A stretch of 64,000 bases of DNA, taken from contig CAIKVT010000029.1 in assembly GCA_903830945.1 (NCBI GenBank), positions 1 through 64,000 on the forward strand, written 5' to 3'. Position 1 is the first letter of the stretch. Each line of letters opens with the position of its first letter. Of the stretch, positions 1 to 64,000 are shown piece after piece. Both the position numbers and the translations under genes were made by a program. The DNA is from an uncultured Elusimicrobia bacterium. Lineage in GTDB: Bacteria; Elusimicrobiota; Elusimicrobia; UBA1565; UBA9628. Below the pieces are notes generated by a model. That model had not been told where the DNA came from, searched no databases, and saw only the letters and a program-made list of their open reading frames with translations.

Positions 1-1
1 C

Positions 2-829
2 GGCTACCGCCTCGATGTCTCGACCCAGAGCTCTTTCGCGAGCTTCATCGCCGGCTACAGCAACCAGGACCTGGGCAGCACGACCAGCACCGCCCTGGGC
101 GGGCTGATCCCCAGCACGACCTATTACGCCAGGCTGCGCGCCTATGACGCGGCGGCCAACGTCTCAGGAAACAGCGCCACGGCCTCTGCCACTACGCTGG
201 CCGCTCCCGATACCACGCCACCCAGCGCTCCGGCCAATCTCGCAGCCACGGCATTGAGCACGGGAAGCATCACCCTGGCCTGGACCGCCGCCACGGATAA
301 CGTGGCTGTGACCGGCTACCGCCTCGATGTCTCGACCCAGAGCTCTTTCGCGAGCTTCAGCGCCGGCTACAGCAACAGGGACCTGGGCAGCACGACCAGC
401 ACCGCCCTGGGCGGGCTGGTCCCCAGCACGACCTATTACGCCAGGCTGCGCGCCTATGACGCGGCGGCCAACATCTCAGGAAACAGCGCCACGGCCTCGA
501 CCGTGACCTGGGCGCTGGACCTGACGCCACCGAGTGCGCCGACCGAGCTGACCGCCACAGCCCTGAGCTCGGGAAGCATCACCCTGTCCTGGACCGCGGC
601 CACGGATAACGTGGGAGTGGCCGGCTACCGCCTCGATGTCTCGACCCAGAGTTCTTTCGCGAGATTCATCACCGGCTACAGCAACCAGGACCTGGGCAGC
701 GTGACTAGTACCGCCCTGGGCGGATTGGTCCCCAGCACGACCTACTACGCCAGGGTGCGCGCTTACGATACAGCGAGCAACCCCTCGGCCAACAGCGCCT
801 GGGCCTCCGCCATGACCTTGGCGCAGGAT
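2..829 (+). repeat. Tandem ~310-bp near-identical FN3 coding repeats
   Basis: The string beginning GGCTACCGCCTCGATGTCTC recurs at 2, 314 and 623, so the periods are 312 and 309 bp (104 and 103 codons). Conservation is at the nucleotide level over most of each unit, with only scattered differences. This points to recent duplication or gene conversion rather than protein-level selection alone. The array extends off the left edge of the window. Confidence 0.9.
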
Positions 830-1741
830 GGCGTGCCCCCGACAGTCGCGATAACCGCCCCAGATGACGGCGCCATGGTTTTGGGAGCGATCATCATCAC
901 AGCCACGGCCTCCGACAACGTCGGCGTGAGCAAGATCGAATTCTACATTGACGGATTGCTCAGGATTTCCATAGCGATCGTAACGGCCGGCCCCTACTCC
1001 TACACTGTGGACACGACCCAGCTCTCTAATGCCAGCCACACCGTACTGTTCAAGGCCTACGACGCCGCAGGCAATAACGCCGCCGCCGCCATCCATATCA
1101 CCGTGAACAACCCGCAGACCTCGGACCTGACCCCGCCCACCGTAGCCATCACGTCCCCGCAGGCCAATGCAACCGTCAAGTCCAAAATCACGGCGACCAT
1201 AACCGGCTCGGACAACGTGGCGGTGCAAAAAGTCGAGCTGCTCATCGACGGCGCCGCAGGAGCTAGCCAAATATTTAGCACCCCGACGCCTTCCTTCACC
1301 ATCAATCTCAGCTTTCTGGCCGGCAGTCTAGGCGGACACACCTTGACCGCGCGCGCCTATGACACGACAAGCAACGCCTCGATTTCCTACCCAGTCCCGA
1401 TCACGGTCGTCAAGGCCCGCACTTCTGTGCGCTTGGTGTCAGGGACTCAGGCCGACATCCTGCCGGGCCAACTCAGTGACGACGCGCAGGATAATGCCCG
1501 AGGCCTGGTCTTAAGTCGAAGCAACAGCAGCCAGATCCTGGCATTTGACCCGGACATCGTCGAAGCCAAGATCATGGACACCCACGGCCGAGTGCTGGCC
1601 ACCCAAAGTGGGTCGCCCTTGTTCATCACGCTGCAAGGCGGAGGAGGCCAGAATCTTCCGATGACGGCAGGCTTGTGGCTCATTGAAATGAAAGACGACC
1701 AAGGCCGCATCAAAGTCAGACCGATGATTGTGGTCAAATAA
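2..1741 (+). CDS. Secreted fibronectin type III / Ig-like repeat protein, 5'-truncated by window edge
   Basis: The frame is open from base 2 with no start, so this is the C-terminal 579 residues of a larger protein. It begins inside a fibronectin type III module and continues through two further complete FN3 modules (to about base 829). Two bacterial Ig-like modules follow (about 830-1113 and 1125-1410), each opening with a PPTVAIT motif and carrying a SDNV motif. The last ~105 residues form a separate domain ending in GLWLIEM...GRIKVRPMIVVK. This resembles the type IX secretion/Por sorting tail (G-x-Y/W-x-hydrophobic, then a short strand ending in K), but that match is by eye. No catalytic domain is visible; a role in adhesion or surface structure is inferred. 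The gene converges on the lipoprotein gene downstream. Confidence 0.85.
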   Translation, partial: GYRLDVSTQSSFASFIAGYSNQDLGSTTSTALGGLIPSTTYYARLRAYDAAANVSGNSATASATTLAAPDTTPPSAPANLAATALSTGSITLAWTAATDNVAVTGYRLDVSTQSSFASFSAGYSNRDLGSTTSTALGGLVPSTTYYARLRAYDAAANISGNSATASTVTWALDLTPPSAPTELTATALSSGSITLSWTAATDNVGVAGYRLDVSTQSSFARFITGYSNQDLGSVTSTALGGLVPSTTYYARVRAYDTASNPSANSAWASAMTLAQDGVPPTVAITAPDDGAMVLGAIIITATASDNVGVSKIEFYIDGLLRISIAIVTAGPYSYTVDTTQLSNASHTVLFKAYDAAGNNAAAAIHITVNNPQTSDLTPPTVAITSPQANATVKSKITATITGSDNVAVQKVELLIDGAAGASQIFSTPTPSFTINLSFLAGSLGGHTLTARAYDTTSNASISYPVPITVVKARTSVRLVSGTQADILPGQLSDDAQDNARGLVLSRSNSSQILAFDPDIVEAKIMDTHGRVLATQSGSPLFITLQGGGGQNLPMTAGLWLIEMKDDQGRIKVRPMIVVK

Positions 1742-1806
1742 GCCCGACAACTATCCAAAAAATTGGTATCCCCTCTGGCGCAAGGCCCACCGACGAGGCT
1801 GCGATC

Positions 1807-2361
1807 TTAATGATTATTAGAGAAGAGCTTGGCCTTCATGTCCTCGGTGATGGCCACGGCGAGCTTGCGCGGCTGGGGGCCTTCGAGCATCCCTCCTTCA
1901 TATTCGAGATCACTCCTCAGGACAGCCTCGCCCGTTTCCAAATCGAGGATGGTCATAGAGACCACCGACAGGCCCTGGCGAAAATCAAGTGAGATCAAGG
2001 CCACGGCGTCGGCATGAATGAGCTTGGCTAAGTCTTTAGCCTGCCGCAAGTCCGAGCTGCCGATCTTCCTCGACCTCCCGAGACCGGCCTCGGTCAACAG
2101 GCTCTTAATCTGGGATTGGCCGATGGCCCGGATTCCCATATCCATAAAGGCAAAATATATCTGCTCCGCCAGGGATTGCTCGGTTTTATCCGGAGAAGAA
2201 GCAAAGACCGCCATACGCGCATAACGGGTGGGGACAAAAACGGGCTGCACCACGGTCCGGATTACGAGACGACCGGCACATCCTTGGACGAGGATGAGAA
2301 CCATCGATAACAAGACCGTCCGGCATATGACATGCGAGGCGATCGCGCGCTCCAAGCTCAT
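1807..2361 (-). CDS. Predicted outer-membrane lipoprotein, CsgG/LpoB-like
   Basis: The 184-residue product starts at ATG 2361; a TTG five codons upstream is possible. A hydrophobic segment ends in a lipobox (LVQGC), so lipidation at Cys is expected. The mature part has the sequence style of GNA1162/LpoB/CsgG-type lipoproteins: a conserved strand (RMAVFASSP), a segment where a regulator of dependent proteins would sit (IGQSQIKSLLTEAGL), and a late SMTILDLETGEAVLRSDLEY strand typical of proteins reporting a 'status' variable. Function is not identifiable from sequence alone. It lies alone between a convergent gene and tRNA-Pro. Confidence 0.75.
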   Translation of the reverse strand: MSLERAIASHVICRTVLLSMVLILVQGCAGRLVIRTVVQPVFVPTRYARMAVFASSPDKTEQSLAEQIYFAFMDMGIRAIGQSQIKSLLTEAGLGRSRKIGSSDLRQAKDLAKLIHADAVALISLDFRQGLSVVSMTILDLETGEAVLRSDLEYEGGMLEGPQPRKLAVAITEDMKAKLFSNNH

Positions 2362-2432
2362 GAAATCATGCGACAAAAGCCCATCTCAAGAGCCTCCGCT
2401 CAAGCAATTCCCGACGACAAATACAAAAAGCT

Positions 2433-2505
2433 TCGGGGCACTCGGGGTTGAACCGAGAACCTCCTGGTCCCAAACCAGGCGCTCTGCCAATTGAGCTATG
2501 CCCCG
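2433..2505 (-). tRNA. tRNA-Pro (anticodon UGG)
   Basis: Folding the minus strand gives a 7-bp acceptor stem (CGGGGCA with TGCCCCG), a D-arm GCTC/GAGC, and an anticodon stem CCTGG/CCAGG. The 7-nt loop TTTGGGA places TGG as anticodon. The T-arm is CTCGG/CCGAG with loop TTCAACC. The discriminator is A. CCA is not encoded, because the sequence continues AGC, so it must be added post-transcriptionally. Confidence 0.97.
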
Positions 2506-2523
2506 GAGGATGCTACGACGGGG

Positions 2524-2529
2524 ATTATA
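2524..2529 (-). promoter_or_regulatory. -10 box of the tRNA-Pro promoter
   Basis: On the minus strand a perfect TATAAT ends 18 nt before the mature tRNA 5' end. No good TTGACA-like -35 is visible at the usual spacing. A short 5' leader removed by RNase P is expected. Confidence 0.6.
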
Positions 2530-2584
2530 CTAAATGGGACTCTTGGAAATTCCACCATAGAGGACCAGGAAGCCTTCGCGGCGC

Positions 2585-4015
2585 TCAGGCGATCTTCTGA
2601 ACCGCTTGCTTCCGCTTTCGCCTATACGCGAAATACTGCCGGCCTTCTTTCAGGAGCCTTCGCCGGACGTCGCGGTCGACGATCATCTTCAGGATGCTCC
2701 GGGCTATGTACTTAGGCCGCAGATAAAACCTATCGTAGAATAGCTCCACCGCGTCGGATATCTCCTGACTGGAAAGGTGCGGGTAGCCAACGACGCAGCG
2801 TTGGTGGCCGGTGGCATCAAGGAAGGAATCGGAGACGATCCACCCCTCCCGCCGACACTGCTCGTAGAGCTCTGTGCCCGGGTAGGGAGAAGGCAGCGAC
2901 GCTTGGATGGAGTCCAGGTCGAGTTGCTTGGCATAGTCTATGGTCTTCCGGATGGTCTCGCGCGTCTCTCCGGGCAGCCCCATGATGAAAGCTCCATGGA
3001 TGGTGAGCCCGAGCTTCTTGCAGTTGCGGGTGAACTCCTCGGCCTGGGACCGCGTGATCCCTTTCTTGATGTTCTTCAGGATCTGCTCGTCGCCGCTCTC
3101 ATAACCAACGATGACGTGATGGAGGCCGGCGTCCCGCATGATCTTCAAGGTCTCGTAGTCGCAGTTGGCGCGAGCGTTGATTACCCAGGAGACTCCGAGC
3201 GGAGCGATCTTCTCCGCCACGGCCCGGGCATGACTCCGGTCGGCGCTGAAGGTGTCGTCTTCAAAGGCGATATCCTTCACCTGCGGCAGGTTCTCCCGGA
3301 TCCACTTCACCTCCTGGTAGATGTTCTCGGGGCTGCGCGTGCGCATCTTGTGACCGGAATAGGTCTGGGGCCAGAGGCAGAAGGTACAAAAGGCCGGGCA
3401 GCCACGACTGGTGTAAATGGACACGTATGGGTGCTTGATATGTGGGATGATATAGTCGTTGACTGGCAGGTCCCGTTTGTATATCTGACTGACGAAGGGA
3501 AGCGCATCTAGGTCGACTATCGCGGGTCGGTCAGGGGTCTGGCGGACGATCCCTTCATGCCTGAAGCTGATCCCGGCCACCGTCTCCCAGAGCCGTCCCT
3601 CGGCGAGCTCCTTGACGGCATAGTCGAACTCGCCGCGGCAGACGATGTCCACCGCCCCGGCCGCAGCCGTGAGCGTCTCTTCGGGCAAGATGCTGACATG
3701 CGGGCCCGTGAACACGGTCACGATAGACGCCTTCTGCGCCTTGATGCGCCTAGCGGTCTCGGTATCAATGCGTAAAGTCGGGGTGGAAGTATAGATGACG
3801 ACCATGTCGTAGTCCAGGGCGATCTTGACGCAATCGGCGAGGCTAAGCCTTTGCACCGGGGCGTCCACCACCCGACTTCCCTCTATCATCCCCGCCGGAT
3901 AGCAGAGCCAGACCGGATACCAGAAGGATGTGACCTCGCGGGAAGCTTGGTAGCGCGAGCCCGCTCCGCCGTCGAAGTCCTCAAAACTGGGAGGATTCAG
4001 GAATAGTGTCTTCAT
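2585..4015 (-). CDS. B12-binding domain radical SAM protein
   Basis: The 476-residue product has an N-terminal cobalamin-binding-like Rossmann domain (about 1-165), a radical SAM core with the cluster motif CPAFCTFC (CxxxCxxC, about residue 205), and GYESGDEQILKNIKKG typical of the family. Radical SAM/B12 enzymes commonly methylate or ring-modify lipids, pigments or natural products. The substrate cannot be told from sequence. The C-terminal tail is strongly basic (RRRLLKEG, RRKRKQ). The gene stands alone; its neighbours are tRNA-Pro and the AAA+ ATPase, so context gives no pathway. Confidence 0.88.
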   Translation of the reverse strand: MKTLFLNPPSFEDFDGGAGSRYQASREVTSFWYPVWLCYPAGMIEGSRVVDAPVQRLSLADCVKIALDYDMVVIYTSTPTLRIDTETARRIKAQKASIVTVFTGPHVSILPEETLTAAAGAVDIVCRGEFDYAVKELAEGRLWETVAGISFRHEGIVRQTPDRPAIVDLDALPFVSQIYKRDLPVNDYIIPHIKHPYVSIYTSRGCPAFCTFCLWPQTYSGHKMRTRSPENIYQEVKWIRENLPQVKDIAFEDDTFSADRSHARAVAEKIAPLGVSWVINARANCDYETLKIMRDAGLHHVIVGYESGDEQILKNIKKGITRSQAEEFTRNCKKLGLTIHGAFIMGLPGETRETIRKTIDYAKQLDLDSIQASLPSPYPGTELYEQCRREGWIVSDSFLDATGHQRCVVGYPHLSSQEISDAVELFYDRFYLRPKYIARSILKMIVDRDVRRRLLKEGRQYFAYRRKRKQAVQKIA

Positions 4016-4114
4016 GCATGCCCTTAGGTGGTCCGGCGACGGCCGAAGGAGCCCCGGCCGATCCCGCAGATATTATCATATCTTCATCTTGCACCAGACG
4101 CGACGAAAAACCCC

Positions 4115-5686
4115 TCATTCGACGCACGCTGACACGGTGCGCGTGCTGGCCCACTCCCGAAGCGCGTCGACCTTCTCCTTCATAGTCCGGGACAAAGGGC
4201 GGGTGAGCGTGGCTTCGTGCAGAAGATGCGCCGTGGCGAGGCCGGTCTTGGCCGCAAAAGCCGTATATAAAGCGGAAACCACGACCTGTTCGATCTCGGC
4301 CCCGCTGAAACCCTCGGTCGCGACGACCAGGGCTTGCAAGTCGAAGCTCTCCGGCGCTTGACCGCGCCGGAGCAGGTGTATCTGGAAGATGGCAAGCCGG
4401 GCCGCCGGGCTCGGGAGATCGACGAAAAATATCTCATCGAAGCGTCCCTTGCGGATGAACTCGGGCGGAAGGCGCGAGATGTCATTGGCCGTGGCCACAA
4501 CGAACACGTCGCCTTTACGATCCTGGAGCCAGCCCAGAAAAGTCCCAAGGATGCGCTGGGAAACGCCGCCGTCCTCATCGGATCCTCCCTGGGAAAAGGC
4601 CTTCTCGATCTCATCGATCCAAAGCACCACCGGAGCCAGGCGCTCGGCCGTGCGCATGGCCCTCTGGAAATTCTTCTCGCTCTCGCCGACGTACTTATTG
4701 TAAAGATTCGAAGGATCGAGCTTGAGCAGAGGAAGCTGCCATTCCGTGGCCACGGCCTTGGCGCACAGGCTCTTGCCGCAGCCCTGCACGCCGAGGAGCA
4801 GTATCCCGCGGGGAAACGTCAGCCCGAATTGCGCGGCTTTTTTAGGATCGGCGATGAGCTCGCGCCGCTTGGCCAACCAGGACTTGAGCCCGGCCAGGTC
4901 CGCGATCTCGCTGAGATGATCCTCGGTCGGCGTGTACTCGAGGAGCCCCTCCCGCTCGACGATGGTTTTCTTGGCCTCGAGTACGGCCTTGAAGCCATCG
5001 ACGCTCAGGCGACCATCCTCGACCATGACCTTGGTCAAGACCTTTTGCGCCTCCATCAAGGTCAGGCCTTTGAGATTATTGAGGAGCTGGTCAAGCTCGG
5101 AGTCGGAGAGCTCCACCCGTATCGGCGTCTTGACCTGCAGTTCGTTATAGATAGCGGACAGAAGGCAGCGGTACTCCTCGATATCCGGAGGCGGGAGCTG
5201 GATGAGCGCGCTCTGAGTCTTGAGGCTTTCCGGCAGGCTGGCCGCCGCGCCCGTGAGGACGATCGCGCCGGAACCCCCGGTGTATTGAGCGGCCGCGTCA
5301 GCCAGTTTTCCGGCCGTGACCTTGTCGTCGAGATAATCGCCCAAGCCTTGGAAGTTGTAGATGGCAGGGAACCGGGCGGTCTCAACATGGTCCAAGGCCA
5401 CGACCGGAGACGCGCTTCCATACACCTTGAAAACCGCGGCCACATCCCGGGCATCCGCGGCTTCAGCCCTAGCATCCTCTCGGCGCAGCCCCTTGGTCCG
5501 GCTCCAGACGAAATAGGGGAGACCCATACTGTCCGCCAGATGCTTGAGCAGCGCGCCGGCCCGGTCTTCTTCAGCCGTATCGAGCTGGATGAGCCCGTAG
5601 CGCGACCTGATGAGAAGCTGCAGGTCCTTGAGCGGATCCGTGACTTTGGACGCTGTTCCCATTGTCGGAAAAATACTAAAACTCAT
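4115..5686 (-). CDS. Ycf46-like AAA+ ATPase
   Basis: The start is ATG 5686, chosen because it overlaps the transporter stop as ATGA; the product is then 523 residues. The frame is open far upstream, but that part is antisense to the transporter. Residues 1-260 resemble the N-terminal region of cyanobacterial/plastid Ycf46 proteins ([17 protein letters not shown]). Then comes a AAA+ core: Walker A GVQGCGKS near 300, pore-type YVGES, Walker [12 protein letters not shown] near 357, sensor-1 VVATAND and arginine finger RKGRFDE. Ycf46 proteins are poorly characterised; in cyanobacteria a role in CO2 uptake regulation has been proposed. Here it is the last gene of a three-gene operon with a transporter. 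Confidence 0.85.
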
Positions 5687-7035
5687 TTTACCATTAACTC
5701 GCGAGGGGCGTGGGCCGGCTCCGCGGTCAGCGTAAAAAGGGCGGCGCCCACGAATGCGGCCAGGACGAAGAACGCGAAACCCCCGTTCCAGCCCCAGCGG
5801 TCCACGATCCACCCGGTCCCCACGCCGGAAACGATGCTGCCGGCATAGCCCCAGAAACCGGTAAACCCCGTGGCGGTAGCCGCGGCCGCTTTGCCCCCTA
5901 AGTCCGCCGCGCAGACCCCGACCATCATCTGCGGGCCGTAAACCAGAAAGCCGATGGCCGCCAGCAGCCCAGCATCCACCCAGGGATGACCCGCCGGAAC
6001 CAGCCAGAAGCCCGCCACTGCCAGGGCCAGCACCAGCATGTAAACCACGTTGACCACAGAGCGCCGGCTCTTGAAATACCGGTCGGAGAGCCATCCGGCC
6101 AGCATGGCCCCGGCGATGCCGAGAAACTCGAAGCCCGCGGCCTTGAGCGCCGCATTAGCCACGGTGGAATGCTTCACCTCCACCAGGAACGTCGGGGCCC
6201 AGTCCAGAGCCCCGTAGCGCACCAGATAGACAAAAAAATTGGCGATGGCCAGATACCAAAGCTGCCGGTTACGCAGGACGTGCTTAACCAGGATGTCCCT
6301 GACGGGATGCGCCTGGTCCAACCCCTGTGCATCGGCCTCGTAGATCTCATCGTTGCGATACACCTCGATCTTGGGCAGCCCCAGAGATTCGGGGCTATCG
6401 CGCAACCGGTCCACCAGCCAAAACGCCGTGACCACTCCGATCGCGGCCGGGATGAAGAAACTTGAACGCCAGCCATATTTCTGGGTCAGGATCCCGCCCA
6501 AGATCATGATGAGCCCGCCGCCCACCTGGTGGGCCGTGTTCCAGATAGCCCATTTCGTGCCGCGCTCGTTGGGACTATACCACTGCGTCAACAGGCGCGC
6601 ACAGGGCGGCCAACCCATGCCCTGAAACCAGCCGTTAAGGCCCCAGAACAGCCCCAGCATGATCAAGGAAGAGCTCATGCCAAAGCAAAGGTTCGCCAGC
6701 GCGGAAAAAAACAAGCCGATGGCCATAAAGTAGCGCGGATTGGCCCGGTCCCCGATAACGCCATTGACCAGTTTGCTGACGCCATAGGACCCGTACAGGA
6801 CGGACCAGATCATCCCGATCTGGGTCTTGGAACAGCCCAGGCTGCGGATCAGCTCCGGCGTGGATGCGGAAAGGTTCTTCCGGCAGAAATAGAACACGGC
6901 ATAGCCCGCGAACATGGCGTACATGGTCCGCAGCCGCCAGTGCTTATATCGCCGGTCCACCTCGCCCGGCTCCATGAGCGGAGCGATCGGGGGCTGCAGC
7001 TTCAGGAAGCCTAGCGCTGCCGCCATCGTCCCCAC
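5683..7035 (-). CDS. MFS transporter, organophosphate:phosphate antiporter (GlpT/UhpT/UhpC) family
   Basis: The 450-residue protein has about 12 hydrophobic segments. Family signatures seen are YFCRKNLS near TM1, GWFQGMGWPPCARLL in the TM5 region and WAIWNTAHQVGGG. These are characteristic of organophosphate:inorganic phosphate antiporters and the related sensor UhpC. Substrate (glycerol-3-P, hexose-P or other) is not determinable. The start overlaps the upstream gene by 25 nt and the stop overlaps the ATPase start, so the three genes are very likely co-transcribed and translationally coupled. The MGTM start could also be the ATG three codons later. Confidence 0.88.
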   Translation of the reverse strand: MGTMAAALGFLKLQPPIAPLMEPGEVDRRYKHWRLRTMYAMFAGYAVFYFCRKNLSASTPELIRSLGCSKTQIGMIWSVLYGSYGVSKLVNGVIGDRANPRYFMAIGLFFSALANLCFGMSSSLIMLGLFWGLNGWFQGMGWPPCARLLTQWYSPNERGTKWAIWNTAHQVGGGLIMILGGILTQKYGWRSSFFIPAAIGVVTAFWLVDRLRDSPESLGLPKIEVYRNDEIYEADAQGLDQAHPVRDILVKHVLRNRQLWYLAIANFFVYLVRYGALDWAPTFLVEVKHSTVANAALKAAGFEFLGIAGAMLAGWLSDRYFKSRRSVVNVVYMLVLALAVAGFWLVPAGHPWVDAGLLAAIGFLVYGPQMMVGVCAADLGGKAAAATATGFTGFWGYAGSIVSGVGTGWIVDRWGWNGGFAFFVLAAFVGAALFTLTAEPAHAPRELMVK

Positions 7036-8759
7036 AGCCGGCGCAGCCAGGCGGGAAGCATGCGGTGGTAATGCTCCCGCATCTGGGCCAGATCCTGCTC
7101 GGCGCGCGGGTTGTCGTGGGCCAGCTTCACGACGCTGCGGTAATTCAGGAGCTCGAAGGGCAGGCCCGAGGCCCAGAGCAGGAGCGTGGCCACCGGCAGA
7201 CCGCAGGTCAACCCCATGAGGATGGGGTCCAGGAACAACCCCATGAATTTGACCGCGAAGCGCATGATGGCCAGCACCTCACGGGTCAAAGTGACGCCCA
7301 TGATCGTGGAGCCCCTGATGCCGGGCATCCCAGTGAGCCCGGCCGCCAGGTCGCGCCCGGGCGTGTCGACGACCACCGGGAAGAACCACGGCTTCATGAA
7401 ATATTTCTGATGGAGCCGAGGGATGACGTTCATGACCGTGGAAAGGTAGCGGTCGCCGAACCCCACCAGCCAGACGAGCATGGTGGTCTTCAAGCTCAAG
7501 ATCGCCCCCCAGTCGAAGTGCACCTGCATGAGCGAAATCGGATAAGCCAAAAACAGCGCGCTGATCACGAGCCTCTTGAAGGATTCCCAGCTCCGATTCT
7601 CACCCCGCTGCACGAACGTCACGTAGCTGTCCGTGAACACCGCGAAGACCAGAGCGAAGATCCCGGAAACCAGCGCCGGCCCCCAGGTGAAGGCAGCCCC
7701 AATGGGAGCGAGGGACAGGGCCACCAAAGTAAAGAGACAACCCAGCCCGAATTGAACCGAGGCTGAGACCACGCCCCGCACCAGGTCCCCATAATGGAAC
7801 TGCTGCAAAGTCGCCCTCGCCCAGTGCTTGAACCAGCGCCAATCGACCCTCTTGAGCGCCGGGGACAGGGAGGATGAGACGATCCTCCCGTTCGCCTGGT
7901 CCACGATGAGAACCGAACGGTGCGGATGGGCCCAGGTGCCGAAGCGGCGCAGGCGGGAAAAGTCTATTTTCCTGTCGATGAGCAAGCGGGAACGATAGAC
8001 CTCCAGGAACTTGTCGCCCAAAGGCACGTCCAAAGACCGGGGGTCGGCCGCGGGCCGGTTCACCTGCATCCGGGGCAGTCCCGCATTGACCGCCAGGGGG
8101 ACATTAAACCACAGGGTCACCAACGGGGAAGCGTCGCGGTCCTGGGGCACAAAGCGGACGCCCACCTGCCCGTCGACCAGCTTGGTTTCCAGCTCGCCCA
8201 GGCCATCACTTTTCGCGAAGAACCGGTTCTGCTGCACATCCCGGATGAACGCTGCCCGATCCGAACGATAGGTCCCGTCGAACTGGCGATCCAGATCTAA
8301 AACGAATCCCTTATAGAAATCAGCAAAACGCTCCATCCCGGGGAAACGGTGCTCGGCCGGGATGACCCGCTCCCAACCGTCCATGACCAGAGGCTCGGCT
8401 GCGGCCGGACTCGGGGCCGACAGAGGCTCGCTGCGCGAAATCCAGGCCTCACCTCCGCCCAGCTCCGGCAGTACGGCCGGAAGGAATTCGGCGGCCGCCT
8501 TCATCCGCGGCGTGAAAGAAGGCGACGGGACGAGCAGCAACCGGCCGCCCAGAGGCATGTCCCCCAGATTCGATGATGGCCGAGCCGGGCTGATGGGCAG
8601 AAACACCGGCCCCAAGCGCGGAGCCGCGGCGACCGGCGCCGGCCCGGTCCGGACCAGCGCCGCCCATAGCGGCTGGGCAGGCACGGCCGCCCAATACAAA
8701 AAGATCAGGACGACACAAAAGGCCCTCTTGAGATATTTTCGAACGCGGCCGTATGCCAT
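7011..8759 (-). CDS. Uncharacterised membrane protein with large periplasmic N-terminal domain
   Basis: The start is set at ATG 8759 (MAYGRVRKYLKRAF), which gives a basic N-terminus followed by a hydrophobic signal/anchor ending near AQPLWA; product 582 residues. A proline/alanine-rich stretch and a soluble domain (to about 300) precede four to six hydrophobic segments (for example ASVQFGLGCLFTLVALSL and MGLFLDPILMGLTCGLPVA). The tail is basic. I do not recognise the family. A TATACT box (8778-8783) lies 18 nt upstream of the start. It heads the operon with the MFS transporter and Ycf46-like ATPase. Confidence 0.75.
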   Translation of the reverse strand: MAYGRVRKYLKRAFCVVLIFLYWAAVPAQPLWAALVRTGPAPVAAAPRLGPVFLPISPARPSSNLGDMPLGGRLLLVPSPSFTPRMKAAAEFLPAVLPELGGGEAWISRSEPLSAPSPAAAEPLVMDGWERVIPAEHRFPGMERFADFYKGFVLDLDRQFDGTYRSDRAAFIRDVQQNRFFAKSDGLGELETKLVDGQVGVRFVPQDRDASPLVTLWFNVPLAVNAGLPRMQVNRPAADPRSLDVPLGDKFLEVYRSRLLIDRKIDFSRLRRFGTWAHPHRSVLIVDQANGRIVSSSLSPALKRVDWRWFKHWARATLQQFHYGDLVRGVVSASVQFGLGCLFTLVALSLAPIGAAFTWGPALVSGIFALVFAVFTDSYVTFVQRGENRSWESFKRLVISALFLAYPISLMQVHFDWGAILSLKTTMLVWLVGFGDRYLSTVMNVIPRLHQKYFMKPWFFPVVVDTPGRDLAAGLTGMPGIRGSTIMGVTLTREVLAIMRFAVKFMGLFLDPILMGLTCGLPVATLLLWASGLPFELLNYRSVVKLAHDNPRAEQDLAQMREHYHRMLPAWLRRLWGRWRQR

Positions 8760-8777
8760 TGCAGTTTTGCCACGACC

Positions 8778-8783
8778 AGTATA
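8778..8783 (-). promoter_or_regulatory. Probable -10 box for the membrane protein-MFS-Ycf46 operon
   Basis: The minus strand carries TATACT 18 nt before ATG 8759. It is preceded by a GGCAATGG context and has no clear -35. The position fits a short leader of about 12 nt. Confidence 0.4.
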
Positions 8784-8890
8784 TCCATTGCCGCGGAAGG
8801 TGCTATGGGCCAAAAGGAGATAAAAAGACGCGGCAAAAGGCCCACAGGGCCTAGGACTGAGCAGCAAGCGCGCGGGCGCGCGCCAGCCCC

Positions 8891-9448
8891 TCAGCGCCTG
8901 ATGAGGTTTAAAAATTCGGCCCGAGTGGTCGAATCGTCATGGAAGCTGCCCAACACCGAGGAGGTCGTCATCACCGAGTTCTGCTTGCCCACCCCGCGCA
9001 TCATCATGCACAGGTGTTGGCACTCCATCACCACGCCCACACCCTCGGGCGCCACGGCTTCCATGACCGCGTTGGCGATCTGCGCGGTGAGCCGCTCTTG
9101 AATCTGCAGGCGGCGCGCGAAGAAATCCGCGATGCGAGCCAGCTTGCTCACTCCCAGCACCTTATCTTCGGCGATATAGCCGATATGGCAGCGGCCGAAA
9201 AACGGCAGCATATGGTGTTCGCAGAGGCTGTAGATCTCGATGTCCCGGGCGATGACCATGTTGTTCGCCTCGGCCTTAAAAATAGCCCCGTTGACGACCG
9301 CCGCCTTCTTCAATCGGTAGCCCTGGGTCAGGTATTCTAAACTCTTGGCCACCCGGGCCGGGGTCTTAAGCAGCCCCTCACGGCACGGGTCTTCGCCGAG
9401 CTCATGGATCAATTGACGGACCAGATTCTCAATACGTTCATGATTCAT
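8891..9448 (-). CDS. folE: GTP cyclohydrolase I
   Basis: The 185-residue enzyme converts GTP to 7,8-dihydroneopterin triphosphate, the first step of folate synthesis. It is full length. Zinc and catalytic motifs are present: [10 protein letters not shown] (Cys-His pair), the central [10 protein letters not shown] signature, and the second Cys in ECQHLCM followed by RGVGKQNS. It is the last gene of an operon: the upstream folB stop overlaps its start by 11 nt. Confidence 0.97.
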
Positions 9449-9818
9449 GATGGATGGGCCTCTCTTTAAGCTGGCGTCTGACCACGACGCTCACGGTACG
9501 CGCGAAACGCAAGGCCCCCGGCTTCTCAACCTCCACTTCCACGGCCTGCACGAGCGGGTCGTCGAGGCAGATCTCCGCCACCCGGCCGGCCAGCCTCTCG
9601 ATGAGCTGATAGGAGGAAGCCTCCACCGCCAGGACGATGCGTTTCTTGATGGCCTTGTAATCAACGGTGTCGCTTAAAAAATCGCTCCGGGAAGCGGCGT
9701 CGAGGTCCGCCTCCATGCGCACCTGGATGACCACGTCCTGCTTCTCGCGGCGCTCCTCGGGATAGACGCCCACGACGCAGCGCAGCTGCAGGTCCTTGAT
9801 GCGGATCTCGTCAGCCAT
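9438..9818 (-). CDS. folB: Dihydroneopterin aldolase
   Basis: The 126-residue protein has the family's opening ([23 protein letters not shown]), the DTVDYKAI motif that includes the conserved Tyr, and [10 protein letters not shown] with the catalytic-region Glu. It releases glycolaldehyde from 7,8-dihydroneopterin to give 6-hydroxymethyl-dihydropterin. It overlaps both neighbours by a few bases, so translation is coupled to the SDR reductase upstream and FolE downstream. Confidence 0.95.
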
Positions 9819-10569
9819 AGACCGCCCCCCGCATGTGCCGGCCGCCGTCCACGAAGATGGTCTGACCGGTCACGAAAGCGCTGCGCGCCAGGAACAGAAC
9901 CGCGTCGGCCACATCGTCGGGACCGCCATGGCGCTCAAGCGGATTGGTGCGCTTGAGGCGCTCCAGATAGGCGTCGTCCTCGCCTGGCGGCGGCAGGATG
10001 AGGCCCGGAGCCACCGCGTTGACCCGCACGTGAGGCGCGAACTCCAGCGCCATCATGCGCGTCAGCGTGGCCAGCAGGCGCTTGCTCAAATGGTAGGCCG
10101 CGTGCTCCGCGTCGTGATCCATGATGCGGCTGTCGAGAAGATTGACGATGCAGCCGCCGCGCCGGGATCGCGCCAGGGCGCGTCCCAGGATGAAAGGCGC
10201 CAGCGCGTTGATGCGGATGTTGCGATCGAGTTCCGCGGGGTCCAGGTCGTCGAGGCGTCCCTGGGGGAAGATGGAGGCGCTGTTGACGAGGATGTCCAGG
10301 CCGCCCCCCGCGCTGCGGCAAGCGCTCGCGAAGAGGGCCTCCGCCTGGGCGGCGTCGCCGAGGTCGGCCTGCTCCACCCAGGCCTGGCGGCCCAGGCCGC
10401 GCAGCTCCTCGGCCAGGGCCTTGGCCTCGGTCAAGGAACCGCGGCAGTGCACGACCACGTCCGCGCCGGCGTGCGCCAGGGTCAGCGCGATGGCGCGGCC
10501 CAGGCGCTTGGCACCGCCCGTGACCAGGGCGGTCTGGCCGAGCAACGGGCGCTCCTTGTCGTCTGTCAT
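9811..10569 (-). CDS. Short-chain dehydrogenase, FolM/pteridine reductase-like
   Basis: The 252-residue SDR has the NADP-binding motif TGGAKRLGRAIA, where the Arg resembles FolM/PTR1-type TGxxxRxG enzymes. It also has NSAS in place of NNAS, an active-site YHLSK (YxxxK) and a C-terminal TGQTIFVDGG. It is first in an operon with folB and folE, which supports a pterin substrate: dihydromonapterin or dihydrofolate reduction is the inferred role. A general SDR function cannot be excluded. Transcription appears to start at the ATG itself (see promoter). Confidence 0.85.
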   Translation of the reverse strand: MTDDKERPLLGQTALVTGGAKRLGRAIALTLAHAGADVVVHCRGSLTEAKALAEELRGLGRQAWVEQADLGDAAQAEALFASACRSAGGGLDILVNSASIFPQGRLDDLDPAELDRNIRINALAPFILGRALARSRRGGCIVNLLDSRIMDHDAEHAAYHLSKRLLATLTRMMALEFAPHVRVNAVAPGLILPPPGEDDAYLERLKRTNPLERHGGPDDVADAVLFLARSAFVTGQTIFVDGGRHMRGAVYG

Positions 10570-10575
10570 CGAGCT

Positions 10576-10604
10576 AGTTTAACAAGTGGGCTTAAGCCCC
10601 GCAA
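10576..10604 (-). promoter_or_regulatory. Leaderless promoter of the folate operon
   Basis: On the minus strand: TTGCGG, 17 nt, then TAAACT preceded by TGT (extended -10 form TGn), then exactly 6 nt before ATG 10569. A start site 7 nt after the -10 box would be the A of the ATG, so the mRNA would have no leader. No Shine-Dalgarno could fit. Confidence 0.6.
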
Positions 10605-10622
10605 GCCCGGTCCGGACGCCCG

Positions 10623-11000
10623 TCACTGGCCCTTGTCCGCGGGCTTATGGCTCGGGTGCCGGGCAGGATGATCGGCCGTGAAGGCGTGCCGCTGCTCCAT
10701 CTGCTCCTTGTTGAAGGCGGCGCGCTGCGCCTTCTGCTGGGCGCGAAACTCGACGCGCAAGGACTTCTGCTCCTCGCGGCTCTTCCCCTTGAGACTTTCG
10801 CTGAATGTCCTGCGATCCTGGTCCAACTTCTGCAGGAATGCCTGCCGGGCAGCCTTCTGGCGCTCCTTGAAGTCCTGGCGAGAATCCGGCGCGGACGCAG
10901 CCAGCGTGCCCGGCGCCTGCTGATCACCGGCCCTCGCGCCGGTCGCGGCGCCGGTCAACAACAAGACCAGTCCCAATCCCACCAATGAGGCTTGCTTCAT
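10623..11000 (-). CDS. Small secreted, highly charged helical protein
   Basis: The 125-residue product has a clear signal peptide ending in ATGARA-G. The mature part is very rich in K, R, E, Q and A in a pattern suited to long amphipathic helices (ERQKAARQAFLQKL and EQKSLRVEFRAQQKAQRAAF). No domain is recognised; Spy/CpxP-like or other periplasmic chaperone-like roles are conceivable only by general character. Unlike neighbours it has a leader with a purine-rich GAGGAGGGA ribosome-binding site just upstream and a TATAGT -10 candidate ~35 nt upstream. Confidence 0.75.
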   Translation of the reverse strand: MKQASLVGLGLVLLLTGAATGARAGDQQAPGTLAASAPDSRQDFKERQKAARQAFLQKLDQDRRTFSESLKGKSREEQKSLRVEFRAQQKAQRAAFNKEQMEQRHAFTADHPARHPSHKPADKGQ

Positions 11001-11052
11001 GCCGTCCCTCCTCTGGCCCTGCGCGGGCCACTACTATACATACGATCCAGCC

Positions 11053-11084
11053 TTGAAAAAGTTCCACGCCCCGTGTGATAGAAT
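11053..11084 (+). promoter_or_regulatory. Promoter of the Nudix gene
   Basis: An extended -10 TGA-TAGAAT lies at 11076-11084, with TTGAAA at 11053-11058 upstream; the spacing is long for that -10, so the TGn extension may compensate. The gene starts at 11119, leaving a ~28-nt leader that carries an AAAGGA ribosome-binding site. Confidence 0.5.
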
Positions 11085-11118
11085 AATAAGAACATCAGTA
11101 TAGGATTACCAAAGGACT

Positions 11119-11694
11119 ATGGCCAGAGACCCCTTCGCCGGATTACGCCGCAAGCTTCAGGCCCGCAGCCCCCGGCGCATCGGGGCCGGGCCCGAAGCCC
11201 GGTCCGCGGTAGCCCTGATACTGGCCGGAGCGCGCCAAAAGGACTTCGCCGTGCTCCTCATGAAGCGCAGCAAGCATCCTCAGGACCCCTGGTCCGGACA
11301 CGTATCTTTGCCCGGAGGCCGCTGGCAGGCCGGAAACCAGGACCTCTTCGCCACCAGCATCCGGGAGACCGAAGAGGAGACCGGGATCCCGCTACGGAAG
11401 GAGGACCGTCTCGGCGGGCTCGACGACCTCAGCCCCAGGACCCCGACCTACCCGGAGCTGGTCGTGCGGCCCTTTATCTTCGGACTGCGCCAGGAACCGG
11501 CCCTGGCTCCCGGCCCGGAAGCGGCGGCGTGCTTTTGGGCAAGGCTCGACAGCCTGGCCGGCGCCGTCAGCAAGGAGACCTTCATCATCGCCGGCAAGCC
11601 GCGCCGGCTGCCGGCGTTCAGGCTAGGCGGCCACACCGTTTGGGGCATCACCTATAGGATCCTGGCGTCCTTTCTAGAGATGCTGGAATACTAG
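11119..11694 (+). CDS. Nudix hydrolase, CoA pyrophosphatase-like
   Basis: The 191-residue protein has a Nudix box around GGRWQAGNQ...SIRETEEETGI, with the metal-binding REtEEE core intact. The preceding LMKRSKHPQDPWSGHVSLP resembles the CoA pyrophosphatase (NudL/YeaB) signature, in which a peroxisomal/CoA-specific motif precedes the Nudix box. Hydrolysis of a nucleoside-diphosphate-linked substrate is secure; CoA specificity is inferred. The gene converges on the lipoprotein gene with 4 nt between stops. Confidence 0.88.
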   Translation: MARDPFAGLRRKLQARSPRRIGAGPEARSAVALILAGARQKDFAVLLMKRSKHPQDPWSGHVSLPGGRWQAGNQDLFATSIRETEEETGIPLRKEDRLGGLDDLSPRTPTYPELVVRPFIFGLRQEPALAPGPEAAACFWARLDSLAGAVSKETFIIAGKPRRLPAFRLGGHTVWGITYRILASFLEMLEY

Positions 11695-11698
11695 ACCG

Positions 11699-12112
11699 TC
11701 ACTTCCAACCCATCGGCTTATAGCCCTTGTCCACAAGGCAGTACTCCACGAATTTTCGATGTACCCCTTCCGGGCTGTTGGCTTGGATGGCGCCGCCGAC
11801 CAGGCCCGTGGCCGCGCCCATGGCCGCGCCTTCGCCGATAGCCCGGAAATAGTCCCCGGTGAAAGCGCCGACGATCACGCCCAGAAAAGCGCCGAAGAGG
11901 GCCCCGGCGCCTGTGTGCTTGGCCACGATCTGGCCTTTATGGGACTTGACGAACTCCGTGGCCTTGGCCTCGCAGTCGTCGACGTCCTTCTGTACGGTCT
12001 CCTTAGGCAGGCTCTTGTAGCGGTCGTCCGGATAAAGGGCCACGCGCGGCGTGGCGCAGCCGGCCAGCAACGCGGCCGCGAGGATCATGCCGACTACGGG
12101 GTGACGGTCCAT
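11699..12112 (-). CDS. Glycine-zipper lipoprotein
   Basis: The 137-residue product has a short signal peptide ending in a lipobox (LLAGC). A central glycine-zipper segment (HTGAGALFGAFLGVIVGAFTG, then GAAMGAATGLVGGA) could insert in membrane. Two further cysteines (DDCEAK and EYCLV) may form a disulfide. Such proteins often sit in the outer membrane; the role is unknown. Its promoter places the transcription start at the ATG. Confidence 0.8.
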   Translation of the reverse strand: MDRHPVVGMILAAALLAGCATPRVALYPDDRYKSLPKETVQKDVDDCEAKATEFVKSHKGQIVAKHTGAGALFGAFLGVIVGAFTGDYFRAIGEGAAMGAATGLVGGAIQANSPEGVHRKFVEYCLVDKGYKPMGWK

Positions 12113-12118
12113 AATTCA

Positions 12119-12146
12119 ATGATAGCAGATGACGCTTGGAAATCAA
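12119..12146 (-). promoter_or_regulatory. Leaderless extended -10 promoter of the glycine-zipper lipoprotein
   Basis: Minus strand: TTGATT, 16 nt, then TGC-TATCAT, then 6 nt, then ATG 12112. The 7th base after the -10 box is the A of the start codon. The upstream part overlaps the divergent promoter for the gene at 12177. Confidence 0.65.
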
Positions 12147-12168
12147 GGCCTTACAGAGTTGATAGAAT
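12136..12168 (+). promoter_or_regulatory. Divergent promoter for the membrane protein at 12177
   Basis: An extended -10 TGA-TAGAAT ends 8 nt before ATG 12177, so the leader would be about 1-2 nt. TTGGAA lies upstream at 12136-12141. The two divergent genes share only 64 bp between start codons. Confidence 0.5.
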
Positions 12169-12176
12169 CTAACCCT

Positions 12177-13568
12177 ATGCTGCGCGGCTCGGACCATCGG
12201 ACCCGGCTCCTGATCGCGGCCTTCCTGGCCCTGCTCGGAGTTCTTGCGGCCCTCAAGATGGGCCGCAAGGTGGACAACGACCTATTCTGGCAGCTCAAGG
12301 ATGGCGAACGGGTCGTGCTGGAGCGACATCTGCCCGTAAAGGAAGAATACTCCTTCACCGCCCAAGGCCGCCCCATGGTCGCCATCGAATGGGGCGGGGA
12401 GACCGTGAGCTACCTGGTCTTCCGGCTGGGCGGCTACGGCGCTTTGGTCTGCTTCAACGCGGCCCTGTTCGTGCTTGTCTTCGCCGTGCTTCTTGCCCTG
12501 TTGCGGCGCCGGCTTCCCCTCCTGGAAAGCCTCTGCCTGCTCTCCCTGGCCGCCTTCGCCTTGCTCAATTTCTACGCCGTGCGGTCACAGAACTGGACGT
12601 TCCTGTTCTTCACGCTCTTCCTCTATTGGGCCGCCCTCTGGGAGGACGGGTCGCGGTGGGCTCCCTGGGCCATGGCCGCGGCCATGCTCCCTTGGGTCAA
12701 CCTGCATGCAGGGTTCATGACGGGGCTGGCCATCCTGGGGCTCATTTGCCTGCGCCGCGCCTGGGAGACCCGGCGCCTGGCCGCGCTAGGGCCCCTGGGC
12801 CTGGGGACACTGCTATGCTGCGCGCATCCCAACGGCGTCATGAGCCTGGTCTACCCTGTCTGGTTCATGGCCGCCCCCCCTATCGGCCGAGGCATGATCC
12901 TGGAGTGGAAGCCCGTGGACTTCACGGATAAGACCTCCTCCCCTTATCTCATCATCCTCGCATTATTTTGCTGGCTGGGCCTCTTCAGACTAGGTGGACG
13001 GTTCCCCTGGGTCTTCCTGGCCCTGGTCCTCCTGGCGTTGGCTCTGCGGGGCCGCAAGCTCCTGCCCGAGTTCTCCATGGCCGCCCTCGCTGCCATATCC
13101 ATGAAGCTCCCGATATCGCCGCGCAAGCACGCGCGTCTCGCCCTCATTGCTGGCGCACTCCTGGCGCTGAGCGTGACCGGCCGGGTGATCCTGAGCCGGC
13201 CCTGGCCGCGTCCTTTCGGGGATTGGGAGCGCGGCTATCCTCAGGCCGCGGCGGAGCTCATCGCCTCGCGCTATCCCGGCCAGCGCATATTCCACGACTA
13301 CGATTGGGGCGGTTACCTCATCTACAAGCTCTACCCGCGCAGCCAGGTCTTCATCGACGGCCGCCTCGACCCCTACTGGAGCCTGCTCTGCGGCGACTAC
13401 ATGGCCCTTATCGAGGCCCGCCCCGGCTGGCGCAAGCTCCTCGACGATTACGGCATCACCGTGGCCTTGCTCAGGCCAAGCGGCCTACTATACGGAAAAT
13501 TGAGCCGGGATCCGTCTTGGCAGACGGTCCACGAAGATGAACGCAGCGTCTTGCTGACCAGGAGGTGA
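12177..13568 (+). CDS. Multi-spanning membrane protein, GT-C-like
   Basis: Start is at ATG 12177; an in-frame ATG at 12129 would lie upstream of the promoter -10 box. The product has 463 residues, about 10 hydrophobic helices and a soluble C-terminal domain with FHDYDWGGYLIYKL and VFIDGRLDPY. That tail motif is a known signature of a family of uncharacterised bacterial membrane proteins often grouped near polyprenyl-phosphate-sugar-dependent glycosyltransferases. An early acidic pair (VDNDLFWQLK) would suit a GT-C catalytic loop. Function is not proven. Next gene starts 1 nt after its stop. Confidence 0.78.
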   Translation: MLRGSDHRTRLLIAAFLALLGVLAALKMGRKVDNDLFWQLKDGERVVLERHLPVKEEYSFTAQGRPMVAIEWGGETVSYLVFRLGGYGALVCFNAALFVLVFAVLLALLRRRLPLLESLCLLSLAAFALLNFYAVRSQNWTFLFFTLFLYWAALWEDGSRWAPWAMAAAMLPWVNLHAGFMTGLAILGLICLRRAWETRRLAALGPLGLGTLLCCAHPNGVMSLVYPVWFMAAPPIGRGMILEWKPVDFTDKTSSPYLIILALFCWLGLFRLGGRFPWVFLALVLLALALRGRKLLPEFSMAALAAISMKLPISPRKHARLALIAGALLALSVTGRVILSRPWPRPFGDWERGYPQAAAELIASRYPGQRIFHDYDWGGYLIYKLYPRSQVFIDGRLDPYWSLLCGDYMALIEARPGWRKLLDDYGITVALLRPSGLLYGKLSRDPSWQTVHEDERSVLLTRR

Positions 13569-13569
13569 C

Positions 13570-14643
13570 ATGAAGAGCCAAGTCTATTTCATCGCATCGG
13601 AGCACTCAGATGGCTTGCCTGAGACGGCGGCCAGGTTGGAGCGGCTCCTGCAAGCCAGCCGGGTTCTGGACTGCGTTGCGGCAGACGACGCCGTAGCCGT
13701 CAAGCTGCATTTCGGCGAGCAGGGCAACACGGGCTTCGTCCCGCCGCCCTTGCTGCGCGTGGTGGCCGAAGCGCTCAAGGCCCGAAGGGGCAAGCCGTTC
13801 CTTTCAGACACGAACACCCTCTACACAGGCCGGCGCACGAACTCCGCGGACCACCTGCGCCTGGCTCATGAGCACGGATTCACGCCGGAGGCGGTGGGGG
13901 CCGAGGTCATCATCCCGGACGACACCCGGCCGGAGAACGTCCACGCCGTGGACCTGGGCGGCCGCTACATCAAGACCGCCCGGGTGGCTCGCGTCTACGC
14001 CCTGGCCGACGCCTTGGTAGGCGTGGCGCATTTCAAGGGCCACATCATGTGCGGCTTCGGCGGCGCGCTCAAGAACGTGGGAATGGGCTGCGCCACGCGC
14101 GAGGGCAAGCTGGCCCAGCACTCCGATGTCTCCCCCACGATCATGGAGAAATCCTGCACCGGCTGCGGGGCCTGCGTGGACGTCTGTTCAGCGCAGGCCA
14201 TCACCCTGAACGAAGGCCGTTCGGTCATCGACGCGGCGCTCTGCGTGGGCTGCGCGAGCTGCCTGGCGGCTTGCCCGGAAGGCGCCATCCAGGTGCGCTG
14301 GGAAACGGGCGGCGACGTGATCCAGGAAAAGATGGCGGAGTACGCCAAAGCGGTGCTGGCGACCAAGAAGGGTAAGGCCGCTTTCCTGAACTTCTGCCTC
14401 AAGATCACGGCCGAGTGCGACTGCATCGCCAAGGACGACCCCAGCATCGTCCCGGACTTGGGAGTGCTGGCCTCGAACGACCCGGTGGCGCTGGACCAGG
14501 CCTGCTACGACCTGGTGGTCAAGGCCGCGGGCCGTGACGTGTTCAAGGCCGCGCATCCCAGGCGCGACGGCTCCAAGCAGCTGCGCTATGCCGAAGAGTT
14601 AGGGCTGGGGGTACGAGGATACGATCTGATCAGGATCAGCTGA
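13570..14643 (+). CDS. DUF362 protein with two 4Fe-4S ferredoxin motifs
   Basis: The 357-residue protein combines a DUF362 domain (about 1-180 and 270-340; KLHFGEQGN, HFKGHIMCGFGGALKN) with an inserted 2[4Fe-4S] ferredoxin. The cluster motifs are CTGCGACVDVC and CVGCASCLAAC. DUF362 proteins are cytoplasmic iron-sulfur proteins of unknown reaction. A perfect AGGAGG precedes the ATG by 5 nt, inside the end of the upstream gene, so the two form an operon. Confidence 0.9.
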   Translation: MKSQVYFIASEHSDGLPETAARLERLLQASRVLDCVAADDAVAVKLHFGEQGNTGFVPPPLLRVVAEALKARRGKPFLSDTNTLYTGRRTNSADHLRLAHEHGFTPEAVGAEVIIPDDTRPENVHAVDLGGRYIKTARVARVYALADALVGVAHFKGHIMCGFGGALKNVGMGCATREGKLAQHSDVSPTIMEKSCTGCGACVDVCSAQAITLNEGRSVIDAALCVGCASCLAACPEGAIQVRWETGGDVIQEKMAEYAKAVLATKKGKAAFLNFCLKITAECDCIAKDDPSIVPDLGVLASNDPVALDQACYDLVVKAAGRDVFKAAHPRRDGSKQLRYAEELGLGVRGYDLIRIS

Positions 14644-14784
14644 CACCTCCGCTCGTCAGCCGGATGAAAAAAGATGCCAGCCAGCAAAACTCAGTCGATA
14701 CTCCTCTGGGCCTTTAGCTCCAATCCGGAGCAGGGCCAACGGCCCAGGCGGATCGTCTCGTTTTTGGCTATCCTATATCAGAAC

Positions 14785-15591
14785 ATGCTGGCTCCCGCGT
14801 TGCTCGCGCTTCTCCTCGTTCCGGCCCAGGCGGACGTCGTTCTGCGCTGGGCGCCGGCCATCGACACCTGCCTGCCTCTGGTTGAAGGCCGGGGACGCGA
14901 CGTCGTGCGCGGCCTCGACTCCGCCGTGGCAAAAGGCCTCACGGTCCGGATCAACGAGATACATGCCCTCTCGACCGTCGGGGTCCGGAACCTGAAGGAT
15001 CTCCAAGCACTCTTGCGCCGACCCGATGTGGTCGCGGTCGCGGCGAAGATATCGGTCCCGCCTGACCACTTGACGGCGCTCCGGCGGAGCTTGGAGATAC
15101 TCGCACCCGTCATCCGCAGGCTCGAAAGCCAGGGCGTCGCAATCGACAAGTTTGCCCGCCCGTCCGCTGATCTGCCCCCCCTGCTATCCCGGGCGTTAGC
15201 GGCCGAAGCACGCAAGGCCGACCGCCAGGCCCAAGCCGTGGTCGCACGCTACTCGGACTCCAGAGTAAGCTTGGACCAGGCTCTGGCGGATTCCCAAGAG
15301 GCCGACGCCCTGATCGCCGACCGCTATCCGTACCTTTCCACGGCCGTGCTGGACCGCCTGATCAGGGCCTACGAGCCGGCTCGGACCCAGGACCTGGCGT
15401 TTCGTCGCGCGCACGTCGCGTCGGAGAGCGTGACCATGGTGACCGCCGAGGACCAAGCCACGATGCGGGATGCCGTGGCCGATCGGCCGGCGCGGACCGA
15501 TTCCGGCAGGACGCCCGCGCCGAACGGCAAGAAAGACGCGTGGTCCCTCATACGGCGCACAATTTCCATCATCCGCTCCGCTCTTAAGTAG
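14785..15591 (+). CDS. Secreted protein of unknown function
   Basis: Start is set at ATG 14785, because it opens a clean signal peptide (MLAPALLALLLVPAQA) and because TATATC lies 5 nt before it; an in-frame ATG at 14674 would bury the signal peptide. The mature ~250 residues are helix-rich, with hydrophobic/arginine periodicity (RRSLEILAPVIRRLES, ALAAEARKADRQAQAVVARY), and no cysteines. I recognise no family. It stands alone and converges on the NlpC/P60 gene. Confidence 0.6.
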   Translation: MLAPALLALLLVPAQADVVLRWAPAIDTCLPLVEGRGRDVVRGLDSAVAKGLTVRINEIHALSTVGVRNLKDLQALLRRPDVVAVAAKISVPPDHLTALRRSLEILAPVIRRLESQGVAIDKFARPSADLPPLLSRALAAEARKADRQAQAVVARYSDSRVSLDQALADSQEADALIADRYPYLSTAVLDRLIRAYEPARTQDLAFRRAHVASESVTMVTAEDQATMRDAVADRPARTDSGRTPAPNGKKDAWSLIRRTISIIRSALK

Positions 15592-15624
15592 CCCCCCTTC
15601 GCCGCGGCTTTCATCCGAGTCGGA

Positions 15625-16113
15625 TCAAGGGATGACGCGCCGGGCGGTCAGGTAGCGCTGGCGGTAGTAGTCGCTGTAGAGGCTCTCCATGACCACGGCC
15701 CCGGAGCTGGGCAGGTGGATGAACACGCCGTTGTTGACGTAGATGCCCACGTGCCCGACGATGCGGGAGATCTTCTCCCCGGAGAAGAAGACCAGGTCCC
15801 CCATGCGCAGGTCTTTGGAGGACTTCACCCGGTCTCCCACCAGCGAGATCTCCTTGGAAGTGCGCGGCAGGTCCAGGCCGTTCTCCAGGAAGACCTTGCG
15901 CACGAAGTCCGAGCAGTCCTTGGGCGTCTGGCGGTCCTTCTCCTCCTCAGGCAGGTAGGTCTTGGCCGTGCGCACCACGGCCTTGGCCAAGGGCGGAACG
16001 GGCGGCAAGACGCGCCTGGCGCGCGGCGCCGGACCGGAGGAACATCCGGAAACCACCGCCAGAGCCGCGATCATTGCCACGCCCAGCAGGAGTCGCGGCT
16101 TCCTGGCTCCCAT
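15625..16113 (-). CDS. NlpC/P60 family lipoprotein, peptidoglycan endopeptidase
   Basis: The 162-residue product has a signal peptide with lipobox VVSGC and a compact NlpC/P60 domain. The catalytic Cys is in DCSDFVRKV, the first His in HVGIYVNNG and the second polar/His position in FIHLPSSG. The fold is expected to cleave D-gamma-glutamyl-meso-DAP bonds in the cell wall. It follows the ABC-F gene by 12 nt on the same strand. Confidence 0.9.
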   Translation of the reverse strand: MGARKPRLLLGVAMIAALAVVSGCSSGPAPRARRVLPPVPPLAKAVVRTAKTYLPEEEKDRQTPKDCSDFVRKVFLENGLDLPRTSKEISLVGDRVKSSKDLRMGDLVFFSGEKISRIVGHVGIYVNNGVFIHLPSSGAVVMESLYSDYYRQRYLTARRVIP

Positions 16114-16125
16114 ATTCCTCGGCCT

Positions 16126-17883
16126 CTAAAGCGAATCCAACTCCGCTTCTTTGGCCTGAATATCGACTTGGACCGTCTCCATCCTCTCGCCGATGACCTT
16201 GACCCGGGGGAAATCCGCGTAGAGGGCCGGGTCTGAGAGCTTGGCCGCCAGCTCCTCGAGCTCCTCGTGGAGCTTGAGGACCTCGTTTTCCAGCTTGCCG
16301 CGGCGCTTGGCGCGAGCCTTCTCGTCGCGCACCGGGGGCGAGGGCCTGCCCTCGGGCTTTTTCTCGAGCTTGGGGACCGCGACGGCCTGAGGGTTCTCCT
16401 CGTGCCATTGGGCCTGGCGCCTCTTGAAGTACTCATAGTTGCCAGGGTACCAGGTGATCTTGCCATGTTCGATATGAACCACGTGGTCGGCCAGGGCATT
16501 CAAGAAGTAAAGGTCGTGGCTAATGCAGAAGATGGTGCCCTCGAATTCGCGCAAAGCCTCGACCAAGGCGTCCACGCTGGCCATGTCGAGATGCGTGGTG
16601 GGCTCGTCCAAAAGCAGGACGTTGGGCGGGTCCAAGAGCAGCTTGACCAAGCCCAGGCGACTCTTCTCCCCTCCGCTCAAGACGCTGACGGGCTTGTGGA
16701 CCGTGTCGCCCGGGAAGAGGAAGGTTCCCAGCACCGTGCGCACCAGCAGGTCCGGATTCATGCGTCCCGCGGCCTGCGCCTCCTGCAGAACGGTGCGCCC
16801 TTCCACGAACTGCCCCTCCCGGTGCTGGGAGAAGTAGCCGACCCGCACGTCGTTGCCAACCAGGATCTCGCCGGAGTCGACCGGGATGGCCCCGGCCAGC
16901 ATCTTGAGCAAGGTGGACTTTCCGGCCCCATTGTGGCCCACGAAGGCGACCTTCCAACCGCGCTCCAGCTCGAAATCGAGTCCCTGGTAGACCCTCACGT
17001 CGCCGTAGGCTTTATGCACGCCCTTGAGCGCGAGCACGCGCACGCCGGTGCGCGTGGGCTGGGGAAAGTGGATCTTAACGGTCTTGGCCTCTTGGGGCAG
17101 AGCGATGCGCTCGAGCTTCTCCAGGCGCTTGATCATGCTCTGGGCGCGGTTGGCCGTGGAGACCCGGGCGCGGTTGCGGTCGATGAAATCCTGCATCTTG
17201 GCGATCTCGTCCTGCTGCTGCTTCCAGGAAGAGATGATGCGCTCCTTCTCGGCCTCTTTCTCTCTGAGGTAGAACTCGTAGTCGCCATGATAGACCCTGA
17301 GAGTATGGTCCTGGAGGCTGACGATGGCGCGGCAGACCGCGTTGATGAAGGCGCGGTCGTGGGAGATGAGGAACACGGCGCCCGGATAGTTCTGGAGGTA
17401 GTTCTGCAGCCAGAACAAAGCGTCGAGGTCGAGATGGTTGGTAGGCTCGTCGAGCAGGAGCAAGTCCGGCTCCTGCATCAAGAGGCGCGCCATGGCCGCG
17501 CGCATGGCCCAGCCGCCGCTCAAGGTATTAATTTTTTTATCGAAATCCGCGACACGGAAGCCCAGGCCCATGAGGATGGCCTTGGCCTTGGCGGTCATCC
17601 GGCCGTCAGGATCGTCGTGATGCTCGAGCGCGGTGTCGAGGACCGTCTCCTCGGTGACCGGGGCGTTCTCCTGAGGCAGGTAGCCGACTACAGAGCCGCG
17701 ACGGATGGTGAACTGGCCCGAATCGGCCTCCTCGACGCCAAGGAGGATCTTGAACAGGGTGGACTTGCCGGAACCGTTAGGCCCGACTAGCACGTAGCGA
17801 TCGCCTTCGTTGATCTGCAAGGAGGCATCCTGGAAGAGGAGCTGCTGGCCGAAGGATTTCGAGACGCCGTGAAGGGTTATCAT
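16126..17883 (-). CDS. ABC-F family ATPase
   Basis: The 585-residue soluble protein has two ABC domains and no membrane segments. Walker A motifs are GPNGSGKS and GHNGAGKS; signatures are LSGGWAMR and LSGGEKSR; Walker B motifs end in DEPTNHLD and DEPTTHLD. The linker (about 225-290) is charged and helical, as in ribosome-associated ABC-F factors (Uup/EttA type). The C-terminal ~80 residues form a Lys/Glu-rich coiled coil like the Uup C-terminal domain. Role in translation is inferred from family. Confidence 0.93.
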   Translation of the reverse strand: MITLHGVSKSFGQQLLFQDASLQINEGDRYVLVGPNGSGKSTLFKILLGVEEADSGQFTIRRGSVVGYLPQENAPVTEETVLDTALEHHDDPDGRMTAKAKAILMGLGFRVADFDKKINTLSGGWAMRAAMARLLMQEPDLLLLDEPTNHLDLDALFWLQNYLQNYPGAVFLISHDRAFINAVCRAIVSLQDHTLRVYHGDYEFYLREKEAEKERIISSWKQQQDEIAKMQDFIDRNRARVSTANRAQSMIKRLEKLERIALPQEAKTVKIHFPQPTRTGVRVLALKGVHKAYGDVRVYQGLDFELERGWKVAFVGHNGAGKSTLLKMLAGAIPVDSGEILVGNDVRVGYFSQHREGQFVEGRTVLQEAQAAGRMNPDLLVRTVLGTFLFPGDTVHKPVSVLSGGEKSRLGLVKLLLDPPNVLLLDEPTTHLDMASVDALVEALREFEGTIFCISHDLYFLNALADHVVHIEHGKITWYPGNYEYFKRRQAQWHEENPQAVAVPKLEKKPEGRPSPPVRDEKARAKRRGKLENEVLKLHEELEELAAKLSDPALYADFPRVKVIGERMETVQVDIQAKEAELDSL

Positions 17884-17900
17884 GGGACGAGAAGACAGAC

Positions 17901-17906
17901 ATTATA
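17901..17906 (-). promoter_or_regulatory. -10 box for the ABC-F / NlpC operon
   Basis: A perfect TATAAT on the minus strand lies 17 nt before ATG 17883. No convincing -35 or Shine-Dalgarno is seen; the leader would be ~11 nt. Confidence 0.45.
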
Positions 17907-18291
17907 GGAAATCCGCAGAGGCGAAATGGTCCGCGCGCCGAGAAGATTGATGCCTTCGTATAATTCAAACGATTGTTCGACCGTCAACGTCCATTTCATG
18001 CGGGTCTGCCGCCTAAGCGCTCGAAAATCCACACCTTGATGATAGACTGGCGGGTAATACCCGGCCGGCTGGCACCTTGTCCAAGGAATGAATCATCCAG
18101 GCAGGAAAAACCCCTCCCAGCCCAGACCCTTGACCAGGAATCCCGATGGGGCGCTTCCCGCATATCAGCCCCCGTTCTCTCATCGCTGATCCGTCGAGAG
18201 GTTTGGACTGGCAACGTCCTCAGCGTTAGGTTATAAGAAAAAAAGGTCTCAAATTGCCTACAATGTCCCATAAGCCCTGAGGAGAGGAATC
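17907..18291 (+). other. Non-coding interval of ~385 bp, with promoter and RBS for the downstream pair
   Basis: No credible protein is encoded on either strand. Near its right end are TACAAT (18259-18264, preceded by TGCC) and GGAGAGG (18281-18287) ahead of ATG 18292. A TATAAT also occurs on the plus strand at 17959-17964 without a gene to match. The middle is GC-mixed with short inverted segments; I see no known riboswitch or RNA gene. Confidence 0.5.
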
Positions 18292-19575
18292 ATGGTCAGA
18301 GAACTCTTCGTGATCCTGTTTATTTTGTCGACGTGTCCTATGGCCGCTCTATCCGGCGAGGATAAGAGCGCGCTTTTCCAAAGCTGCGTCGCCTGCGTTA
18401 ATGCGCTGGTTCAGGGGCCGTGCTATGCGCGCGTGGCCGAGATGGCTGGCTGGGGACTCTGCCTGAGCTGCGATAAGGACGGGGGCGTCAAGCCTGAAGA
18501 TCGGTTCCTCGACAAGAAACGCTGCCCGGACTGCGACAAAGTCTCCTGGAGCCTGTCGGACTTCAAGCCCGCTCCGAGCGGATGCGTGTCCAAATGCTCC
18601 CAGGCTTCCGATCCCGCGCGCAAGACCAAGCGCTCGTCTAGGCCCGTGGCGCAGACGGATTGTTCCGGCTATCAGCCGAGGCTCGACGCTTGCTCCCGCG
18701 ACCGACAAGCCTGCGAGACCGCCAAAGCCCAGGGCCTCGACGCCGCGGATTGCGGCGCGCAGTACCAGAACTGCCTCTCCGCCGCAAAAAAAGAGTTTGC
18801 GGCCTGCCAGGCGGGCGCTGTCCTCGAGATCTCCCCGCAGCTCGTCCGGATCAAGCCCGAACAGCAGACCCGCATCATCGATCTCGTCTCCTTCAATAAT
18901 GCCGTCAACCAGCTCGGCGCCAACGGCATGGTTGAAGTCGACATCAGCAATAAGGACAAGGTGGTTTCATTGCGACTGGGCGTGGCGACCGGCCTCGACG
19001 GGGTGCGGCGTTATACGGCCGACGGCGTGCATTACTATACGGACATCGCCGAATGGACGAACCCGGCAAAGAAGCAGCGCCTGCGGCGCTGGCTCGGCGA
19101 CATGAGAGAATCGCTGTGGGCGTCAAGCTTCCGGCCTGCGGCCGAACGCACGCTCGCCGACTCCGTTGCCGAGAACGCTCTGCACGACCTCAACGAGCAA
19201 GCCAAGGACAAGACGCATCAAGCCAGCCTCATCAAATGGCTCAAGGGCAAAGCGAAAAGCGAGGCGCTGCCCGGCATGAACGCCAGCGCGGTCGATGCAG
19301 CGGGCTTCGCGGTCGATTCCATAACGACGATGTTCACCGAGATCACTTCTCAGCGGTTCAGGCAGACCTTCAAGGCCTATGCCCGGCTGCGCGCCGGCGG
19401 CCGCGACCCGGACTCGATCTACGACGACGGCCAGGACCCCCTCGGCGAGCAGATCGCGCTCCTGCGCATCGGGAATGACAATCCCCTGGCGAATAAGAAG
19501 GTTCTGCTGACCGTCCTGGAGACGACGTTTCAGCGCTATGAGTTGGCGCGCACGGAATTCGGGAGGACGCCATGA
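18292..19575 (+). CDS. Secreted Cys-rich protein of unknown function
   Basis: The 427-residue product has a signal peptide (cleavage near ALS-GED). An N-terminal region (about 30-180) is rich in cysteines as CxxC pairs: CVACVN, CLSC, CPDC, then CVSKC, and more spaced Cys up to ~175. This suggests a zinc-ribbon/rubredoxin-like or disulfide module. The C-terminal half (180-427) lacks cysteines and is helical. No family is recognised. The stop overlaps the next gene's start as ATGA, so the two are coupled. A purine-rich RBS precedes the ATG. Confidence 0.7.
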   Translation: MVRELFVILFILSTCPMAALSGEDKSALFQSCVACVNALVQGPCYARVAEMAGWGLCLSCDKDGGVKPEDRFLDKKRCPDCDKVSWSLSDFKPAPSGCVSKCSQASDPARKTKRSSRPVAQTDCSGYQPRLDACSRDRQACETAKAQGLDAADCGAQYQNCLSAAKKEFAACQAGAVLEISPQLVRIKPEQQTRIIDLVSFNNAVNQLGANGMVEVDISNKDKVVSLRLGVATGLDGVRRYTADGVHYYTDIAEWTNPAKKQRLRRWLGDMRESLWASSFRPAAERTLADSVAENALHDLNEQAKDKTHQASLIKWLKGKAKSEALPGMNASAVDAAGFAVDSITTMFTEITSQRFRQTFKAYARLRAGGRDPDSIYDDGQDPLGEQIALLRIGNDNPLANKKVLLTVLETTFQRYELARTEFGRTP

Positions 19576-20162
19576 TCCTGAGAACGCTCCCCTTGTTGGC
19601 CGTCGCAGCCGTCCTGTCAGCCGCGGAAGGCGGCAGAAAATGGGTCCGCACGGCAGACGCCTGGGGGCCTCCGTACTGCCACTGCGCGGCCGGCAACCTC
19701 GAAGGCGAATGCCGAGCGGAGCACACGCATTATCAGGGGCCGAGATTATGCGAGAGCCCCGCCGGGCAGGACCTCACCGGACAGGACTGCTCCTCCTATG
19801 CCGTCGGCCAGCAGATGAAAACCAAGTACGCGATCGATCACAATTTCACATGCATGGAAAGCAGGTCGCCGGAGCCGGCCGTCCTCCCGGCTCTCGACAT
19901 CCGCCAGCCATTGGAGCAATGGTGCACGACTTCCATGACCGCGCAGTTCAAATCTTTCCTAAGGCACACCGGACAGGAAGCGGCTATTTTCGTCGTCGGC
20001 GTCCAGCAGTTCCGAGGAGAGCCGGCGTGCAGGCTCGACGCCCATGCCACGGACTTCGACGGCACGAAGATCGACTTGAACTACTATGTGGCGCCCGGCT
20101 TTGCGTGCGCCGTCCTTGAGGGTGCGACCCGGTGTCACCGGTTCCGTTTACGGGCTAAATGA
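19572..20162 (+). CDS. Secreted Cys-rich protein, coupled partner
   Basis: The 196-residue product has a short signal peptide (ending VLSAAEG). There are about 10 cysteines in the mature region, including YCHCAAGN, GECRAEH, LCESPAG, DCSSY, FTCME, WCTTS, ACRLD, FACAV and RCHRF. An even number suggests stable disulfides outside the cytoplasm. No catalytic motif is recognised. It is translated from an ATG overlapping the upstream stop, so it probably acts with that protein. Confidence 0.7.
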   Translation: MILRTLPLLAVAAVLSAAEGGRKWVRTADAWGPPYCHCAAGNLEGECRAEHTHYQGPRLCESPAGQDLTGQDCSSYAVGQQMKTKYAIDHNFTCMESRSPEPAVLPALDIRQPLEQWCTTSMTAQFKSFLRHTGQEAAIFVVGVQQFRGEPACRLDAHATDFDGTKIDLNYYVAPGFACAVLEGATRCHRFRLRAK

Positions 20163-20203
20163 GCGTTCTTCGCGATCCAGGCCTGTGCCTTATCCACCGC
20201 CAT

Positions 20204-21493
20204 TCACAAAAAAGCTGTCTGAAAGATTGGGAGCCCTTTAATAAGCTTAGCGATATTTTCAGCTAACAATCTATTGCCCTCTCTATTGCAATGGCCGAAA
20301 TCGCCATAACAGGCATCAATAAAATATTTATTATATCCGTTCTCTTTTATCGCTTTCTTAAATAGATTTTCGTTATCTACAAAAATGATGTCTTCTTGGC
20401 CTGAAAATATATTTTGCAAAGGTTCGATAGTCCTAGTGGGGTACTGCACGCTTACCAGCTTTATTTTCTTTAAATCCAGGATCCTTTTTAATTCTAAATA
20501 ATTGTGCCTTGTTACAGCATTGTAATATCCCCCATTGAATGCTTTGGCTTTCTCGGAATATTCCTTTGCCAATTGAACCTGACCCTCTTGTTCATACACT
20601 TTTTCAAGTTTAGCGTATCCAAGGTCAGGGCGCTCTTTAATCAATTTTTGGTATGCGACTTCGGCATCCTTGTATCTGCCCAGTTTCTCGTAGCATTCAC
20701 CTAAAGAATAATACACCCCCCCGTGCGAAGATATCTTTACAATTCTATCCTGAAAGCCTAAACCTATCACCTTCTTATAACACTCCGCGGCCTCTCCATA
20801 TCTTTTCTGGATAAAATAATCATTCGCTAAATTTAAAAAATATAAACCTGGGCTGGCCTCTCCATACAATTTTCTGGCTGCTGCTTCTACCTCTTTACGC
20901 GTAGCTGGTTGATCTTGATTTATCACATCGGCGATATCTGCATTATTGGCGCTTTTCCCAGCTGAATTTTTACTGACTACGTAAAACCATAAAAATCTTG
21001 CCAGTTTATACGTCTTAAATACCTTGGTTAAATTCACTTTATTCCCGGCCAAACCTTCTTTGTATGGGACATATTCGCCTTTATCATTGGCGCCCATCAT
21101 GGAAATCACCATATCGGGATTATAGGATCTGAGGTTATCTTCCAATTCTCCTAAAATAGCCGCCGTATTGCTTGCCGGTATGCCTAAATTTAATACGCTG
21201 AATTTTACCCCGATGCTTCGCTGATTTAAAATTTCTTCCAACTGTGTAGGATATGAATTCACACCACCCATTGCAGTTGTAGACTCTCCCAAACAAACGA
21301 TCCGATAGCTAGATTTATTCCTCAGGCTAACTCTATTGCGATATTCCTGCATCCGGAAAAAAACCAGCCCTGCAAACCGAAGCGCTATCTCCAGAGTAAT
21401 AAAGACTACGATAATGCCCAAAGCCAATACCTTGATTTTTTGAGAGAATGATCGTTTCGGAATTTTTTTCGTTTTTTTTAGAATATTTACCAT
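20204..21493 (-). CDS. Membrane-anchored SGNH hydrolase with TPR insertion, AT-rich
   Basis: The 429-residue product has an N-terminal membrane anchor (VLALGIIVVFITLEIALRFA). SGNH blocks are CLGESTT (nucleophile Ser), a GIPASNT glycine block, MMGANDKG (Asn) and C-terminal DFGHCNREGN (Asp/His). About four TPR helical pairs are inserted between blocks III and V (for example YYSLGECYEKLGRYKDAEVA). A role in deacylating or acylating extracellular polysaccharide is plausible. Codon use is strikingly AT-rich (AAA, ATT, TTT runs) compared with every neighbour, and an IS remnant lies next to it, so acquisition from another lineage is likely. Confidence 0.88.
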   Translation of the reverse strand: MVNILKKTKKIPKRSFSQKIKVLALGIIVVFITLEIALRFAGLVFFRMQEYRNRVSLRNKSSYRIVCLGESTTAMGGVNSYPTQLEEILNQRSIGVKFSVLNLGIPASNTAAILGELEDNLRSYNPDMVISMMGANDKGEYVPYKEGLAGNKVNLTKVFKTYKLARFLWFYVVSKNSAGKSANNADIADVINQDQPATRKEVEAAARKLYGEASPGLYFLNLANDYFIQKRYGEAAECYKKVIGLGFQDRIVKISSHGGVYYSLGECYEKLGRYKDAEVAYQKLIKERPDLGYAKLEKVYEQEGQVQLAKEYSEKAKAFNGGYYNAVTRHNYLELKRILDLKKIKLVSVQYPTRTIEPLQNIFSGQEDIIFVDNENLFKKAIKENGYNKYFIDACYGDFGHCNREGNRLLAENIAKLIKGLPIFQTAFL

Positions 21494-21579
21494 TTGTTTG
21501 TATGAGAGATGAGACTATCCCGCCCACAGTTGAAAGCTGTTGAAGCGAGTGCTTCATTGTACTCAGCCGTCGGCCTCCT

Positions 21580-21999
21580 GTCAATTTTCTCAACGACGAA
21601 AACTTCGACCACGTGGTCAATGTTTTGGAGCGCCTGGTGGAGCGTAATGGCGCTCCTGATGCCATCACCATCGACAATGGGACGGAATTTAACGACAAGG
21701 CAATGGACGAGTGGACGTTCAAGCAGAAGGTCAGGCTCGACTTCATCCGGCCAGGCAAGCCAAACGAGAACGCTTATGGCGAGAGCTTCAACGGCACGTT
21801 CCGGGACGAGTGCTTAAACGAGAACTTATTCGAGACGCTCGACCACGCGAGGAAAATCATCGAGGATTGGAGGATCGACTATAATAAAAAACGGCCATAC
21901 AGCTCCTTGGAGGACCTGACACAAAAGGAATTCCTGGAACGGCATTATGCTAAGCTAAAAAACGTTCCGGCGCCATCAACGCAGATCTCAGAGATATGA
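21580..21999 (+). pseudogene. IS3-family transposase (OrfB) remnant, 5'-deleted
   Basis: A C-terminal fragment of an IS3 integrase-core transposase. The second catalytic Asp is in ITIDNGTEF and the Glu is in the PGKPNENAYGESFNGT-type block, followed by the conserved YNKKRPYSSL motif. The N-terminal HTH and the first Asp of DDE are absent; the alignment becomes poor upstream of about 21610, and a stop at 21541 closes the frame. No terminal inverted repeats are recognised. It marks an old insertion between the AT-rich gene and the methyltransferase. Confidence 0.85.
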
Positions 22000-22066
22000 C
22001 TCAACTTAACAACGACCAAGAGACGGGGGAAAGGTCGGGCGCGACCGGTGATCCAAAATCGTCAAC

Positions 22067-22882
22067 TTGCGACAAGAAAGCGGCGTGAGCGTCTGGCATT
22101 GCGACCTCTGCGGTTCGGAGCGCGCCCAGCCTTTTTCCGCCCATACCGTACGCTGCTCGGACTGCTCCTTGGTCGCGACCCATCCGACGCCGGCCGCGGC
22201 AGAGCTGCAGCGGCGCTATGGGAGCGGCTACTACGCGGGCTGGGACGGCGGCGGCGCCCGCGCCCTCCTCTGGCAGCGCCGTTTGGATATCGTGCGGCGG
22301 TTCCTCCCTTCCGGGAGGATCCTGGACGCGGGCTGCGGCGCCGGGGAGTTCGTCCGCACGGCGCGCGCGGCCGGATACGAGGCCGAGGGGACCGAGTTCT
22401 CCGACGCGGCCCGCGCGGCGGTCCGGGATTTCCCGGTCTATCCCGGTCTGGCGGAGGCTCCGGGGCCATACCGCGCCGTGACGCTGTGGCATGCGCTGGA
22501 GCACACGCCGTCGCCCACGGACATCCTATCGCAAGCGCACAGCGTGCTGGCGCCCGGAGGCCTGCTTTTCGTCGCGGTCCCGAATCTGGAATCGTATTGG
22601 TTCAACGCCGCGTATCGCCTGGCGAAGGGAAAACGGCTTGAACTCTACACGCCCAAGACCAAGGAGCCGCATCTGTTCCATTTTTCGCGGCAGACCTTGC
22701 GACGACTCTTGGATAAGACCGGGTTCCCCCCCCTGCTCGAGGGCTGCGACGTCCCGGATGCGGACTGGCGCTACCGCCTGTCGGACTGGCCCGCCCGCGC
22801 GCTGTTCCGGCTGACCGGCGTCAATTGGACGACAACTTTGTTCAGCGTCTGCGTCGCGGACGACCTTTCTAGGATGACATAA
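22067..22882 (+). CDS. Class I SAM-dependent methyltransferase with N-terminal zinc ribbon
   Basis: The product has an N-terminal Cys ribbon (WHCDLCGSE and VRCSDCSLV) followed by a Rossmann methyltransferase with motif I ILDAGCGAGEF and a later HALEHTPSPTDIL (motif II region). This is the layout of Methyltransf_23-like enzymes in polysaccharide and lipid loci. TTG 22067 opens the frame and GTG 22085 is an alternative start. The 3' end overlaps the convergent membrane-protein gene by 112 bp, an unusually long tail-to-tail overlap. Confidence 0.85.
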   Translation: MRQESGVSVWHCDLCGSERAQPFSAHTVRCSDCSLVATHPTPAAAELQRRYGSGYYAGWDGGGARALLWQRRLDIVRRFLPSGRILDAGCGAGEFVRTARAAGYEAEGTEFSDAARAAVRDFPVYPGLAEAPGPYRAVTLWHALEHTPSPTDILSQAHSVLAPGGLLFVAVPNLESYWFNAAYRLAKGKRLELYTPKTKEPHLFHFSRQTLRRLLDKTGFPPLLEGCDVPDADWRYRLSDWPARALFRLTGVNWTTTLFSVCVADDLSRMT

Positions 22883-24705
22883 CCGTTTATCCGGCGGACT
22901 TCCCTGTAATTGGAGCGGATATACTCATAGAGAGGACGCATGCCTTCCCTGCCGTCCCTTATAGGTTTAAGGTGATAAGGATATAAAAGCAGCATGGAAA
23001 GCCATTTTCGATGCTCCGCCTCATCTCTCATTTTTGGATCAAGGTCATCGACCCCCATCAACAGCACGTTGTGGTCGTTGTCCTTGAGTTCCGCAATTTT
23101 TTTTGTAACTTGCGGTGCGGTATAGCAATTCTGCATGCCCCGAAAATAATCCGGCACATATTGGCGTGTCGATAGAAGGTACCTGTAAATTTCCGGATGG
23201 CTGTCAAAAGGAGTGGCGACACGTCCGTATCTTGCCAATGCCGCCGTGATCTCATTGAAGTTACGCATCCAAAACAGCTGTCTTTTGCGAATATCCGGCA
23301 CAGTTTTTCCGAGCCAGCCCGCGACGACCGCGAGCTGTTCATCATGCAACGAAGAAACCGCCGCCACCTTGATTTGGTACAGCAATCTCTCGCGATAGTC
23401 ATAGACGTAGCTGAATATAAAACCGGCATTAAAAACCAGGGCAAAGACGACGGCATAGCTCTTAAAAAACGCAGGACGATAACGCGCGAGATACGCGAAT
23501 GCGAGGAGAAAGACTCCAAAGCCGCAAAAGAACACATGCAGGGGATCGCATCTGCCCAGCGCCGCAGGAACCATCATGACTGACAACGCGGACCAGGCGA
23601 CGATCAGCGGGCTGCGTCGATGCGCGCAATAGTCCTTCAAAACGGCAGGAACGACCAGGAACAGGCTGACCAGATACACGATGACGAACGGCGCGGGGAG
23701 GATGACCCAGCTGGCGCCTCCGCTGGCAAATGAGAATACGGCCATCATGGCAGACGTCGGCACGAGCAAGAAGAAACATGCTCCGACCAGCGCATGCATG
23801 CCCAGCAGACCGAGATATCTCTGATCTTCGGCGATTCCCAAAAGAACCACGTCGAGAGCGGAGGCCAGCGCAAAGACAATGCCGATTTCCGGAGAAATAC
23901 AAAAATGCAGCGCTAAAAGGCAGGTCCCACAGGCCGATGCCGCGACCAGCTTGCGCCTAGCGGAGAAAATGCCGTCAAAAAAACCATGCAGAAACAGCAG
24001 CCCCGCATAGGGGGCCAGGAACCGCAAAAACATGCAGTTCAGACCTAATGTCAGCGGGAAGGCCGGTATCGCCAGCAGATAGAAGACGATCCTTTTCCTC
24101 GGCACGCTCATATCCGCTTTCTCTATTATGTACCCCAGCAAATACAAGCTCGCCACGCTCAGCAGAGAATACGCCAAGAAATAGGCTGCTTTCAAATCCA
24201 TGCCCATCCTGAGCAGGAGATATGGCGGGTACAGCAGCCCCACGCCATAAGCGTATTCGAAATCCGCGTACGGCAGCTGGCCCATCAGCATACGTTCCAT
24301 CCGGCGCACGAAGTAATTGGCCTCCCCGTAAACGACATTCTTGTCCACGACGATGTAGAGCAGCCCGATCACGAAGGCATAAAAACAGAAGAGGATAACG
24401 TAATCCTGGAGAGGGATGCGCACGGCTGTGGGCCGATGCGCACAAATCAGCTCAAGGCCGTCCGGCGGCCTGTCCTTTTCGAATTGCAGCCGGAAAAAGC
24501 CAAAGATCCCGACGAACAGCAAGATCGACAATACGGCGACATTATTGTTGAAGCCACAATCATAAGATGTCGAAACCAGGACCGGCTTGGCCAAAGGGAA
24601 GAAAAACGGCAGATGAAACACCGCGAAATAGCAGGCGGCAATTATCCCGGACAGAGTGATTATCTTTATCAACTTCATGTCATGAAGCCGCATAAGACGG
24701 ACCAT
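22771..24705 (-). CDS. Large GT-C-like polytopic membrane protein
   Basis: The 644-residue product has about 12 hydrophobic helices and a C-terminal soluble domain (about 460-640). The loop GQLPYADFEYAYGVGLLYPP, following NYFVRR, is typical of GT-C transferases using polyprenyl-phosphate sugars, with an acidic pair in the first loop. The last ~25 residues lie opposite the methyltransferase gene; there is no earlier stop, so either the overlap is real or the end of one gene has shifted. It is last in the minus-strand arm and 11 nt after the GT2 gene. Confidence 0.78.
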   Translation of the reverse strand: MVRLMRLHDMKLIKIITLSGIIAACYFAVFHLPFFFPLAKPVLVSTSYDCGFNNNVAVLSILLFVGIFGFFRLQFEKDRPPDGLELICAHRPTAVRIPLQDYVILFCFYAFVIGLLYIVVDKNVVYGEANYFVRRMERMLMGQLPYADFEYAYGVGLLYPPYLLLRMGMDLKAAYFLAYSLLSVASLYLLGYIIEKADMSVPRKRIVFYLLAIPAFPLTLGLNCMFLRFLAPYAGLLFLHGFFDGIFSARRKLVAASACGTCLLALHFCISPEIGIVFALASALDVVLLGIAEDQRYLGLLGMHALVGACFFLLVPTSAMMAVFSFASGGASWVILPAPFVIVYLVSLFLVVPAVLKDYCAHRRSPLIVAWSALSVMMVPAALGRCDPLHVFFCGFGVFLLAFAYLARYRPAFFKSYAVVFALVFNAGFIFSYVYDYRERLLYQIKVAAVSSLHDEQLAVVAGWLGKTVPDIRKRQLFWMRNFNEITAALARYGRVATPFDSHPEIYRYLLSTRQYVPDYFRGMQNCYTAPQVTKKIAELKDNDHNVLLMGVDDLDPKMRDEAEHRKWLSMLLLYPYHLKPIRDGREGMRPLYEYIRSNYREVRRINGYVILERSSATQTLNKVVVQLTPVSRNSARAGQSDRR

Positions 24706-24716
24706 GCGATAGGCGC

Positions 24717-25436
24717 TCAGATCATCTTTGCATATCGGGATCTGATCCGCACCAGGTCCAGAAATATGCGCGGGAGATAGCTGACCAGCTTGAACTTGCT
24801 CTCAGGCTGATCCTGCCATTTCAGAAGCGGGCACTCGATCATTCTGCAGGTCTTAAGGCGCAGCAGCAATTCGATGTCGAATAGCCATTGCGAAAGGAAG
24901 GCTTGCGAAAATCCGACAGGGATCAGCGCCTTTCTGAACAACTTCGCGCCGCATTGCGAATCATAGGTTTTGATCCCCAAAAGCAACCCTGCCGCCGTGG
25001 CGAAAGCCCTTCCCGCTATATGCCTGCGCCAATCGCGCTCGATAGAACTGCCCAACCGATAGACCCGGCTCCCCCATATGGCGTCGATTCCCCCAGGATA
25101 TAGCGCCGCGAAACCGAAGAACATCTCCAGCTCGTCCAGCGGGGTGGCCAGGTCGGCGTCCCAATAGCCGAACCACTCGGACTCGCGCAAGACGAGGGCT
25201 TCAAGCGCATACAGCATCCCTCTCCTGACGGCTTCCCCCTTGCCAGAATTCGCTTTCAGTTCAAGTAGCGCGATGCGATCGCCGATATATGGCCGTATGA
25301 TTTCCGCCGTGCGGTCGGTGGAGCCGTCATCGACGAAAAGGAAATGACAGTCGCCGGGATAATCTCTGAACGCGGCGATGTCCAGCCGCTTCTCCTCGTT
25401 GTAGCAAGGCACGATCAGACAGGTTTTTTTATGCAT
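24717..25436 (-). CDS. Glycosyltransferase family 2, dolichyl-phosphate glucose synthase-like
   Basis: Start is ATG 25436 (MHKKTCLIVPCYNE); a TTG three codons earlier is weaker. GT2 A-fold motifs are present: PCYNEE, VDDGSTD, ANSGKGEAVRRG and the acceptor-loop WDADLATP (DxD). The overall layout resembles Alg5/YkcC-type polyprenyl-phosphate sugar transferases. It could supply the polyprenyl-phosphate sugar used by the adjacent GT-C protein. The start overlaps the upstream methyltransferase by 22 nt. Confidence 0.9.
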   Translation of the reverse strand: MHKKTCLIVPCYNEEKRLDIAAFRDYPGDCHFLFVDDGSTDRTAEIIRPYIGDRIALLELKANSGKGEAVRRGMLYALEALVLRESEWFGYWDADLATPLDELEMFFGFAALYPGGIDAIWGSRVYRLGSSIERDWRRHIAGRAFATAAGLLLGIKTYDSQCGAKLFRKALIPVGFSQAFLSQWLFDIELLLRLKTCRMIECPLLKWQDQPESKFKLVSYLPRIFLDLVRIRSRYAKMI

Positions 25437-26143
25437 ATGGCGCAAAGCGACAATCCGGGGAGATCCATTCCCATGCGGTGCAATGACCGTCCCAAAACGA
25501 AATCCGCTTCAAGAACATTGGCCAGCGATCTGGTCAGCCAGTGACTGGGAGCATATGACCAGGCTCCGACTCCGACGCTGACTTTCCTGATGATGCCGAT
25601 CCTCTGGGCGAGCGCCTGGAATATCCTAATCATGTAGAGAGAAGAAAAAAAGAAGAACAAATCCTTCACGGCCAGATCCGCCTTGGCAAGCAGGCCGGCC
25701 AGATCCTTCCGGCTATAGCGACGGCGGTGCTGCAGGAACACGTCATGTTCGGAGAACAGGTATCGGTGAGCAGGGACCGTAAGGATGATCTGTCCCCCGG
25801 GCTTCAGGCGCGAAACGGCATGCGTAAGAAAAACAAAATCATCTTCCACATGCTCAAGCACGTCCAACATGGTGATCAGTTCAAGGCTTCCTACGCCGAC
25901 CTCATCGATGTCGCGGCACCAGACGATATCCCCGACCTGGCCGCTCTGTCGATAGTTTATATCCACCGCAAAAACTGCCGCCTTCAACCTGTCCCCCAGC
26001 CATCTGGTGAAGAACATATCCCCGCTGCCGATATCCGCGATCCCCCGGGCATCCCCCGACGGCAGAAGCGACAGGCACCGGGCGCGCGCTATTTCCCAAG
26101 GATGCCTGTTGGGATTGCCGCTATCGATCTCTCTTAAGTCCAT
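25415..26143 (-). CDS. Class I SAM-dependent methyltransferase
   Basis: The 242-residue product has a Rossmann methyltransferase fold: IADIGSGDMFF (motif I), DVLEHVEDDFVFL, then a post-fold region with HDVFLQHRRRYSRKDL typical of Methyltransf_11/23 enzymes in sugar loci. The substrate is unknown. It is coupled to its neighbours, overlapping the radical SAM gene upstream by 10 nt and the GT2 gene downstream. Confidence 0.88.
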   Translation of the reverse strand: MDLREIDSGNPNRHPWEIARARCLSLLPSGDARGIADIGSGDMFFTRWLGDRLKAAVFAVDINYRQSGQVGDIVWCRDIDEVGVGSLELITMLDVLEHVEDDFVFLTHAVSRLKPGGQIILTVPAHRYLFSEHDVFLQHRRRYSRKDLAGLLAKADLAVKDLFFFFSSLYMIRIFQALAQRIGIIRKVSVGVGAWSYAPSHWLTRSLANVLEADFVLGRSLHRMGMDLPGLSLCAICIKKPV

Positions 26144-27009
26144 GGTCGCAGCGCTCTGCCGGCCGCGCTGATCTTCAGATGCAGCAGCGACAGCAACCCT
26201 CCCGCCAATTCACAGCGACGGCAGATGACATGACCGTATTTTTCATCCTTAAGCCGGCGGAGGATGTCTCGCATGGGCTGGCCGCCCACTATTTCACGGT
26301 ACGGGGACCGCAGCAGATTCCCGATAACATGTTTCATGCCGAAATCCATGCAGCACAGCAGCAGGTCGCCGTTGGGCAGCAGGACATTGCGGCGCTGATA
26401 CTTCCGAAGGCACAGGATGGCGCCCTTCCTGTATTTCAAAAGCGGGTGCCTGATGTGTTCGAGCGCGCCCGCGCGCGAGACCAGATCCCCTTTCGCTACC
26501 GTCTCAATGCCGCTTCCCAGCAGAGACACTACGGCTGGATGCGGTTCTCCCAGAGAAATGAACCGCCTGCGGTGTAGACGCGAATGGCTGAGCATCTCAA
26601 GAGTTTCCAGGTGATGCGGCATGGCGGCGACAAGGGTGTTGTTCTCACGATCCGGCATGTGCACGTCTATATTCTCAAAAGGGATGTCCTCGATCCGGCT
26701 CAACGTTCCCCGTGTCAAGCCTACGGCGGTCGTGTTCATCAGTAGCTTGAAGCCGGATCTGTGGGCGTATATGATCATGTCCGCCAGCGCCGGATTCACG
26801 AACGGCTCGCAGAAGCCGGAGAATGAGACATGAACGTTCTTCGGGACTTTGTCGACGCAGGCCTTGAACGTCTCGAAACTCATCAGCCGGGGTCCGCCGG
26901 TCTTAGAGTAAGCGGACACGAACAATTCCTGAGGACAGCAGCCGCAGTTCAGCGGACAGCCGACGGCCGCCGTCACATCCAGAAGATATCCGATCTTGCT
27001 CAGATTCAT
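26134..27009 (-). CDS. Radical SAM protein with C-terminal Cys cluster
   Basis: The 291-residue product has the [4Fe-4S] radical SAM motif CPLNCGCC (CxxxCxxC), a glycine-rich FSGFCEP strand, and a SPASM-like C-terminal Cys set (AILCLRKYQRR, LLLCCMDFG, CRRCE) that could bind a second cluster. Such enzymes occur in polysaccharide loci, but their products vary. It sits within the minus-strand glycan arm between a GT2 and a methyltransferase, so modification of a sugar or lipid carrier is inferred only from context. Confidence 0.85.
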   Translation of the reverse strand: MNLSKIGYLLDVTAAVGCPLNCGCCPQELFVSAYSKTGGPRLMSFETFKACVDKVPKNVHVSFSGFCEPFVNPALADMIIYAHRSGFKLLMNTTAVGLTRGTLSRIEDIPFENIDVHMPDRENNTLVAAMPHHLETLEMLSHSRLHRRRFISLGEPHPAVVSLLGSGIETVAKGDLVSRAGALEHIRHPLLKYRKGAILCLRKYQRRNVLLPNGDLLLCCMDFGMKHVIGNLLRSPYREIVGGQPMRDILRRLKDEKYGHVICRRCELAGGLLSLLHLKISAAGRALRPWT

Positions 27010-27016
27010 AGCCTCG

Positions 27017-27880
27017 CTACGCCCCAGCGGCCCGCGCCAGGCTCTTCAGCGCCCGCAGCGGCGAGTTGGTCGCCGCTGCGCGGAAAGCCCTCAGGAAATA
27101 CGCACGCGCGGCCTGCCGCCTGCCCAGCTGCAGGGCCTGCATCCCCTGCACGTAGCAGTAACGCGCCAGCACCTTCGGCCTTTGGGCGTAGAGCGCGGCA
27201 TGCTTGCGCAGGACAAGCTCTCTGCCCGCGAACAGATTCTCCAGCGAGCGGGAGACATTGCCGCCGTGCTCATAGCGGGTCATCAGCGGTTCGTCCACAA
27301 AATCCACATCATAGCGCTCCAGCAGCCTGATACAAAAGTCCCAGTCCTCGCTAGCCCACATGGCTTCGTCAAACAAGGTTTTTTCGTCCAGGCATTCCCG
27401 TTTGATCAGCGCGGAGCTGGCCGCGCCGCAGAAATGGTTCTGCTCCAGAAGCTGGTCCAACGGCCGTCCGCGCAGAGGCGGCAGCGTCGCGGCCGTGCGG
27501 ACGCCGAAACCGTCGTCGACGAACAGGCGACAGTAGACCATCCCGAGGTTTTGGCCCCCGGCGGAAAAGACTTCCAGCTGGCGGCGCAGTTTGGAGGGCT
27601 GCCAGGTGTCGTCGCTGTCCAGAAGAGCAATGTAGCGGCCGTTGGCCGCCCTTATCCCCGCGTTGCGCCCTCCCGATTGATTGACCCTTTCGGCCAGGCG
27701 GATGTACCGGACTTTCCCGATGAAGTGACCGTTGATAATCTCGGGCGTATCGTCGGTAGAAGCAGCGTCCACCACGATAATTTCACGATCCGCGAAGTCC
27801 TGGGCCAGGACGCTATCCACAGCGCGGGCGATGAATCGGCCGTGGTTATAGGTATTGATGACAACGCTAACCTGCGGCAT
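27017..27880 (-). CDS. Glycosyltransferase family 2
   Basis: The 287-residue GT2 protein has VVINTYNHGRF, a DAASTDDTPEII motif, NAGIRAANGRYIALLDSDD (DxD-containing loop) and the acceptor-region WASEDWDFCIRLL (ED). It should transfer a sugar from a nucleotide donor at the cytoplasmic face. The start codon shares its first base pair of codons with the upstream methyltransferase stop (TGATG), indicating coupling. Confidence 0.93.
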   Translation of the reverse strand: MPQVSVVINTYNHGRFIARAVDSVLAQDFADREIIVVDAASTDDTPEIINGHFIGKVRYIRLAERVNQSGGRNAGIRAANGRYIALLDSDDTWQPSKLRRQLEVFSAGGQNLGMVYCRLFVDDGFGVRTAATLPPLRGRPLDQLLEQNHFCGAASSALIKRECLDEKTLFDEAMWASEDWDFCIRLLERYDVDFVDEPLMTRYEHGGNVSRSLENLFAGRELVLRKHAALYAQRPKVLARYCYVQGMQALQLGRRQAARAYFLRAFRAAATNSPLRALKSLARAAGA

Positions 27881-28575
27881 CAGTCAGCCTCCGCGGCGAA
27901 AAGCTTGTGGGCGCATACAAAAAAACTATACATCGTGTCCGGTCCATCGTCCCATTGGAGCGGCTGGCATTTCAGCTCGCGCAGGCCCCGCTTAATAACC
28001 TCGGGAGTAGGCACCCATTTATGAGCGTCACCCACGAACGGAGAGCCGGGCTGCCACATGCCGCAGTCGGGATGCGGCAGATACAGGAAGATGATCCCGT
28101 TCGGCTTCAGCTTCCGCACCCACATCGCCAACGCGTCCCGCCACTGCTCGATGTGCTCCAGACAGTGAGAACTGAAAACAAAATCCAGCGAACCGTCCGC
28201 GAAGGCATCGATGCTCGCACCTGCGCCCGGGCCCCGGACTGCGTCGAGGGGGATGGCCCCGGCCAACGGACAAAAACCCGCGCCGATATCCACGCCGCGT
28301 CCGCAGCACACTTTCTGCGCCTCTCGAAAAATAAAAGGACTAGCGCCGCCTACGGTGATATAGTCTGGATAAACCTTGCCTTTATAGCGCCAGCCGCCCG
28401 GAACCCGCTGAAGCTCGGGGTGACCGTCCAGGCGGCGATAGGCGCGGAACAGGTCCGGCGCATACGACAGTTCCTCGAGCGGCTGAAGCTGGCCTCGCTG
28501 CCACCAGCGCCAAAGCCGTTGCAGCGGTCTCTGGATCGGAGCAGGCAATCGTTTAGCGGCTTCTCTTAAGTTCAT
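27880..28575 (-). CDS. SAM-dependent methyltransferase, short-type
   Basis: The 231-residue product has a methyltransferase core: GVDIGAGFCPLAGAIPLD (motif I), FVFSSHCLEHIEQWRDAL and a PDCGMW strand. It lacks a long accessory domain. A sugar methyltransferase role is likely from location, but not proven. It overlaps the GT2 gene and follows the FkbM gene by 34 nt. Confidence 0.85.
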   Translation of the reverse strand: MNLREAAKRLPAPIQRPLQRLWRWWQRGQLQPLEELSYAPDLFRAYRRLDGHPELQRVPGGWRYKGKVYPDYITVGGASPFIFREAQKVCCGRGVDIGAGFCPLAGAIPLDAVRGPGAGASIDAFADGSLDFVFSSHCLEHIEQWRDALAMWVRKLKPNGIIFLYLPHPDCGMWQPGSPFVGDAHKWVPTPEVIKRGLRELKCQPLQWDDGPDTMYSFFVCAHKLFAAEAD

Positions 28576-28609
28576 GTTGGAGAAACAGATAAGACTCTAT
28601 TGTCCGGCA

Positions 28610-29404
28610 TCAGTCTGCCTCCGCCTTGAGAATATAGGCCGAAGACTGCGCGAAGTCCGCCCGCCTCAGTATCCGGGACAAAGATGTCTTTTCAAATCTA
28701 TCCGTCATGATGCAGTGATAGAAAGAGAGAGCATCGAAAAGGCTTTCCACCACAGATGCTCTGCGGGACGCCTCGCAATACCCTGGATGGATGGACAGAT
28801 ACAGCACGGGTTTTCTCTTCTTGAGGAACTCCGACATGGCGGGGATAAGAGCGAACTCCCCGCCTTCGATATCCATCTTGATGAAACCGGGGCTGAAAGC
28901 GCCGAACATTTTCTCAAAAGACGCCCAGCTCACGCAGGGCACGAGCAGCTTTCCCTTGGCGGCATCCTTATTGAGCAGGCTGGTCATGCTGTCGCCCAAA
29001 GCAGAGCCGAAGCTGGCCATTTCGGTGAAACCGTCGCTGTCGCTCAAAGCGCAGCTGAAGACCGTGCAGTTCCCGGCTCCGTTGCGCCGCAGATTGAACA
29101 GCAGGTATTCCAGCGCCGTCGTGTCCGGCTCGAAACAGAACATGCGACGGCATCTCGAGGCCGCGTAAACGGCGGTGGGGCCTATCCAGGAGCCGATATC
29201 CGCGTAATCTTCTTGCGGGTTCAAGAAGGTCGACAGCACTTTGTAGGTCTGCGGCTCCCAACCGCCGTCTTCGACCCAACGCCAGAAACCCATATGTGCC
29301 GTGTCGCATTTGTAGCGGCGCCCTTCAATGGTCACCGGAAAATAGCCGAGGGCGCGATAGAACGCCCTTCGGACATCTCCGGGGTTCAGTTCTGTTATGC
29401 GCAT
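28610..29404 (-). CDS. FkbM-family methyltransferase
   Basis: The 264-residue product carries the FkbM signatures: YADIGSWIGPTAVYAA, FCFEPDTTALEYLLFNL and FIKMDIEGGEFALIP. The family O-methylates sugars or polyketides. It lies between the flippase and a second methyltransferase, so capping or decorating of the repeat unit is the likely role. Confidence 0.92.
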   Translation of the reverse strand: MRITELNPGDVRRAFYRALGYFPVTIEGRRYKCDTAHMGFWRWVEDGGWEPQTYKVLSTFLNPQEDYADIGSWIGPTAVYAASRCRRMFCFEPDTTALEYLLFNLRRNGAGNCTVFSCALSDSDGFTEMASFGSALGDSMTSLLNKDAAKGKLLVPCVSWASFEKMFGAFSPGFIKMDIEGGEFALIPAMSEFLKKRKPVLYLSIHPGYCEASRRASVVESLFDALSFYHCIMTDRFEKTSLSRILRRADFAQSSAYILKAEAD

Positions 29405-29423
29405 GCCGAATATGAGGCGCTGA

Positions 29424-30989
29424 TCACGCGCCGCCCAGCGCGAACCGCTGCTTGAACAAGGCGACCTTCTCCATGATGAAATCCGTCTCCTCGCGGGTGA
29501 ACACGCGCGTCTTCCAGATCCAAACGCCGTATACCGCGCCGAAAACAGCGCCCTGCCAAGCCAGCAGGCCCAGCGCCGCGCGCCTGCTCTGCGGCGTCAA
29601 GAAAGCCAGCGCGGCTGCGCCGGCTCCGGCGCAGAGCGCGGAACTCAGCAACCCCGCAGCGAAGAAAGGCAGGACCGACCGCAGATAGTCGCGGACGTGC
29701 AATCCCAGAGCGCGCTGCGCGCCGACCTGCGTCACCAACGCTTGCAGCAGCAGCCCCAGCGCGGTCCCCCAGCCGGCACCCGCCAAGCCGAAACGGCGAA
29801 TGAGCAGGAAATTGGCGGAGAGGTTGACCGCGACGTTCGTCAACGCTCCCCAAGCGATCAACTGCGGCTTATCGATCGCGATGGCCGTGGCGGGGCCTGC
29901 CTCCGATGACATGACGGCCAGCCAGCCCAACGCCAGCGCCAAAGCGATGACCCGCGCCGGGCCGTACCCCGGGCCTACCCAGCCGGTGATGAACGGTCCG
30001 CCGGCCACCGCGATGAAGGCGAACAGCGGCACGGCCAGCGCCGCCAGGAAGCGCATACAGCGCAGATAGGCCGCCCGCAGCCGAAGCCCATCGTTGGCCG
30101 CGGCAACCTCGGTGAGCGCGGGCACCAGCGTGTTCGACGCCAAACCGACCACGCTGACCGCGCACATGACCAGCGCGTTGCCTATCTGGAAGTACGCCAA
30201 GGCGCCCACGCCGACGAAATAGGTCAGGAAGAACCTGTCGGTCTGGGTCGTGACCTTATTAGCAAGGCGGGACACATGCAGGCGGAGGCCGAACAAGGAC
30301 AGCTCTTTGGCCATTTTGATATCGGACCAGACCAGCGACGGCGCCAGCTGCGGCAGCAATCTGAAGGCGAAGACAGTGTACAACGCGCCGATAGACAGCA
30401 GCCCCGCTGAATAGTTCAGTATCAACCCCTTGACTCCGAACCCTTTTTGCAGCACGAAGACCGTGCCCGCGGCGGTCAAAACCGAGACCGTCATATTGAT
30501 CCCGTCGAATATGTCCATACGCTGGAGCCCGTTAATCACCGCGCCGAAGACATTCAACACGGCCGCGGCCGCGAACGCGCACAGGCCCACCATAACGATG
30601 AAGCGCGCGTCATGAATCATCTGAGGCGGTATTTTAAGCAAGGCCAGCGCCGGGTCCACGAAGAGCAGTGCCACCGCGGCCAGCACCGCCGCGAACAAGG
30701 CGTAAAAGAGCAGCCCCCAGCCGATGACGGCATTCAGCTCCGGGAATTGTTTTTTGGCGTTATGCTCAGCCACGAATTTCACTAAGGTCGAATCCATCGA
30801 GAAATCCAGGATCCCGACGTAGCCGATGAACATCCCCACCAACGCATACAGCCCGTACATCTCTTTTCCCAGACGCCCCAGCATGTACGGCGTCAGGAAG
30901 AACGCCAAGCCCGACACCCACGCCATGGACGCGAAGTTGAAAAGAGTATTTTTTACGACTTTATCGGATACGCTGGCCGATACGCTCAA
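29424..30989 (-). CDS. Polysaccharide flippase (Wzx/MATE-like)
   Basis: The 521-residue protein has about 12-14 transmembrane helices and the opening typical of Wzx-like proteins (KNTLFNFASMAWVSGLAFFLTPYMLGRLG). It should move undecaprenyl-linked oligosaccharide across the inner membrane. A TATCAT -10 on the minus strand at 31033-31038 gives a ~38-nt leader, so this may begin a separate transcript from the genes further right. The gene precedes the FkbM methyltransferase by 19 nt. Confidence 0.9.
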   Translation of the reverse strand: MSVSASVSDKVVKNTLFNFASMAWVSGLAFFLTPYMLGRLGKEMYGLYALVGMFIGYVGILDFSMDSTLVKFVAEHNAKKQFPELNAVIGWGLLFYALFAAVLAAVALLFVDPALALLKIPPQMIHDARFIVMVGLCAFAAAAVLNVFGAVINGLQRMDIFDGINMTVSVLTAAGTVFVLQKGFGVKGLILNYSAGLLSIGALYTVFAFRLLPQLAPSLVWSDIKMAKELSLFGLRLHVSRLANKVTTQTDRFFLTYFVGVGALAYFQIGNALVMCAVSVVGLASNTLVPALTEVAAANDGLRLRAAYLRCMRFLAALAVPLFAFIAVAGGPFITGWVGPGYGPARVIALALALGWLAVMSSEAGPATAIAIDKPQLIAWGALTNVAVNLSANFLLIRRFGLAGAGWGTALGLLLQALVTQVGAQRALGLHVRDYLRSVLPFFAAGLLSSALCAGAGAAALAFLTPQSRRAALGLLAWQGAVFGAVYGVWIWKTRVFTREETDFIMEKVALFKQRFALGGA

Positions 30990-31112
30990 TGGGTTCCTCG
31001 CAAGCGGGTTGCCTCAGGGGCCGACGGCATCTATGATACCTGAAAAGCGCCTATTCCAGCCACCTTCCGTAGAACTGGGACATGACGCCCGGTGTGACGC
31101 CTGCGCCGCATC
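30990..31112 (-). promoter_or_regulatory. Promoter interval before the flippase gene
   Basis: On the minus strand GG-TATCAT at 31033-31038 forms a -10 candidate with about 38 nt to the start codon. The rest of the 123 bp shows no other feature. Confidence 0.35.
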
Positions 31113-32507
31113 TCAGCACCGCGGGCCGCTGCGACAATGGACGATGAACCATATCAGCAGGGCCGCGGCTTCGAGCTCGTCGGTGTAGAAGGTGTAGCGC
31201 GGGATGACGGCATTGGTCATGATGATGGCCAATAGATTGCAGGCGGCGGCCAAGGTGACAAAGGCGACGAAGATGTTCAATTCCGTCCCGCGCGCGAACG
31301 GCAGAACGAGCAGGAAGAGGAGCAGCATGGCCTCCAACGCCCCGACCTCGTTGCTGAGCCGGGAGAGCTGCAGCTTGATATAGTCGACCCGGTGGCGCCG
31401 CAGCAACCTCAGGAAGATGTCGCGGCCCGCCGCATTCACCTTAAGCCAGGCCCCGGCGTTGGTGTAATAGCTCGGTCCATGCCCCCAGACCTTGTAAGCC
31501 GTACTCCAATCCTCGCCGTCCACTTTGCCCTCGGCCAGATAGCGATACAGATGCCGCGCCAGGAGGTGCCAAAATATGACTTCGGACCGCCAGTTGAAAG
31601 GGAACCGGGGGTCGGCCGCGCTCGCTAAGTACCTGGCAAGATTGGCGTCGTGCTCATGCCGATACTTCGAGAAGAGCCTACTGCCGTCCATCTCCGCGTA
31701 GACGCGCCGCATCGCTGGATAGTAGCCGGCGTCCTTAAAAAGCGTCAGGTCCTGCGAGTCGGAAAGGTAGAGGACGTCGCGGGCCAGGCACGGCGGCAGG
31801 ATCCGGCTCTTCATGAAAGAACCGTTGAAATACAGGTTGTATCCGCATTCGCCGAGGAACGCGGCGGAGCCGGCCAGCATCATGAAAGCGGCCGGACGGA
31901 GTACCCGCTGGAACGAACCGGTCCTGACCCACTTCCAGAGCAGGAGGAAGCCAAAAGCCGGGACCATGAAGACCATCTGCAACCTGAGAAGCGAGTTCAG
32001 GGTAATCACCGCCGCCAGAGCGATCAGGTGCCGGGTCTCGGAAGAATGCGCCACCTCGGCGGCCAGGGCCGCGGAAACCAGGACAAGGCCGTAGGCCAGG
32101 GCCTCCGTCAGAACGGAATTGCCGATGCGCATCCCGCTGGACAATCCGTATAACGGGGCGATGAGGATGATGAAGCATACGGCGACGAGCCAGCCTCCGA
32201 GTCTGTAGCGCGTGTTGAGCACCGACGTCAAGTAGAGGGCCGCGCCCAAGACGAAGCTGATCTGAAAGATGATCAGGCAGATCTGGTACCTGGGGCCGAA
32301 GACCAGCTGGAAAAGATCGAGGATCAATGGATAAAGGGGAGGCCGGGCGCTCCAATGACAAAGGTAGCCGATCGTATCGTAACCGGTCAGGGTGCCATCT
32401 TTGGCGAGGAAAAAGAGGGAAAATAGAGCGCAGGCCAGCGAGAACGCGATCTGGCCGCCGCCAGGGACTTGGCGCAGGAGCCGCCTCAGGAGCTCAGATG
32501 GCTTCAT
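31113..32507 (-). CDS. GT-C-like membrane protein, first member of a window paralogue family
   Basis: The 464-residue protein has about 11 hydrophobic segments. The N-terminal loop TGYDTIGYLCHWSARPPLYPLILDL carries the family pattern seen also at 57002 and 58440 (acidic residue, then RPPLYP or APLYS). The C-terminal RYTFYTDELEAAALLIW is likewise shared. A sugar transferase using a polyprenyl-phosphate donor is inferred from topology only. It starts 4 nt after the GT4 gene upstream. Confidence 0.75.
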   Translation of the reverse strand: MKPSELLRRLLRQVPGGGQIAFSLACALFSLFFLAKDGTLTGYDTIGYLCHWSARPPLYPLILDLFQLVFGPRYQICLIIFQISFVLGAALYLTSVLNTRYRLGGWLVAVCFIILIAPLYGLSSGMRIGNSVLTEALAYGLVLVSAALAAEVAHSSETRHLIALAAVITLNSLLRLQMVFMVPAFGFLLLWKWVRTGSFQRVLRPAAFMMLAGSAAFLGECGYNLYFNGSFMKSRILPPCLARDVLYLSDSQDLTLFKDAGYYPAMRRVYAEMDGSRLFSKYRHEHDANLARYLASAADPRFPFNWRSEVIFWHLLARHLYRYLAEGKVDGEDWSTAYKVWGHGPSYYTNAGAWLKVNAAGRDIFLRLLRRHRVDYIKLQLSRLSNEVGALEAMLLLFLLVLPFARGTELNIFVAFVTLAAACNLLAIIMTNAVIPRYTFYTDELEAAALLIWFIVHCRSGPRC

Positions 32508-32510
32508 TCT

Positions 32511-33674
32511 CTACGAGGGAAGGATCGCTCCGCGGCCGGCCAGGCACTGCGCGTAAATGCGCTCATGCTCGTCGAGCATGAAAGACTCCGTCAAGAACCT
32601 ACACGCGAAGGCCTTGCCCCCGTCGCCGAGCCTCCGCCGCAATCCCGGGTCATCAGCGAGCCGCTCGATGGCGTCCGCCATCCCGCACGGGTCGGCCGGC
32701 GGGACGAGCAAGCCGGTGGCCTCGGACACCAATTCTGGGATGCCGCCCACATCTGTGCCCAGCACGGGCAGGCCGCAGGCCATGGCTTCGGTGATGGCCA
32801 CGCCCAAGGCTTCCATATGCGAAGGCTGCACGTAAACGTCCGCCGCGGCCAGAAACGGCCGCGAATCCGCCGCGTCGCCGATGATCCGGGCCCGGGCCGA
32901 GGAGAGCTCCTGAGCCAAAATCCGCTCCACCTGCCTCTTGAAGGCCTGGCAGCCCGCGTCGTTGCCGGCGGATCCGACCAGGATCAGGTGGACGTCGCCG
33001 CGTCTGACCGCCAACTGCGCGAAGGCCTGTGCCAATATCTCATGGCCCTTGATGGGGTGGAAGTTCGCCACGCAGACCACGGCGCGCACATCGTCGGCCA
33101 GACCCAGGCTCTGGCGGCCGGCCGCGCGTTCCTCCGGCGTCACCGGATCGAAAAAGCGCTCCTGCGGCACGTTGAACACGATGTCCAACGGCTTGCCCTT
33201 CAGCGCCGGCACTTGCGCCGCCTGGCGTCCCAGGAGCGCCGAGATCACGATCAATCGTTGCAAGGGCCCGCCGTATTTCTCATACAATCCGGGGTGCTCC
33301 CGCGCCCAGTCCACGTAGGAGAAGCTTTGCAGGGTCGCCACCACGGGGATATCCCTGCCGCGCGCGGCGCGGCAGGCGATGAGATCGGCGTCGAAGGACT
33401 GCGCGTGGATGATGTCGGGCGCCAGCCGGCCAACGAGGCGTTCCGCTTGCCTCACGATCCAGCGAGTGCGCAACGGCCCAAAACGTCGCGGCGGCGCGGC
33501 GATACGGTGCACGGGGATGCCGGCGCGGCGCAGTTCCGGCGCGATGCCCGCATCGTCCTCATAATGGGCGAGTTCGACCGCGTGGCCGCGCTTGCGCATC
33601 CCCAAGGCCAGCAGCTTGATGGTGGCGGTGACGCCGCTGATGTCCGGGGAGGAAACCAGATACAGGAGACGCAT
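32511..33674 (-). CDS. Glycosyltransferase family 4
   Basis: The 387-residue GT-B protein has the GT4 donor-site ending YVQPSHMEALGVAITEAMACGLPVLGTDVGGIPELV (E-x7-E motif), and the N-terminal acceptor domain begins MRLLYLVSSPDISGVTATIK. It transfers a sugar from NDP- or GDP-sugar. It lies between the epimerase and a GT-C protein in an apparent operon (1-4 nt gaps). Confidence 0.93.
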   Translation of the reverse strand: MRLLYLVSSPDISGVTATIKLLALGMRKRGHAVELAHYEDDAGIAPELRRAGIPVHRIAAPPRRFGPLRTRWIVRQAERLVGRLAPDIIHAQSFDADLIACRAARGRDIPVVATLQSFSYVDWAREHPGLYEKYGGPLQRLIVISALLGRQAAQVPALKGKPLDIVFNVPQERFFDPVTPEERAAGRQSLGLADDVRAVVCVANFHPIKGHEILAQAFAQLAVRRGDVHLILVGSAGNDAGCQAFKRQVERILAQELSSARARIIGDAADSRPFLAAADVYVQPSHMEALGVAITEAMACGLPVLGTDVGGIPELVSEATGLLVPPADPCGMADAIERLADDPGLRRRLGDGGKAFACRFLTESFMLDEHERIYAQCLAGRGAILPS

Positions 33675-33675
33675 C

Positions 33676-34653
33676 TCACTGAGCGTCCGGCTGGGGCCGC
33701 ATAGAGCCGATGACGCTCTTGAGGATGTCGTCCAAGGTGGCCTTGGGGCGATAGCCGATCAGCCGGCGGGCGCGGGCCAGGTCCGGCACTCGACGCTGCA
33801 TATCCTCGAAGCCGACGGAATAAGCCTTGTCATAAGAGACGAGGACGATCTTGGAGCGCGTTCGCGTGAGGCTCCGAATGCGGCGGGCCAAGCCGAGCAT
33901 GGAGATCTCCTCGTTATTGCCGAGATTGACGACGAGGCCGTGGGATTTCTTACAGCCGATGAGGTCGGCGATGCCCTTCACCACTTCGGTCACCAGCGCG
34001 AAGCAGCGCGTCTGACGGCCGTTGCCGAACACGGTCATGTCGGATCCACGCAGCGCCTGCCCGACGAGGCTGGGGATCACCATGCCGTACTGGCCGGTCT
34101 GACGCGGACCCACGGTGTTGAAAAGCCGGACGATGGTGGTCGGGACGCCTTTCTGGCGCCAGTAAGCGATGGCCAGGAACTCATCGATCGCTTTAGAGCA
34201 CGCATAGGCCCAGCGAGCCTTGTCCGTGGCGCCGAAGACCAGATCGCAGTCCTCGCGGAAAGGCCCGCCGCCGGAGCCCTTGCCGTAGACCTCGGATGTG
34301 GAGGCGATGATCGTACGCCGCTTCTTCTTGGCTGCCGCGGCGAGCACGGTCTCAGTGCCATGGACGTTGGTCTCGATGGTCCGAACGGGGTCATCGACGA
34401 CGATTTGGACGCCCACGACGGCGGCCAGATGGACGACGACGTCAGACCAGTCCACCAGCTCAGCCATCAGACCGACATCAAAAACTGTCCCGATCGTGTA
34501 AGCATAGCCGACCCGGCCCTTAAAAGGCTCGATGTTGTTAATAGAGCCGGTAGAAAGGTCGTCGATGCAGCGCACGCCGTGGCCGCGCCGCAGCAGTTCT
34601 TCCGTCAAATGCGACCCGATGAAACCGGCTCCACCGGTGATTAATATATTTAT
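33676..34653 (-). CDS. NAD-dependent sugar epimerase/dehydratase (extended SDR) with abnormal start codon
   Basis: The Rossmann dinucleotide motif TGGAGFIGSHL, then DLSTG, the VVHLAA motif, Thr-Ser-Glu-Val-Tyr active site region (STSEVYG) and YACSK (YxxxK) are intact. The motif lies 5' of the only ATG/GTG/TTG in frame (TTG 34608). The position where the family has ATG (ATG-AAT-ATA-TTA) reads ATA here (34651-34653), and no Shine-Dalgarno is visible. I annotate from the ATA; translation efficiency is uncertain. It is likely a UDP-glucose/galactose 4-epimerase or dehydratase. Confidence 0.82.
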   Translation of the reverse strand: MNILITGGAGFIGSHLTEELLRRGHGVRCIDDLSTGSINNIEPFKGRVGYAYTIGTVFDVGLMAELVDWSDVVVHLAAVVGVQIVVDDPVRTIETNVHGTETVLAAAAKKKRRTIIASTSEVYGKGSGGGPFREDCDLVFGATDKARWAYACSKAIDEFLAIAYWRQKGVPTTIVRLFNTVGPRQTGQYGMVIPSLVGQALRGSDMTVFGNGRQTRCFALVTEVVKGIADLIGCKKSHGLVVNLGNNEEISMLGLARRIRSLTRTRSKIVLVSYDKAYSVGFEDMQRRVPDLARARRLIGYRPKATLDDILKSVIGSMRPQPDAQ

Positions 34654-34748
34654 GTAATTATTTAATAATAAATTCAGGAATATTACAAATGCCCGTCAAT
34701 CCCGAGCGAAGCCCACTCCTACGGTGTTTTGGTATCATAGCCGTGACC
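34654..34748 (+). promoter_or_regulatory. AT-rich divergent promoter interval between the two glycan arms
   Basis: TG-G-TATCAT (34730-34738) lies 10 nt before ATG 34749; the mRNA would have about a 4-nt leader. The left half is AT-rich (TAAT repeats) and includes the epimerase's missing start. No -35 consensus is seen for the right gene. Confidence 0.5.
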
Positions 34749-36497
34749 ATGATCAAAGACCCTCGACGATGGCCGGCTTGGCTGCAGGTTTCCTTCGTCT
34801 CAGCCGCTTTCCTCTTCTTTGCCCTGGCTCATATCCGGCGTCCTTTTGGCCAGGAAGACCTGCACTGGTTCGGACCCGCCCGCTCTCTCCAGCTCGGAAA
34901 CGCACCGATGACTTTTGATAACCCGGATGTCGTCTGGGTGGATCATCCTCATTTTTACCTGCGCTGCCTCATTGCCGCGTTCAGATTGTTCGGGATCAGC
35001 GAGGCTTCGGCAAGGATGCCGGGGATCCTCTCCGGCGTCATTGCCATCCTTCTGATTTTCATCATCATCAAAGATTCATCCCCGGACCGGGACCGACCGA
35101 CGGCCTGGGCCTTCCTTTTTGCCCTGCAATACGCCCTGACGCCAGCCGTCGCTGTGGGTTCCATCTACGTAGTGAACGACAATACCGTCCTGGTTCCCGC
35201 CATCACCCTGCTCCTCTATGCCTTCACGCGATTCTCGATCAATGCGACCTGGACTTCGGGTGCCGCTCTCGCGTCCATGACGGCCTTGAGTCTTTGGATC
35301 CGAATCTCAACCCCCCTGGCTATCATCCCCCTCCTCGCGCTGCACACCCTGGCCTTCAACAAAAGCGGGAGAAAGCGGCTATGGGGCATCGGCGCACTGG
35401 CCGCCGGAACCGCCCTCTTCGCGCTCTCCTGGGGACTATACTGCAACATCACCGGGACCTCCTTCGCGAAACCCCTCTCCTATACCTTGGGAGCTATCCT
35501 CTTCAGGGCGCGCGATGCCGCCCCTGGCCAAGGCCCAGCATCGCTGCAGTCCCTCATCTACCTGGTCTTATGGCTGGGGCCGTTCTCCGTCTTATTATTC
35601 ACCCTCGCGGCGGCGCGGAGGGCCGCGGAATTCCTGCGGGACAAAAAGCCGCACATGGAGGATCTCTTTGGCGCCGGTGGGATTTTATTGATGGCGGTTT
35701 ATACCGCGGCCGGCCCCATCTTCGGCTTCCCCCGATATCAAAGCCCGGCTTTCCCGCTGATCTCGATCTTCATGGGCATAGCGCTGTGCCGCTGGGAGAA
35801 ACACCCCGAGCACATCCCTTTAGGCGGGATTGCCGGCGTCGCGCTGGCGGCCTTCGCGATCCAGATCGGGACGCTCCAAGACGTCCTTTATCTACTGCGC
35901 TACACGCTGCGGCATGACGCCGCCGGTATAACCGGCATGCGGCCGGCGCTTAACGCTCTGGCGCTCCGGGGGCTGGCGTTCGCGGCGGCCCACGGTCTCC
36001 TGGCGCTTGTTTATCTGCGCTCCTCTTTCAAGGGCAGACTCCTACCGTTCCTGCTCTGCCTGTCTCTCGGATCCAGCCTGGGGACCGGCTGGCTGCAGCG
36101 AAGCGCCCCCTATTATGTGGGCTACGGCTATGGCGGCCGCGGCACGCTGGAAGCGGCGCGCTATATCGCGGCGCAAGTCCCCGCGCACGGCGTGGTCCTG
36201 GCCCCGGATGAGGTGTTGTTTTACACGGGCCGGTACGAATCCCAATATACCTATACGACGCCGCACAGCTTATGGTCCGACAGGGAGGCGCTCAGGAAAA
36301 GACTGTCGGACGAGCATACGATGGCTTTCGCCTACAGCATCATCACGAACACGGTCGGACAGGTGCGCGCTTATCGAAATGATCCCGGATTCGCTCTCAT
36401 CCTGGCTCGGGATTATGAGCCGAAGGATATCGGCAGTTATACGATCTGGATCAGGAAACATCATGAAAGAAGCAGACAGATGCCGCCTTCCCGTTGA
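34749..36497 (+). CDS. GT39/ArnT-like glycosyltransferase membrane protein
   Basis: Start is ATG 34749, just after the -10 box; an ATG at 34689 precedes the box. The product has 582 residues and about 11 helices. Its first periplasmic loop holds the acidic pattern FGQEDLHWFGPAR, followed by NPDVVWVDHPHFYL. Such loops contain the catalytic Asp/Glu in GT39/GT83 enzymes such as ArnT. A polyprenyl-phosphate sugar donor is expected. It is the first gene of the plus-strand arm. Confidence 0.82.
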   Translation: MIKDPRRWPAWLQVSFVSAAFLFFALAHIRRPFGQEDLHWFGPARSLQLGNAPMTFDNPDVVWVDHPHFYLRCLIAAFRLFGISEASARMPGILSGVIAILLIFIIIKDSSPDRDRPTAWAFLFALQYALTPAVAVGSIYVVNDNTVLVPAITLLLYAFTRFSINATWTSGAALASMTALSLWIRISTPLAIIPLLALHTLAFNKSGRKRLWGIGALAAGTALFALSWGLYCNITGTSFAKPLSYTLGAILFRARDAAPGQGPASLQSLIYLVLWLGPFSVLLFTLAAARRAAEFLRDKKPHMEDLFGAGGILLMAVYTAAGPIFGFPRYQSPAFPLISIFMGIALCRWEKHPEHIPLGGIAGVALAAFAIQIGTLQDVLYLLRYTLRHDAAGITGMRPALNALALRGLAFAAAHGLLALVYLRSSFKGRLLPFLLCLSLGSSLGTGWLQRSAPYYVGYGYGGRGTLEAARYIAAQVPAHGVVLAPDEVLFYTGRYESQYTYTTPHSLWSDREALRKRLSDEHTMAFAYSIITNTVGQVRAYRNDPGFALILARDYEPKDIGSYTIWIRKHHERSRQMPPSR

Positions 36498-36601
36498 AAT
36501 CATAGCCACCGGCGAGGCGCACCCCCGATCATCCTATAGCCAAGCGGGAATTACATAGACTGGGACTCGATAATATGCTATCTTTGCATTATCAATCTCC
36601 T

Positions 36602-37303
36602 ATGGATATTAAATTGAAATCCTTATTACGACTCATCATGGCGTCGGCACTCGTTGGCGCCTCATTGCCCGCTTATGCCCGTGACCCGAGCGCCACGGTG
36701 CATATAGAGAACGCGGACATCACCCATCGTATCTCCCCCGGCGACACCTTGAACATCAATGTCTCGCCAGCCGTGGAATACTCGCGCGAGGTCATCGTCC
36801 AGCCGGACGGCACCATCGACATGCCGATGATCGAGCAGGTCAACACCAAGTCTCTCACCACGACACAGCTTGGCGACCTGTTGATCCAGAAGCTCTCCAA
36901 GTTCGTATCCAAACCCCAGGTCACCGTCAGCATACGAATCTTCGCCTCCCGGATCGTGACCATCGCCGGCGAGATCAATTCGTCCGGGACCTACGAGTAC
37001 AAGGACGGCATGCGCCTGCTGGACCTGCTCATGAAATGCGGCGGGCCCAGAGACAACGCCCGCCTTTCCAAGATCAAGGTCTTCCGCAAGGAAGGCGGCA
37101 AGGTGCGGCGCTTCAACGTGGACTTCGAACGCTTCATATACGGGGACTTCACCGACAACATCGAGCTGCAGCCCTCGGACATGGTCTACGTGCCCACGTT
37201 CTCGCTCGTCAAGGGCGCGCGCTGGCTCAACGACAACCTGGTCCCCTGGTTCACGCTGATCATCCTGGGAACCTCGGTCGCGATCCTAGCGCGCAACCGC
37301 TGA
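36602..37303 (+). CDS. Polysaccharide export protein (Wza-like) with SLBB domain and C-terminal TM
   Basis: Start is ATG 36602: a possible leaderless box TATCAA lies 6 nt before it, and the signal peptide follows directly. ATG 36575 is an alternative. Poly_export (RISPGDTLNINV, VQPDGTIDMPMI) is followed by an SLBB-like module (VTIAGEINSSGTYEYKDG). A single C-terminal helix (WFTLIILGTSVAILA) is unusual for Wza and would anchor the protein in the inner or outer membrane. It probably secretes the polymer made by the following genes. The next gene begins 8 nt later. Confidence 0.9.
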   Translation: MDIKLKSLLRLIMASALVGASLPAYARDPSATVHIENADITHRISPGDTLNINVSPAVEYSREVIVQPDGTIDMPMIEQVNTKSLTTTQLGDLLIQKLSKFVSKPQVTVSIRIFASRIVTIAGEINSSGTYEYKDGMRLLDLLMKCGGPRDNARLSKIKVFRKEGGKVRRFNVDFERFIYGDFTDNIELQPSDMVYVPTFSLVKGARWLNDNLVPWFTLIILGTSVAILARNR

Positions 37304-37311
37304 GCAACGGA

Positions 37312-39153
37312 ATGCTCCCCGAAGCCTCCTTCTACCATTACTGGCTAGTGCTCCGGCGCCGCCGGCACATCCTCATGATGGCGCTTCTGGCGGCGCTGGC
37401 GACTTGCGCCGTGTACATCCATTATCAGCCGACCATCTACCAGGCCAGCGCGCTGCTGCGTCTGGTGCCGCAGAGCTCACAGGAGCAGGCGCAGGGATTG
37501 CCGCCGGTCTCGACCTACGTACGCCAGGAGCTCGAATCAGTCGACGTGGCGCAAAAAGCCGCGCTACGCACGGAGATGGTTTCCCAGACCGCCACGCCAG
37601 CCGACCTCTCCGCCGCGGCCGCCAAAGTCCTGAGCCTCTACACCGCCAGCCCCCCCAATGAGCAGGGGATCATCCGTCTCGACGTCAGGCATAGCGACCG
37701 CATCTTCGCCGCCGAGCTGGCCAACGCCGTGGCTGAGGCATTCGTGGATCAGACCACCGCAGAAGCCACGAATCAGGTGCAGCAGACCCTCAGAACCCTC
37801 GCCAAGCGCACCGAGCAGGTGCAGAAATCCATGGCCATGGCCGAGAAAAACCGCCAGGCTTTCCTGGAGAGCAACACCCCCACATCGACGGCGGAGACTC
37901 TCGCCAACAAGATCGGCGACCTGGAATTCAAGAGGAAGGAGCTCCTCTCCAAATACACGCCGCAGCATCCGGATGTCATCGGGCTGTCGCGGCAACTATC
38001 GGAATTTCGCGCCGAGCTGACCAAGATCCTCGCCCGCGAGACCGAGCTCGCCCACCTCACCCGCGACGTGCGCATCAACGAGGACCTTTTCACCACCCTC
38101 AGCGCGCAGTTAGAGCAGCTGCGCGGCGCTACCAGTTCCATCTCCCCGGTGGCGCAGGTCGCGGACAGCGCCATCCCCCCGCTCTCCCCGATCTCCCCCA
38201 ACATCGAGCGCAGCTATTCCACCTCGGCGGCCCTGGGCCTCATCGTGGGAGTGCTTTTGGTGTTCTTTTTCGAGACCCTCGACCTGTCGATCAGCAACAT
38301 CGAGGAGCTCGAACGATTCATCCAGATGCCGGTAATCGCGATGATCCCGAATTTCTCCCCGCAGGACAACAAATCCAGACTTCCCGCCCTGCTGCGCCGC
38401 TTCATCCATAACAGCGCCGCAGACGGCCGCCCGCTTTCGCTGCTGGCACAATTCCCCAAGACCAAGATCGCCGAGCCCTACCATGCCCTGAGAGCCAACC
38501 TCATCTCCAAAAGGATCCAGCGAGACGAGGGCGTCTCGATCCTCTTCACCTCCTCCAGCAGCAACGAAGGCAAGAGCCTCTGCTCCCTGAACTTCGCCCT
38601 CGCCGCCGCGACTTCTGGCCTCAAAGTCCTGCTGATTGATATGGATATGCGCCGGCCGACGCTGCATCATCTGATGGGCCTAAAAAGGGCCCCGGGCTTT
38701 TCCGACATCGTGGCCGAAAAAGTCACCTGGACGCAAGCCGCGCGAGGCACGGCGCAGTATCTTCTGACCGGGCTCTACCCGGACCAGATCACGTATTATC
38801 CCGGGATAGACAACCTCAAGATCATCACGGCGGGCACGAACGTGGCCAACAAGATGGACGTCTTCGAGAACCTCAAGGTCCCTCAGCTCACCAAAGAATG
38901 GAAGACGCAGTTCGATTTCATCGTCTTCGACACGCCGCCGGTCTTGCTTTTCGTCGACGTCCTCCTGCTCGCGCGAAGCGTAGACCAAGTCGTGCTGCTC
39001 TACGGCGCCGGCAAGGTCACGCGCATGGCGCTCAAGCGCGCCAAAGATCAACTGCAGGGCTTCGCCCGGGACAAGCTGGTCGGCATCGCCATCAACAACC
39101 TGCAGACGACGGACATCGGCGCGCACTACGGCAGCTACTATCGAGGACAGTGA
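37312..39153 (+). CDS. Wzz chain-length regulator fused to BY-kinase (Wzc-like tyrosine autokinase)
   Basis: The 613-residue product has a Wzz domain with two transmembrane helices (about 20-40 and 295-320) and a coiled-coil periplasmic part, then a cytoplasmic BY-kinase. The kinase Walker A is SSSSNEGKS, A' is LLIDMDMRRP and B is FDFIVFDTPP. A C-terminal tyrosine cluster (HYGSYYRG) is the usual autophosphorylation site. It controls chain length and export with the upstream Wza-like protein. No RBS of note. Confidence 0.95.
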   Translation: MLPEASFYHYWLVLRRRRHILMMALLAALATCAVYIHYQPTIYQASALLRLVPQSSQEQAQGLPPVSTYVRQELESVDVAQKAALRTEMVSQTATPADLSAAAAKVLSLYTASPPNEQGIIRLDVRHSDRIFAAELANAVAEAFVDQTTAEATNQVQQTLRTLAKRTEQVQKSMAMAEKNRQAFLESNTPTSTAETLANKIGDLEFKRKELLSKYTPQHPDVIGLSRQLSEFRAELTKILARETELAHLTRDVRINEDLFTTLSAQLEQLRGATSSISPVAQVADSAIPPLSPISPNIERSYSTSAALGLIVGVLLVFFFETLDLSISNIEELERFIQMPVIAMIPNFSPQDNKSRLPALLRRFIHNSAADGRPLSLLAQFPKTKIAEPYHALRANLISKRIQRDEGVSILFTSSSSNEGKSLCSLNFALAAATSGLKVLLIDMDMRRPTLHHLMGLKRAPGFSDIVAEKVTWTQAARGTAQYLLTGLYPDQITYYPGIDNLKIITAGTNVANKMDVFENLKVPQLTKEWKTQFDFIVFDTPPVLLFVDVLLLARSVDQVVLLYGAGKVTRMALKRAKDQLQGFARDKLVGIAINNLQTTDIGAHYGSYYRGQ

Positions 39154-39188
39154 CCGCCGGGCGCTAGGCCGGAGGTGAGGAACACGAG

Positions 39189-40565
39189 ATGAATTGGCCC
39201 CTGGCCGCCACGTTCCTCGCGTCTTTGGCCGCAGCAGCGGCCGGGTTGACCCTGCCCCTCTCCTGGACCATCGCCGCCATCACGGCCGTGACGGCGGCCG
39301 CGATCACCTTCGTCCGGCCCAAAGCCGGCCTGGGCCTGCTCATCTTCTCCATGCTGCTCTCTCCAGAACTGGGCCTCGGGCATGCGGGGTCCCGTCCCAT
39401 CGCGATCCGCGGAGACGACATCCTGCTGGTCATGATCTTCCTGGCCTGGATGGCGCACACCACGCTCAAGAAGGACATGACTTTCCTGCGGACCACCCCG
39501 GCGCATCGGCCCATCTTCCTTTACATGGCCCTCTTCGCCGTATCCACGGGGATAGGCATCCTGCGCGGGGATATCCTCCCGCTGAAAGGGTTCTTTTACG
39601 TCGCAAAATACAGCCAGTACTTCTTCGTCTTCTTCTTGGCTGTCAATCTCACGGACAGCCGGCAGGATGTCCAGCGGGCCTTGCGCTACGCCGCGATCAC
39701 GGCCTTGCTGGTCACGCTCTACGCCTACCAATATCATTACCGAACGGGCGACCGGACCACGGCCCCGTTCGACGACGCGCTCTACGGCATCCGGGATGCT
39801 TCCGAGCCGGGCACCTTGGGCGGCTATTACATCGTCGTCTTCGGGACCATCATGGGACTGGCCACCGAATTGCCGACGGGCGCCCTGCTGGCCGCCGTGG
39901 GCCTTCTGCTGTTCATGTTCCCGGCCTTCCTGCTCACCCTCTCGCGCGCCTCTTACGCCGGCATGGGGGTTTGCGTGTTCTCGGTTTTCTGCCTGGCGCG
40001 GCGCCGCAAGTTCGCGATCGCCTGCGCCGCGTGCCTCGCCTGCGGCTTAGCGCTCTGCAACCCCGCCATCCGCCAGGACACCGCCGCGCGCATCGACGTC
40101 ACCTTCCACGGCGACAAGACACGCCAGCTGCACAACGTCAACCTGTTGGGCTACGATGTCCAGCTGGAGGACTCGGCGGCGCAGCGCGTCTGGGCATGGG
40201 ACCGCATCCTCAACAGGAAATTCCCGCAACATCCTCTGCTGGGCCACGGAGCCACCGGCATCGGCTTCGAGGACACCCAGTACGGCAGCATCCTAGGCGA
40301 GTTCGGCCTGCTCGGGCTGTTGATCTTCGGATGGCTCACGGCCTCCGTGGCGGGCATGGGCCTGCATGCCCTGCATGCGGCGCAGCAGCCCTTGGAACGC
40401 GGTCTAGCCATAGGCCTCGTCTCCGTGCTGGCCGGGCTTTTGACGCACGCTTTCACCGCGAACACCTTCATCATCATCAAGATCATGGAGCCTTTCTGGC
40501 TGTTGGCGGCGCTGGTCGCGGCCATCAGCCGCATCAATTCCACTCCGGATGGAGCTCTGACATAG
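39189..40565 (+). CDS. O-antigen ligase/polymerase-like membrane protein (Wzy/WaaL superfamily)
   Basis: The 458-residue protein has about 11-12 helices. The long periplasmic loop and the motif LLGHGATGIGFEDTQYG (H in GHG) match the O-antigen ligase family (Wzy_C). It could polymerise or attach the glycan. It follows the tyrosine kinase by 35 nt, with GAGGT upstream of the ATG acting as RBS. Confidence 0.88.
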   Translation: MNWPLAATFLASLAAAAAGLTLPLSWTIAAITAVTAAAITFVRPKAGLGLLIFSMLLSPELGLGHAGSRPIAIRGDDILLVMIFLAWMAHTTLKKDMTFLRTTPAHRPIFLYMALFAVSTGIGILRGDILPLKGFFYVAKYSQYFFVFFLAVNLTDSRQDVQRALRYAAITALLVTLYAYQYHYRTGDRTTAPFDDALYGIRDASEPGTLGGYYIVVFGTIMGLATELPTGALLAAVGLLLFMFPAFLLTLSRASYAGMGVCVFSVFCLARRRKFAIACAACLACGLALCNPAIRQDTAARIDVTFHGDKTRQLHNVNLLGYDVQLEDSAAQRVWAWDRILNRKFPQHPLLGHGATGIGFEDTQYGSILGEFGLLGLLIFGWLTASVAGMGLHALHAAQQPLERGLAIGLVSVLAGLLTHAFTANTFIIIKIMEPFWLLAALVAAISRINSTPDGALT

Positions 40566-40605
40566 CCTGGCTTGAATCTTTTCCCGGCCTGCTTCTGGAA
40601 CAACC

Positions 40606-41610
40606 ATGAGAGTCCTCCTAGCCACCTGCCGAAACCCGAACTTTCGCACCATCACGGAACACACCGAGGAAGCCTTGCGGGGCGAAGGCTGCGAAGTGGA
40701 CTTCTTCGACGACCGCGCCTTCCTGCTCCCGGGCCGGGTACGCGAGCGCGCTCCGTTCCTCCAGCGCTGGGAGCTTACCCGCATCAACCGGCTCCTGGTC
40801 GCCAGGGCCCTGGCGACCAGGCCGGACCTCATCCTGGTCATGGGCAACACGCGCGTCTTCGCCCAGACTCTGGAGCAAGCACGGCAAGCCGGGATCAAGA
40901 CCGCCCTGTGGACCATCGACGCACCGCAGAAACACAACATCCCCCATCTCCAGAGAAACGCCCCGCTCTACGATCATGTCTTCTGCGGTGGCACCGAAGC
41001 CCTGGATATCCTGCAGGCCGTGGGATTCCACCGAGCGCGCTGGCTGCCCTTCGGGTTCGCGGCCGACACCCATGCGCCGGCCGTGCCTCTGCCAGAACTG
41101 GCAGGCCTCAACATCTGTTTCATCGGCTCGTATTATCCCATCCGCGAGCGCGTCTTCGAAAGCCTGGCGGACCTCGGCCTGCGCATCTGGGGACCGGGAT
41201 GGGAGAAGATCTCCTCCTCCTCTCCGCTCAAGGGGCTCGCGACTCCGGGGCAGATCAAGGAGGGATTCTGGATGCGGGCCTATGCCTCGGCCAAGATCGT
41301 GCTCTGCGCGCATGACCTGGGCACGTTGACCGCGCCCTGCTATCAGGCCAGCCCGCGAGTGTTCGAGGCCCTGGCCACGGGCTCGTTGCTCCTCTGCAAC
41401 GACCAGAAAGACGTAGCCGCCCTTTTCCAGGACGGCCGACACCTAGTCCTCTACAAGGACGCCGAGGAACTGCGCGAAAAGGCCCGCTATTACCTCGCGC
41501 ATCCTGCCGAGCGCCTACGCATCGCGGAGCAAGGCCGCCAGGCCGTCCTGGCCGGACATTCCTATTCCCACAGGATGAAGACCCTCCTGGCCACGGTGAC
41601 TGCGCCATGA
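40606..41610 (+). CDS. CgeB-type glycosyltransferase
   Basis: The 334-residue product has an N-terminal Rossmann domain (RVLLATCRNPNF), a middle DHVFCGG segment and the C-terminal CgeB-style motif YQASPRVFEALATGSLLLCN. CgeB-type enzymes are GT1/GT4-like (GT-B) transferases of uncertain donor. Its last 4 nt overlap the GT4 gene (ATGA). Confidence 0.88.
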   Translation: MRVLLATCRNPNFRTITEHTEEALRGEGCEVDFFDDRAFLLPGRVRERAPFLQRWELTRINRLLVARALATRPDLILVMGNTRVFAQTLEQARQAGIKTALWTIDAPQKHNIPHLQRNAPLYDHVFCGGTEALDILQAVGFHRARWLPFGFAADTHAPAVPLPELAGLNICFIGSYYPIRERVFESLADLGLRIWGPGWEKISSSSPLKGLATPGQIKEGFWMRAYASAKIVLCAHDLGTLTAPCYQASPRVFEALATGSLLLCNDQKDVAALFQDGRHLVLYKDAEELREKARYYLAHPAERLRIAEQGRQAVLAGHSYSHRMKTLLATVTAP

Positions 41611-42710
41611 GCCGCATCAAGCTCCTCCACATGGTGGAAGACCTGTGCATGGGCGGCCTGGAAAAGGTCGTCTACAACCTCTGCCTGCACATGGACGCGA
41701 CCCGCTTCGACACGCGGGTCTGGTGCCTGACCAAGGGCGGCGTCATGGCGGAGAGGCTCGCGGGCCGCGGCCTGCGCCCCGAGGTCCTGGGCATGGGTCC
41801 CAAGCCGACGCTGCGCTTCGTATGGGACTTGGCCGCGAAGCTGCGCGGCGAGGGCATCCAGATCCTGCACACCCACGGCTACACCGCGGGCGCCGTGGCC
41901 CGAGCCGCAGGCGTGCTGGCCTGGACCCCCCGCATCATCGCGCACGTTCACACCACCTGCGAAATCCTGGAGCCCAAACAGCTCTGGACCGACAGGTTCC
42001 TGAGTTTGTTCACGAACCGGATACTCTGCTGCTCCCAGGCCGTGGCCGATTCCGTGGCTGAGCGGGAGCGCATCCCGCGCCAGAAGCTCCGAGTGGTCTA
42101 CGACGGCACGCCTCGCATGGCCCTGCCCGAAACCGCGGGGTTGCGCCAAAGGCTCGGCATCCCGGAGCGCGACGCGGTCCTGCTGTGCGCCGCTTCTCTG
42201 ACCAGCCACAAAGGGCATAGGTATCTCCTGGACGCGCTGCCCCTGGTGCTCGAAAGATTCCCGAACACGTCTTTGATCCTGGCCGGAGACGGCCCGCTCC
42301 GAACGCAGCTGCAGGAGCAATCCTCTCGCCTGGAAATAGGTCCCAAGGTCATCTTCGCCGGAATATGCCCGGAGATCGGCGAACTGTTAGGCATCACGGA
42401 CATAGCCGTCCTGGCCTCAAGCGAACGGGAAGGGCTGTCCTTGTGGCTGGCTGAGGCCATGTCCGCAGGCAAGCCCCTGGTGGCTCCGTCCTTGGGCGGG
42501 ACCCCCGAGATCCTCATGGATAAAGCCAACGGCCTGCTCGTCCCGCCTCGCGATTCCAGTGCCCTGGCCCGGGCCATCATCGATATCCTGTCCTCTCCAG
42601 CCCTGGCACAGTCCCTGCGCGCCGGCTCCGAACGGATCTACATGGAAAGATTCACGATGGAAGAGATGTCCGCCGCCGTGGCCTCGGTCTACGAGGAGGA
42701 CCATGCCTGA
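41607..42710 (+). CDS. Glycosyltransferase family 4
   Basis: The 367-residue GT-B protein begins HMVEDLCMGGLEKVVYNL (acceptor domain). It has the donor-site signature VLASSEREGLSLWLAEAMSAGKP and the EIL motif following. It is translationally coupled on both sides: the start overlaps the CgeB-type stop by ATGA and its stop lies 7 nt into the next gene. Confidence 0.94.
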   Translation: MSRIKLLHMVEDLCMGGLEKVVYNLCLHMDATRFDTRVWCLTKGGVMAERLAGRGLRPEVLGMGPKPTLRFVWDLAAKLRGEGIQILHTHGYTAGAVARAAGVLAWTPRIIAHVHTTCEILEPKQLWTDRFLSLFTNRILCCSQAVADSVAERERIPRQKLRVVYDGTPRMALPETAGLRQRLGIPERDAVLLCAASLTSHKGHRYLLDALPLVLERFPNTSLILAGDGPLRTQLQEQSSRLEIGPKVIFAGICPEIGELLGITDIAVLASSEREGLSLWLAEAMSAGKPLVAPSLGGTPEILMDKANGLLVPPRDSSALARAIIDILSSPALAQSLRAGSERIYMERFTMEEMSAAVASVYEEDHA

Positions 42711-44907
42711 GCCCTTCCCGGTCCTCTACATCTGCCCCTTCGCTGAGGTGGTCGGCGGCGGGCAGCTCAGCCTGCTCCTGCTCATCGCGAACCTGGACCG
42801 CTCCCGCTATCGCCCCATCATCCTTCTGCCCAGCCCGGGAGAGATGTCCCGCCGCGCCGCCGCGCTCGGTGCGGAGGTGATCATCGAGGACTATCCTGCC
42901 TTGAAGTCGGCCAAGGTCTGGAAGCCGCTCCATTTCGTGCTCCGCCTGACGCTCCTGATCAAAGCCTCCGGGGTCAGGATTGTGCACAGCGACCAGCCGA
43001 ACCTGGCCTTGCTGGCCGCGCTCGCCGCCAGGCTCGCCTCGGCACAGGCCGTGTTCCACGCCCGCACCTGCGAGCGTCACCGGCTCGACTCCTTCCTGCC
43101 CATGCTCCACGACGCGCTGATCTGCGTATCCCGGGCCACTGCCAAGCGCTTCAAAGCCGCCGGGTATCCCCGGCCAGCCGTCATTTACAACGGCGTGGAC
43201 CTGCACCTCTATGCCACGACGGATAAAGCCCAGGCCAAAGCCGGCCTCGGCCTGGCTCCGGACACCCCGGTCTTGGGCTATGCGGGACAGTTCAACCACG
43301 AAAAAGGCCTAGACACCCTCCTGCAAGCTTTCGCACTGGTGCGCAAGGAACTTCCCGGAGCCAGACTCGTCCTTCTGGGCCGGGGCCCGTATGAGCGCGA
43401 GATGCTGGAGCTGGCCGCGAAACTGGGCATCCAGAAGAGCCTCCTGCTCCAGGGATTCACGCAAAAGCCCGAGAGCGTCATCCCGGCCTTCGATATCCTG
43501 CTCTTCCCGACCCGCTGGCCCGAAGGGTTCTCCCGCGTCCTCATCGAGGCCATGGCCTGCGCCGTCCCGGCCGTAGCCTCCGCCTGCGGCGGCAACGTGG
43601 AAGCGGTCAGCGACGGCCGCAACGGCTTCCTCATCCAAGAAGACGAGCCCCGGCTTTACGCGGACAAGGCCTTGCAGCTCCTCCACGACCGAGCGCTCTA
43701 TAACGGGTTCTCGGCCCGAGCAGCGGCCGCGGTCAAAGAGCGTTTCGATGCTCAAGAGACCTCGCGGCATGTGCATGATATCTACGCGGGTCTCCTGGCC
43801 CAGAAGGCCCGCGCGCTGGCCCCGCGACGCCTCTACTTCGGGACCCGGCACGCGCTCCTGCGCATGGGCGCGGCACTGCTACAGAAACGCACGCCGCCCC
43901 AGGCCGTCAAGGGGATATTGGTGGTCAGGAACGACGGCCTGGGAGACCTTGTGCTGTCTCTCCCTTTCCTAGAGAGCCTGCGCCTCTCCCATCCGACCGC
44001 GCGCATCGCCTTGATGTGCCGGCCCGAGTTTATGGACCTGCTGCGCGGCTTGTCCTTGGCCGACCGTCTCATCACATGGGACGGCTCCTGGCTCCGGCTC
44101 CTGCCCGCGCTGCGCAGGGAAGGCTTCGACCTGGCCGTCGACTGCATCAGGGACTCCGCCCTCGACAACGCGCTTGGGTGCCGGGCCAGCGGGGCGCGCT
44201 TCTGCCAGGGCTTCGAATGCGCCGGCCGCGGCCTGCTGCTCGATGCCGCGGTCGCAATCCACGGCCGGAAGCATTTCATAAACGAGATGGGCGACCTGGC
44301 CGCAGCCCTGGGCCTGCGCTTACCGCGGCCAGAGCCGGTCTTGCGGCTGCCGCAGGCATCCCTGAGCCGGGCGCGGACCTTGCTGAGCTCGCGGGGGCTC
44401 CAGCCGCGGGACCGCCTGCTCTTCCTCCACCCGGGAGGCCGCTACCCCAGCCAGCGCTGGCCCTCGGCCCGACTGGCCCGCGCCGCTCTGCAAGCCAGCC
44501 GCGAGCAAGCCTGCAGGGTGATCGTGGCGGCCGGACGCGAGGAATCCGGCGAACTCGCCGAGATGAAGAAGGTCCTGCCGGACGCGGTCTATCTGGAGCA
44601 TCCGGACGTCATGGAGCTGGCCGCGGCCGTAGCCTTAAGCGGGGTCTTCGCCGGGAACAATTCCGGGCCCCTGCATCTGGCCTGCGCCTTGGGCGTGCCC
44701 TCGGTCTCCACGCTGGGACCCACGGACCTCGTGCGCTGGCGACCCCTGGGAGAGGCCTGCGTCGTCTTGGACGCGACGGACTATGGAGCCGGCCGTGAGA
44801 TCGGGCAGATCCCTGAGGCGCCCTTCGCCGCAGCTTTGGCCGGACAGCTTAAAAACGCCAGGACGATGGAAGAAAGAAGCCGGGCCTGCGTAGCGGAGGC
44901 GGACTGA
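42703..44907 (+). CDS. GT4-GT9 fusion glycosyltransferase
   Basis: Start is ATG 42703 (MPEPFPVLYICPFAEVVGGG); upstream in-frame sequence overlaps the previous gene in another frame. The 734-residue product has a complete GT4 module (about 1-370; PTRWPEGFSRVLIEAMAC) followed by a heptosyltransferase-like GT9 module (about 400-730; VVRNDGLGDLVLSLPFL, LHPGGRYPSQRW, AGNNSGPLHLACALG). Normally these are separate enzymes. No frameshift lies between them, so this is a true fusion that may add two successive sugars. Confidence 0.93.
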   Translation: MPEPFPVLYICPFAEVVGGGQLSLLLLIANLDRSRYRPIILLPSPGEMSRRAAALGAEVIIEDYPALKSAKVWKPLHFVLRLTLLIKASGVRIVHSDQPNLALLAALAARLASAQAVFHARTCERHRLDSFLPMLHDALICVSRATAKRFKAAGYPRPAVIYNGVDLHLYATTDKAQAKAGLGLAPDTPVLGYAGQFNHEKGLDTLLQAFALVRKELPGARLVLLGRGPYEREMLELAAKLGIQKSLLLQGFTQKPESVIPAFDILLFPTRWPEGFSRVLIEAMACAVPAVASACGGNVEAVSDGRNGFLIQEDEPRLYADKALQLLHDRALYNGFSARAAAAVKERFDAQETSRHVHDIYAGLLAQKARALAPRRLYFGTRHALLRMGAALLQKRTPPQAVKGILVVRNDGLGDLVLSLPFLESLRLSHPTARIALMCRPEFMDLLRGLSLADRLITWDGSWLRLLPALRREGFDLAVDCIRDSALDNALGCRASGARFCQGFECAGRGLLLDAAVAIHGRKHFINEMGDLAAALGLRLPRPEPVLRLPQASLSRARTLLSSRGLQPRDRLLFLHPGGRYPSQRWPSARLARAALQASREQACRVIVAAGREESGELAEMKKVLPDAVYLEHPDVMELAAAVALSGVFAGNNSGPLHLACALGVPSVSTLGPTDLVRWRPLGEACVVLDATDYGAGREIGQIPEAPFAAALAGQLKNARTMEERSRACVAEAD

Positions 44908-44908
44908 G

Positions 44909-46801
44909 ATGTGCGGGATCTGCGGGTTCGCCGGGTTCCAGGACGAGGGCCTGCTGCGCCGGATGACCGAGCTCCTGAGGCACCGCGGCCCGGACTCCGA
45001 GGGCTTCCACCTCGGCGCGGCCGCCTACTTGGGCATGCGCCGGCTCTCCATCATCGACCTATCCGGAGGCAGCCAGCCCATCTACAGCGAGGACGGCAAG
45101 GTCGCCGTAGTGTGCAACGGCGAGATCTACAACTTCGCCTCCCTGCGCCAAGAGCTGGAGGCCAAGGGCCACGCCTTCAAGACGGACTCGGACACGGAGG
45201 TCATCGTCCACCTTTACGAGGAGGAAGGGGAGGGCTTCCCGCAACGCCTGGAGGGGATGTTCGCCTGCGCCGTTGCCGACGAGCGCAGCGGCCGGCTGCT
45301 GCTGGCGCGCGACCCGGTGGGCATCAAGCCGCTGTATCACTGCGCCGCCCCCGGCGGAGGCATCCTCTTCGCCTCCGAAATGAAGAGCCTGCTCCAGGCG
45401 CCCTTCGTACGGCGCGAGATCGACCCGGCGGCGCTCGACGCCTACCTCCGCTATCTCTACGTCCCGGAGCCGCTGGCGATATTCAAAGGGATCTCCAAGC
45501 TCCCGGCCGGGCACGTCCTCGTCCGTGAACCCGGCCGCGACCTCCGGGTCAGGAAGTACTGGGAGCTCAAGAAGCTCTCGAAAGTCCCGGGCGCGGGCCC
45601 GGAGCGCGAGGAGGCCCTCTCCGCGCTTCTGGGCGCGACCGTCAAGAGCCACCTCATGAGCGACGTGCCCTTGGGCGTATTCCTGAGCGGCGGCCTGGAC
45701 TCGGGCGCGGTCACCGCGCTCATGGCGCGCGCCGGAGCCCGGATCCGGACCTTCTCCATCGGCTTCGCCGACGCCGCGGAGCGCTCCTACAACGAGCTCG
45801 GCCTCGCCGCCCTCGTGGCCGACCGCTTCGGCGCCGCGCACACTGAGATCGAGGTCTCGCCCGACGCCGCGGACCTTATACCCAAGATCGCCTGGCATTT
45901 CGACGAGCCCCACGCCGACTCCAGCGCCGTGGTCACCTGGCTGATCTGCCGGGAGGCGGCCAAGAGCATCAAGGTGGCTCTGACCGGCATCGGCGGCGAC
46001 GAGGTCTTCGGCGGCTATCCGCGCTATATGGGGGCGCGCGCCGCCGGGCTCTACCGCGGCCTGCCCCTGGCGCTGCGGCAGGCCGCGGCCGGCGCAGCCG
46101 CCCGCCTGCCCGAGACCGGGGCCAGCCGGGATTGGCTCAATTGGGCCAAGCGCTTCGCCCGCGGCGGCGCGCAGGATGAGTTTGGCTGCTACGATTCCTG
46201 GACCCGGGCCGCTGACCGAGGCCTGCTCGACGGGCTCTACTCCAAGGACATGAAAGCCTCGCTTAACGAAGACGCGACCGAGGCGCAGCGGCGGGCCTTC
46301 TACCTTGAGGCGGGCTCGGAGGACGTGGTAGACCGCGCCCAGTACCTGGACTTCAAGACCTATCTCCCGGGCGACCTCCTGATGATGGCGGACAAGATGA
46401 GCATGGCCAGCTCCTTGGAACTGCGCGTGCCCCTGTGCGACCGGAAGCTGGCCGAATTCATGTATTCTCTGCCTCCGGAGGAGCGCGTCGGGGCAGGGTC
46501 CCTGAAGTCGCTGCTGCGCCGCGTACTGCGGCCCATCCTGCCGCCGCAGGTCCTGGCGGCGCGCAAACAGGGATTCATGATCCCGCTTCCCCTCTGGCTC
46601 AAAGGCCGCTGGCTGCCCTGGGCGCGCGAGCTGCTCTCGCCGCAGACCGTGAAGAGACGAGGCTGGTTCGACCCCGCTGCGGTCGCGCGGTTGCTCGACG
46701 AGCATGTCTCTTCCCACCACGGCCGCGCCGACCTGATCTGGGCGCTGATGATGCTCGAGGCCTGGCAGAGGGTCTATATCGATGAATTCAAACCCATCTA
46801 A
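44909..46801 (+). CDS. asnB: Glutamine-hydrolysing asparagine synthase-like amidotransferase
   Basis: The 630-residue protein has an N-terminal class II glutaminase starting MCGICGF (Cys2 nucleophile) and a synthetase domain with the PP-loop SGGLDSGAV. In glycan and exosortase-type EPS loci AsnB paralogues act on surface-polymer substrates rather than free Asp. Starting 1 nt after the GT4-GT9 gene supports a glycan role. A housekeeping asparagine synthetase cannot be excluded. Confidence 0.93.
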   Translation: MCGICGFAGFQDEGLLRRMTELLRHRGPDSEGFHLGAAAYLGMRRLSIIDLSGGSQPIYSEDGKVAVVCNGEIYNFASLRQELEAKGHAFKTDSDTEVIVHLYEEEGEGFPQRLEGMFACAVADERSGRLLLARDPVGIKPLYHCAAPGGGILFASEMKSLLQAPFVRREIDPAALDAYLRYLYVPEPLAIFKGISKLPAGHVLVREPGRDLRVRKYWELKKLSKVPGAGPEREEALSALLGATVKSHLMSDVPLGVFLSGGLDSGAVTALMARAGARIRTFSIGFADAAERSYNELGLAALVADRFGAAHTEIEVSPDAADLIPKIAWHFDEPHADSSAVVTWLICREAAKSIKVALTGIGGDEVFGGYPRYMGARAAGLYRGLPLALRQAAAGAAARLPETGASRDWLNWAKRFARGGAQDEFGCYDSWTRAADRGLLDGLYSKDMKASLNEDATEAQRRAFYLEAGSEDVVDRAQYLDFKTYLPGDLLMMADKMSMASSLELRVPLCDRKLAEFMYSLPPEERVGAGSLKSLLRRVLRPILPPQVLAARKQGFMIPLPLWLKGRWLPWARELLSPQTVKRRGWFDPAAVARLLDEHVSSHHGRADLIWALMMLEAWQRVYIDEFKPI

Positions 46802-47795
46802 GATCCTGGTGGTCCTCTCCGCGGGCCTGGGCGATTTCCTCATCGCTGTACCAGCGCTCAAGGCCCTGCGGCGGCGCTACCCAGCGGCACGGATCACCCT
46901 GGCGGTCTCCTCCAAGACCCTGAGCTACGCGCAACGCTGCCCGGACGCGAACCGCGTCGTGGCCTTGGATGCTTTCCACCTATTCTCCCCCGCCGCCGCC
47001 AAGCAGCTGCGGCTCATCTGCGAACTGCGCGCCGAACGCTTCGACCTGGCGCTCAACCTCTACGAGATCAGCACTTTCGCGGGGATGCTCAAGATGCGCG
47101 CCCTATTCGCGGCCATCTCCCCGGCGCTCTGCGCGGGCCGGGACACGGATGGCCGGGGCTCCTTCTACGATATCCGCTCCCCGGACTCTCCCGCCGACGG
47201 CGCAGACCACGGCGAACATTACTCCCGCCTGGTGGACTTGCTGGGCTGCCAGACGCGGCCGCAGGACAAAGCCGCGCTCTGGATCAACGCGGACGCTCGC
47301 CAGGCCGCGGAAGACTTCTTGAGCGCGAACCAGGCCCGGCCCGGAGAGGCCTTCCTGGGGATCCACCCGGGCTCGGCGCGCCGCTCCAGGCATTGGCTGC
47401 CCGGGCGCTTCGCTCAAACCGCGGACGCCCTCTCCCGAAGCTGCGGCCTGCGCGTCGTCATCCTCGGCGGGGCCGGCGAGGCCGGCCTGGCGGAGGAAGT
47501 GGCCTCCCTCATGGAGCACAATCCACTGCTCAGCGCCGGGAAGCTCAGCTTCGAGTCCTCTCTAGCCCTGATCCAACGCCTGCGCCTACTCATCTGCACG
47601 CACAGTAGCCTCATGCACGCGGCCAACGCCTTCAGCGTCTCCTTCGTGGCCCTGCAGGGCATCAGCGACATGCGCCGGGACGGCCCCTATCAACCGGCGC
47701 CCGGGCGCTATGTCGTGATCCACACAAAGAACCTGCGGACGCTCGAATCTGACGAAGTCATCGCGGCCGGTCTGGAGCTCCTCAAGAATGGCTGA
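46782..47795 (+). CDS. Glycosyltransferase family 9 (heptosyltransferase-like)
   Basis: The 337-residue product opens with a Rossmann start (SKILVVLSAGLGDFLIAVPALKAL) and has LGIHPGSARRSRHWLP, LICTHSSLMHAANAFSVSFVAL at the C-terminus, the latter matching the GT9 ADP-heptose-type site (with THS instead of the usual NDSG). It overlaps asnB by 20 nt and the following GT4 by 8 nt. Confidence 0.9.
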   Translation: MNSNPSKILVVLSAGLGDFLIAVPALKALRRRYPAARITLAVSSKTLSYAQRCPDANRVVALDAFHLFSPAAAKQLRLICELRAERFDLALNLYEISTFAGMLKMRALFAAISPALCAGRDTDGRGSFYDIRSPDSPADGADHGEHYSRLVDLLGCQTRPQDKAALWINADARQAAEDFLSANQARPGEAFLGIHPGSARRSRHWLPGRFAQTADALSRSCGLRVVILGGAGEAGLAEEVASLMEHNPLLSAGKLSFESSLALIQRLRLLICTHSSLMHAANAFSVSFVALQGISDMRRDGPYQPAPGRYVVIHTKNLRTLESDEVIAAGLELLKNG

Positions 47796-48990
47796 GCCAA
47801 GGTTGAAGGTCATCCAGGTCATCACCCGGCTGGAAGCGGGCGGCTCCTCCGCGAACACCTTGGCTTGCGCGCGCTCCATCTCGGAGCGATTCGACTCCAT
47901 GCTCATCTGCGGAGTCCCGGAGGCTCAGGGCGCTCCCTGCGAAAGCGCCGGAGGCGTGCGGCTATTGGAGATCAAGCAGCTGAAGCGATCCATCAGTCCC
48001 CTGGATGACCTCAAGGCATTCAGGAGCCTGCTCGCCGCGTACCGGCGCGAGAAGCCGGACATCGTCCACACCCACACCTCCAAAGCGGGGATACTGGGAC
48101 GATGGGCGGCCTGGGCCTACAACCGGACCGCGGACAAGCCCTGCCTCATCATCCATACCCCGCACGGCCATGTCCTGTTCGGCTATTTCGGCTCCTGGAA
48201 GACCTGGGTCTTCGCAGCGGCCGAGCGCCTGACCGCCCGGGTCACGGACAGACTGGTGGCGCTCTCCCAAGGCGAGATGCAGGAAAGCCAGCAAGCCGGC
48301 ATAGGCCTTCCGCGGCAATGGTCCGTCATCCCCAGCGGCATCACATTCCCCTCCCAGATGGAGATCGGACTGTGTCGCGAACGCGGCCACGGCTTGCGGG
48401 CGGCCCTGGGCCTGGCGCCAGAGCAGACCGTCATCGGCACGGTCGCGCGGCTGGAACCGGTCAAAGGCGTGCGATATCTCATCGCGGCCGCGCCCTCCGT
48501 GCTACGCGCCGCGCCCCAGGCGCGCTTTCTCGTGGTCGGAGACGGTGCGCTGCGGCATCAGCTGGAGAACCTCGCCCGCAGGTTGGGCGTGGCGGAGCAG
48601 ACGATCTTCACCGGCCACAAAGACCACCCCCTGGACTGGATGGCGGCCATGGACGTCTACGTCCAGCCCTCCCTCAACGAAGGCCTGGGGCGCACATTGG
48701 TAGAGGCGGCCGTCCTCGGCCTGCCCGCCGTGGCGAGCCGGGTCTGCGGCATACCGGACATCGTCAGGCACGGCCGCACGGGCTTGCTGGTGCCGCCGGG
48801 AGACCCGGCGGCCCTGGCCGAAGCGGTCTGCCGCCTGGCCGCAGACCCACACCTGCGGCAGGAATTGGGCGCAGCCGCGCGCGCACACGTGCTGAGCCCG
48901 GATGAGAACGGCCTGCCGCGGTTCTCGGCCGATGCCATGATCATACAGTTGGAACAGCTCTATGGATATTCCATCCCGAACCATGCTTAG
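47788..48990 (+). CDS. Glycosyltransferase family 4
   Basis: The 400-residue GT-B protein has IQVITRLEAGGSSANTLACARS at the start, HTHTSKAGILGRWAAW and donor-site VYVQPSLNEGLGRTLVEAAVLGLPAVAS. This N-terminal pattern is typical of WcaL/PelF-like GT4 enzymes. Its 3' end overlaps the PHP-like gene by 29 nt. Confidence 0.93.
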   Translation: MAEPRLKVIQVITRLEAGGSSANTLACARSISERFDSMLICGVPEAQGAPCESAGGVRLLEIKQLKRSISPLDDLKAFRSLLAAYRREKPDIVHTHTSKAGILGRWAAWAYNRTADKPCLIIHTPHGHVLFGYFGSWKTWVFAAAERLTARVTDRLVALSQGEMQESQQAGIGLPRQWSVIPSGITFPSQMEIGLCRERGHGLRAALGLAPEQTVIGTVARLEPVKGVRYLIAAAPSVLRAAPQARFLVVGDGALRHQLENLARRLGVAEQTIFTGHKDHPLDWMAAMDVYVQPSLNEGLGRTLVEAAVLGLPAVASRVCGIPDIVRHGRTGLLVPPGDPAALAEAVCRLAADPHLRQELGAAARAHVLSPDENGLPRFSADAMIIQLEQLYGYSIPNHA

Positions 48991-50380
48991 CGGCCTGCTC
49001 CTGACCGCCTGCGCCCTCCCCGCCTGGGCCGCGGTCCCCCCCGCCATCAAGACCGTCAGCCACGTGCACAGCGCCTACAGCGCCCATCATGCGCCGGACA
49101 TGCTCGCCACATTGCAGCTGGCCCGCCAAAAGGGCATCGCGGCCGTGATCTTCGCGGACGACGCCTCGGCAACGTTCGAATACGGGCTGCGGCCGCTGCG
49201 GAACCTCATCAAGAAGACCGTGGCCTTCAATTCGGTCCTGCGCGCCGGGCCGGAGGTCTACCTGAAGAACATCGCCAGCCTGCGCCGGCGCTTCCCGGAC
49301 ATGGTCATCATCCCCGGGGTCGAGGCCGCCCCCTTCTACTATTGGACCGGTGACCCGCTGAAAGGACTCGTAATGCACAATTGGAACAGGCACCTCTCGG
49401 TCGCCGGACTGGAGCGCGCCGAGGACTACCGCGGCCTCCCGGTCCTGGGCAATCCCCGGGCCGCGGTCTGGCGATGGAGCTCGCTGTGGCCATTGGCTCT
49501 GCTAGCCTTGTCGCTCTGGGCTGGCCGGGCCGGCTGGAGGAAGGCGGCTTGGGCATGGTCCGCAGCCGGCCTGATCTTCATCGCGGACGCATTCCCTTTC
49601 CACCAGCCGTCGTGGAGCCCCTACGACTCGACCGCGGGCTGGAAGCCCTATGAGGCGCTCGCCTCCTACGCGGACCGCCCGGACCTCCTCTGCTTCTGGA
49701 ACCATCCGGAGGCCTCCAGCTGGTCCACGCCGCAGGACGTCGGCCTCAAGGTCAAGGCCGTGACCGCGCCCTATCCCGAGGCGCTGGCTCTGGTCCCGCA
49801 GACCGACGGCTTCGCCGCGCTCTGGGAAGGCCACCGGACCATGACCGCGCCCGGCGGAGCCTGGGATCAGGCGCTGCGCTCCTACCTAAAAGGCGCTCGC
49901 CGCAAGCCCCCCTGGGCCTTCGGTGAGCTGGATTACGGAGGCGCCAGCGCCAACGGCGTCGGCCTCGATGATGTCTACATGGACGTGCACGCATCTTCCA
50001 GAACCATGGCCGGCGTGCTGGAGTCGTTGAAGAAGGGGCGCTTCGAGTCCATCGCAAAAGACGCAGGCCGCACCGTCGAGCTCATAGAGTGGAGCGTCTC
50101 CTCGGCCGGCGCCTGCGCCAGCTCTGGAGAGACTCTCCCCGACGCCTCCGCGCCGCAGGTGCGGATCGCGCTCGCTCCCGTCGGCGCGCCGGCCTTGCCG
50201 GCGACGATCACCCTCCTGCGCAACGGGTTCGTCATCTTCAAAGAGACGCAGACCCTGCCGTGGAGCCGCACCGTCCCGGACGATCCGGAGGAACTCAAGA
50301 GATTCTATTATCGGCTGGATGTGCGCTTCGGCCCCAACGGGGTGCTGCTCTCCAACCCGATCTTTGCCCAACGCCCATGA
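48962..50380 (+). CDS. PHP-domain-like metal-dependent hydrolase with signal peptide and internal TM
   Basis: The 472-residue product has a signal peptide (MLSGLLLTACALPAWA, from the second ATG at 48983). A polymerase/histidinol-phosphatase (PHP)-like N-terminal domain follows: KTVSHVHSAYSAHH (HxH), IIPGVEAAPF and MHNWNRH. A two-helix hydrophobic hairpin sits near 175-215, then a large extracellular C-terminal part with FWNHPEAS and GELDYGG (GExD). An extracytoplasmic phosphoesterase is inferred, possibly acting on the lipid carrier or polymer. It overlaps WbqC by 4 nt. Confidence 0.72.
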   Translation: MDIPSRTMLSGLLLTACALPAWAAVPPAIKTVSHVHSAYSAHHAPDMLATLQLARQKGIAAVIFADDASATFEYGLRPLRNLIKKTVAFNSVLRAGPEVYLKNIASLRRRFPDMVIIPGVEAAPFYYWTGDPLKGLVMHNWNRHLSVAGLERAEDYRGLPVLGNPRAAVWRWSSLWPLALLALSLWAGRAGWRKAAWAWSAAGLIFIADAFPFHQPSWSPYDSTAGWKPYEALASYADRPDLLCFWNHPEASSWSTPQDVGLKVKAVTAPYPEALALVPQTDGFAALWEGHRTMTAPGGAWDQALRSYLKGARRKPPWAFGELDYGGASANGVGLDDVYMDVHASSRTMAGVLESLKKGRFESIAKDAGRTVELIEWSVSSAGACASSGETLPDASAPQVRIALAPVGAPALPATITLLRNGFVIFKETQTLPWSRTVPDDPEELKRFYYRLDVRFGPNGVLLSNPIFAQRP

Positions 50381-51045
50381 TCCTCTCAGCCCATCAACCC
50401 CAGTTCATGCCCTGGCTCGGCTACTTCGACAAGATGCGCTCCTGCGACCTCTTCGTCCTGCTGGACTCCGTGCAGTACAAGAGGAACGAGTGGCAGAACC
50501 GCAACCGGATCCTCACCACGCAGGGCCCGCAATGGCTGACCGTGCCCGTGCTCCACACGTTCGGCCAAAGGATCGATGAGACTCTCCTCAACAATACGAC
50601 AAACTGGAAGCGCAAGCATCTCCATACCCTCGCCCAAAACTACGGCCGGGCCGAGGGCTTCGCCAAACTGATGCCGCGGATCGAAAAGATGTACGCGCCC
50701 AATCATGAAGTCCTCTCGCAGGTCAACCTGGCTTCGCTGCGGCTTCTCGCCGAGGAGCTCCGCGTCACGACCAGGCAGGTCCTGCTCTCGGAGAACGAGG
50801 TGGAGGGCTCGGCCTCTCTGCGCCTGGTCAACCTCTGCAAGAAGTTCGGCACCGACACCTATCTGGCCGGCGCCGGCGGCATGGACTACATGGACATGAC
50901 CCTTTTCGCCCAGGCCGGCATTAAGGTAATATTTCAAGATTATCGGCACCCGGTCTACCGGCAGCGGGGGCCGGAGTTCACGCCGAACCTCTCGGCCCTG
51001 GACCTGGTCTTCCACACCGGCACCGCCGCCGCGCAGATCTATTGA
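50377..51045 (+). CDS. WbqC-family protein
   Basis: Start ATG 50377 overlaps the previous stop as ATGA. The 222-residue product carries the family opening LSAHQPQFMPWLGYFDKM, then FVLLDSVQYKRNEWQNRN and GGMDYMDMTLFAQAGI. WbqC proteins occur beside sugar aminotransferases in O-antigen loci, as here (1 nt before DegT), and are thought to take part in amino-sugar acylation, but the reaction is uncertain. Confidence 0.92.
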   Translation: MILSAHQPQFMPWLGYFDKMRSCDLFVLLDSVQYKRNEWQNRNRILTTQGPQWLTVPVLHTFGQRIDETLLNNTTNWKRKHLHTLAQNYGRAEGFAKLMPRIEKMYAPNHEVLSQVNLASLRLLAEELRVTTRQVLLSENEVEGSASLRLVNLCKKFGTDTYLAGAGGMDYMDMTLFAQAGIKVIFQDYRHPVYRQRGPEFTPNLSALDLVFHTGTAAAQIY

Positions 51046-51046
51046 C

Positions 51047-52105
51047 ATGATCGAGCACTCCAAGACATGCCTTGGCCCGAGAGAGGCCGCCGCCGCGGCC
51101 AGGGTCATCCGGTCCGGCCTGGTCGCCTGCGGCCGGGAGACCGCGCTGCTGGAGCGCGAAGCGGCGCGCTGGGCCAAGATGCGGTATGCCGTGGCCACGA
51201 CCAGCGGCACCAGCGCCTTGCTGCTCGCGTTACGCGCCTTTGGGATAGGGCCGGACGACGAGGTCATCATCCCGACCTTCTGCTGCAGCGCGCCCTGGCA
51301 CGCCTGCATGCAGGCAGGGGCCACCCCGGTCCTGGCGGACTGCGACCTGGAGACCCTCAACCCCTCTCCCGAAGACGTGGCACGCAGGCTTACCAGACGC
51401 ACCAAAGCGGTGATCCTGCCCAATCTCTTCGGCCTGCCCTGCGATCCAGCCGCCTATGCCCTTCCTAAACGGGTGCGCGTCCTGCAGGACTGCGCCCACG
51501 CCGCAGGAGCGCGGCTCAACGGCCGCTTCGTGGGAGCCTCCGGAGACGCCTGCGTCCTGTCCTTCTACGCCACCAAGCTGCTCACCTGCGGAGAAGGCGG
51601 CATGCTGCTCTGCGACTGCCGGGACTGGGCCGAGGCCGCGCTCGACCTACGGGCCTGCGACCGGAAGGCCTCCGACCGGGTCAGGTACAACGCCAAGATG
51701 ACCGACATCCAAGCGGCCATAGCCCGCGTGCAGCTCCAAAGGCTCGGCTCCTTCCTGAAGCACCGGGCCGCTTTGGCCGGGACTTACAACCGGCTCCTGT
51801 CGTCCGCGGCCATGGTCCTGCCTCCCCGCCGGCCGGGGCGGGTGTACTATCGCTACGTGGTCAGGCTGCCAATGCCGGCCGGCCCTGCCATCGCGCGGCT
51901 CAACAGGCTCGGAGTGCAGGCCAGGGAGCCGATCTTCCGACCCCTGCACCTGGACGTGCCCTGCCGCGGGCGCTTCCCCCAGGCCGAGCAAGCCCACAGC
52001 CGCTGCCTCTCTCTGCCCATCCACCCGCTCGTGTCCCACGCCGACGCGGAAAGAACCGCTGCCGCGCTCAACGCCATCGCGCTCTCGAGACCTGCCCATG
52101 TATGA
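51047..52105 (+). CDS. DegT/DnrJ/EryC1 family PLP sugar aminotransferase
   Basis: The 352-residue product has the PLP fold with Thr/Ser cluster ATTSGTSALLLAL, VLQDCAHAAGARL (Asp) and the PLP-lysine in SFYATKLLTCGEGG. It transaminates an NDP-keto-sugar. It is intact, unlike the pseudogene copy at 55441. It is coupled to WbqC upstream and to the AAA ATPase downstream (8-nt overlap), which may reflect a shared amino-sugar module. Confidence 0.93.
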   Translation: MIEHSKTCLGPREAAAAARVIRSGLVACGRETALLEREAARWAKMRYAVATTSGTSALLLALRAFGIGPDDEVIIPTFCCSAPWHACMQAGATPVLADCDLETLNPSPEDVARRLTRRTKAVILPNLFGLPCDPAAYALPKRVRVLQDCAHAAGARLNGRFVGASGDACVLSFYATKLLTCGEGGMLLCDCRDWAEAALDLRACDRKASDRVRYNAKMTDIQAAIARVQLQRLGSFLKHRAALAGTYNRLLSSAAMVLPPRRPGRVYYRYVVRLPMPAGPAIARLNRLGVQAREPIFRPLHLDVPCRGRFPQAEQAHSRCLSLPIHPLVSHADAERTAAALNAIALSRPAHV

Positions 52106-52907
52106 GAAATTCTGGGAGTTGGACACCCTCCCTTTCGAGAACACCCCGGACCCGAATGTCTTCCTGGAGAGCGAGCAGCACCGGGAGGCGCTGGCCCGGC
52201 TCCTGTACATGGTCCAGGAGCGCCAGGCCGGCGGGGTGCTCACCAGCGTGTACGGCTGCGGCAAGACCTTGATCCTGCGCCGGCTGCGCATGGAGCTGGC
52301 GCCCAAAGGCTACCGCTTCTCCATCGTAAACAACCCGCGGCTCAACGACCTGGACATGCTGCGGATGATCCTGCACGGCTTCGGCGGCGCCAGCGTGCCG
52401 ACCCAGAAGGCGGACGTGCTCATGTCCCTGGAGAGCCTATTCACCGAAACCGCCCGCGACGGCAAGCACTCGGTGGTCATCATCGACGAGGCCCATGACA
52501 TCGACGACCTCTCGATCCTGGAGGAACTGCGACTGCTGCTGAACTACCAGGGCGAAAAGCACGGCATGGTCTCGCTGCTCCTGGTGGGGCAACCGGAGCT
52601 GGCCGCCAAGATCGAGAACAACAAGCAGCTCAACCAACGCCTCAGGATGAAGACCCAGCTCGAGCCTCTATCCATGGACGAAACCGTACAGTACATAGCC
52701 TTCCGGCTGGCCTACGCCAACGCCAAGGCCAACTACTTCTCCCCGGAAAACATGGAGACGGTGGGCAAGTGCTCCAACCGCATCCCGCGTTGGATCAACA
52801 ACATCTGCCACATGACCCTCATGAACGCCTTCCTGCGCAACACGCGCGTCATCGACAACAACCTCATCTGGGAGACCAGCGAATCCTTCGGGAACCAACT
52901 CACATGA
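52098..52907 (+). CDS. ExeA/GspA-like AAA ATPase
   Basis: The 269-residue product begins MYEKFWELDTLPFENTPDPNVFLES, the standard ExeA/TniB-like opening. Walker A is reduced to YGCGKT, Walker B is VVIIDEAHDI, and sensor-1 is LLLVGQPEL. Homologues in exosortase-associated EPS loci (the TIGR03015 type) have the same size and start. The usual C-terminal peptidoglycan-binding domain of ExeA is missing. Its job in polysaccharide assembly is unknown. Confidence 0.9.
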   Translation: MYEKFWELDTLPFENTPDPNVFLESEQHREALARLLYMVQERQAGGVLTSVYGCGKTLILRRLRMELAPKGYRFSIVNNPRLNDLDMLRMILHGFGGASVPTQKADVLMSLESLFTETARDGKHSVVIIDEAHDIDDLSILEELRLLLNYQGEKHGMVSLLLVGQPELAAKIENNKQLNQRLRMKTQLEPLSMDETVQYIAFRLAYANAKANYFSPENMETVGKCSNRIPRWINNICHMTLMNAFLRNTRVIDNNLIWETSESFGNQLT

Positions 52908-53539
52908 ACATACTTGCCATCGGGGCCCACCCCGACGACTTAGAATTCGGCTGCGGCGGCACCCTGCACCACCTCTCCCAGTCCGGCGCCCGCATCCATC
53001 TCCTAATCGCCAGCTGCGGGGAGAAGGGCGGCGACCAGGACGTGCGCCGCCACGAGCAGGAGCGCGTGGCCGAGGCCCTCAAAGCCCACCTGATCTGGGG
53101 CGGATTCCAGGACTCCCAGATCCCGATCAACCGCGCCCTCATTGAAACCATCGAATCCAAGATCCAGAGCATCCGGCCCGAGATAGTCTTCACCCACCAT
53201 CGCGACGACTCGCACCAGGACCACCGCGCCATCGCGCAGGCGACCATCACGGCCACCCGCTATATCCACGACATCCTATTCTTCGAGGGCCCCACCACGC
53301 ATGATTTCCATCCCACCGTTTTCATGGACATCGAGCCCAGCCTGCCCGCCAAGCTCAAGCTCCTGAGCAGTCACAAGTCCCAGATACACAAGACCAACAT
53401 CGCGGGGCTCTCCATCCTAGAGATGGCCAAGAGCACGGCCGTGTTCCGCGGCACCCAATACCGAGTCAAATACGCCGAAGGCTTCATGCCGCACAGGTTC
53501 TCGTTCAGCCTGCCTTCGCGCCGCGTCCTGCCGCGATGA
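52904..53539 (+). CDS. PIG-L family deacetylase
   Basis: Start ATG 52904 overlaps the ATPase stop as ATGA. The 211-residue product begins MNILAIGAHPDDLEFGCGG (the AHPDD metal site), with HHRDDSHQDHR supplying further His/Asp ligands. LmbE/PIG-L enzymes remove N-acetyl groups from amino-sugars, such as GlcNAc on a lipid or NDP carrier. With WbqC, the aminotransferase and AsnB this points to amino-sugar chemistry in the polymer. Confidence 0.93.
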   Translation: MNILAIGAHPDDLEFGCGGTLHHLSQSGARIHLLIASCGEKGGDQDVRRHEQERVAEALKAHLIWGGFQDSQIPINRALIETIESKIQSIRPEIVFTHHRDDSHQDHRAIAQATITATRYIHDILFFEGPTTHDFHPTVFMDIEPSLPAKLKLLSSHKSQIHKTNIAGLSILEMAKSTAVFRGTQYRVKYAEGFMPHRFSFSLPSRRVLPR

Positions 53540-54744
53540 CCCCCGCGCGTCGCCACCGGCTCAACTACTGGCTGGGGCTCGCCTGCCTGGCGGTCCTCCT
53601 CACCATCATCCCTCCGGGCGGCATATCGGCCTGGAGCTGGAAGGCCGGACTGCGCTGGCTCTACGTGGCGCTGGTGGCCTTCTTCGCGGTCAACTCGCTC
53701 ATGCCCTTGGCCATCGCCACGGCGCGCCGGCTGGGCGCCATGGACCAGCCGGACCCGCGCAAGGTCCACCCGGAGCCGACGCCGCGCCTCGGAGGGCTGG
53801 CCGTGTTCGCGGCGGTGCTCTTCGCCCTGTGGCGGGCCGAGGCCTTCGCCACCCAGCTCCTTCCCATCATCGCGGCCAGCACCCTCATTTTTCTGATCGA
53901 TGTCGCAGACGACATCCGGAGCCTCTCCGCCAGCATCCGGCTCTGCGGCCAGGTGCTGGCCTCCTTGATCGTGGCCTGGCCCGGCGGCATCGTGATCTCC
54001 TTCTTCAACCCCCTGGGCCCGTTCTGGGCCGTGGCGGCCACGGTCATCTGGCTAGTGGGGGTTACCAACGCCTTCAACTTCCTCGACGGCATAGACGGGC
54101 TCGCCGGCGGCATGGCGATCGTTTGCTCCCTATTATTCCTCGGCATCGCCTGGAACACCCGGCAGCTGGAGCTGGCCTTCGCGACCGCCGCCCTGCTGGG
54201 CGCCTGCGCCGGGTTCCTGCGCTTCAACTGGAATCCGGCCAAGGTCTTCCTGGGAGACGGCGGCTCCACCTTCATCGGGTTCTTCCTGGCCTCATTGGCC
54301 GTCTACGGCGCCTGGGCCACGAACAACCGCCTAGTCGGGATGAGCACGCCGCTGCTCATCTTGGGAGTCCCGATCTTCGACATGATCTACATCACCCTCT
54401 CCCGAATCCGGCGCGGCGACGTGAAGAATCTCAGGGAATGGATCGAATACGTGGGCCGGGACCATTTCCATCATCGCCTCATGTCGCTGGGCTTAAGCCA
54501 AAAGCAGACCGTGTTTTTCATACTCACGGTCAACCTCATCCTGGGGCTAGGCGCGCTCACCATGCACTACACCTCCTCCACTTACGGCGCCCTGCTCCTG
54601 GTGGCGCAGAGCACGCTCGTTTTCATCGTCGTGGTCTTCCTCATGCTGTTAGGCCGGGAATTTAAAGGCCAAACGGGCTCGGCGAAAAGCCGGGCTGATG
54701 CACACGCACCGTCATCGATGGGATCGACGCCGCGACGAGACTAA
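53536..54744 (+). CDS. WecA/MraY-type polyprenyl-phosphate sugar-1-phosphate transferase
   Basis: The 402-residue protein has about 10-11 helices. Its family signatures are DQPDPRKVHPEPTPRLGG, the Mg-binding LIDVADD loop, NAFNFLDGIDGLAGG and VFLGDGGSTFIGF. It loads the first sugar phosphate onto undecaprenyl phosphate, starting the lipid-linked oligosaccharide. It is the last gene of the right arm, overlapping PIG-L by ATGA. Confidence 0.95.
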   Translation: MTPARRHRLNYWLGLACLAVLLTIIPPGGISAWSWKAGLRWLYVALVAFFAVNSLMPLAIATARRLGAMDQPDPRKVHPEPTPRLGGLAVFAAVLFALWRAEAFATQLLPIIAASTLIFLIDVADDIRSLSASIRLCGQVLASLIVAWPGGIVISFFNPLGPFWAVAATVIWLVGVTNAFNFLDGIDGLAGGMAIVCSLLFLGIAWNTRQLELAFATAALLGACAGFLRFNWNPAKVFLGDGGSTFIGFFLASLAVYGAWATNNRLVGMSTPLLILGVPIFDMIYITLSRIRRGDVKNLREWIEYVGRDHFHHRLMSLGLSQKQTVFFILTVNLILGLGALTMHYTSSTYGALLLVAQSTLVFIVVVFLMLLGREFKGQTGSAKSRADAHAPSSMGSTPRRD

Positions 54745-54790
54745 GCGCCCAGGGCCTGGCGGCTCTGTCACGGCCAGCGCGCGAATGTCC

Positions 54791-55180
54791 CTAACCTTTA
54801 TGTCTGAGGATGTGGGCGATGTGTCCCGCCAGATTCCTATAGTCAAAGGGCTTGGCCACGAAGAGTCGGTCTTGAGTGGCGAACGCAAAGAGATCGTGCA
54901 TCTCTTTGCGCCCGGTCATGATGATCACTGGCACTTGTTTCGTCCACTCGGTTTTGTAGAGATGGGAATTGACTGTGTATCCATCGACGTGGGGCATTAC
55001 GACGTCCAGCAAGACAAGGTCGGGAAGCTCCACCCGGGGATTCTCCGGCTCCAGGCCCAGCACCCGCAGGGCCTCGGCTCCGTCGTGGGCAACGCTGACG
55101 CGATGGCCCTCACCTTGCAAGGCTACCTGAAGGAGTTTGACAATATCCAGATCGTCGTCGACAATTAGTATATGCGCCAC
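54791..55180 (-). CDS. Single-domain response regulator (CheY-like)
   Basis: The 129-residue product is a receiver domain only: acid pocket VDDDLD, phospho-acceptor in LVLLDVVMP, MTGR (Thr/switch) and VAKPFD (Lys). It has no DNA-binding domain. GTG start at 55180 lies 6 nt after a strong promoter, so the mRNA should be leaderless. No kinase is in the window. It converges on the WecA-type gene. Confidence 0.9.
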   Translation of the reverse strand: MAHILIVDDDLDIVKLLQVALQGEGHRVSVAHDGAEALRVLGLEPENPRVELPDLVLLDVVMPHVDGYTVNSHLYKTEWTKQVPVIIMTGRKEMHDLFAFATQDRLFVAKPFDYRNLAGHIAHILRHKG

Positions 55181-55186
55181 ATAATG

Positions 55187-55216
55187 ATTGTAACAATCAA
55201 GCGATGATCAAGTCAA
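55187..55216 (-). promoter_or_regulatory. Strong leaderless promoter of the response regulator
   Basis: Minus strand: TTGACT at 55216-55211, 18 nt spacer, TGT-TACAAT at 55195-55187, 6 nt, then GTG 55180. This is the best promoter in the window, with both boxes near consensus, and it places transcription start on the first base of the start codon. Confidence 0.75.
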
Positions 55217-55291
55217 TGGAACCATTGCGGAGCCACATTAACAAAAGCAGGGTCTGCGTAGAGCCCTCGCCAGCGTACATCCCGACAACAA

Positions 55292-55444
55292 TCTGGCATC
55301 ATAACCCCGGCTGACGCAGAGCCGTTCTTTCGGATAAGCGACGCGGTGCTGCTGGTCCTGGCCTCGGCGGGCTATGACGCCGGCAGCTATATCCGGGATT
55401 ATGACGAGTATCTCAAGGAGGCGCGCAGGACGAAGCAGCCATGA
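55292..55444 (+). pseudogene. C-terminal fragment of FdtA/WxcM-like dTDP-sugar isomerase
   Basis: The frame gives ~50 residues ending LLVLASAGYDAGSYIRDYDEYLKEARR..., which matches the conserved end of FdtA/QdtA-type 3,4-ketoisomerases (LVLAS-x2-YD-x3-YIRDYDEFL). The cupin body and start are missing. Its stop overlaps the ATG of the aminotransferase pseudogene, as an intact fdtA-fdtB pair would. Confidence 0.75.
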
Positions 55445-56446
55445 TCCCGCTTGCTGAACCTGAAGTCCCCCCTATCTCGAGCTGAAAGAAGAGCTCGACG
55501 AGGCTTATCGCCGGGTGATGCTCTCGGGATGGTACATCCTAGGCGAGGAGGCCGCGGCCTTCGAGCGCGAGTATGCCGGCTACTGTGTAGTCGGACATTG
55601 CGTCGGCGTGGCCAACGGGCTGGAGGCTTTGCGACTAGTGCTGCAGGCCTGGGGCATCGAACCGGGCGACGAGTCGTCGTGCCCGCCAACACCTACATCG
55701 CGACCTGGCTGGCCGTGACGCAGACCGGCGCGAGGCCGGTGCCCGTGGAGCCGGTCGAGTCCACCTACAACATCGACCCTGACCAGATCACGGCAACTTT
55801 GATCTCGCGCACGCGGGCCGTCATCGCGGTGCATCTCTACGGCCAGACCGCTGACATGGATGCCGTCAACACGCTCGCCCGCGAGCGTGGCATCAAGGTC
55901 CTGGAAAACGCCGCCCAGGCCCACGGTGTCAAGTACAGAGGCCGGAAGGCGGGGGCCCTGGCCGACCAGGTCCGGGCGCTGCGCAACTATGGGTCCCGCC
56001 GCAAATACGTCAACGACCTGCCGGGCTGCAACAGCCGTCTCGACGAGCTGCAGGCGGCGTTTTTGCGCGTCAAGCTCCGGCATCTGGATGAATGGAACGT
56101 ACGCCGCTCACGCGCGGCGGCCTGGTACCTGGGATCCCTGCCCCGGCTGATGCCGGAGGCGGCGCTGCCGGCGACCCCGGCATGGCCCGAGCCCTGCTGG
56201 CATCAGTTCGTCGTCCGGGTTATGGACCGGTCGGCCGGCCAGGCGCGCCTGGCCGGGTTGGGAATCGACACCCTCATCCACTATCCGATACCGCCGCATC
56301 TACAGCAGGCTTATGCGGGCCTGAATCTACCGCGCGGCAGTTTCCCTCTGGCGGAAAGGCTCGCCGACGAAGTCCTCAGCCTGCCGATGGGCCCTCACCT
56401 TGATGTCGCGGCCTTGTCCGCGTCATTCGCGAGGCCGTTGGAATAA
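55441..56446 (+). pseudogene. FdtB-like DegT aminotransferase, frameshifted and internally deleted
   Basis: Begins MIPLAEPE, shifts frame between 55466 and 55485 (a C run of 6 where 7 restores the frame), then carries EEAAAFEREYAGYC...VANGLEALRL. It shifts again at ~55674, where GACGAG is followed by TCGTCGTG; one more G would restore the usual VVVPANTYI. The rest reads through to 56446. Between the VLENAAQAHG block and LRNYGSRRKY about 30 residues are absent, including the PLP-lysine motif (usually FYPGKNLG). The enzyme cannot be active. Confidence 0.9.
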
Positions 56447-57005
56447 ACCCGGATAGCGCATGGGAAGGATCATTCTCCAAAACGACAGGAAGAAAGCGCG
56501 TGTATCTTGACCTCGTTCTTTCGCAATCTGCCTTGCCGTATGTAAAAAAATAATCCAGATCATCGGAATGATCGATCTTGGCGCCGAATCGCTGATGGGA
56601 GGCCACGACGCGCTCATTCAAGATGCGGACGCTGAAATGGGACCTTTTAAAACCCAGGGTGTAAAAGGCGAATTCGTAGACTAACAGCGCAGATGCGATA
56701 GCGGCCGAAGATGGTGCGCCTGATACGATCATCTGGCTTCCCCAGCTGAATGAATCGCCTTGGAAGTCATAGAGCCTGACCGTACCAACGGCTTTCCGGT
56801 CGAGCTCAATGATGCAGTAGAATTCAAGGCCAGCAGCCTCGCAATCCTTATAGCGCGCAATCCATGCCGCTTGCATCTCGACATCGTCAGGGACAGGCGA
56901 CACGAAGAGATTCCTGGCCGGGTCCAACCGCAAAGACAAAACGAACGCGACGTCCGAAAGCTACACAAGACGCAAAACGATGTCCTTTCCGACGATTTCG
57001 CTCAT
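56376..57005 (-). pseudogene. GNAT acetyltransferase with in-frame amber codon
   Basis: ATG 57005 overlaps the upstream stop (ATGA), and codon 15 is TAG (56961-56963). The flanks read MSEIVGKDIVLRLV-stop-LSDVAFVLSLRLDP, where homologues continue without interruption (usually Glu there, so GAG to TAG fits). The rest is a full GNAT of the kind found beside amino-sugar genes: WGSQMIVSGAPSS and HFSVRILNERVVASHQRFGA. It may be read through, restarted at a later TTG, or dead. Its end overlaps the aminotransferase remnant by 71 bp. Confidence 0.8.
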
Positions 57006-58330
57006 TCCCGGATAGAGCAGGCTCTGCGTGCAGCCCCGGGTCCATCGACTCGGATCGAATCCCGGTAGCCCCACAGCAGCACGACGAAAAGAAGGACGCA
57101 GGTATCAGTGTAGAACAAGTGCCGGCTCCCATTATACATCAGCAGCGCCACAACCGCATGGTTGGCCGCCGTCATCGCGGCGGTCAACACCGCGATGATG
57201 TCGGGCGGGCGGCGCAACCCCCAGATCCAGCAGGCCGCGAAAATCCCCATCGCCAGACCGTGTCGGAAAGAGAACCCGGCGATAAACTCCTGCGCCCATA
57301 GCCGCACATAATCCATCCCATACTTCCTCAGCAAGGTAAAGACCACTCCGTCGGCCATCGGGACCGACGCAACGAACGTCTGGTCGTCGGCCAACTCGGC
57401 GGCATGGCTCTCGTCTTGGATGATCCGATAGGCATCTTCGTATATCGAAACTATCCGGGAGTCGTGGAAGGTCACGAGATCCTCGTTCATCTCCTCGTGG
57501 AACCGAGCGGGATATTTTTTGGCGTTGATATCCCGGTAGATCTTCTCCAGGAGCGGATAATAGGGCCGGTCGACAAACAGCGCCAAGTCCTCCGGACTGG
57601 AAAAAAACAAGATCGTGGGGAACAGGCAGATCTTGAGCTGATTGCCGGTCACGGAACCGGCGGGATACTTCCCGGCGAACAACGCCCCTGCCGCCTTGCC
57701 CGCCGCCAGGCACGCGACGAACGCCACCGCCAGCAGGGCTAGGCGCCTGCCGTCACGGGACTTGAAATAAAACCACAGCCCAAAAACAGGCACAGCCGCA
57801 TACACAAACAGAAACTGAGCGCGCACCATCGTGTTAAGAACAGCCAGGGCAGCAAAAATTGAAAAATTCTTAAGGGACGGCTCATAGACGCTCTCCACCA
57901 TGAAGCCATAGGTCAGGAGGAATATCCCATAGCCCGACGCCTCCGTCATAATGTAACGCCCGATAAGTCCCCACATGCTGAAATAGATGCTTTTGGACGG
58001 CAGCAGAGGCACGAGCAGAAGAAAATAGGCCGTCAAAAAAGCCCAGGGCACCAGATTGAAGCGCCGCCTGAAGATCAGGCTCAGGTAGAACGCGCAGACC
58101 ACCACAAAAAAGGATTGCAGCACCACGGCGGCTCGCCAGGTGCAGCCGATGCCGCCCAGGAACTCCAGGAACATCGGATACAGCGGCGGACGGAACAGGG
58201 AGCGATGAACATATTGGGAGGTGTCGCCTCCGACTATGAACCGGCCCGTGGCGGAATAAATGAAAGCGGCCGCACCGCCGGCCACCGCCCAGATGATCTC
58301 ACGGCTGGCGCCAAGTCTTTTCATCGACAT
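57002..58330 (-). CDS. GT-C-like membrane protein, second paralogue
   Basis: Start is ATG 58330 (MSMKRLG; the next Met is two codons on), the upstream in-frame part having no RBS. The 442-residue protein has about 11 helices. It shares the loop GDTSQYVHRSLFRPPLYPMFLEF and C-terminal HLFYTDTCVLLFVVLLW with the products at 31113 and 58440. Its stop overlaps the acetyltransferase start. Function inferred only from topology. Confidence 0.75.
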   Translation of the reverse strand: MSMKRLGASREIIWAVAGGAAAFIYSATGRFIVGGDTSQYVHRSLFRPPLYPMFLEFLGGIGCTWRAAVVLQSFFVVVCAFYLSLIFRRRFNLVPWAFLTAYFLLLVPLLPSKSIYFSMWGLIGRYIMTEASGYGIFLLTYGFMVESVYEPSLKNFSIFAALAVLNTMVRAQFLFVYAAVPVFGLWFYFKSRDGRRLALLAVAFVACLAAGKAAGALFAGKYPAGSVTGNQLKICLFPTILFFSSPEDLALFVDRPYYPLLEKIYRDINAKKYPARFHEEMNEDLVTFHDSRIVSIYEDAYRIIQDESHAAELADDQTFVASVPMADGVVFTLLRKYGMDYVRLWAQEFIAGFSFRHGLAMGIFAACWIWGLRRPPDIIAVLTAAMTAANHAVVALLMYNGSRHLFYTDTCVLLFVVLLWGYRDSIRVDGPGAARRACSIRE

Positions 58331-58439
58331 GCTGCCTGCCTTGCGCCGCAATGTCCACAAGGATCGAGTCGCATACCGTCACATTATATATCATCTTCCA
58401 AAGCGTGCCGAAGATACTGTCAGGAGGCGTCCATTGCCG
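58331..58439 (+). promoter_or_regulatory. Divergent promoter between two GT-C-like paralogues
   Basis: Minus-strand TATAAT at 58383-58388 and plus-strand TATCAT at 58389-58394 abut each other, so the two genes have back-to-back -10 boxes. AGGAGG (58421-58426) serves as RBS for the right gene, so that mRNA has a leader. Confidence 0.55.
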
Positions 58440-59746
58440 ATGCTAAAATCCGAAAAGTCGTACCGTCTAATCTTAGGAGCGACGCTCGCGGCGATTTTCC
58501 TTTTCTTCAGCAGAAAAGGCCCGATCATGCGCGGCGACTCAGGTGATTATCTGCATTACAGTTACTTCCATGCCCCGCTCTATTCCCTGATCTTGATGTC
58601 CTTCAACGCCGTCGCAGGCTGGGTCGGCCTTTACGCCGTTTCAGTCCTGCAGATCGGCTGCATCCTGGCTGCAAGCCTGCATTTTTGCCTGTTCTTAAGG
58701 CGCGACCACGGCCTCAACCGCTTCCTGAGCGCAGCGGCACTCGCCGCCCTGATCAGCCCCTTGTGGTCCTACTGCGAGAATTACCTGCTCGCCGATTCCT
58801 TCGCCTATGTTTTTTTCCTAATGTTCATGTCACACCTGGGCCGCTGGCTCAGCCGCCCGGAGCGGAAAGAATACATCCCCGCAGGCCTCTATCTGATCCT
58901 GGCTCGGCTGATTAGGTCGGACATGATCTTCCTCTGCCTGCCCTACGCCGCGGCCGGGCTTTATGTTTATTGCCGATCCCGCGACCGGGCCGTACTGAAG
59001 AAGGCGGCAGCCGTCCTGGCGGCGGCGTTCTTGGCCGCGGATCTCTTGACCCGAACCTGCAATCTCATATTCACGGGGCATTTCAGCCAGGAGACGCTGC
59101 TGGGCTTCAGCCAGCTCAGCAACGCGGTCTATGTGTCGGATGTCGACGACGCGCGGCTCTACAAGGACACCCCGTATTACGACATGATGCGGCGGACGCT
59201 CGCAGAGGCGGACCGGCAGAAATGGCTGAGCAAATACAAATTCGAGCTGAATGAAACGCTCGCGGTCCACAGCGACAGGGTCGTCGGGTTCATATCGGGC
59301 CTCGTCATGACGGAAGGGGTCTATTTAGCGGACGGGATTCACGACCCCCATCCATGGCTAAGCGCACGTAGCTATCTAGCGACCGCAAACCGATCCTGCC
59401 TGGCGGCCAGCTGGCCCTTGCTTCGGGCGAATGGTCGTCATTTCGCGAGGCTGGTCTTATCGCGCGTATGGAAGGGCATGAGCTTCTATGAAGGGGTGAT
59501 CACGCTGCTCCTGGGAGCGCTGCCTTTCCTGCTCATCGCCGGCCGATGACCGTGCTCCTGGCCCTGTTCGCGCTCTGTCATCTCTCGCACACCTTCCTGG
59601 TCGCGGCCCTCACGGTCATGCTTGGGCGCTATACGTTTTATACATACAACCTGATGCTCCTGGCGCCGCTGCTGCTCCTCCAGCGGGCCTTGTCCCTGCG
59701 TTCCCGCATGGCTGGGGAGCGACCCTGGGGCACGGGCCGCAACTGA
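58440..59746 (+). pseudogene. GT-C-like membrane protein, third paralogue, frameshifted near its 3' end
   Basis: ATG 58440 opens a frame (MLKSEKSYRLILG) that holds GDSGDYLHYSYFHAPLYSLIL and stops at 59549 after PFLLIAGR. A second frame starts at 59546 and encodes VMLGRYTFYTYNLMLLAPLLLLQ, which matches the C-terminal end of the intact paralogue at 31113 (PRYTFYTDELEAAALLIW). The two halves are one gene with a 1- or 2-nt shift around 59545-59550. Sequencing error, recent mutation or programmed shift are all possible. Confidence 0.75.
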
Positions 59747-59763
59747 AGCGAGGGCGGGCCTCT

Positions 59764-60219
59764 TCAGCAGTCGGCCCGGTCTTGGCCGTTAGCGTCAGCG
59801 CCCGCGCGCCAGGGCGCGATCCGCCTCCGGAGCGCGTTCGCCGCGGCATAGGCCAAGGCCGTCAAAGGCGAAAGGAAGACCATAGCGAAATTGAAGAGCC
59901 TCCAATTCCATCGGTCCATGAGGCTGATCCCGCCGCTCCTTCTTGCCACGGCCGCCACCACGCCCGCCACCGAGTCCCCGGGCACCATCTCCGGCCAGGA
60001 CCAGGACGCGTCGCCTCGCACGAACAGCCGGCATACGCCATGACTCTCGGTCTTGAAGACCAGCCGATGGCAGATCAGGATGGCCGTGGCGCGATAAACC
60101 ACCAGGCTGCCCAGGCGCAGCTCCCTTGCCGGGCAGGCGCGCAGGATGATCTTGTCTCCCGAACGCAGAAACGGCGCCATGCTCCAGCCGCTGGTCTCGT
60201 GCAGGGCCAGTTCTTTCAT
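59764..60219 (-). CDS. S26/S24-like signal peptidase
   Basis: The 151-residue protein has the serine box SGWSMAPFLRSGDKI (Ser in G-x-S-M-x-P), a following VVYR strand and ICHRLV where bacterial type I signal peptidase has its Lys; His in this place is the archaeal/ER Ser-His type. A C-terminal helix may anchor it. Its ATG overlaps the previous small frame's stop (ATGA). Precursor substrates are not known. Confidence 0.82.
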   Translation of the reverse strand: MKELALHETSGWSMAPFLRSGDKIILRACPARELRLGSLVVYRATAILICHRLVFKTESHGVCRLFVRGDASWSWPEMVPGDSVAGVVAAVARRSGGISLMDRWNWRLFNFAMVFLSPLTALAYAAANALRRRIAPWRAGADANGQDRADC

Positions 60220-60422
60220 GATGCAGGCCCGCGCCCGGCTTGGCGCGGCAGAACCATCACAGGATCATCGCACCCGCGCGCGCGATGCGCGCAGATGTCG
60301 GTCTGCGCTATGATGTCCTTGAGCTTATCATCCAGATGTCCGGCGCCGATAGGATAATGATACCCCCATTCAACCGGCCAGTGCAACCCTTGAATGACAG
60401 GCTTCCGCTGAGGTCTGTCCAT
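60216..60422 (-). CDS. Small hypothetical frame ahead of signal peptidase
   Basis: A 68-residue frame starts MDRPQRKPVIQGLHW and ends ATGA-coupled with the signal peptidase. Composition (WPVEWGYHYPIGAGHLDD) looks protein-like, and the frame stays open 5' of the ATG to a TGA in the 60.46-60.48 kb region. It could be a short protein or a remnant. No family recognised. Confidence 0.35.
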   Translation of the reverse strand: MDRPQRKPVIQGLHWPVEWGYHYPIGAGHLDDKLKDIIAQTDICAHRARGCDDPVMVLPRQAGRGPAS

Positions 60423-60477
60423 CCAGGCATTGCCCAGGAGGTCTATTGGGCCAAAGTTTCGTTCTCTTCAATCTTGT

Positions 60478-60483
60478 ATAATA
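60478..60483 (+). promoter_or_regulatory. -10 box for the HD-GYP-like gene
   Basis: Perfect TATAAT immediately after TTG; start codons at 60508 (GTG) or 60523 (ATG) lie 24 or 39 nt downstream. No clear -35. Confidence 0.4.
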
Positions 60484-60522
60484 GGTTGTCCGGGGTGATA
60501 CTTCTCCGTGACTGTCGCATTT

Positions 60523-61731
60523 ATGGACTTTATACAATCATCCCAGAGCGGGAAGGATAGTTCTCCTGAGGAAAGGGAATCCGCGACCGTGCCCCCTGCA
60601 GCAGCAGCGAAGGCTTCAGCCCCATCCCCGAAATGGCCGCTCCGCTTTTCCTCGCATTATCAGGAGCTGCTCGGCCGGACCGAAGACTCCCCTTTGCCGA
60701 CAGAGCCGCGCCCAGCCGGACCCAAGCCTCAAGCCCCGCCTCCCGTCGCGCCGCCGCCGCGCCAGAAACCACCCGCCCGCGCTTCCGAGGCACCGCCAGC
60801 ACGGCCGACCGCGACGCCGCAGGCTGATACGCTTTACAGCAACCTACTCAAATACTGCTGCGACCTCGCCGCGGCCGGGGTCACCGGCGCACCCATCTCG
60901 GCTGAAAGCCTGAAAACCTGCTCCAAAGCCCTCGTCGCGGGCATCAAAGCGGATCCCTCTCGGCTCCTGTCTCTTTCGCTCGACAACCAACTCCCGGGCG
61001 TGTTCCATCACACCGCGAACGTGGCCATAATCAGCCTCTACCTCGTCACCGAAATGGATGTATCGGAGTCCGCCTTGGAGCTGCTCTGCTATATCTCCAT
61101 GATCCACGATATCGGCATGTACGACATCGCTGCGGCGCACATCGATGAGCTGACCCAGGCGCCGCGCACGCACCGCGTCAATGAGATCCAGGAATGGCAG
61201 CGGCGCCTCAAAGCCACGCTGGACATCGTCAGGAGAATTTTCAGCTCCGACCCAGCCTTGATGATGCAGATCGTCAAGTGCGTCAATGGCATCCATGACA
61301 AGAGAATCTCATCCCATAACGAAGCCATGCCTATAGCGTGCTGGATCGTACGTCTGGCTGAAATCTATGAAGCCCTGACCCATCAGCGGCCTTGGCGGGA
61401 GGCTCTACTGCCGAACATCGCGCTCACCCGGATCATCCAGCAGAAAGGACAACTCCTGGGCTCCCAGCTGATCGAACTGGCCATCACCCGCCTCACCATG
61501 TTCCCACCGGGCAGCTACATGGAACTTTCCACGGAAGAAACGGCCCAGGTCGTCTCATTAAACCAAGGGTCTTTGTCGCGGCCCCTGGTGCAGATCATCA
61601 ATCTCGCGGCGTATCCGCCCGTCGGCGAGCATCTCGTCGATCTCCTAAAAAATCCGACCATCCACATCAATCGCCAGATCCTTAAACCCTCGGTCGCGCA
61701 CTCCCGCGCTATGGATAAGAATAATGGCTAA
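60523..61731 (+). CDS. HD-GYP-like metal-dependent phosphohydrolase without the GYP motif
   Basis: Start ATG 60523 (GTG 60508 possible). A ~90-residue proline-rich, probably disordered N-terminus precedes an HD domain: FHHTANVAIISLYL, MIHDIGMYD (HD) and INGIHDKRISSHNEAMPIACWIVRLAEIYEAL (the second part of HD-GYP). The place of the HHERxDGxGYP motif reads NGIHDKRISS, so GYP is absent. Cyclic-di-GMP hydrolysis is thus uncertain. Its stop overlaps the ATG of a truncated response regulator, an expected partner arrangement. Confidence 0.8.
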   Translation: MDFIQSSQSGKDSSPEERESATVPPAAAAKASAPSPKWPLRFSSHYQELLGRTEDSPLPTEPRPAGPKPQAPPPVAPPPRQKPPARASEAPPARPTATPQADTLYSNLLKYCCDLAAAGVTGAPISAESLKTCSKALVAGIKADPSRLLSLSLDNQLPGVFHHTANVAIISLYLVTEMDVSESALELLCYISMIHDIGMYDIAAAHIDELTQAPRTHRVNEIQEWQRRLKATLDIVRRIFSSDPALMMQIVKCVNGIHDKRISSHNEAMPIACWIVRLAEIYEALTHQRPWREALLPNIALTRIIQQKGQLLGSQLIELAITRLTMFPPGSYMELSTEETAQVVSLNQGSLSRPLVQIINLAAYPPVGEHLVDLLKNPTIHINRQILKPSVAHSRAMDKNNG

Positions 61732-61810
61732 GGTCATGATCGTGGATGACGACGACGCATTCGCCGTGTCAGTGCTTATATTGACAATCGCAGCGCTTTG
61801 CGCCCGATAA
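61724..61810 (+). pseudogene. N-terminal fragment of a response regulator receiver domain
   Basis: ATG 61724 overlaps the HD-GYP stop and reads MAKVMIVDDDDAFAVSVLI..., an unmistakable receiver start with the acidic pocket VDDDD. Similarity ends about 15 codons in; the frame runs on without family match to a stop at 61808-61810, entering sequence antisense to the papain-like fragment. The remaining ~100 residues, including the phospho-Asp, are gone. Confidence 0.75.
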
Positions 61811-62341
61811 AGGAAGGGCGTCTGTCCAGGCGGTCTGGGACGGCCACGTGACATAACCCGCCTGGTTATACGGCACGTCCTGCCATGTGCCGTTGCCGTG
61901 CTCAACGATCATCTGCATTATCCATGAGGGCATGCTCCCGCCGTCATCGCCGCCATTGACAAGGTTATAACAGAGCGCCGGGCTCATCACGCGTTCGGGA
62001 TGGACATTATAATCAGACGTGCCCCATCCATGCTCCTTGGATTCCTGGTAGGCTTTGTAATAGTAGCAGGTGGACCATGCGGCGCAACTGCCCTGTGCGC
62101 CCTGGTTGCCCACCTTGGGAAGGTATTTCACATTGCTGACAACGTACGGCAGACCGCCTCTGAGTCCGGCCCAAGCCGCGCTTCGCACAAAAGCCGTCTT
62201 ATTCGGCCTGATGATCTTTAACTGGAGGACCTTGTCTTGCAGGTAGGCTTGCTGTTCAGTGGTGAGTGGACGAATTCCGTTCTTGAACGGAAACAGCTGC
62301 AGGTCGGCAAGCGCAGTCGCCGCAAACAGGAACACCGGCAA
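61769..62341 (-). pseudogene. Papain-like (C1) peptidase, 3'-truncated
   Basis: The frame covers a signal-peptide-like start (TTG at 62341; the codon before Lys-Ile-Arg upstream is TAG where ATG might be expected), then a C1-type active-site Cys in GNQGAQGSCAAWSTCYYY (Gln oxyanion and Cys present). The sequence ends after WTDALPL-, so the active-site His and Asn regions are missing. The last ~15 residues have no family resemblance and lie over the response-regulator fragment. Confidence 0.8.
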
Positions 62342-62498
62342 GAAGAACGCTATCGTCCATCTGATCTTCTAATCCATGGATCGCGCGGCCACAAGCGGAT
62401 ATTGATAGAAGTATAGACCCAAAACGGGTTTCGTGCCATAGCGAAATCGGTCTTAATGCTTCGTTCTGCTCGCATGGTTTTTTGCTCGCGCATAAGAA
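62342..62498. other. Short non-coding interval
   Basis: 157 bp between the peptidase fragment and the next gene; no promoter consensus, hairpin or frame worth annotating was seen. Confidence 0.4.
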
Positions 62499-62535
62499 CT
62501 ACCAGGCGCGCTGTCCCTGAAGCTCTGATAACGCT

Positions 62536-62930
62536 TCAACGACCCAGGGGCTGGGGTTGGACGGGGCCCTGCGCGCCGGACTTGCACATACGGTAATAGT
62601 CGTCGTAGCTCTGTTTGGCCTGCTGCTGTGAGAGCTGGTCAGAAGCAGGAAGCCGATGAGCAGGCAGCAGGCCAGCGTCTGGATCGCCGCCGCCTGGGCC
62701 AGGCGCATGTAGGGGAAGAGCTCGTGGCGGACCACATGGAAGAGCACCCGGGCCCCCGACATCTTGTAAAGAACGGCGAACAGGATGTACCAGCGCTCCG
62801 GCTCCTCTCCCGACGCCGGCGGGAGCATGCCCAGCGCCGGGAACCCGCGCTTCGTCACCCACCAGAACAGGACGAAGATCATGACCAAGGTCTTGACGCG
62901 CCACAAATGACGGCCCAAGTTCTTCAGCAT
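62536..62930 (-). pseudogene. Small membrane protein, frameshifted
   Basis: The first frame (MLKNLGRHLWRVKTLVMIF...) has hydrophobic helices near residues 15-25, 45-55 and 80-96 (CLLIGFLLL). From about 62640 the protein-like frame is the +1 one (QLSQQQAKQSYDDYYRMCKS...GPVQPQP), stopping at 62536, whereas the original frame turns into Ser/Arg-rich noise and ends at 62499. One indel explains this. No family recognised. AGGAGGT precedes the start; it follows the nucleotidyltransferase gene by 16 nt. Confidence 0.55.
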
Positions 62931-62946
62931 TCGACCTCCTGCATGT

Positions 62947-63858
62947 TCACTTCCTTGAATAGCGACGAATTAGAACATGGGCTCCGACGCGTGCCCCCAA
63001 CTTCCAGAATAACCCGCGCAGCAGTCCCGCCTGCCGCCGCAGCAGCGACAGGGGCGAGGCGCTCCCGTATCTCAGCATCAACTCCTCCCGGCCCGGGAAG
63101 AACGCGCGCCGCGCCAAGCCGGGGTTCACCAGCAGCGGCAGCAGGTACTCCAGCGCCAGGTTGGGACGCGGGCCGCAACCACGCCGGAAAATACTGTAAG
63201 CGAGCCTCCCCATCCCGCTGGGCGAAAGGCGCCCAAAGACCCACTCCGGTATGTTCACGCCGGCGCCGAAAAGCTCAAGCATCACAGCCGAGGCCATGGC
63301 TTGCAAGCGCAGCGACTGCACGTGGGAGCAGAACTTCTCCCAACTCAAATCCCGGCACCGGAATATCATCGGCAGGTCGCGGCGCGCCCTTTCGTCCAGG
63401 CAGCCGCGGGAGAACAGCGAATGCGCCATGCAGTGGACTGCCATAGCCTCCGGCGTCAGCGCCAAGACTTGGGAACTGCCGCAAGACACCGGAGCCCCCT
63501 CTTGCCAGATGAGGTCCTCATCCCCATGCCAAAGCCCTTCATGCAGGTCCACATAGGAGTCAAAGGCCAAGCCGGCCGGGGAAGCTTTGGCATAGTCCCG
63601 CGTCGCTGCACGCGAATATCCCAGACCAAAAAGCACTCGCTCCGCTTCCGCGCGGCTGCCGCCCCGCACCAGGATGTCGATATCGGCCATTTTGCGCTTG
63701 CCCATGCCGACCATCCCGCGCAGGAGCATGGCCGTGCCTTTGAGGAAGATGACCAGGACCCCGGCCTGGGCAAAGGCAGCCCCCAGCGATTCAGCCTCGT
63801 TGAGGAGGAATGTGTTCCTGGCCAGGATCAGGCCGGCCGGATCGCTCCGCTCTTGCAT
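62947..63858 (-). CDS. Uncharacterised nucleotidyltransferase-fold protein (PF14907-like)
   Basis: The 303-residue protein has the nucleotidyltransferase pattern VLVIFLKGTAMLLRG...KRKMADIDILV (the G-x-(K/S)...D-x-D core). PF14907 proteins occur beside ABC transporters and signal peptidases, including in lasso-peptide-type loci. Its substrate is unknown. It begins 6 nt after the ABC ATPase stop. Confidence 0.82.
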   Translation of the reverse strand: MQERSDPAGLILARNTFLLNEAESLGAAFAQAGVLVIFLKGTAMLLRGMVGMGKRKMADIDILVRGGSRAEAERVLFGLGYSRAATRDYAKASPAGLAFDSYVDLHEGLWHGDEDLIWQEGAPVSCGSSQVLALTPEAMAVHCMAHSLFSRGCLDERARRDLPMIFRCRDLSWEKFCSHVQSLRLQAMASAVMLELFGAGVNIPEWVFGRLSPSGMGRLAYSIFRRGCGPRPNLALEYLLPLLVNPGLARRAFFPGREELMLRYGSASPLSLLRRQAGLLRGLFWKLGARVGAHVLIRRYSRK

Positions 63859-63864
63859 CGAAGC

Positions 63865-64000
63865 CTAGGCCGCACCGGGCGCGTCATAGATGGCGGCGAA
63901 CTGCGGATCGGCGAACAAGGCCGCGGGCGCGCCGCAGACCACTTCAAACGACGATCTCATCCATATGATGAGATCTGCGGCCAAGGCCGCGGGCCGGTGC
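63865..64000 (-). CDS. ABC transporter ATP-binding protein, C-terminal end
   Basis: The last 44 residues of a frame that runs off the right edge. It begins HRPAALAADLIIWM, where HRP is the switch-histidine motif typical of ABC ATPases, followed by ADPQFAAIYDAPGAA and a TAG stop. Only the tail is seen, so subfamily cannot be given. Confidence 0.75.
   Translation of the reverse strand, partial: HRPAALAADLIIWMRSSFEVVCGAPAALFADPQFAAIYDAPGAA

Follow-up and report, generated by a model that had tools for sequence, protein, structure and literature searches.

Comparative analysis of an uncultured Elusimicrobia bacterium and its relatives makes it very likely that about 14 to 18% of the genes at the head of transcription units are transcribed in leaderless or nearly leaderless form, beside genes with Shine-Dalgarno (SD) sites. 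The starting point was a window of 64,000 nucleotides (positions 1 to 64,000 of contig CAIKVT010000029.1, to which all coordinates below refer), in which a preliminary description had read several -10 boxes lying just before start codons as evidence of leaderless transcription. That interpretation is supported by the enrichment of such boxes at one spacing across the genome, their restriction to unit-first genes, the -35 and TG elements that accompany them, and their conservation across species.

Spacing and anatomy of the boxes across the genome

The genome comprises 3.24 Mb in 84 contigs, of which we sampled 1.02 Mb (the stretches read have about 62% GC). A home-made gene finder that relied solely on coding potential and ignored upstream motifs yielded 432 genes able to head a transcription unit (unit-first genes) and, for comparison, 336 operon-internal genes. 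Upstream of the unit-first genes, the motif TANNNT is infrequent at spacers of 0 to 5 nt from the start codon (7, 8, 4, 3, 4, and 5 occurrences, respectively), rises steeply at 6 nt (33 occurrences), and falls through 24, 19, and 18 occurrences at 7, 8, and 9 nt to a background near 8 to 9. At the spacer of 6 nt, the 33 of 432 genes compare with a background of 7.7 (Poisson P = 1.4e-11) and with only 6 of the 336 operon-internal genes (Fisher P = 1.2e-4), among which no further spacer class was seen. The preliminary description had proposed genome-wide enrichment at 6 nt as the check on its reading, and this enrichment is present, with a sharp edge at 6 nt and in unit-first genes only. Such a lower edge is expected from promoter geometry if RNA synthesis, which begins about 7 nt past the box, is barred from starting inside the gene.

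Contigs fetched after the first count repeated the peak (8/101 at spacer 6). Some contigs of the first batch had been chosen for a match to TATAATN6ATG, which introduces a small bias that is absent from these held-out contigs and from G085, a genome of the same genus (0.89 Mb examined). In G085 the count rises from 5 at spacer 5 to 43 of 398 unit-first genes at spacer 6 (background, 4.7; P = 2e-26), with 4 of 313 operon-internal genes at the latter position. The same step, from 3 to 13 of 118 genes, is seen in G025 (46% GC), a genome of the same class but of a distant family (operon-internal genes, 1/66); no spacer peak was found in G053, from another family of that class (37% GC). For the two same-genus genomes, the excess at 6 to 9 nt corresponds to 13.7% and 17.6% of the unit-first genes and to 7.7% and 9.9% of the full gene set. 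As a separate observation on the stretches read, the base at position -1 of start codons is C in 40 to 45% of genes; among unit-first genes that have a gap or a divergent neighbor upstream, just 9% have A there.

The sequences flanking the boxes were analyzed in 76 spacer-6 cases selected on TANNNT alone. An extended -10 element emerges from them without having been imposed, with T at position -15 in 70% and G at -14 in 57%; position -18 is A-rich, A occurs at -9 in 61% and at -8 in 66%, and there is a bias toward TTG at the -35 position. In the genome under study, a TTG lies at 17 to 18 nt from 14 of the 57 boxes at 6 to 7 nt, compared with 11 of 326 control genes (P = 7e-7), and in G085 the corresponding counts are 15/67 and 4/299 (P = 5e-9). 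Since the TG and the TTG at 17 to 18 nt were both unimposed, the boxes look in their anatomy like real sigma-70-type promoter elements.

The proposal that two modes occur in one genome likewise held, in that SD-like 4-mers precede 34 to 53% of the other genes. These 4-mers are depleted before the near-box genes, and a masked control showed this to be due largely to the -10 box filling the space. Because the box occupies that space, the depletion is not independent evidence, and it was dropped as support for the leaderless mode. The 16S gene was not found in this assembly; Elusimicrobia are listed as having an anti-SD sequence of the classical CCUCC type (PMC10783764).

Probable promoters in the window and their conservation

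Direct reading of the three main boxes of the window, all on the minus strand, confirmed the spacer of exactly 6 nt to the start codon that had been claimed for each, together with a TGn extension and a TTG-type -35 box at 16 to 18 nt. Upstream of a glycine-zipper lipoprotein gene (11699-12112), the order is TTGATT-16-TATCAT (with TGC) followed by TGAATT-ATG, in which the -35 box occupies 12141-12146, the TGC extension 12125-12127, the -10 box 12119-12124, and the start codon 12110-12112, its A being the predicted transcription start. The promoter of a short-chain dehydrogenase gene (9811-10569) reads TTGCGG-17-TAAACT (with TGT), then AGCTCG-ATG (-35 box, 10599-10604; TGT, 10582-10584; -10 box, 10576-10581; ATG, 10567-10569), and that of a response-regulator receiver gene (54791-55180) reads TTGACT-18-TACAAT (with TGT), then CATTAT-GTG (-35 box, 55211-55216; TGT, 55193-55195; -10 box, 55187-55192; GTG, 55178-55180), the GTG having no upstream in-frame start. 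A systematic scan of the window genes, with alternative starts allowed, located nine places with TANNNT 5 to 9 nt before a start, among which only the three main boxes combine a TG extension with a -35-like match. The family matches of the lipoprotein fall just under the curated cutoffs, and its signal peptide, MDRHPVVGMILAAALLAGC, is a better fit with the start at 12112 than with the ATG at 12088.

The weaker cases that had been listed beside these fared unevenly. As described, a plus-strand TAGAAT with a TGA extension (12163-12168) lies 8 nt before the ATG (12177-12179) of a divergent membrane-protein-like gene (12177-13568), which matched no Pfam family and whose same-genus orthologue has its box at 7 nt. 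The RNA of this gene would carry a leader of about 2 nt, which makes it a plausible near-leaderless divergent partner of the lipoprotein gene. The other two did not stand: the TATCAA before 36602 does not fit TANNNT, and the TATCAT before 34749 is separated from the ATG by 10 nt and from an in-frame GTG by 4 nt. The start codons of the divergent pair are separated by 64 bp (12113-12176), and their back-to-back promoters lie at 6 nt and 8 nt. Close divergent neighbors are generally rich in such boxes: where 20 to 90 bp separate divergent starts, a box at 6 to 8 nt was counted in 14/42 and 20/48 genes. Farther along the window (34749-54744), a gene for a PMT_2-type glycosyltransferase adjoins one for polysaccharide export (Poly_export/SLBB) at the head of a long same-strand run, which is probably an exopolysaccharide cluster.

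Orthologue pairs between this genome and G085 were taken as reciprocal best hits (median identity, 83%). Of the pairs with the box at 6 to 7 nt, 13 of 16 retain the TANNNT spacing, versus 10 of 39 with the box at 10 to 30 nt, and one of the "lost" pairs in the former group has the box at 7 nt in one genome and at 6 nt in the other. From these pairs, and from the lipoprotein orthologues below, the spacing of the box appears to be under selection between species. Across 17 orthologous loci of the lipoprotein gene, drawn from the order and including that of the window, with identities reaching down to about 40%, the box lies at 6 nt in ten and at 5 nt in three. Its letters vary (TATCAT, TATTAT, TATGAT, TAAACT, TAAGCT, TATACT, and TATCCT), the -35 forms include TTGACC or TGGACA, and the start codon at 12112 is kept.

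The best relatives of the dehydrogenase come from Elusimicrobia metagenome assemblies (75 to 81% identity). L139 (87% identity) and L142/L062 (75%) retain TAAACT-6-ATG although the letters of the spacer differ, and a TTGC at 17 nt persists in L139 and L142; L144 has TATCAT-6-ATG, and L140, L141, and L143 have no box at 6 nt. The presence of the box in some orthologues and its absence from others indicate that the mode can be exchanged. The L140 and L141 orthologues, which are from the same genus (79 to 81% identity), have no near box, and L141 has GGGAGGAG upstream instead, a replacement that suggests a switch between the leaderless and SD modes.

Proposed mechanism and alternative readings

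From the observed positions, enrichment, promoter anatomy, conservation, and class-wide occurrence of the boxes, we infer the transcription start and the mode of translation as follows. The boxes would belong to ordinary housekeeping promoters of the sigma-70/sigma-A type, placed so that 6 (to 9) nt separate the last T of the -10 box from the start codon. RNA polymerase, starting about 7 nt past that T, would then initiate on the first base of the start codon (A or G) or up to about three bases ahead of it. The mRNA would then have neither a leader nor an SD site, and, by analogy with leaderless mRNAs elsewhere, the initiator tRNA on the ribosome would directly recognize the 5'-terminal AUG or GUG. 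The mode would serve about 14 to 18% of unit-first genes (8 to 10% of all genes), and the remaining genes, including the operon-internal ones, would have leaders with SD sites or other signals. Given the spread over 6 to 9 nt, some RNAs would have leaders of 1 to 3 nt, and for single genes extra upstream promoters may give a leadered RNA.

The same boxes could be real promoters attached to wrongly placed start codons, such that translation begins at a later in-frame codon behind an ordinary leader. Start prediction is uncertain, and the gene finder itself chose 12088 over 12112, but misplaced starts would not leave boxes and start codons in register to 1 nt in each of three species. Moreover, the receiver domain enters its first strand directly after GTG 55180, the charged residues at the N terminus are required in the lipoprotein, and orthologous N termini (L139, L142, and L169) align from the chosen start codon, so that we regard this reading as very unlikely. 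We give still less credence to the view that the AT-rich box is a translation signal, acting near the start through S1 protein binding or an unfolded RNA, rather than a promoter. An AT-rich bias before starts can indeed arise from translation-related signals (Nakagawa et al., PMC5397173), but this box is missing from operon-internal genes and is marked by a TG, a -35 element at 17 to 18 nt, and an exactly kept spacing. Least probable of all, to the point of being negligible, is that chance accounts for boxes picked by eye in one window; the failure of two of the three weaker cases would fit such an origin, but it is refuted by the genome-wide P of about 1e-11, repeated in the held-out contigs and in G085.

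Distribution in the phylum and relation to known systems

Across 150 genomes of the phylum, we compared the count of TATAATN6ATG with the mean of the counts at N4 and N5, spacers that were chosen as the control because a reversed-pattern control is biased by composition. The 71 genomes of the same class as the window's genome have a median ratio of 2.84, with 50 above 2 and a median excess of 30 sites per genome, versus a median ratio of 0.93, none above 2, and a median excess of -2 in the 79 genomes of other classes; the absolute excess is reported because AT-rich genomes dilute the ratio. The P value of about 3e-21 for this contrast is overstated, since members of one family are not independent, and the pattern by family is the safer statement. 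Two families of the class, f6 and f9, lack the excess, and 17 genomes of other phyla gave a pooled count of 342 against 429 expected in this single-word test, which is weak in GC-rich genomes. The class with the excess would be Elusimicrobia proper. We somewhat favor the view that this one Elusimicrobiota class, in large high-GC genomes and in a small-genome family alike, uses leaderless transcription as a permanent mode throughout the lineage, a mode that is absent from the other classes of the phylum and was unreported before. Its presence in one class and absence from the others would imply a gain or a loss inside the phylum.

A little-studied and mostly uncultured class would thereby join the bacteria with large-scale leaderless transcription, and the contrast within one phylum, between a class with the mode and others with no sign of it, offers a setting for asking how it is gained or lost. 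Closely spaced divergent genes would share compact back-to-back promoters, and gene finders that expect an SD site may misplace starts in such genomes.

The arrangement is of a known type, apparently undocumented in this phylum: no published report of leaderless transcription in it was found in the main texts of the openly accessible papers searched. The preliminary description had considered leaderless genes not usual outside a few phyla, which is too strong, since leaderless transcription is predicted for 21.6% of bacterial species (Lomsadze et al. 2018, as cited in PMC9581028). A TANNNT about 12 bp upstream of starts marks bacterial leaderless genes, found in 207 of 953 bacterial genomes (Zheng et al. 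2011, PMC3160421). In these TA-led genes, from Actinobacteria and others, the first T of TANNNT lies about 12 bp upstream with a spacer of about 6, as here, and they likewise occur in high-GC genomes with SD-led genes mixed in; the text of that study does not name this phylum, although its "Other Bacteria" (8/20 genomes) may include a member. Mycobacterium tuberculosis, in the account of Cortes et al. (2013, PMC3898074), also has leaderless beside leadered genes, with transcription starts mapped genome-wide, whereas here the arrangement is known from sequence alone. In Deinococcus-Thermus, transcript and reporter assays traced leaderless expression to a -10 motif placed 6 to 7 bp ahead of the ORF (Zhong et al. 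2025, PMC12340547). That is a different phylum, with about 30% of ORFs in the -10-motif group compared with the 8 to 10% of genes estimated here from genomic sequence only, but the two systems agree in a -10 box about 6 to 7 bp upstream of the ORF and in its coexistence with a class of genes that carry a ribosome-binding-site motif.
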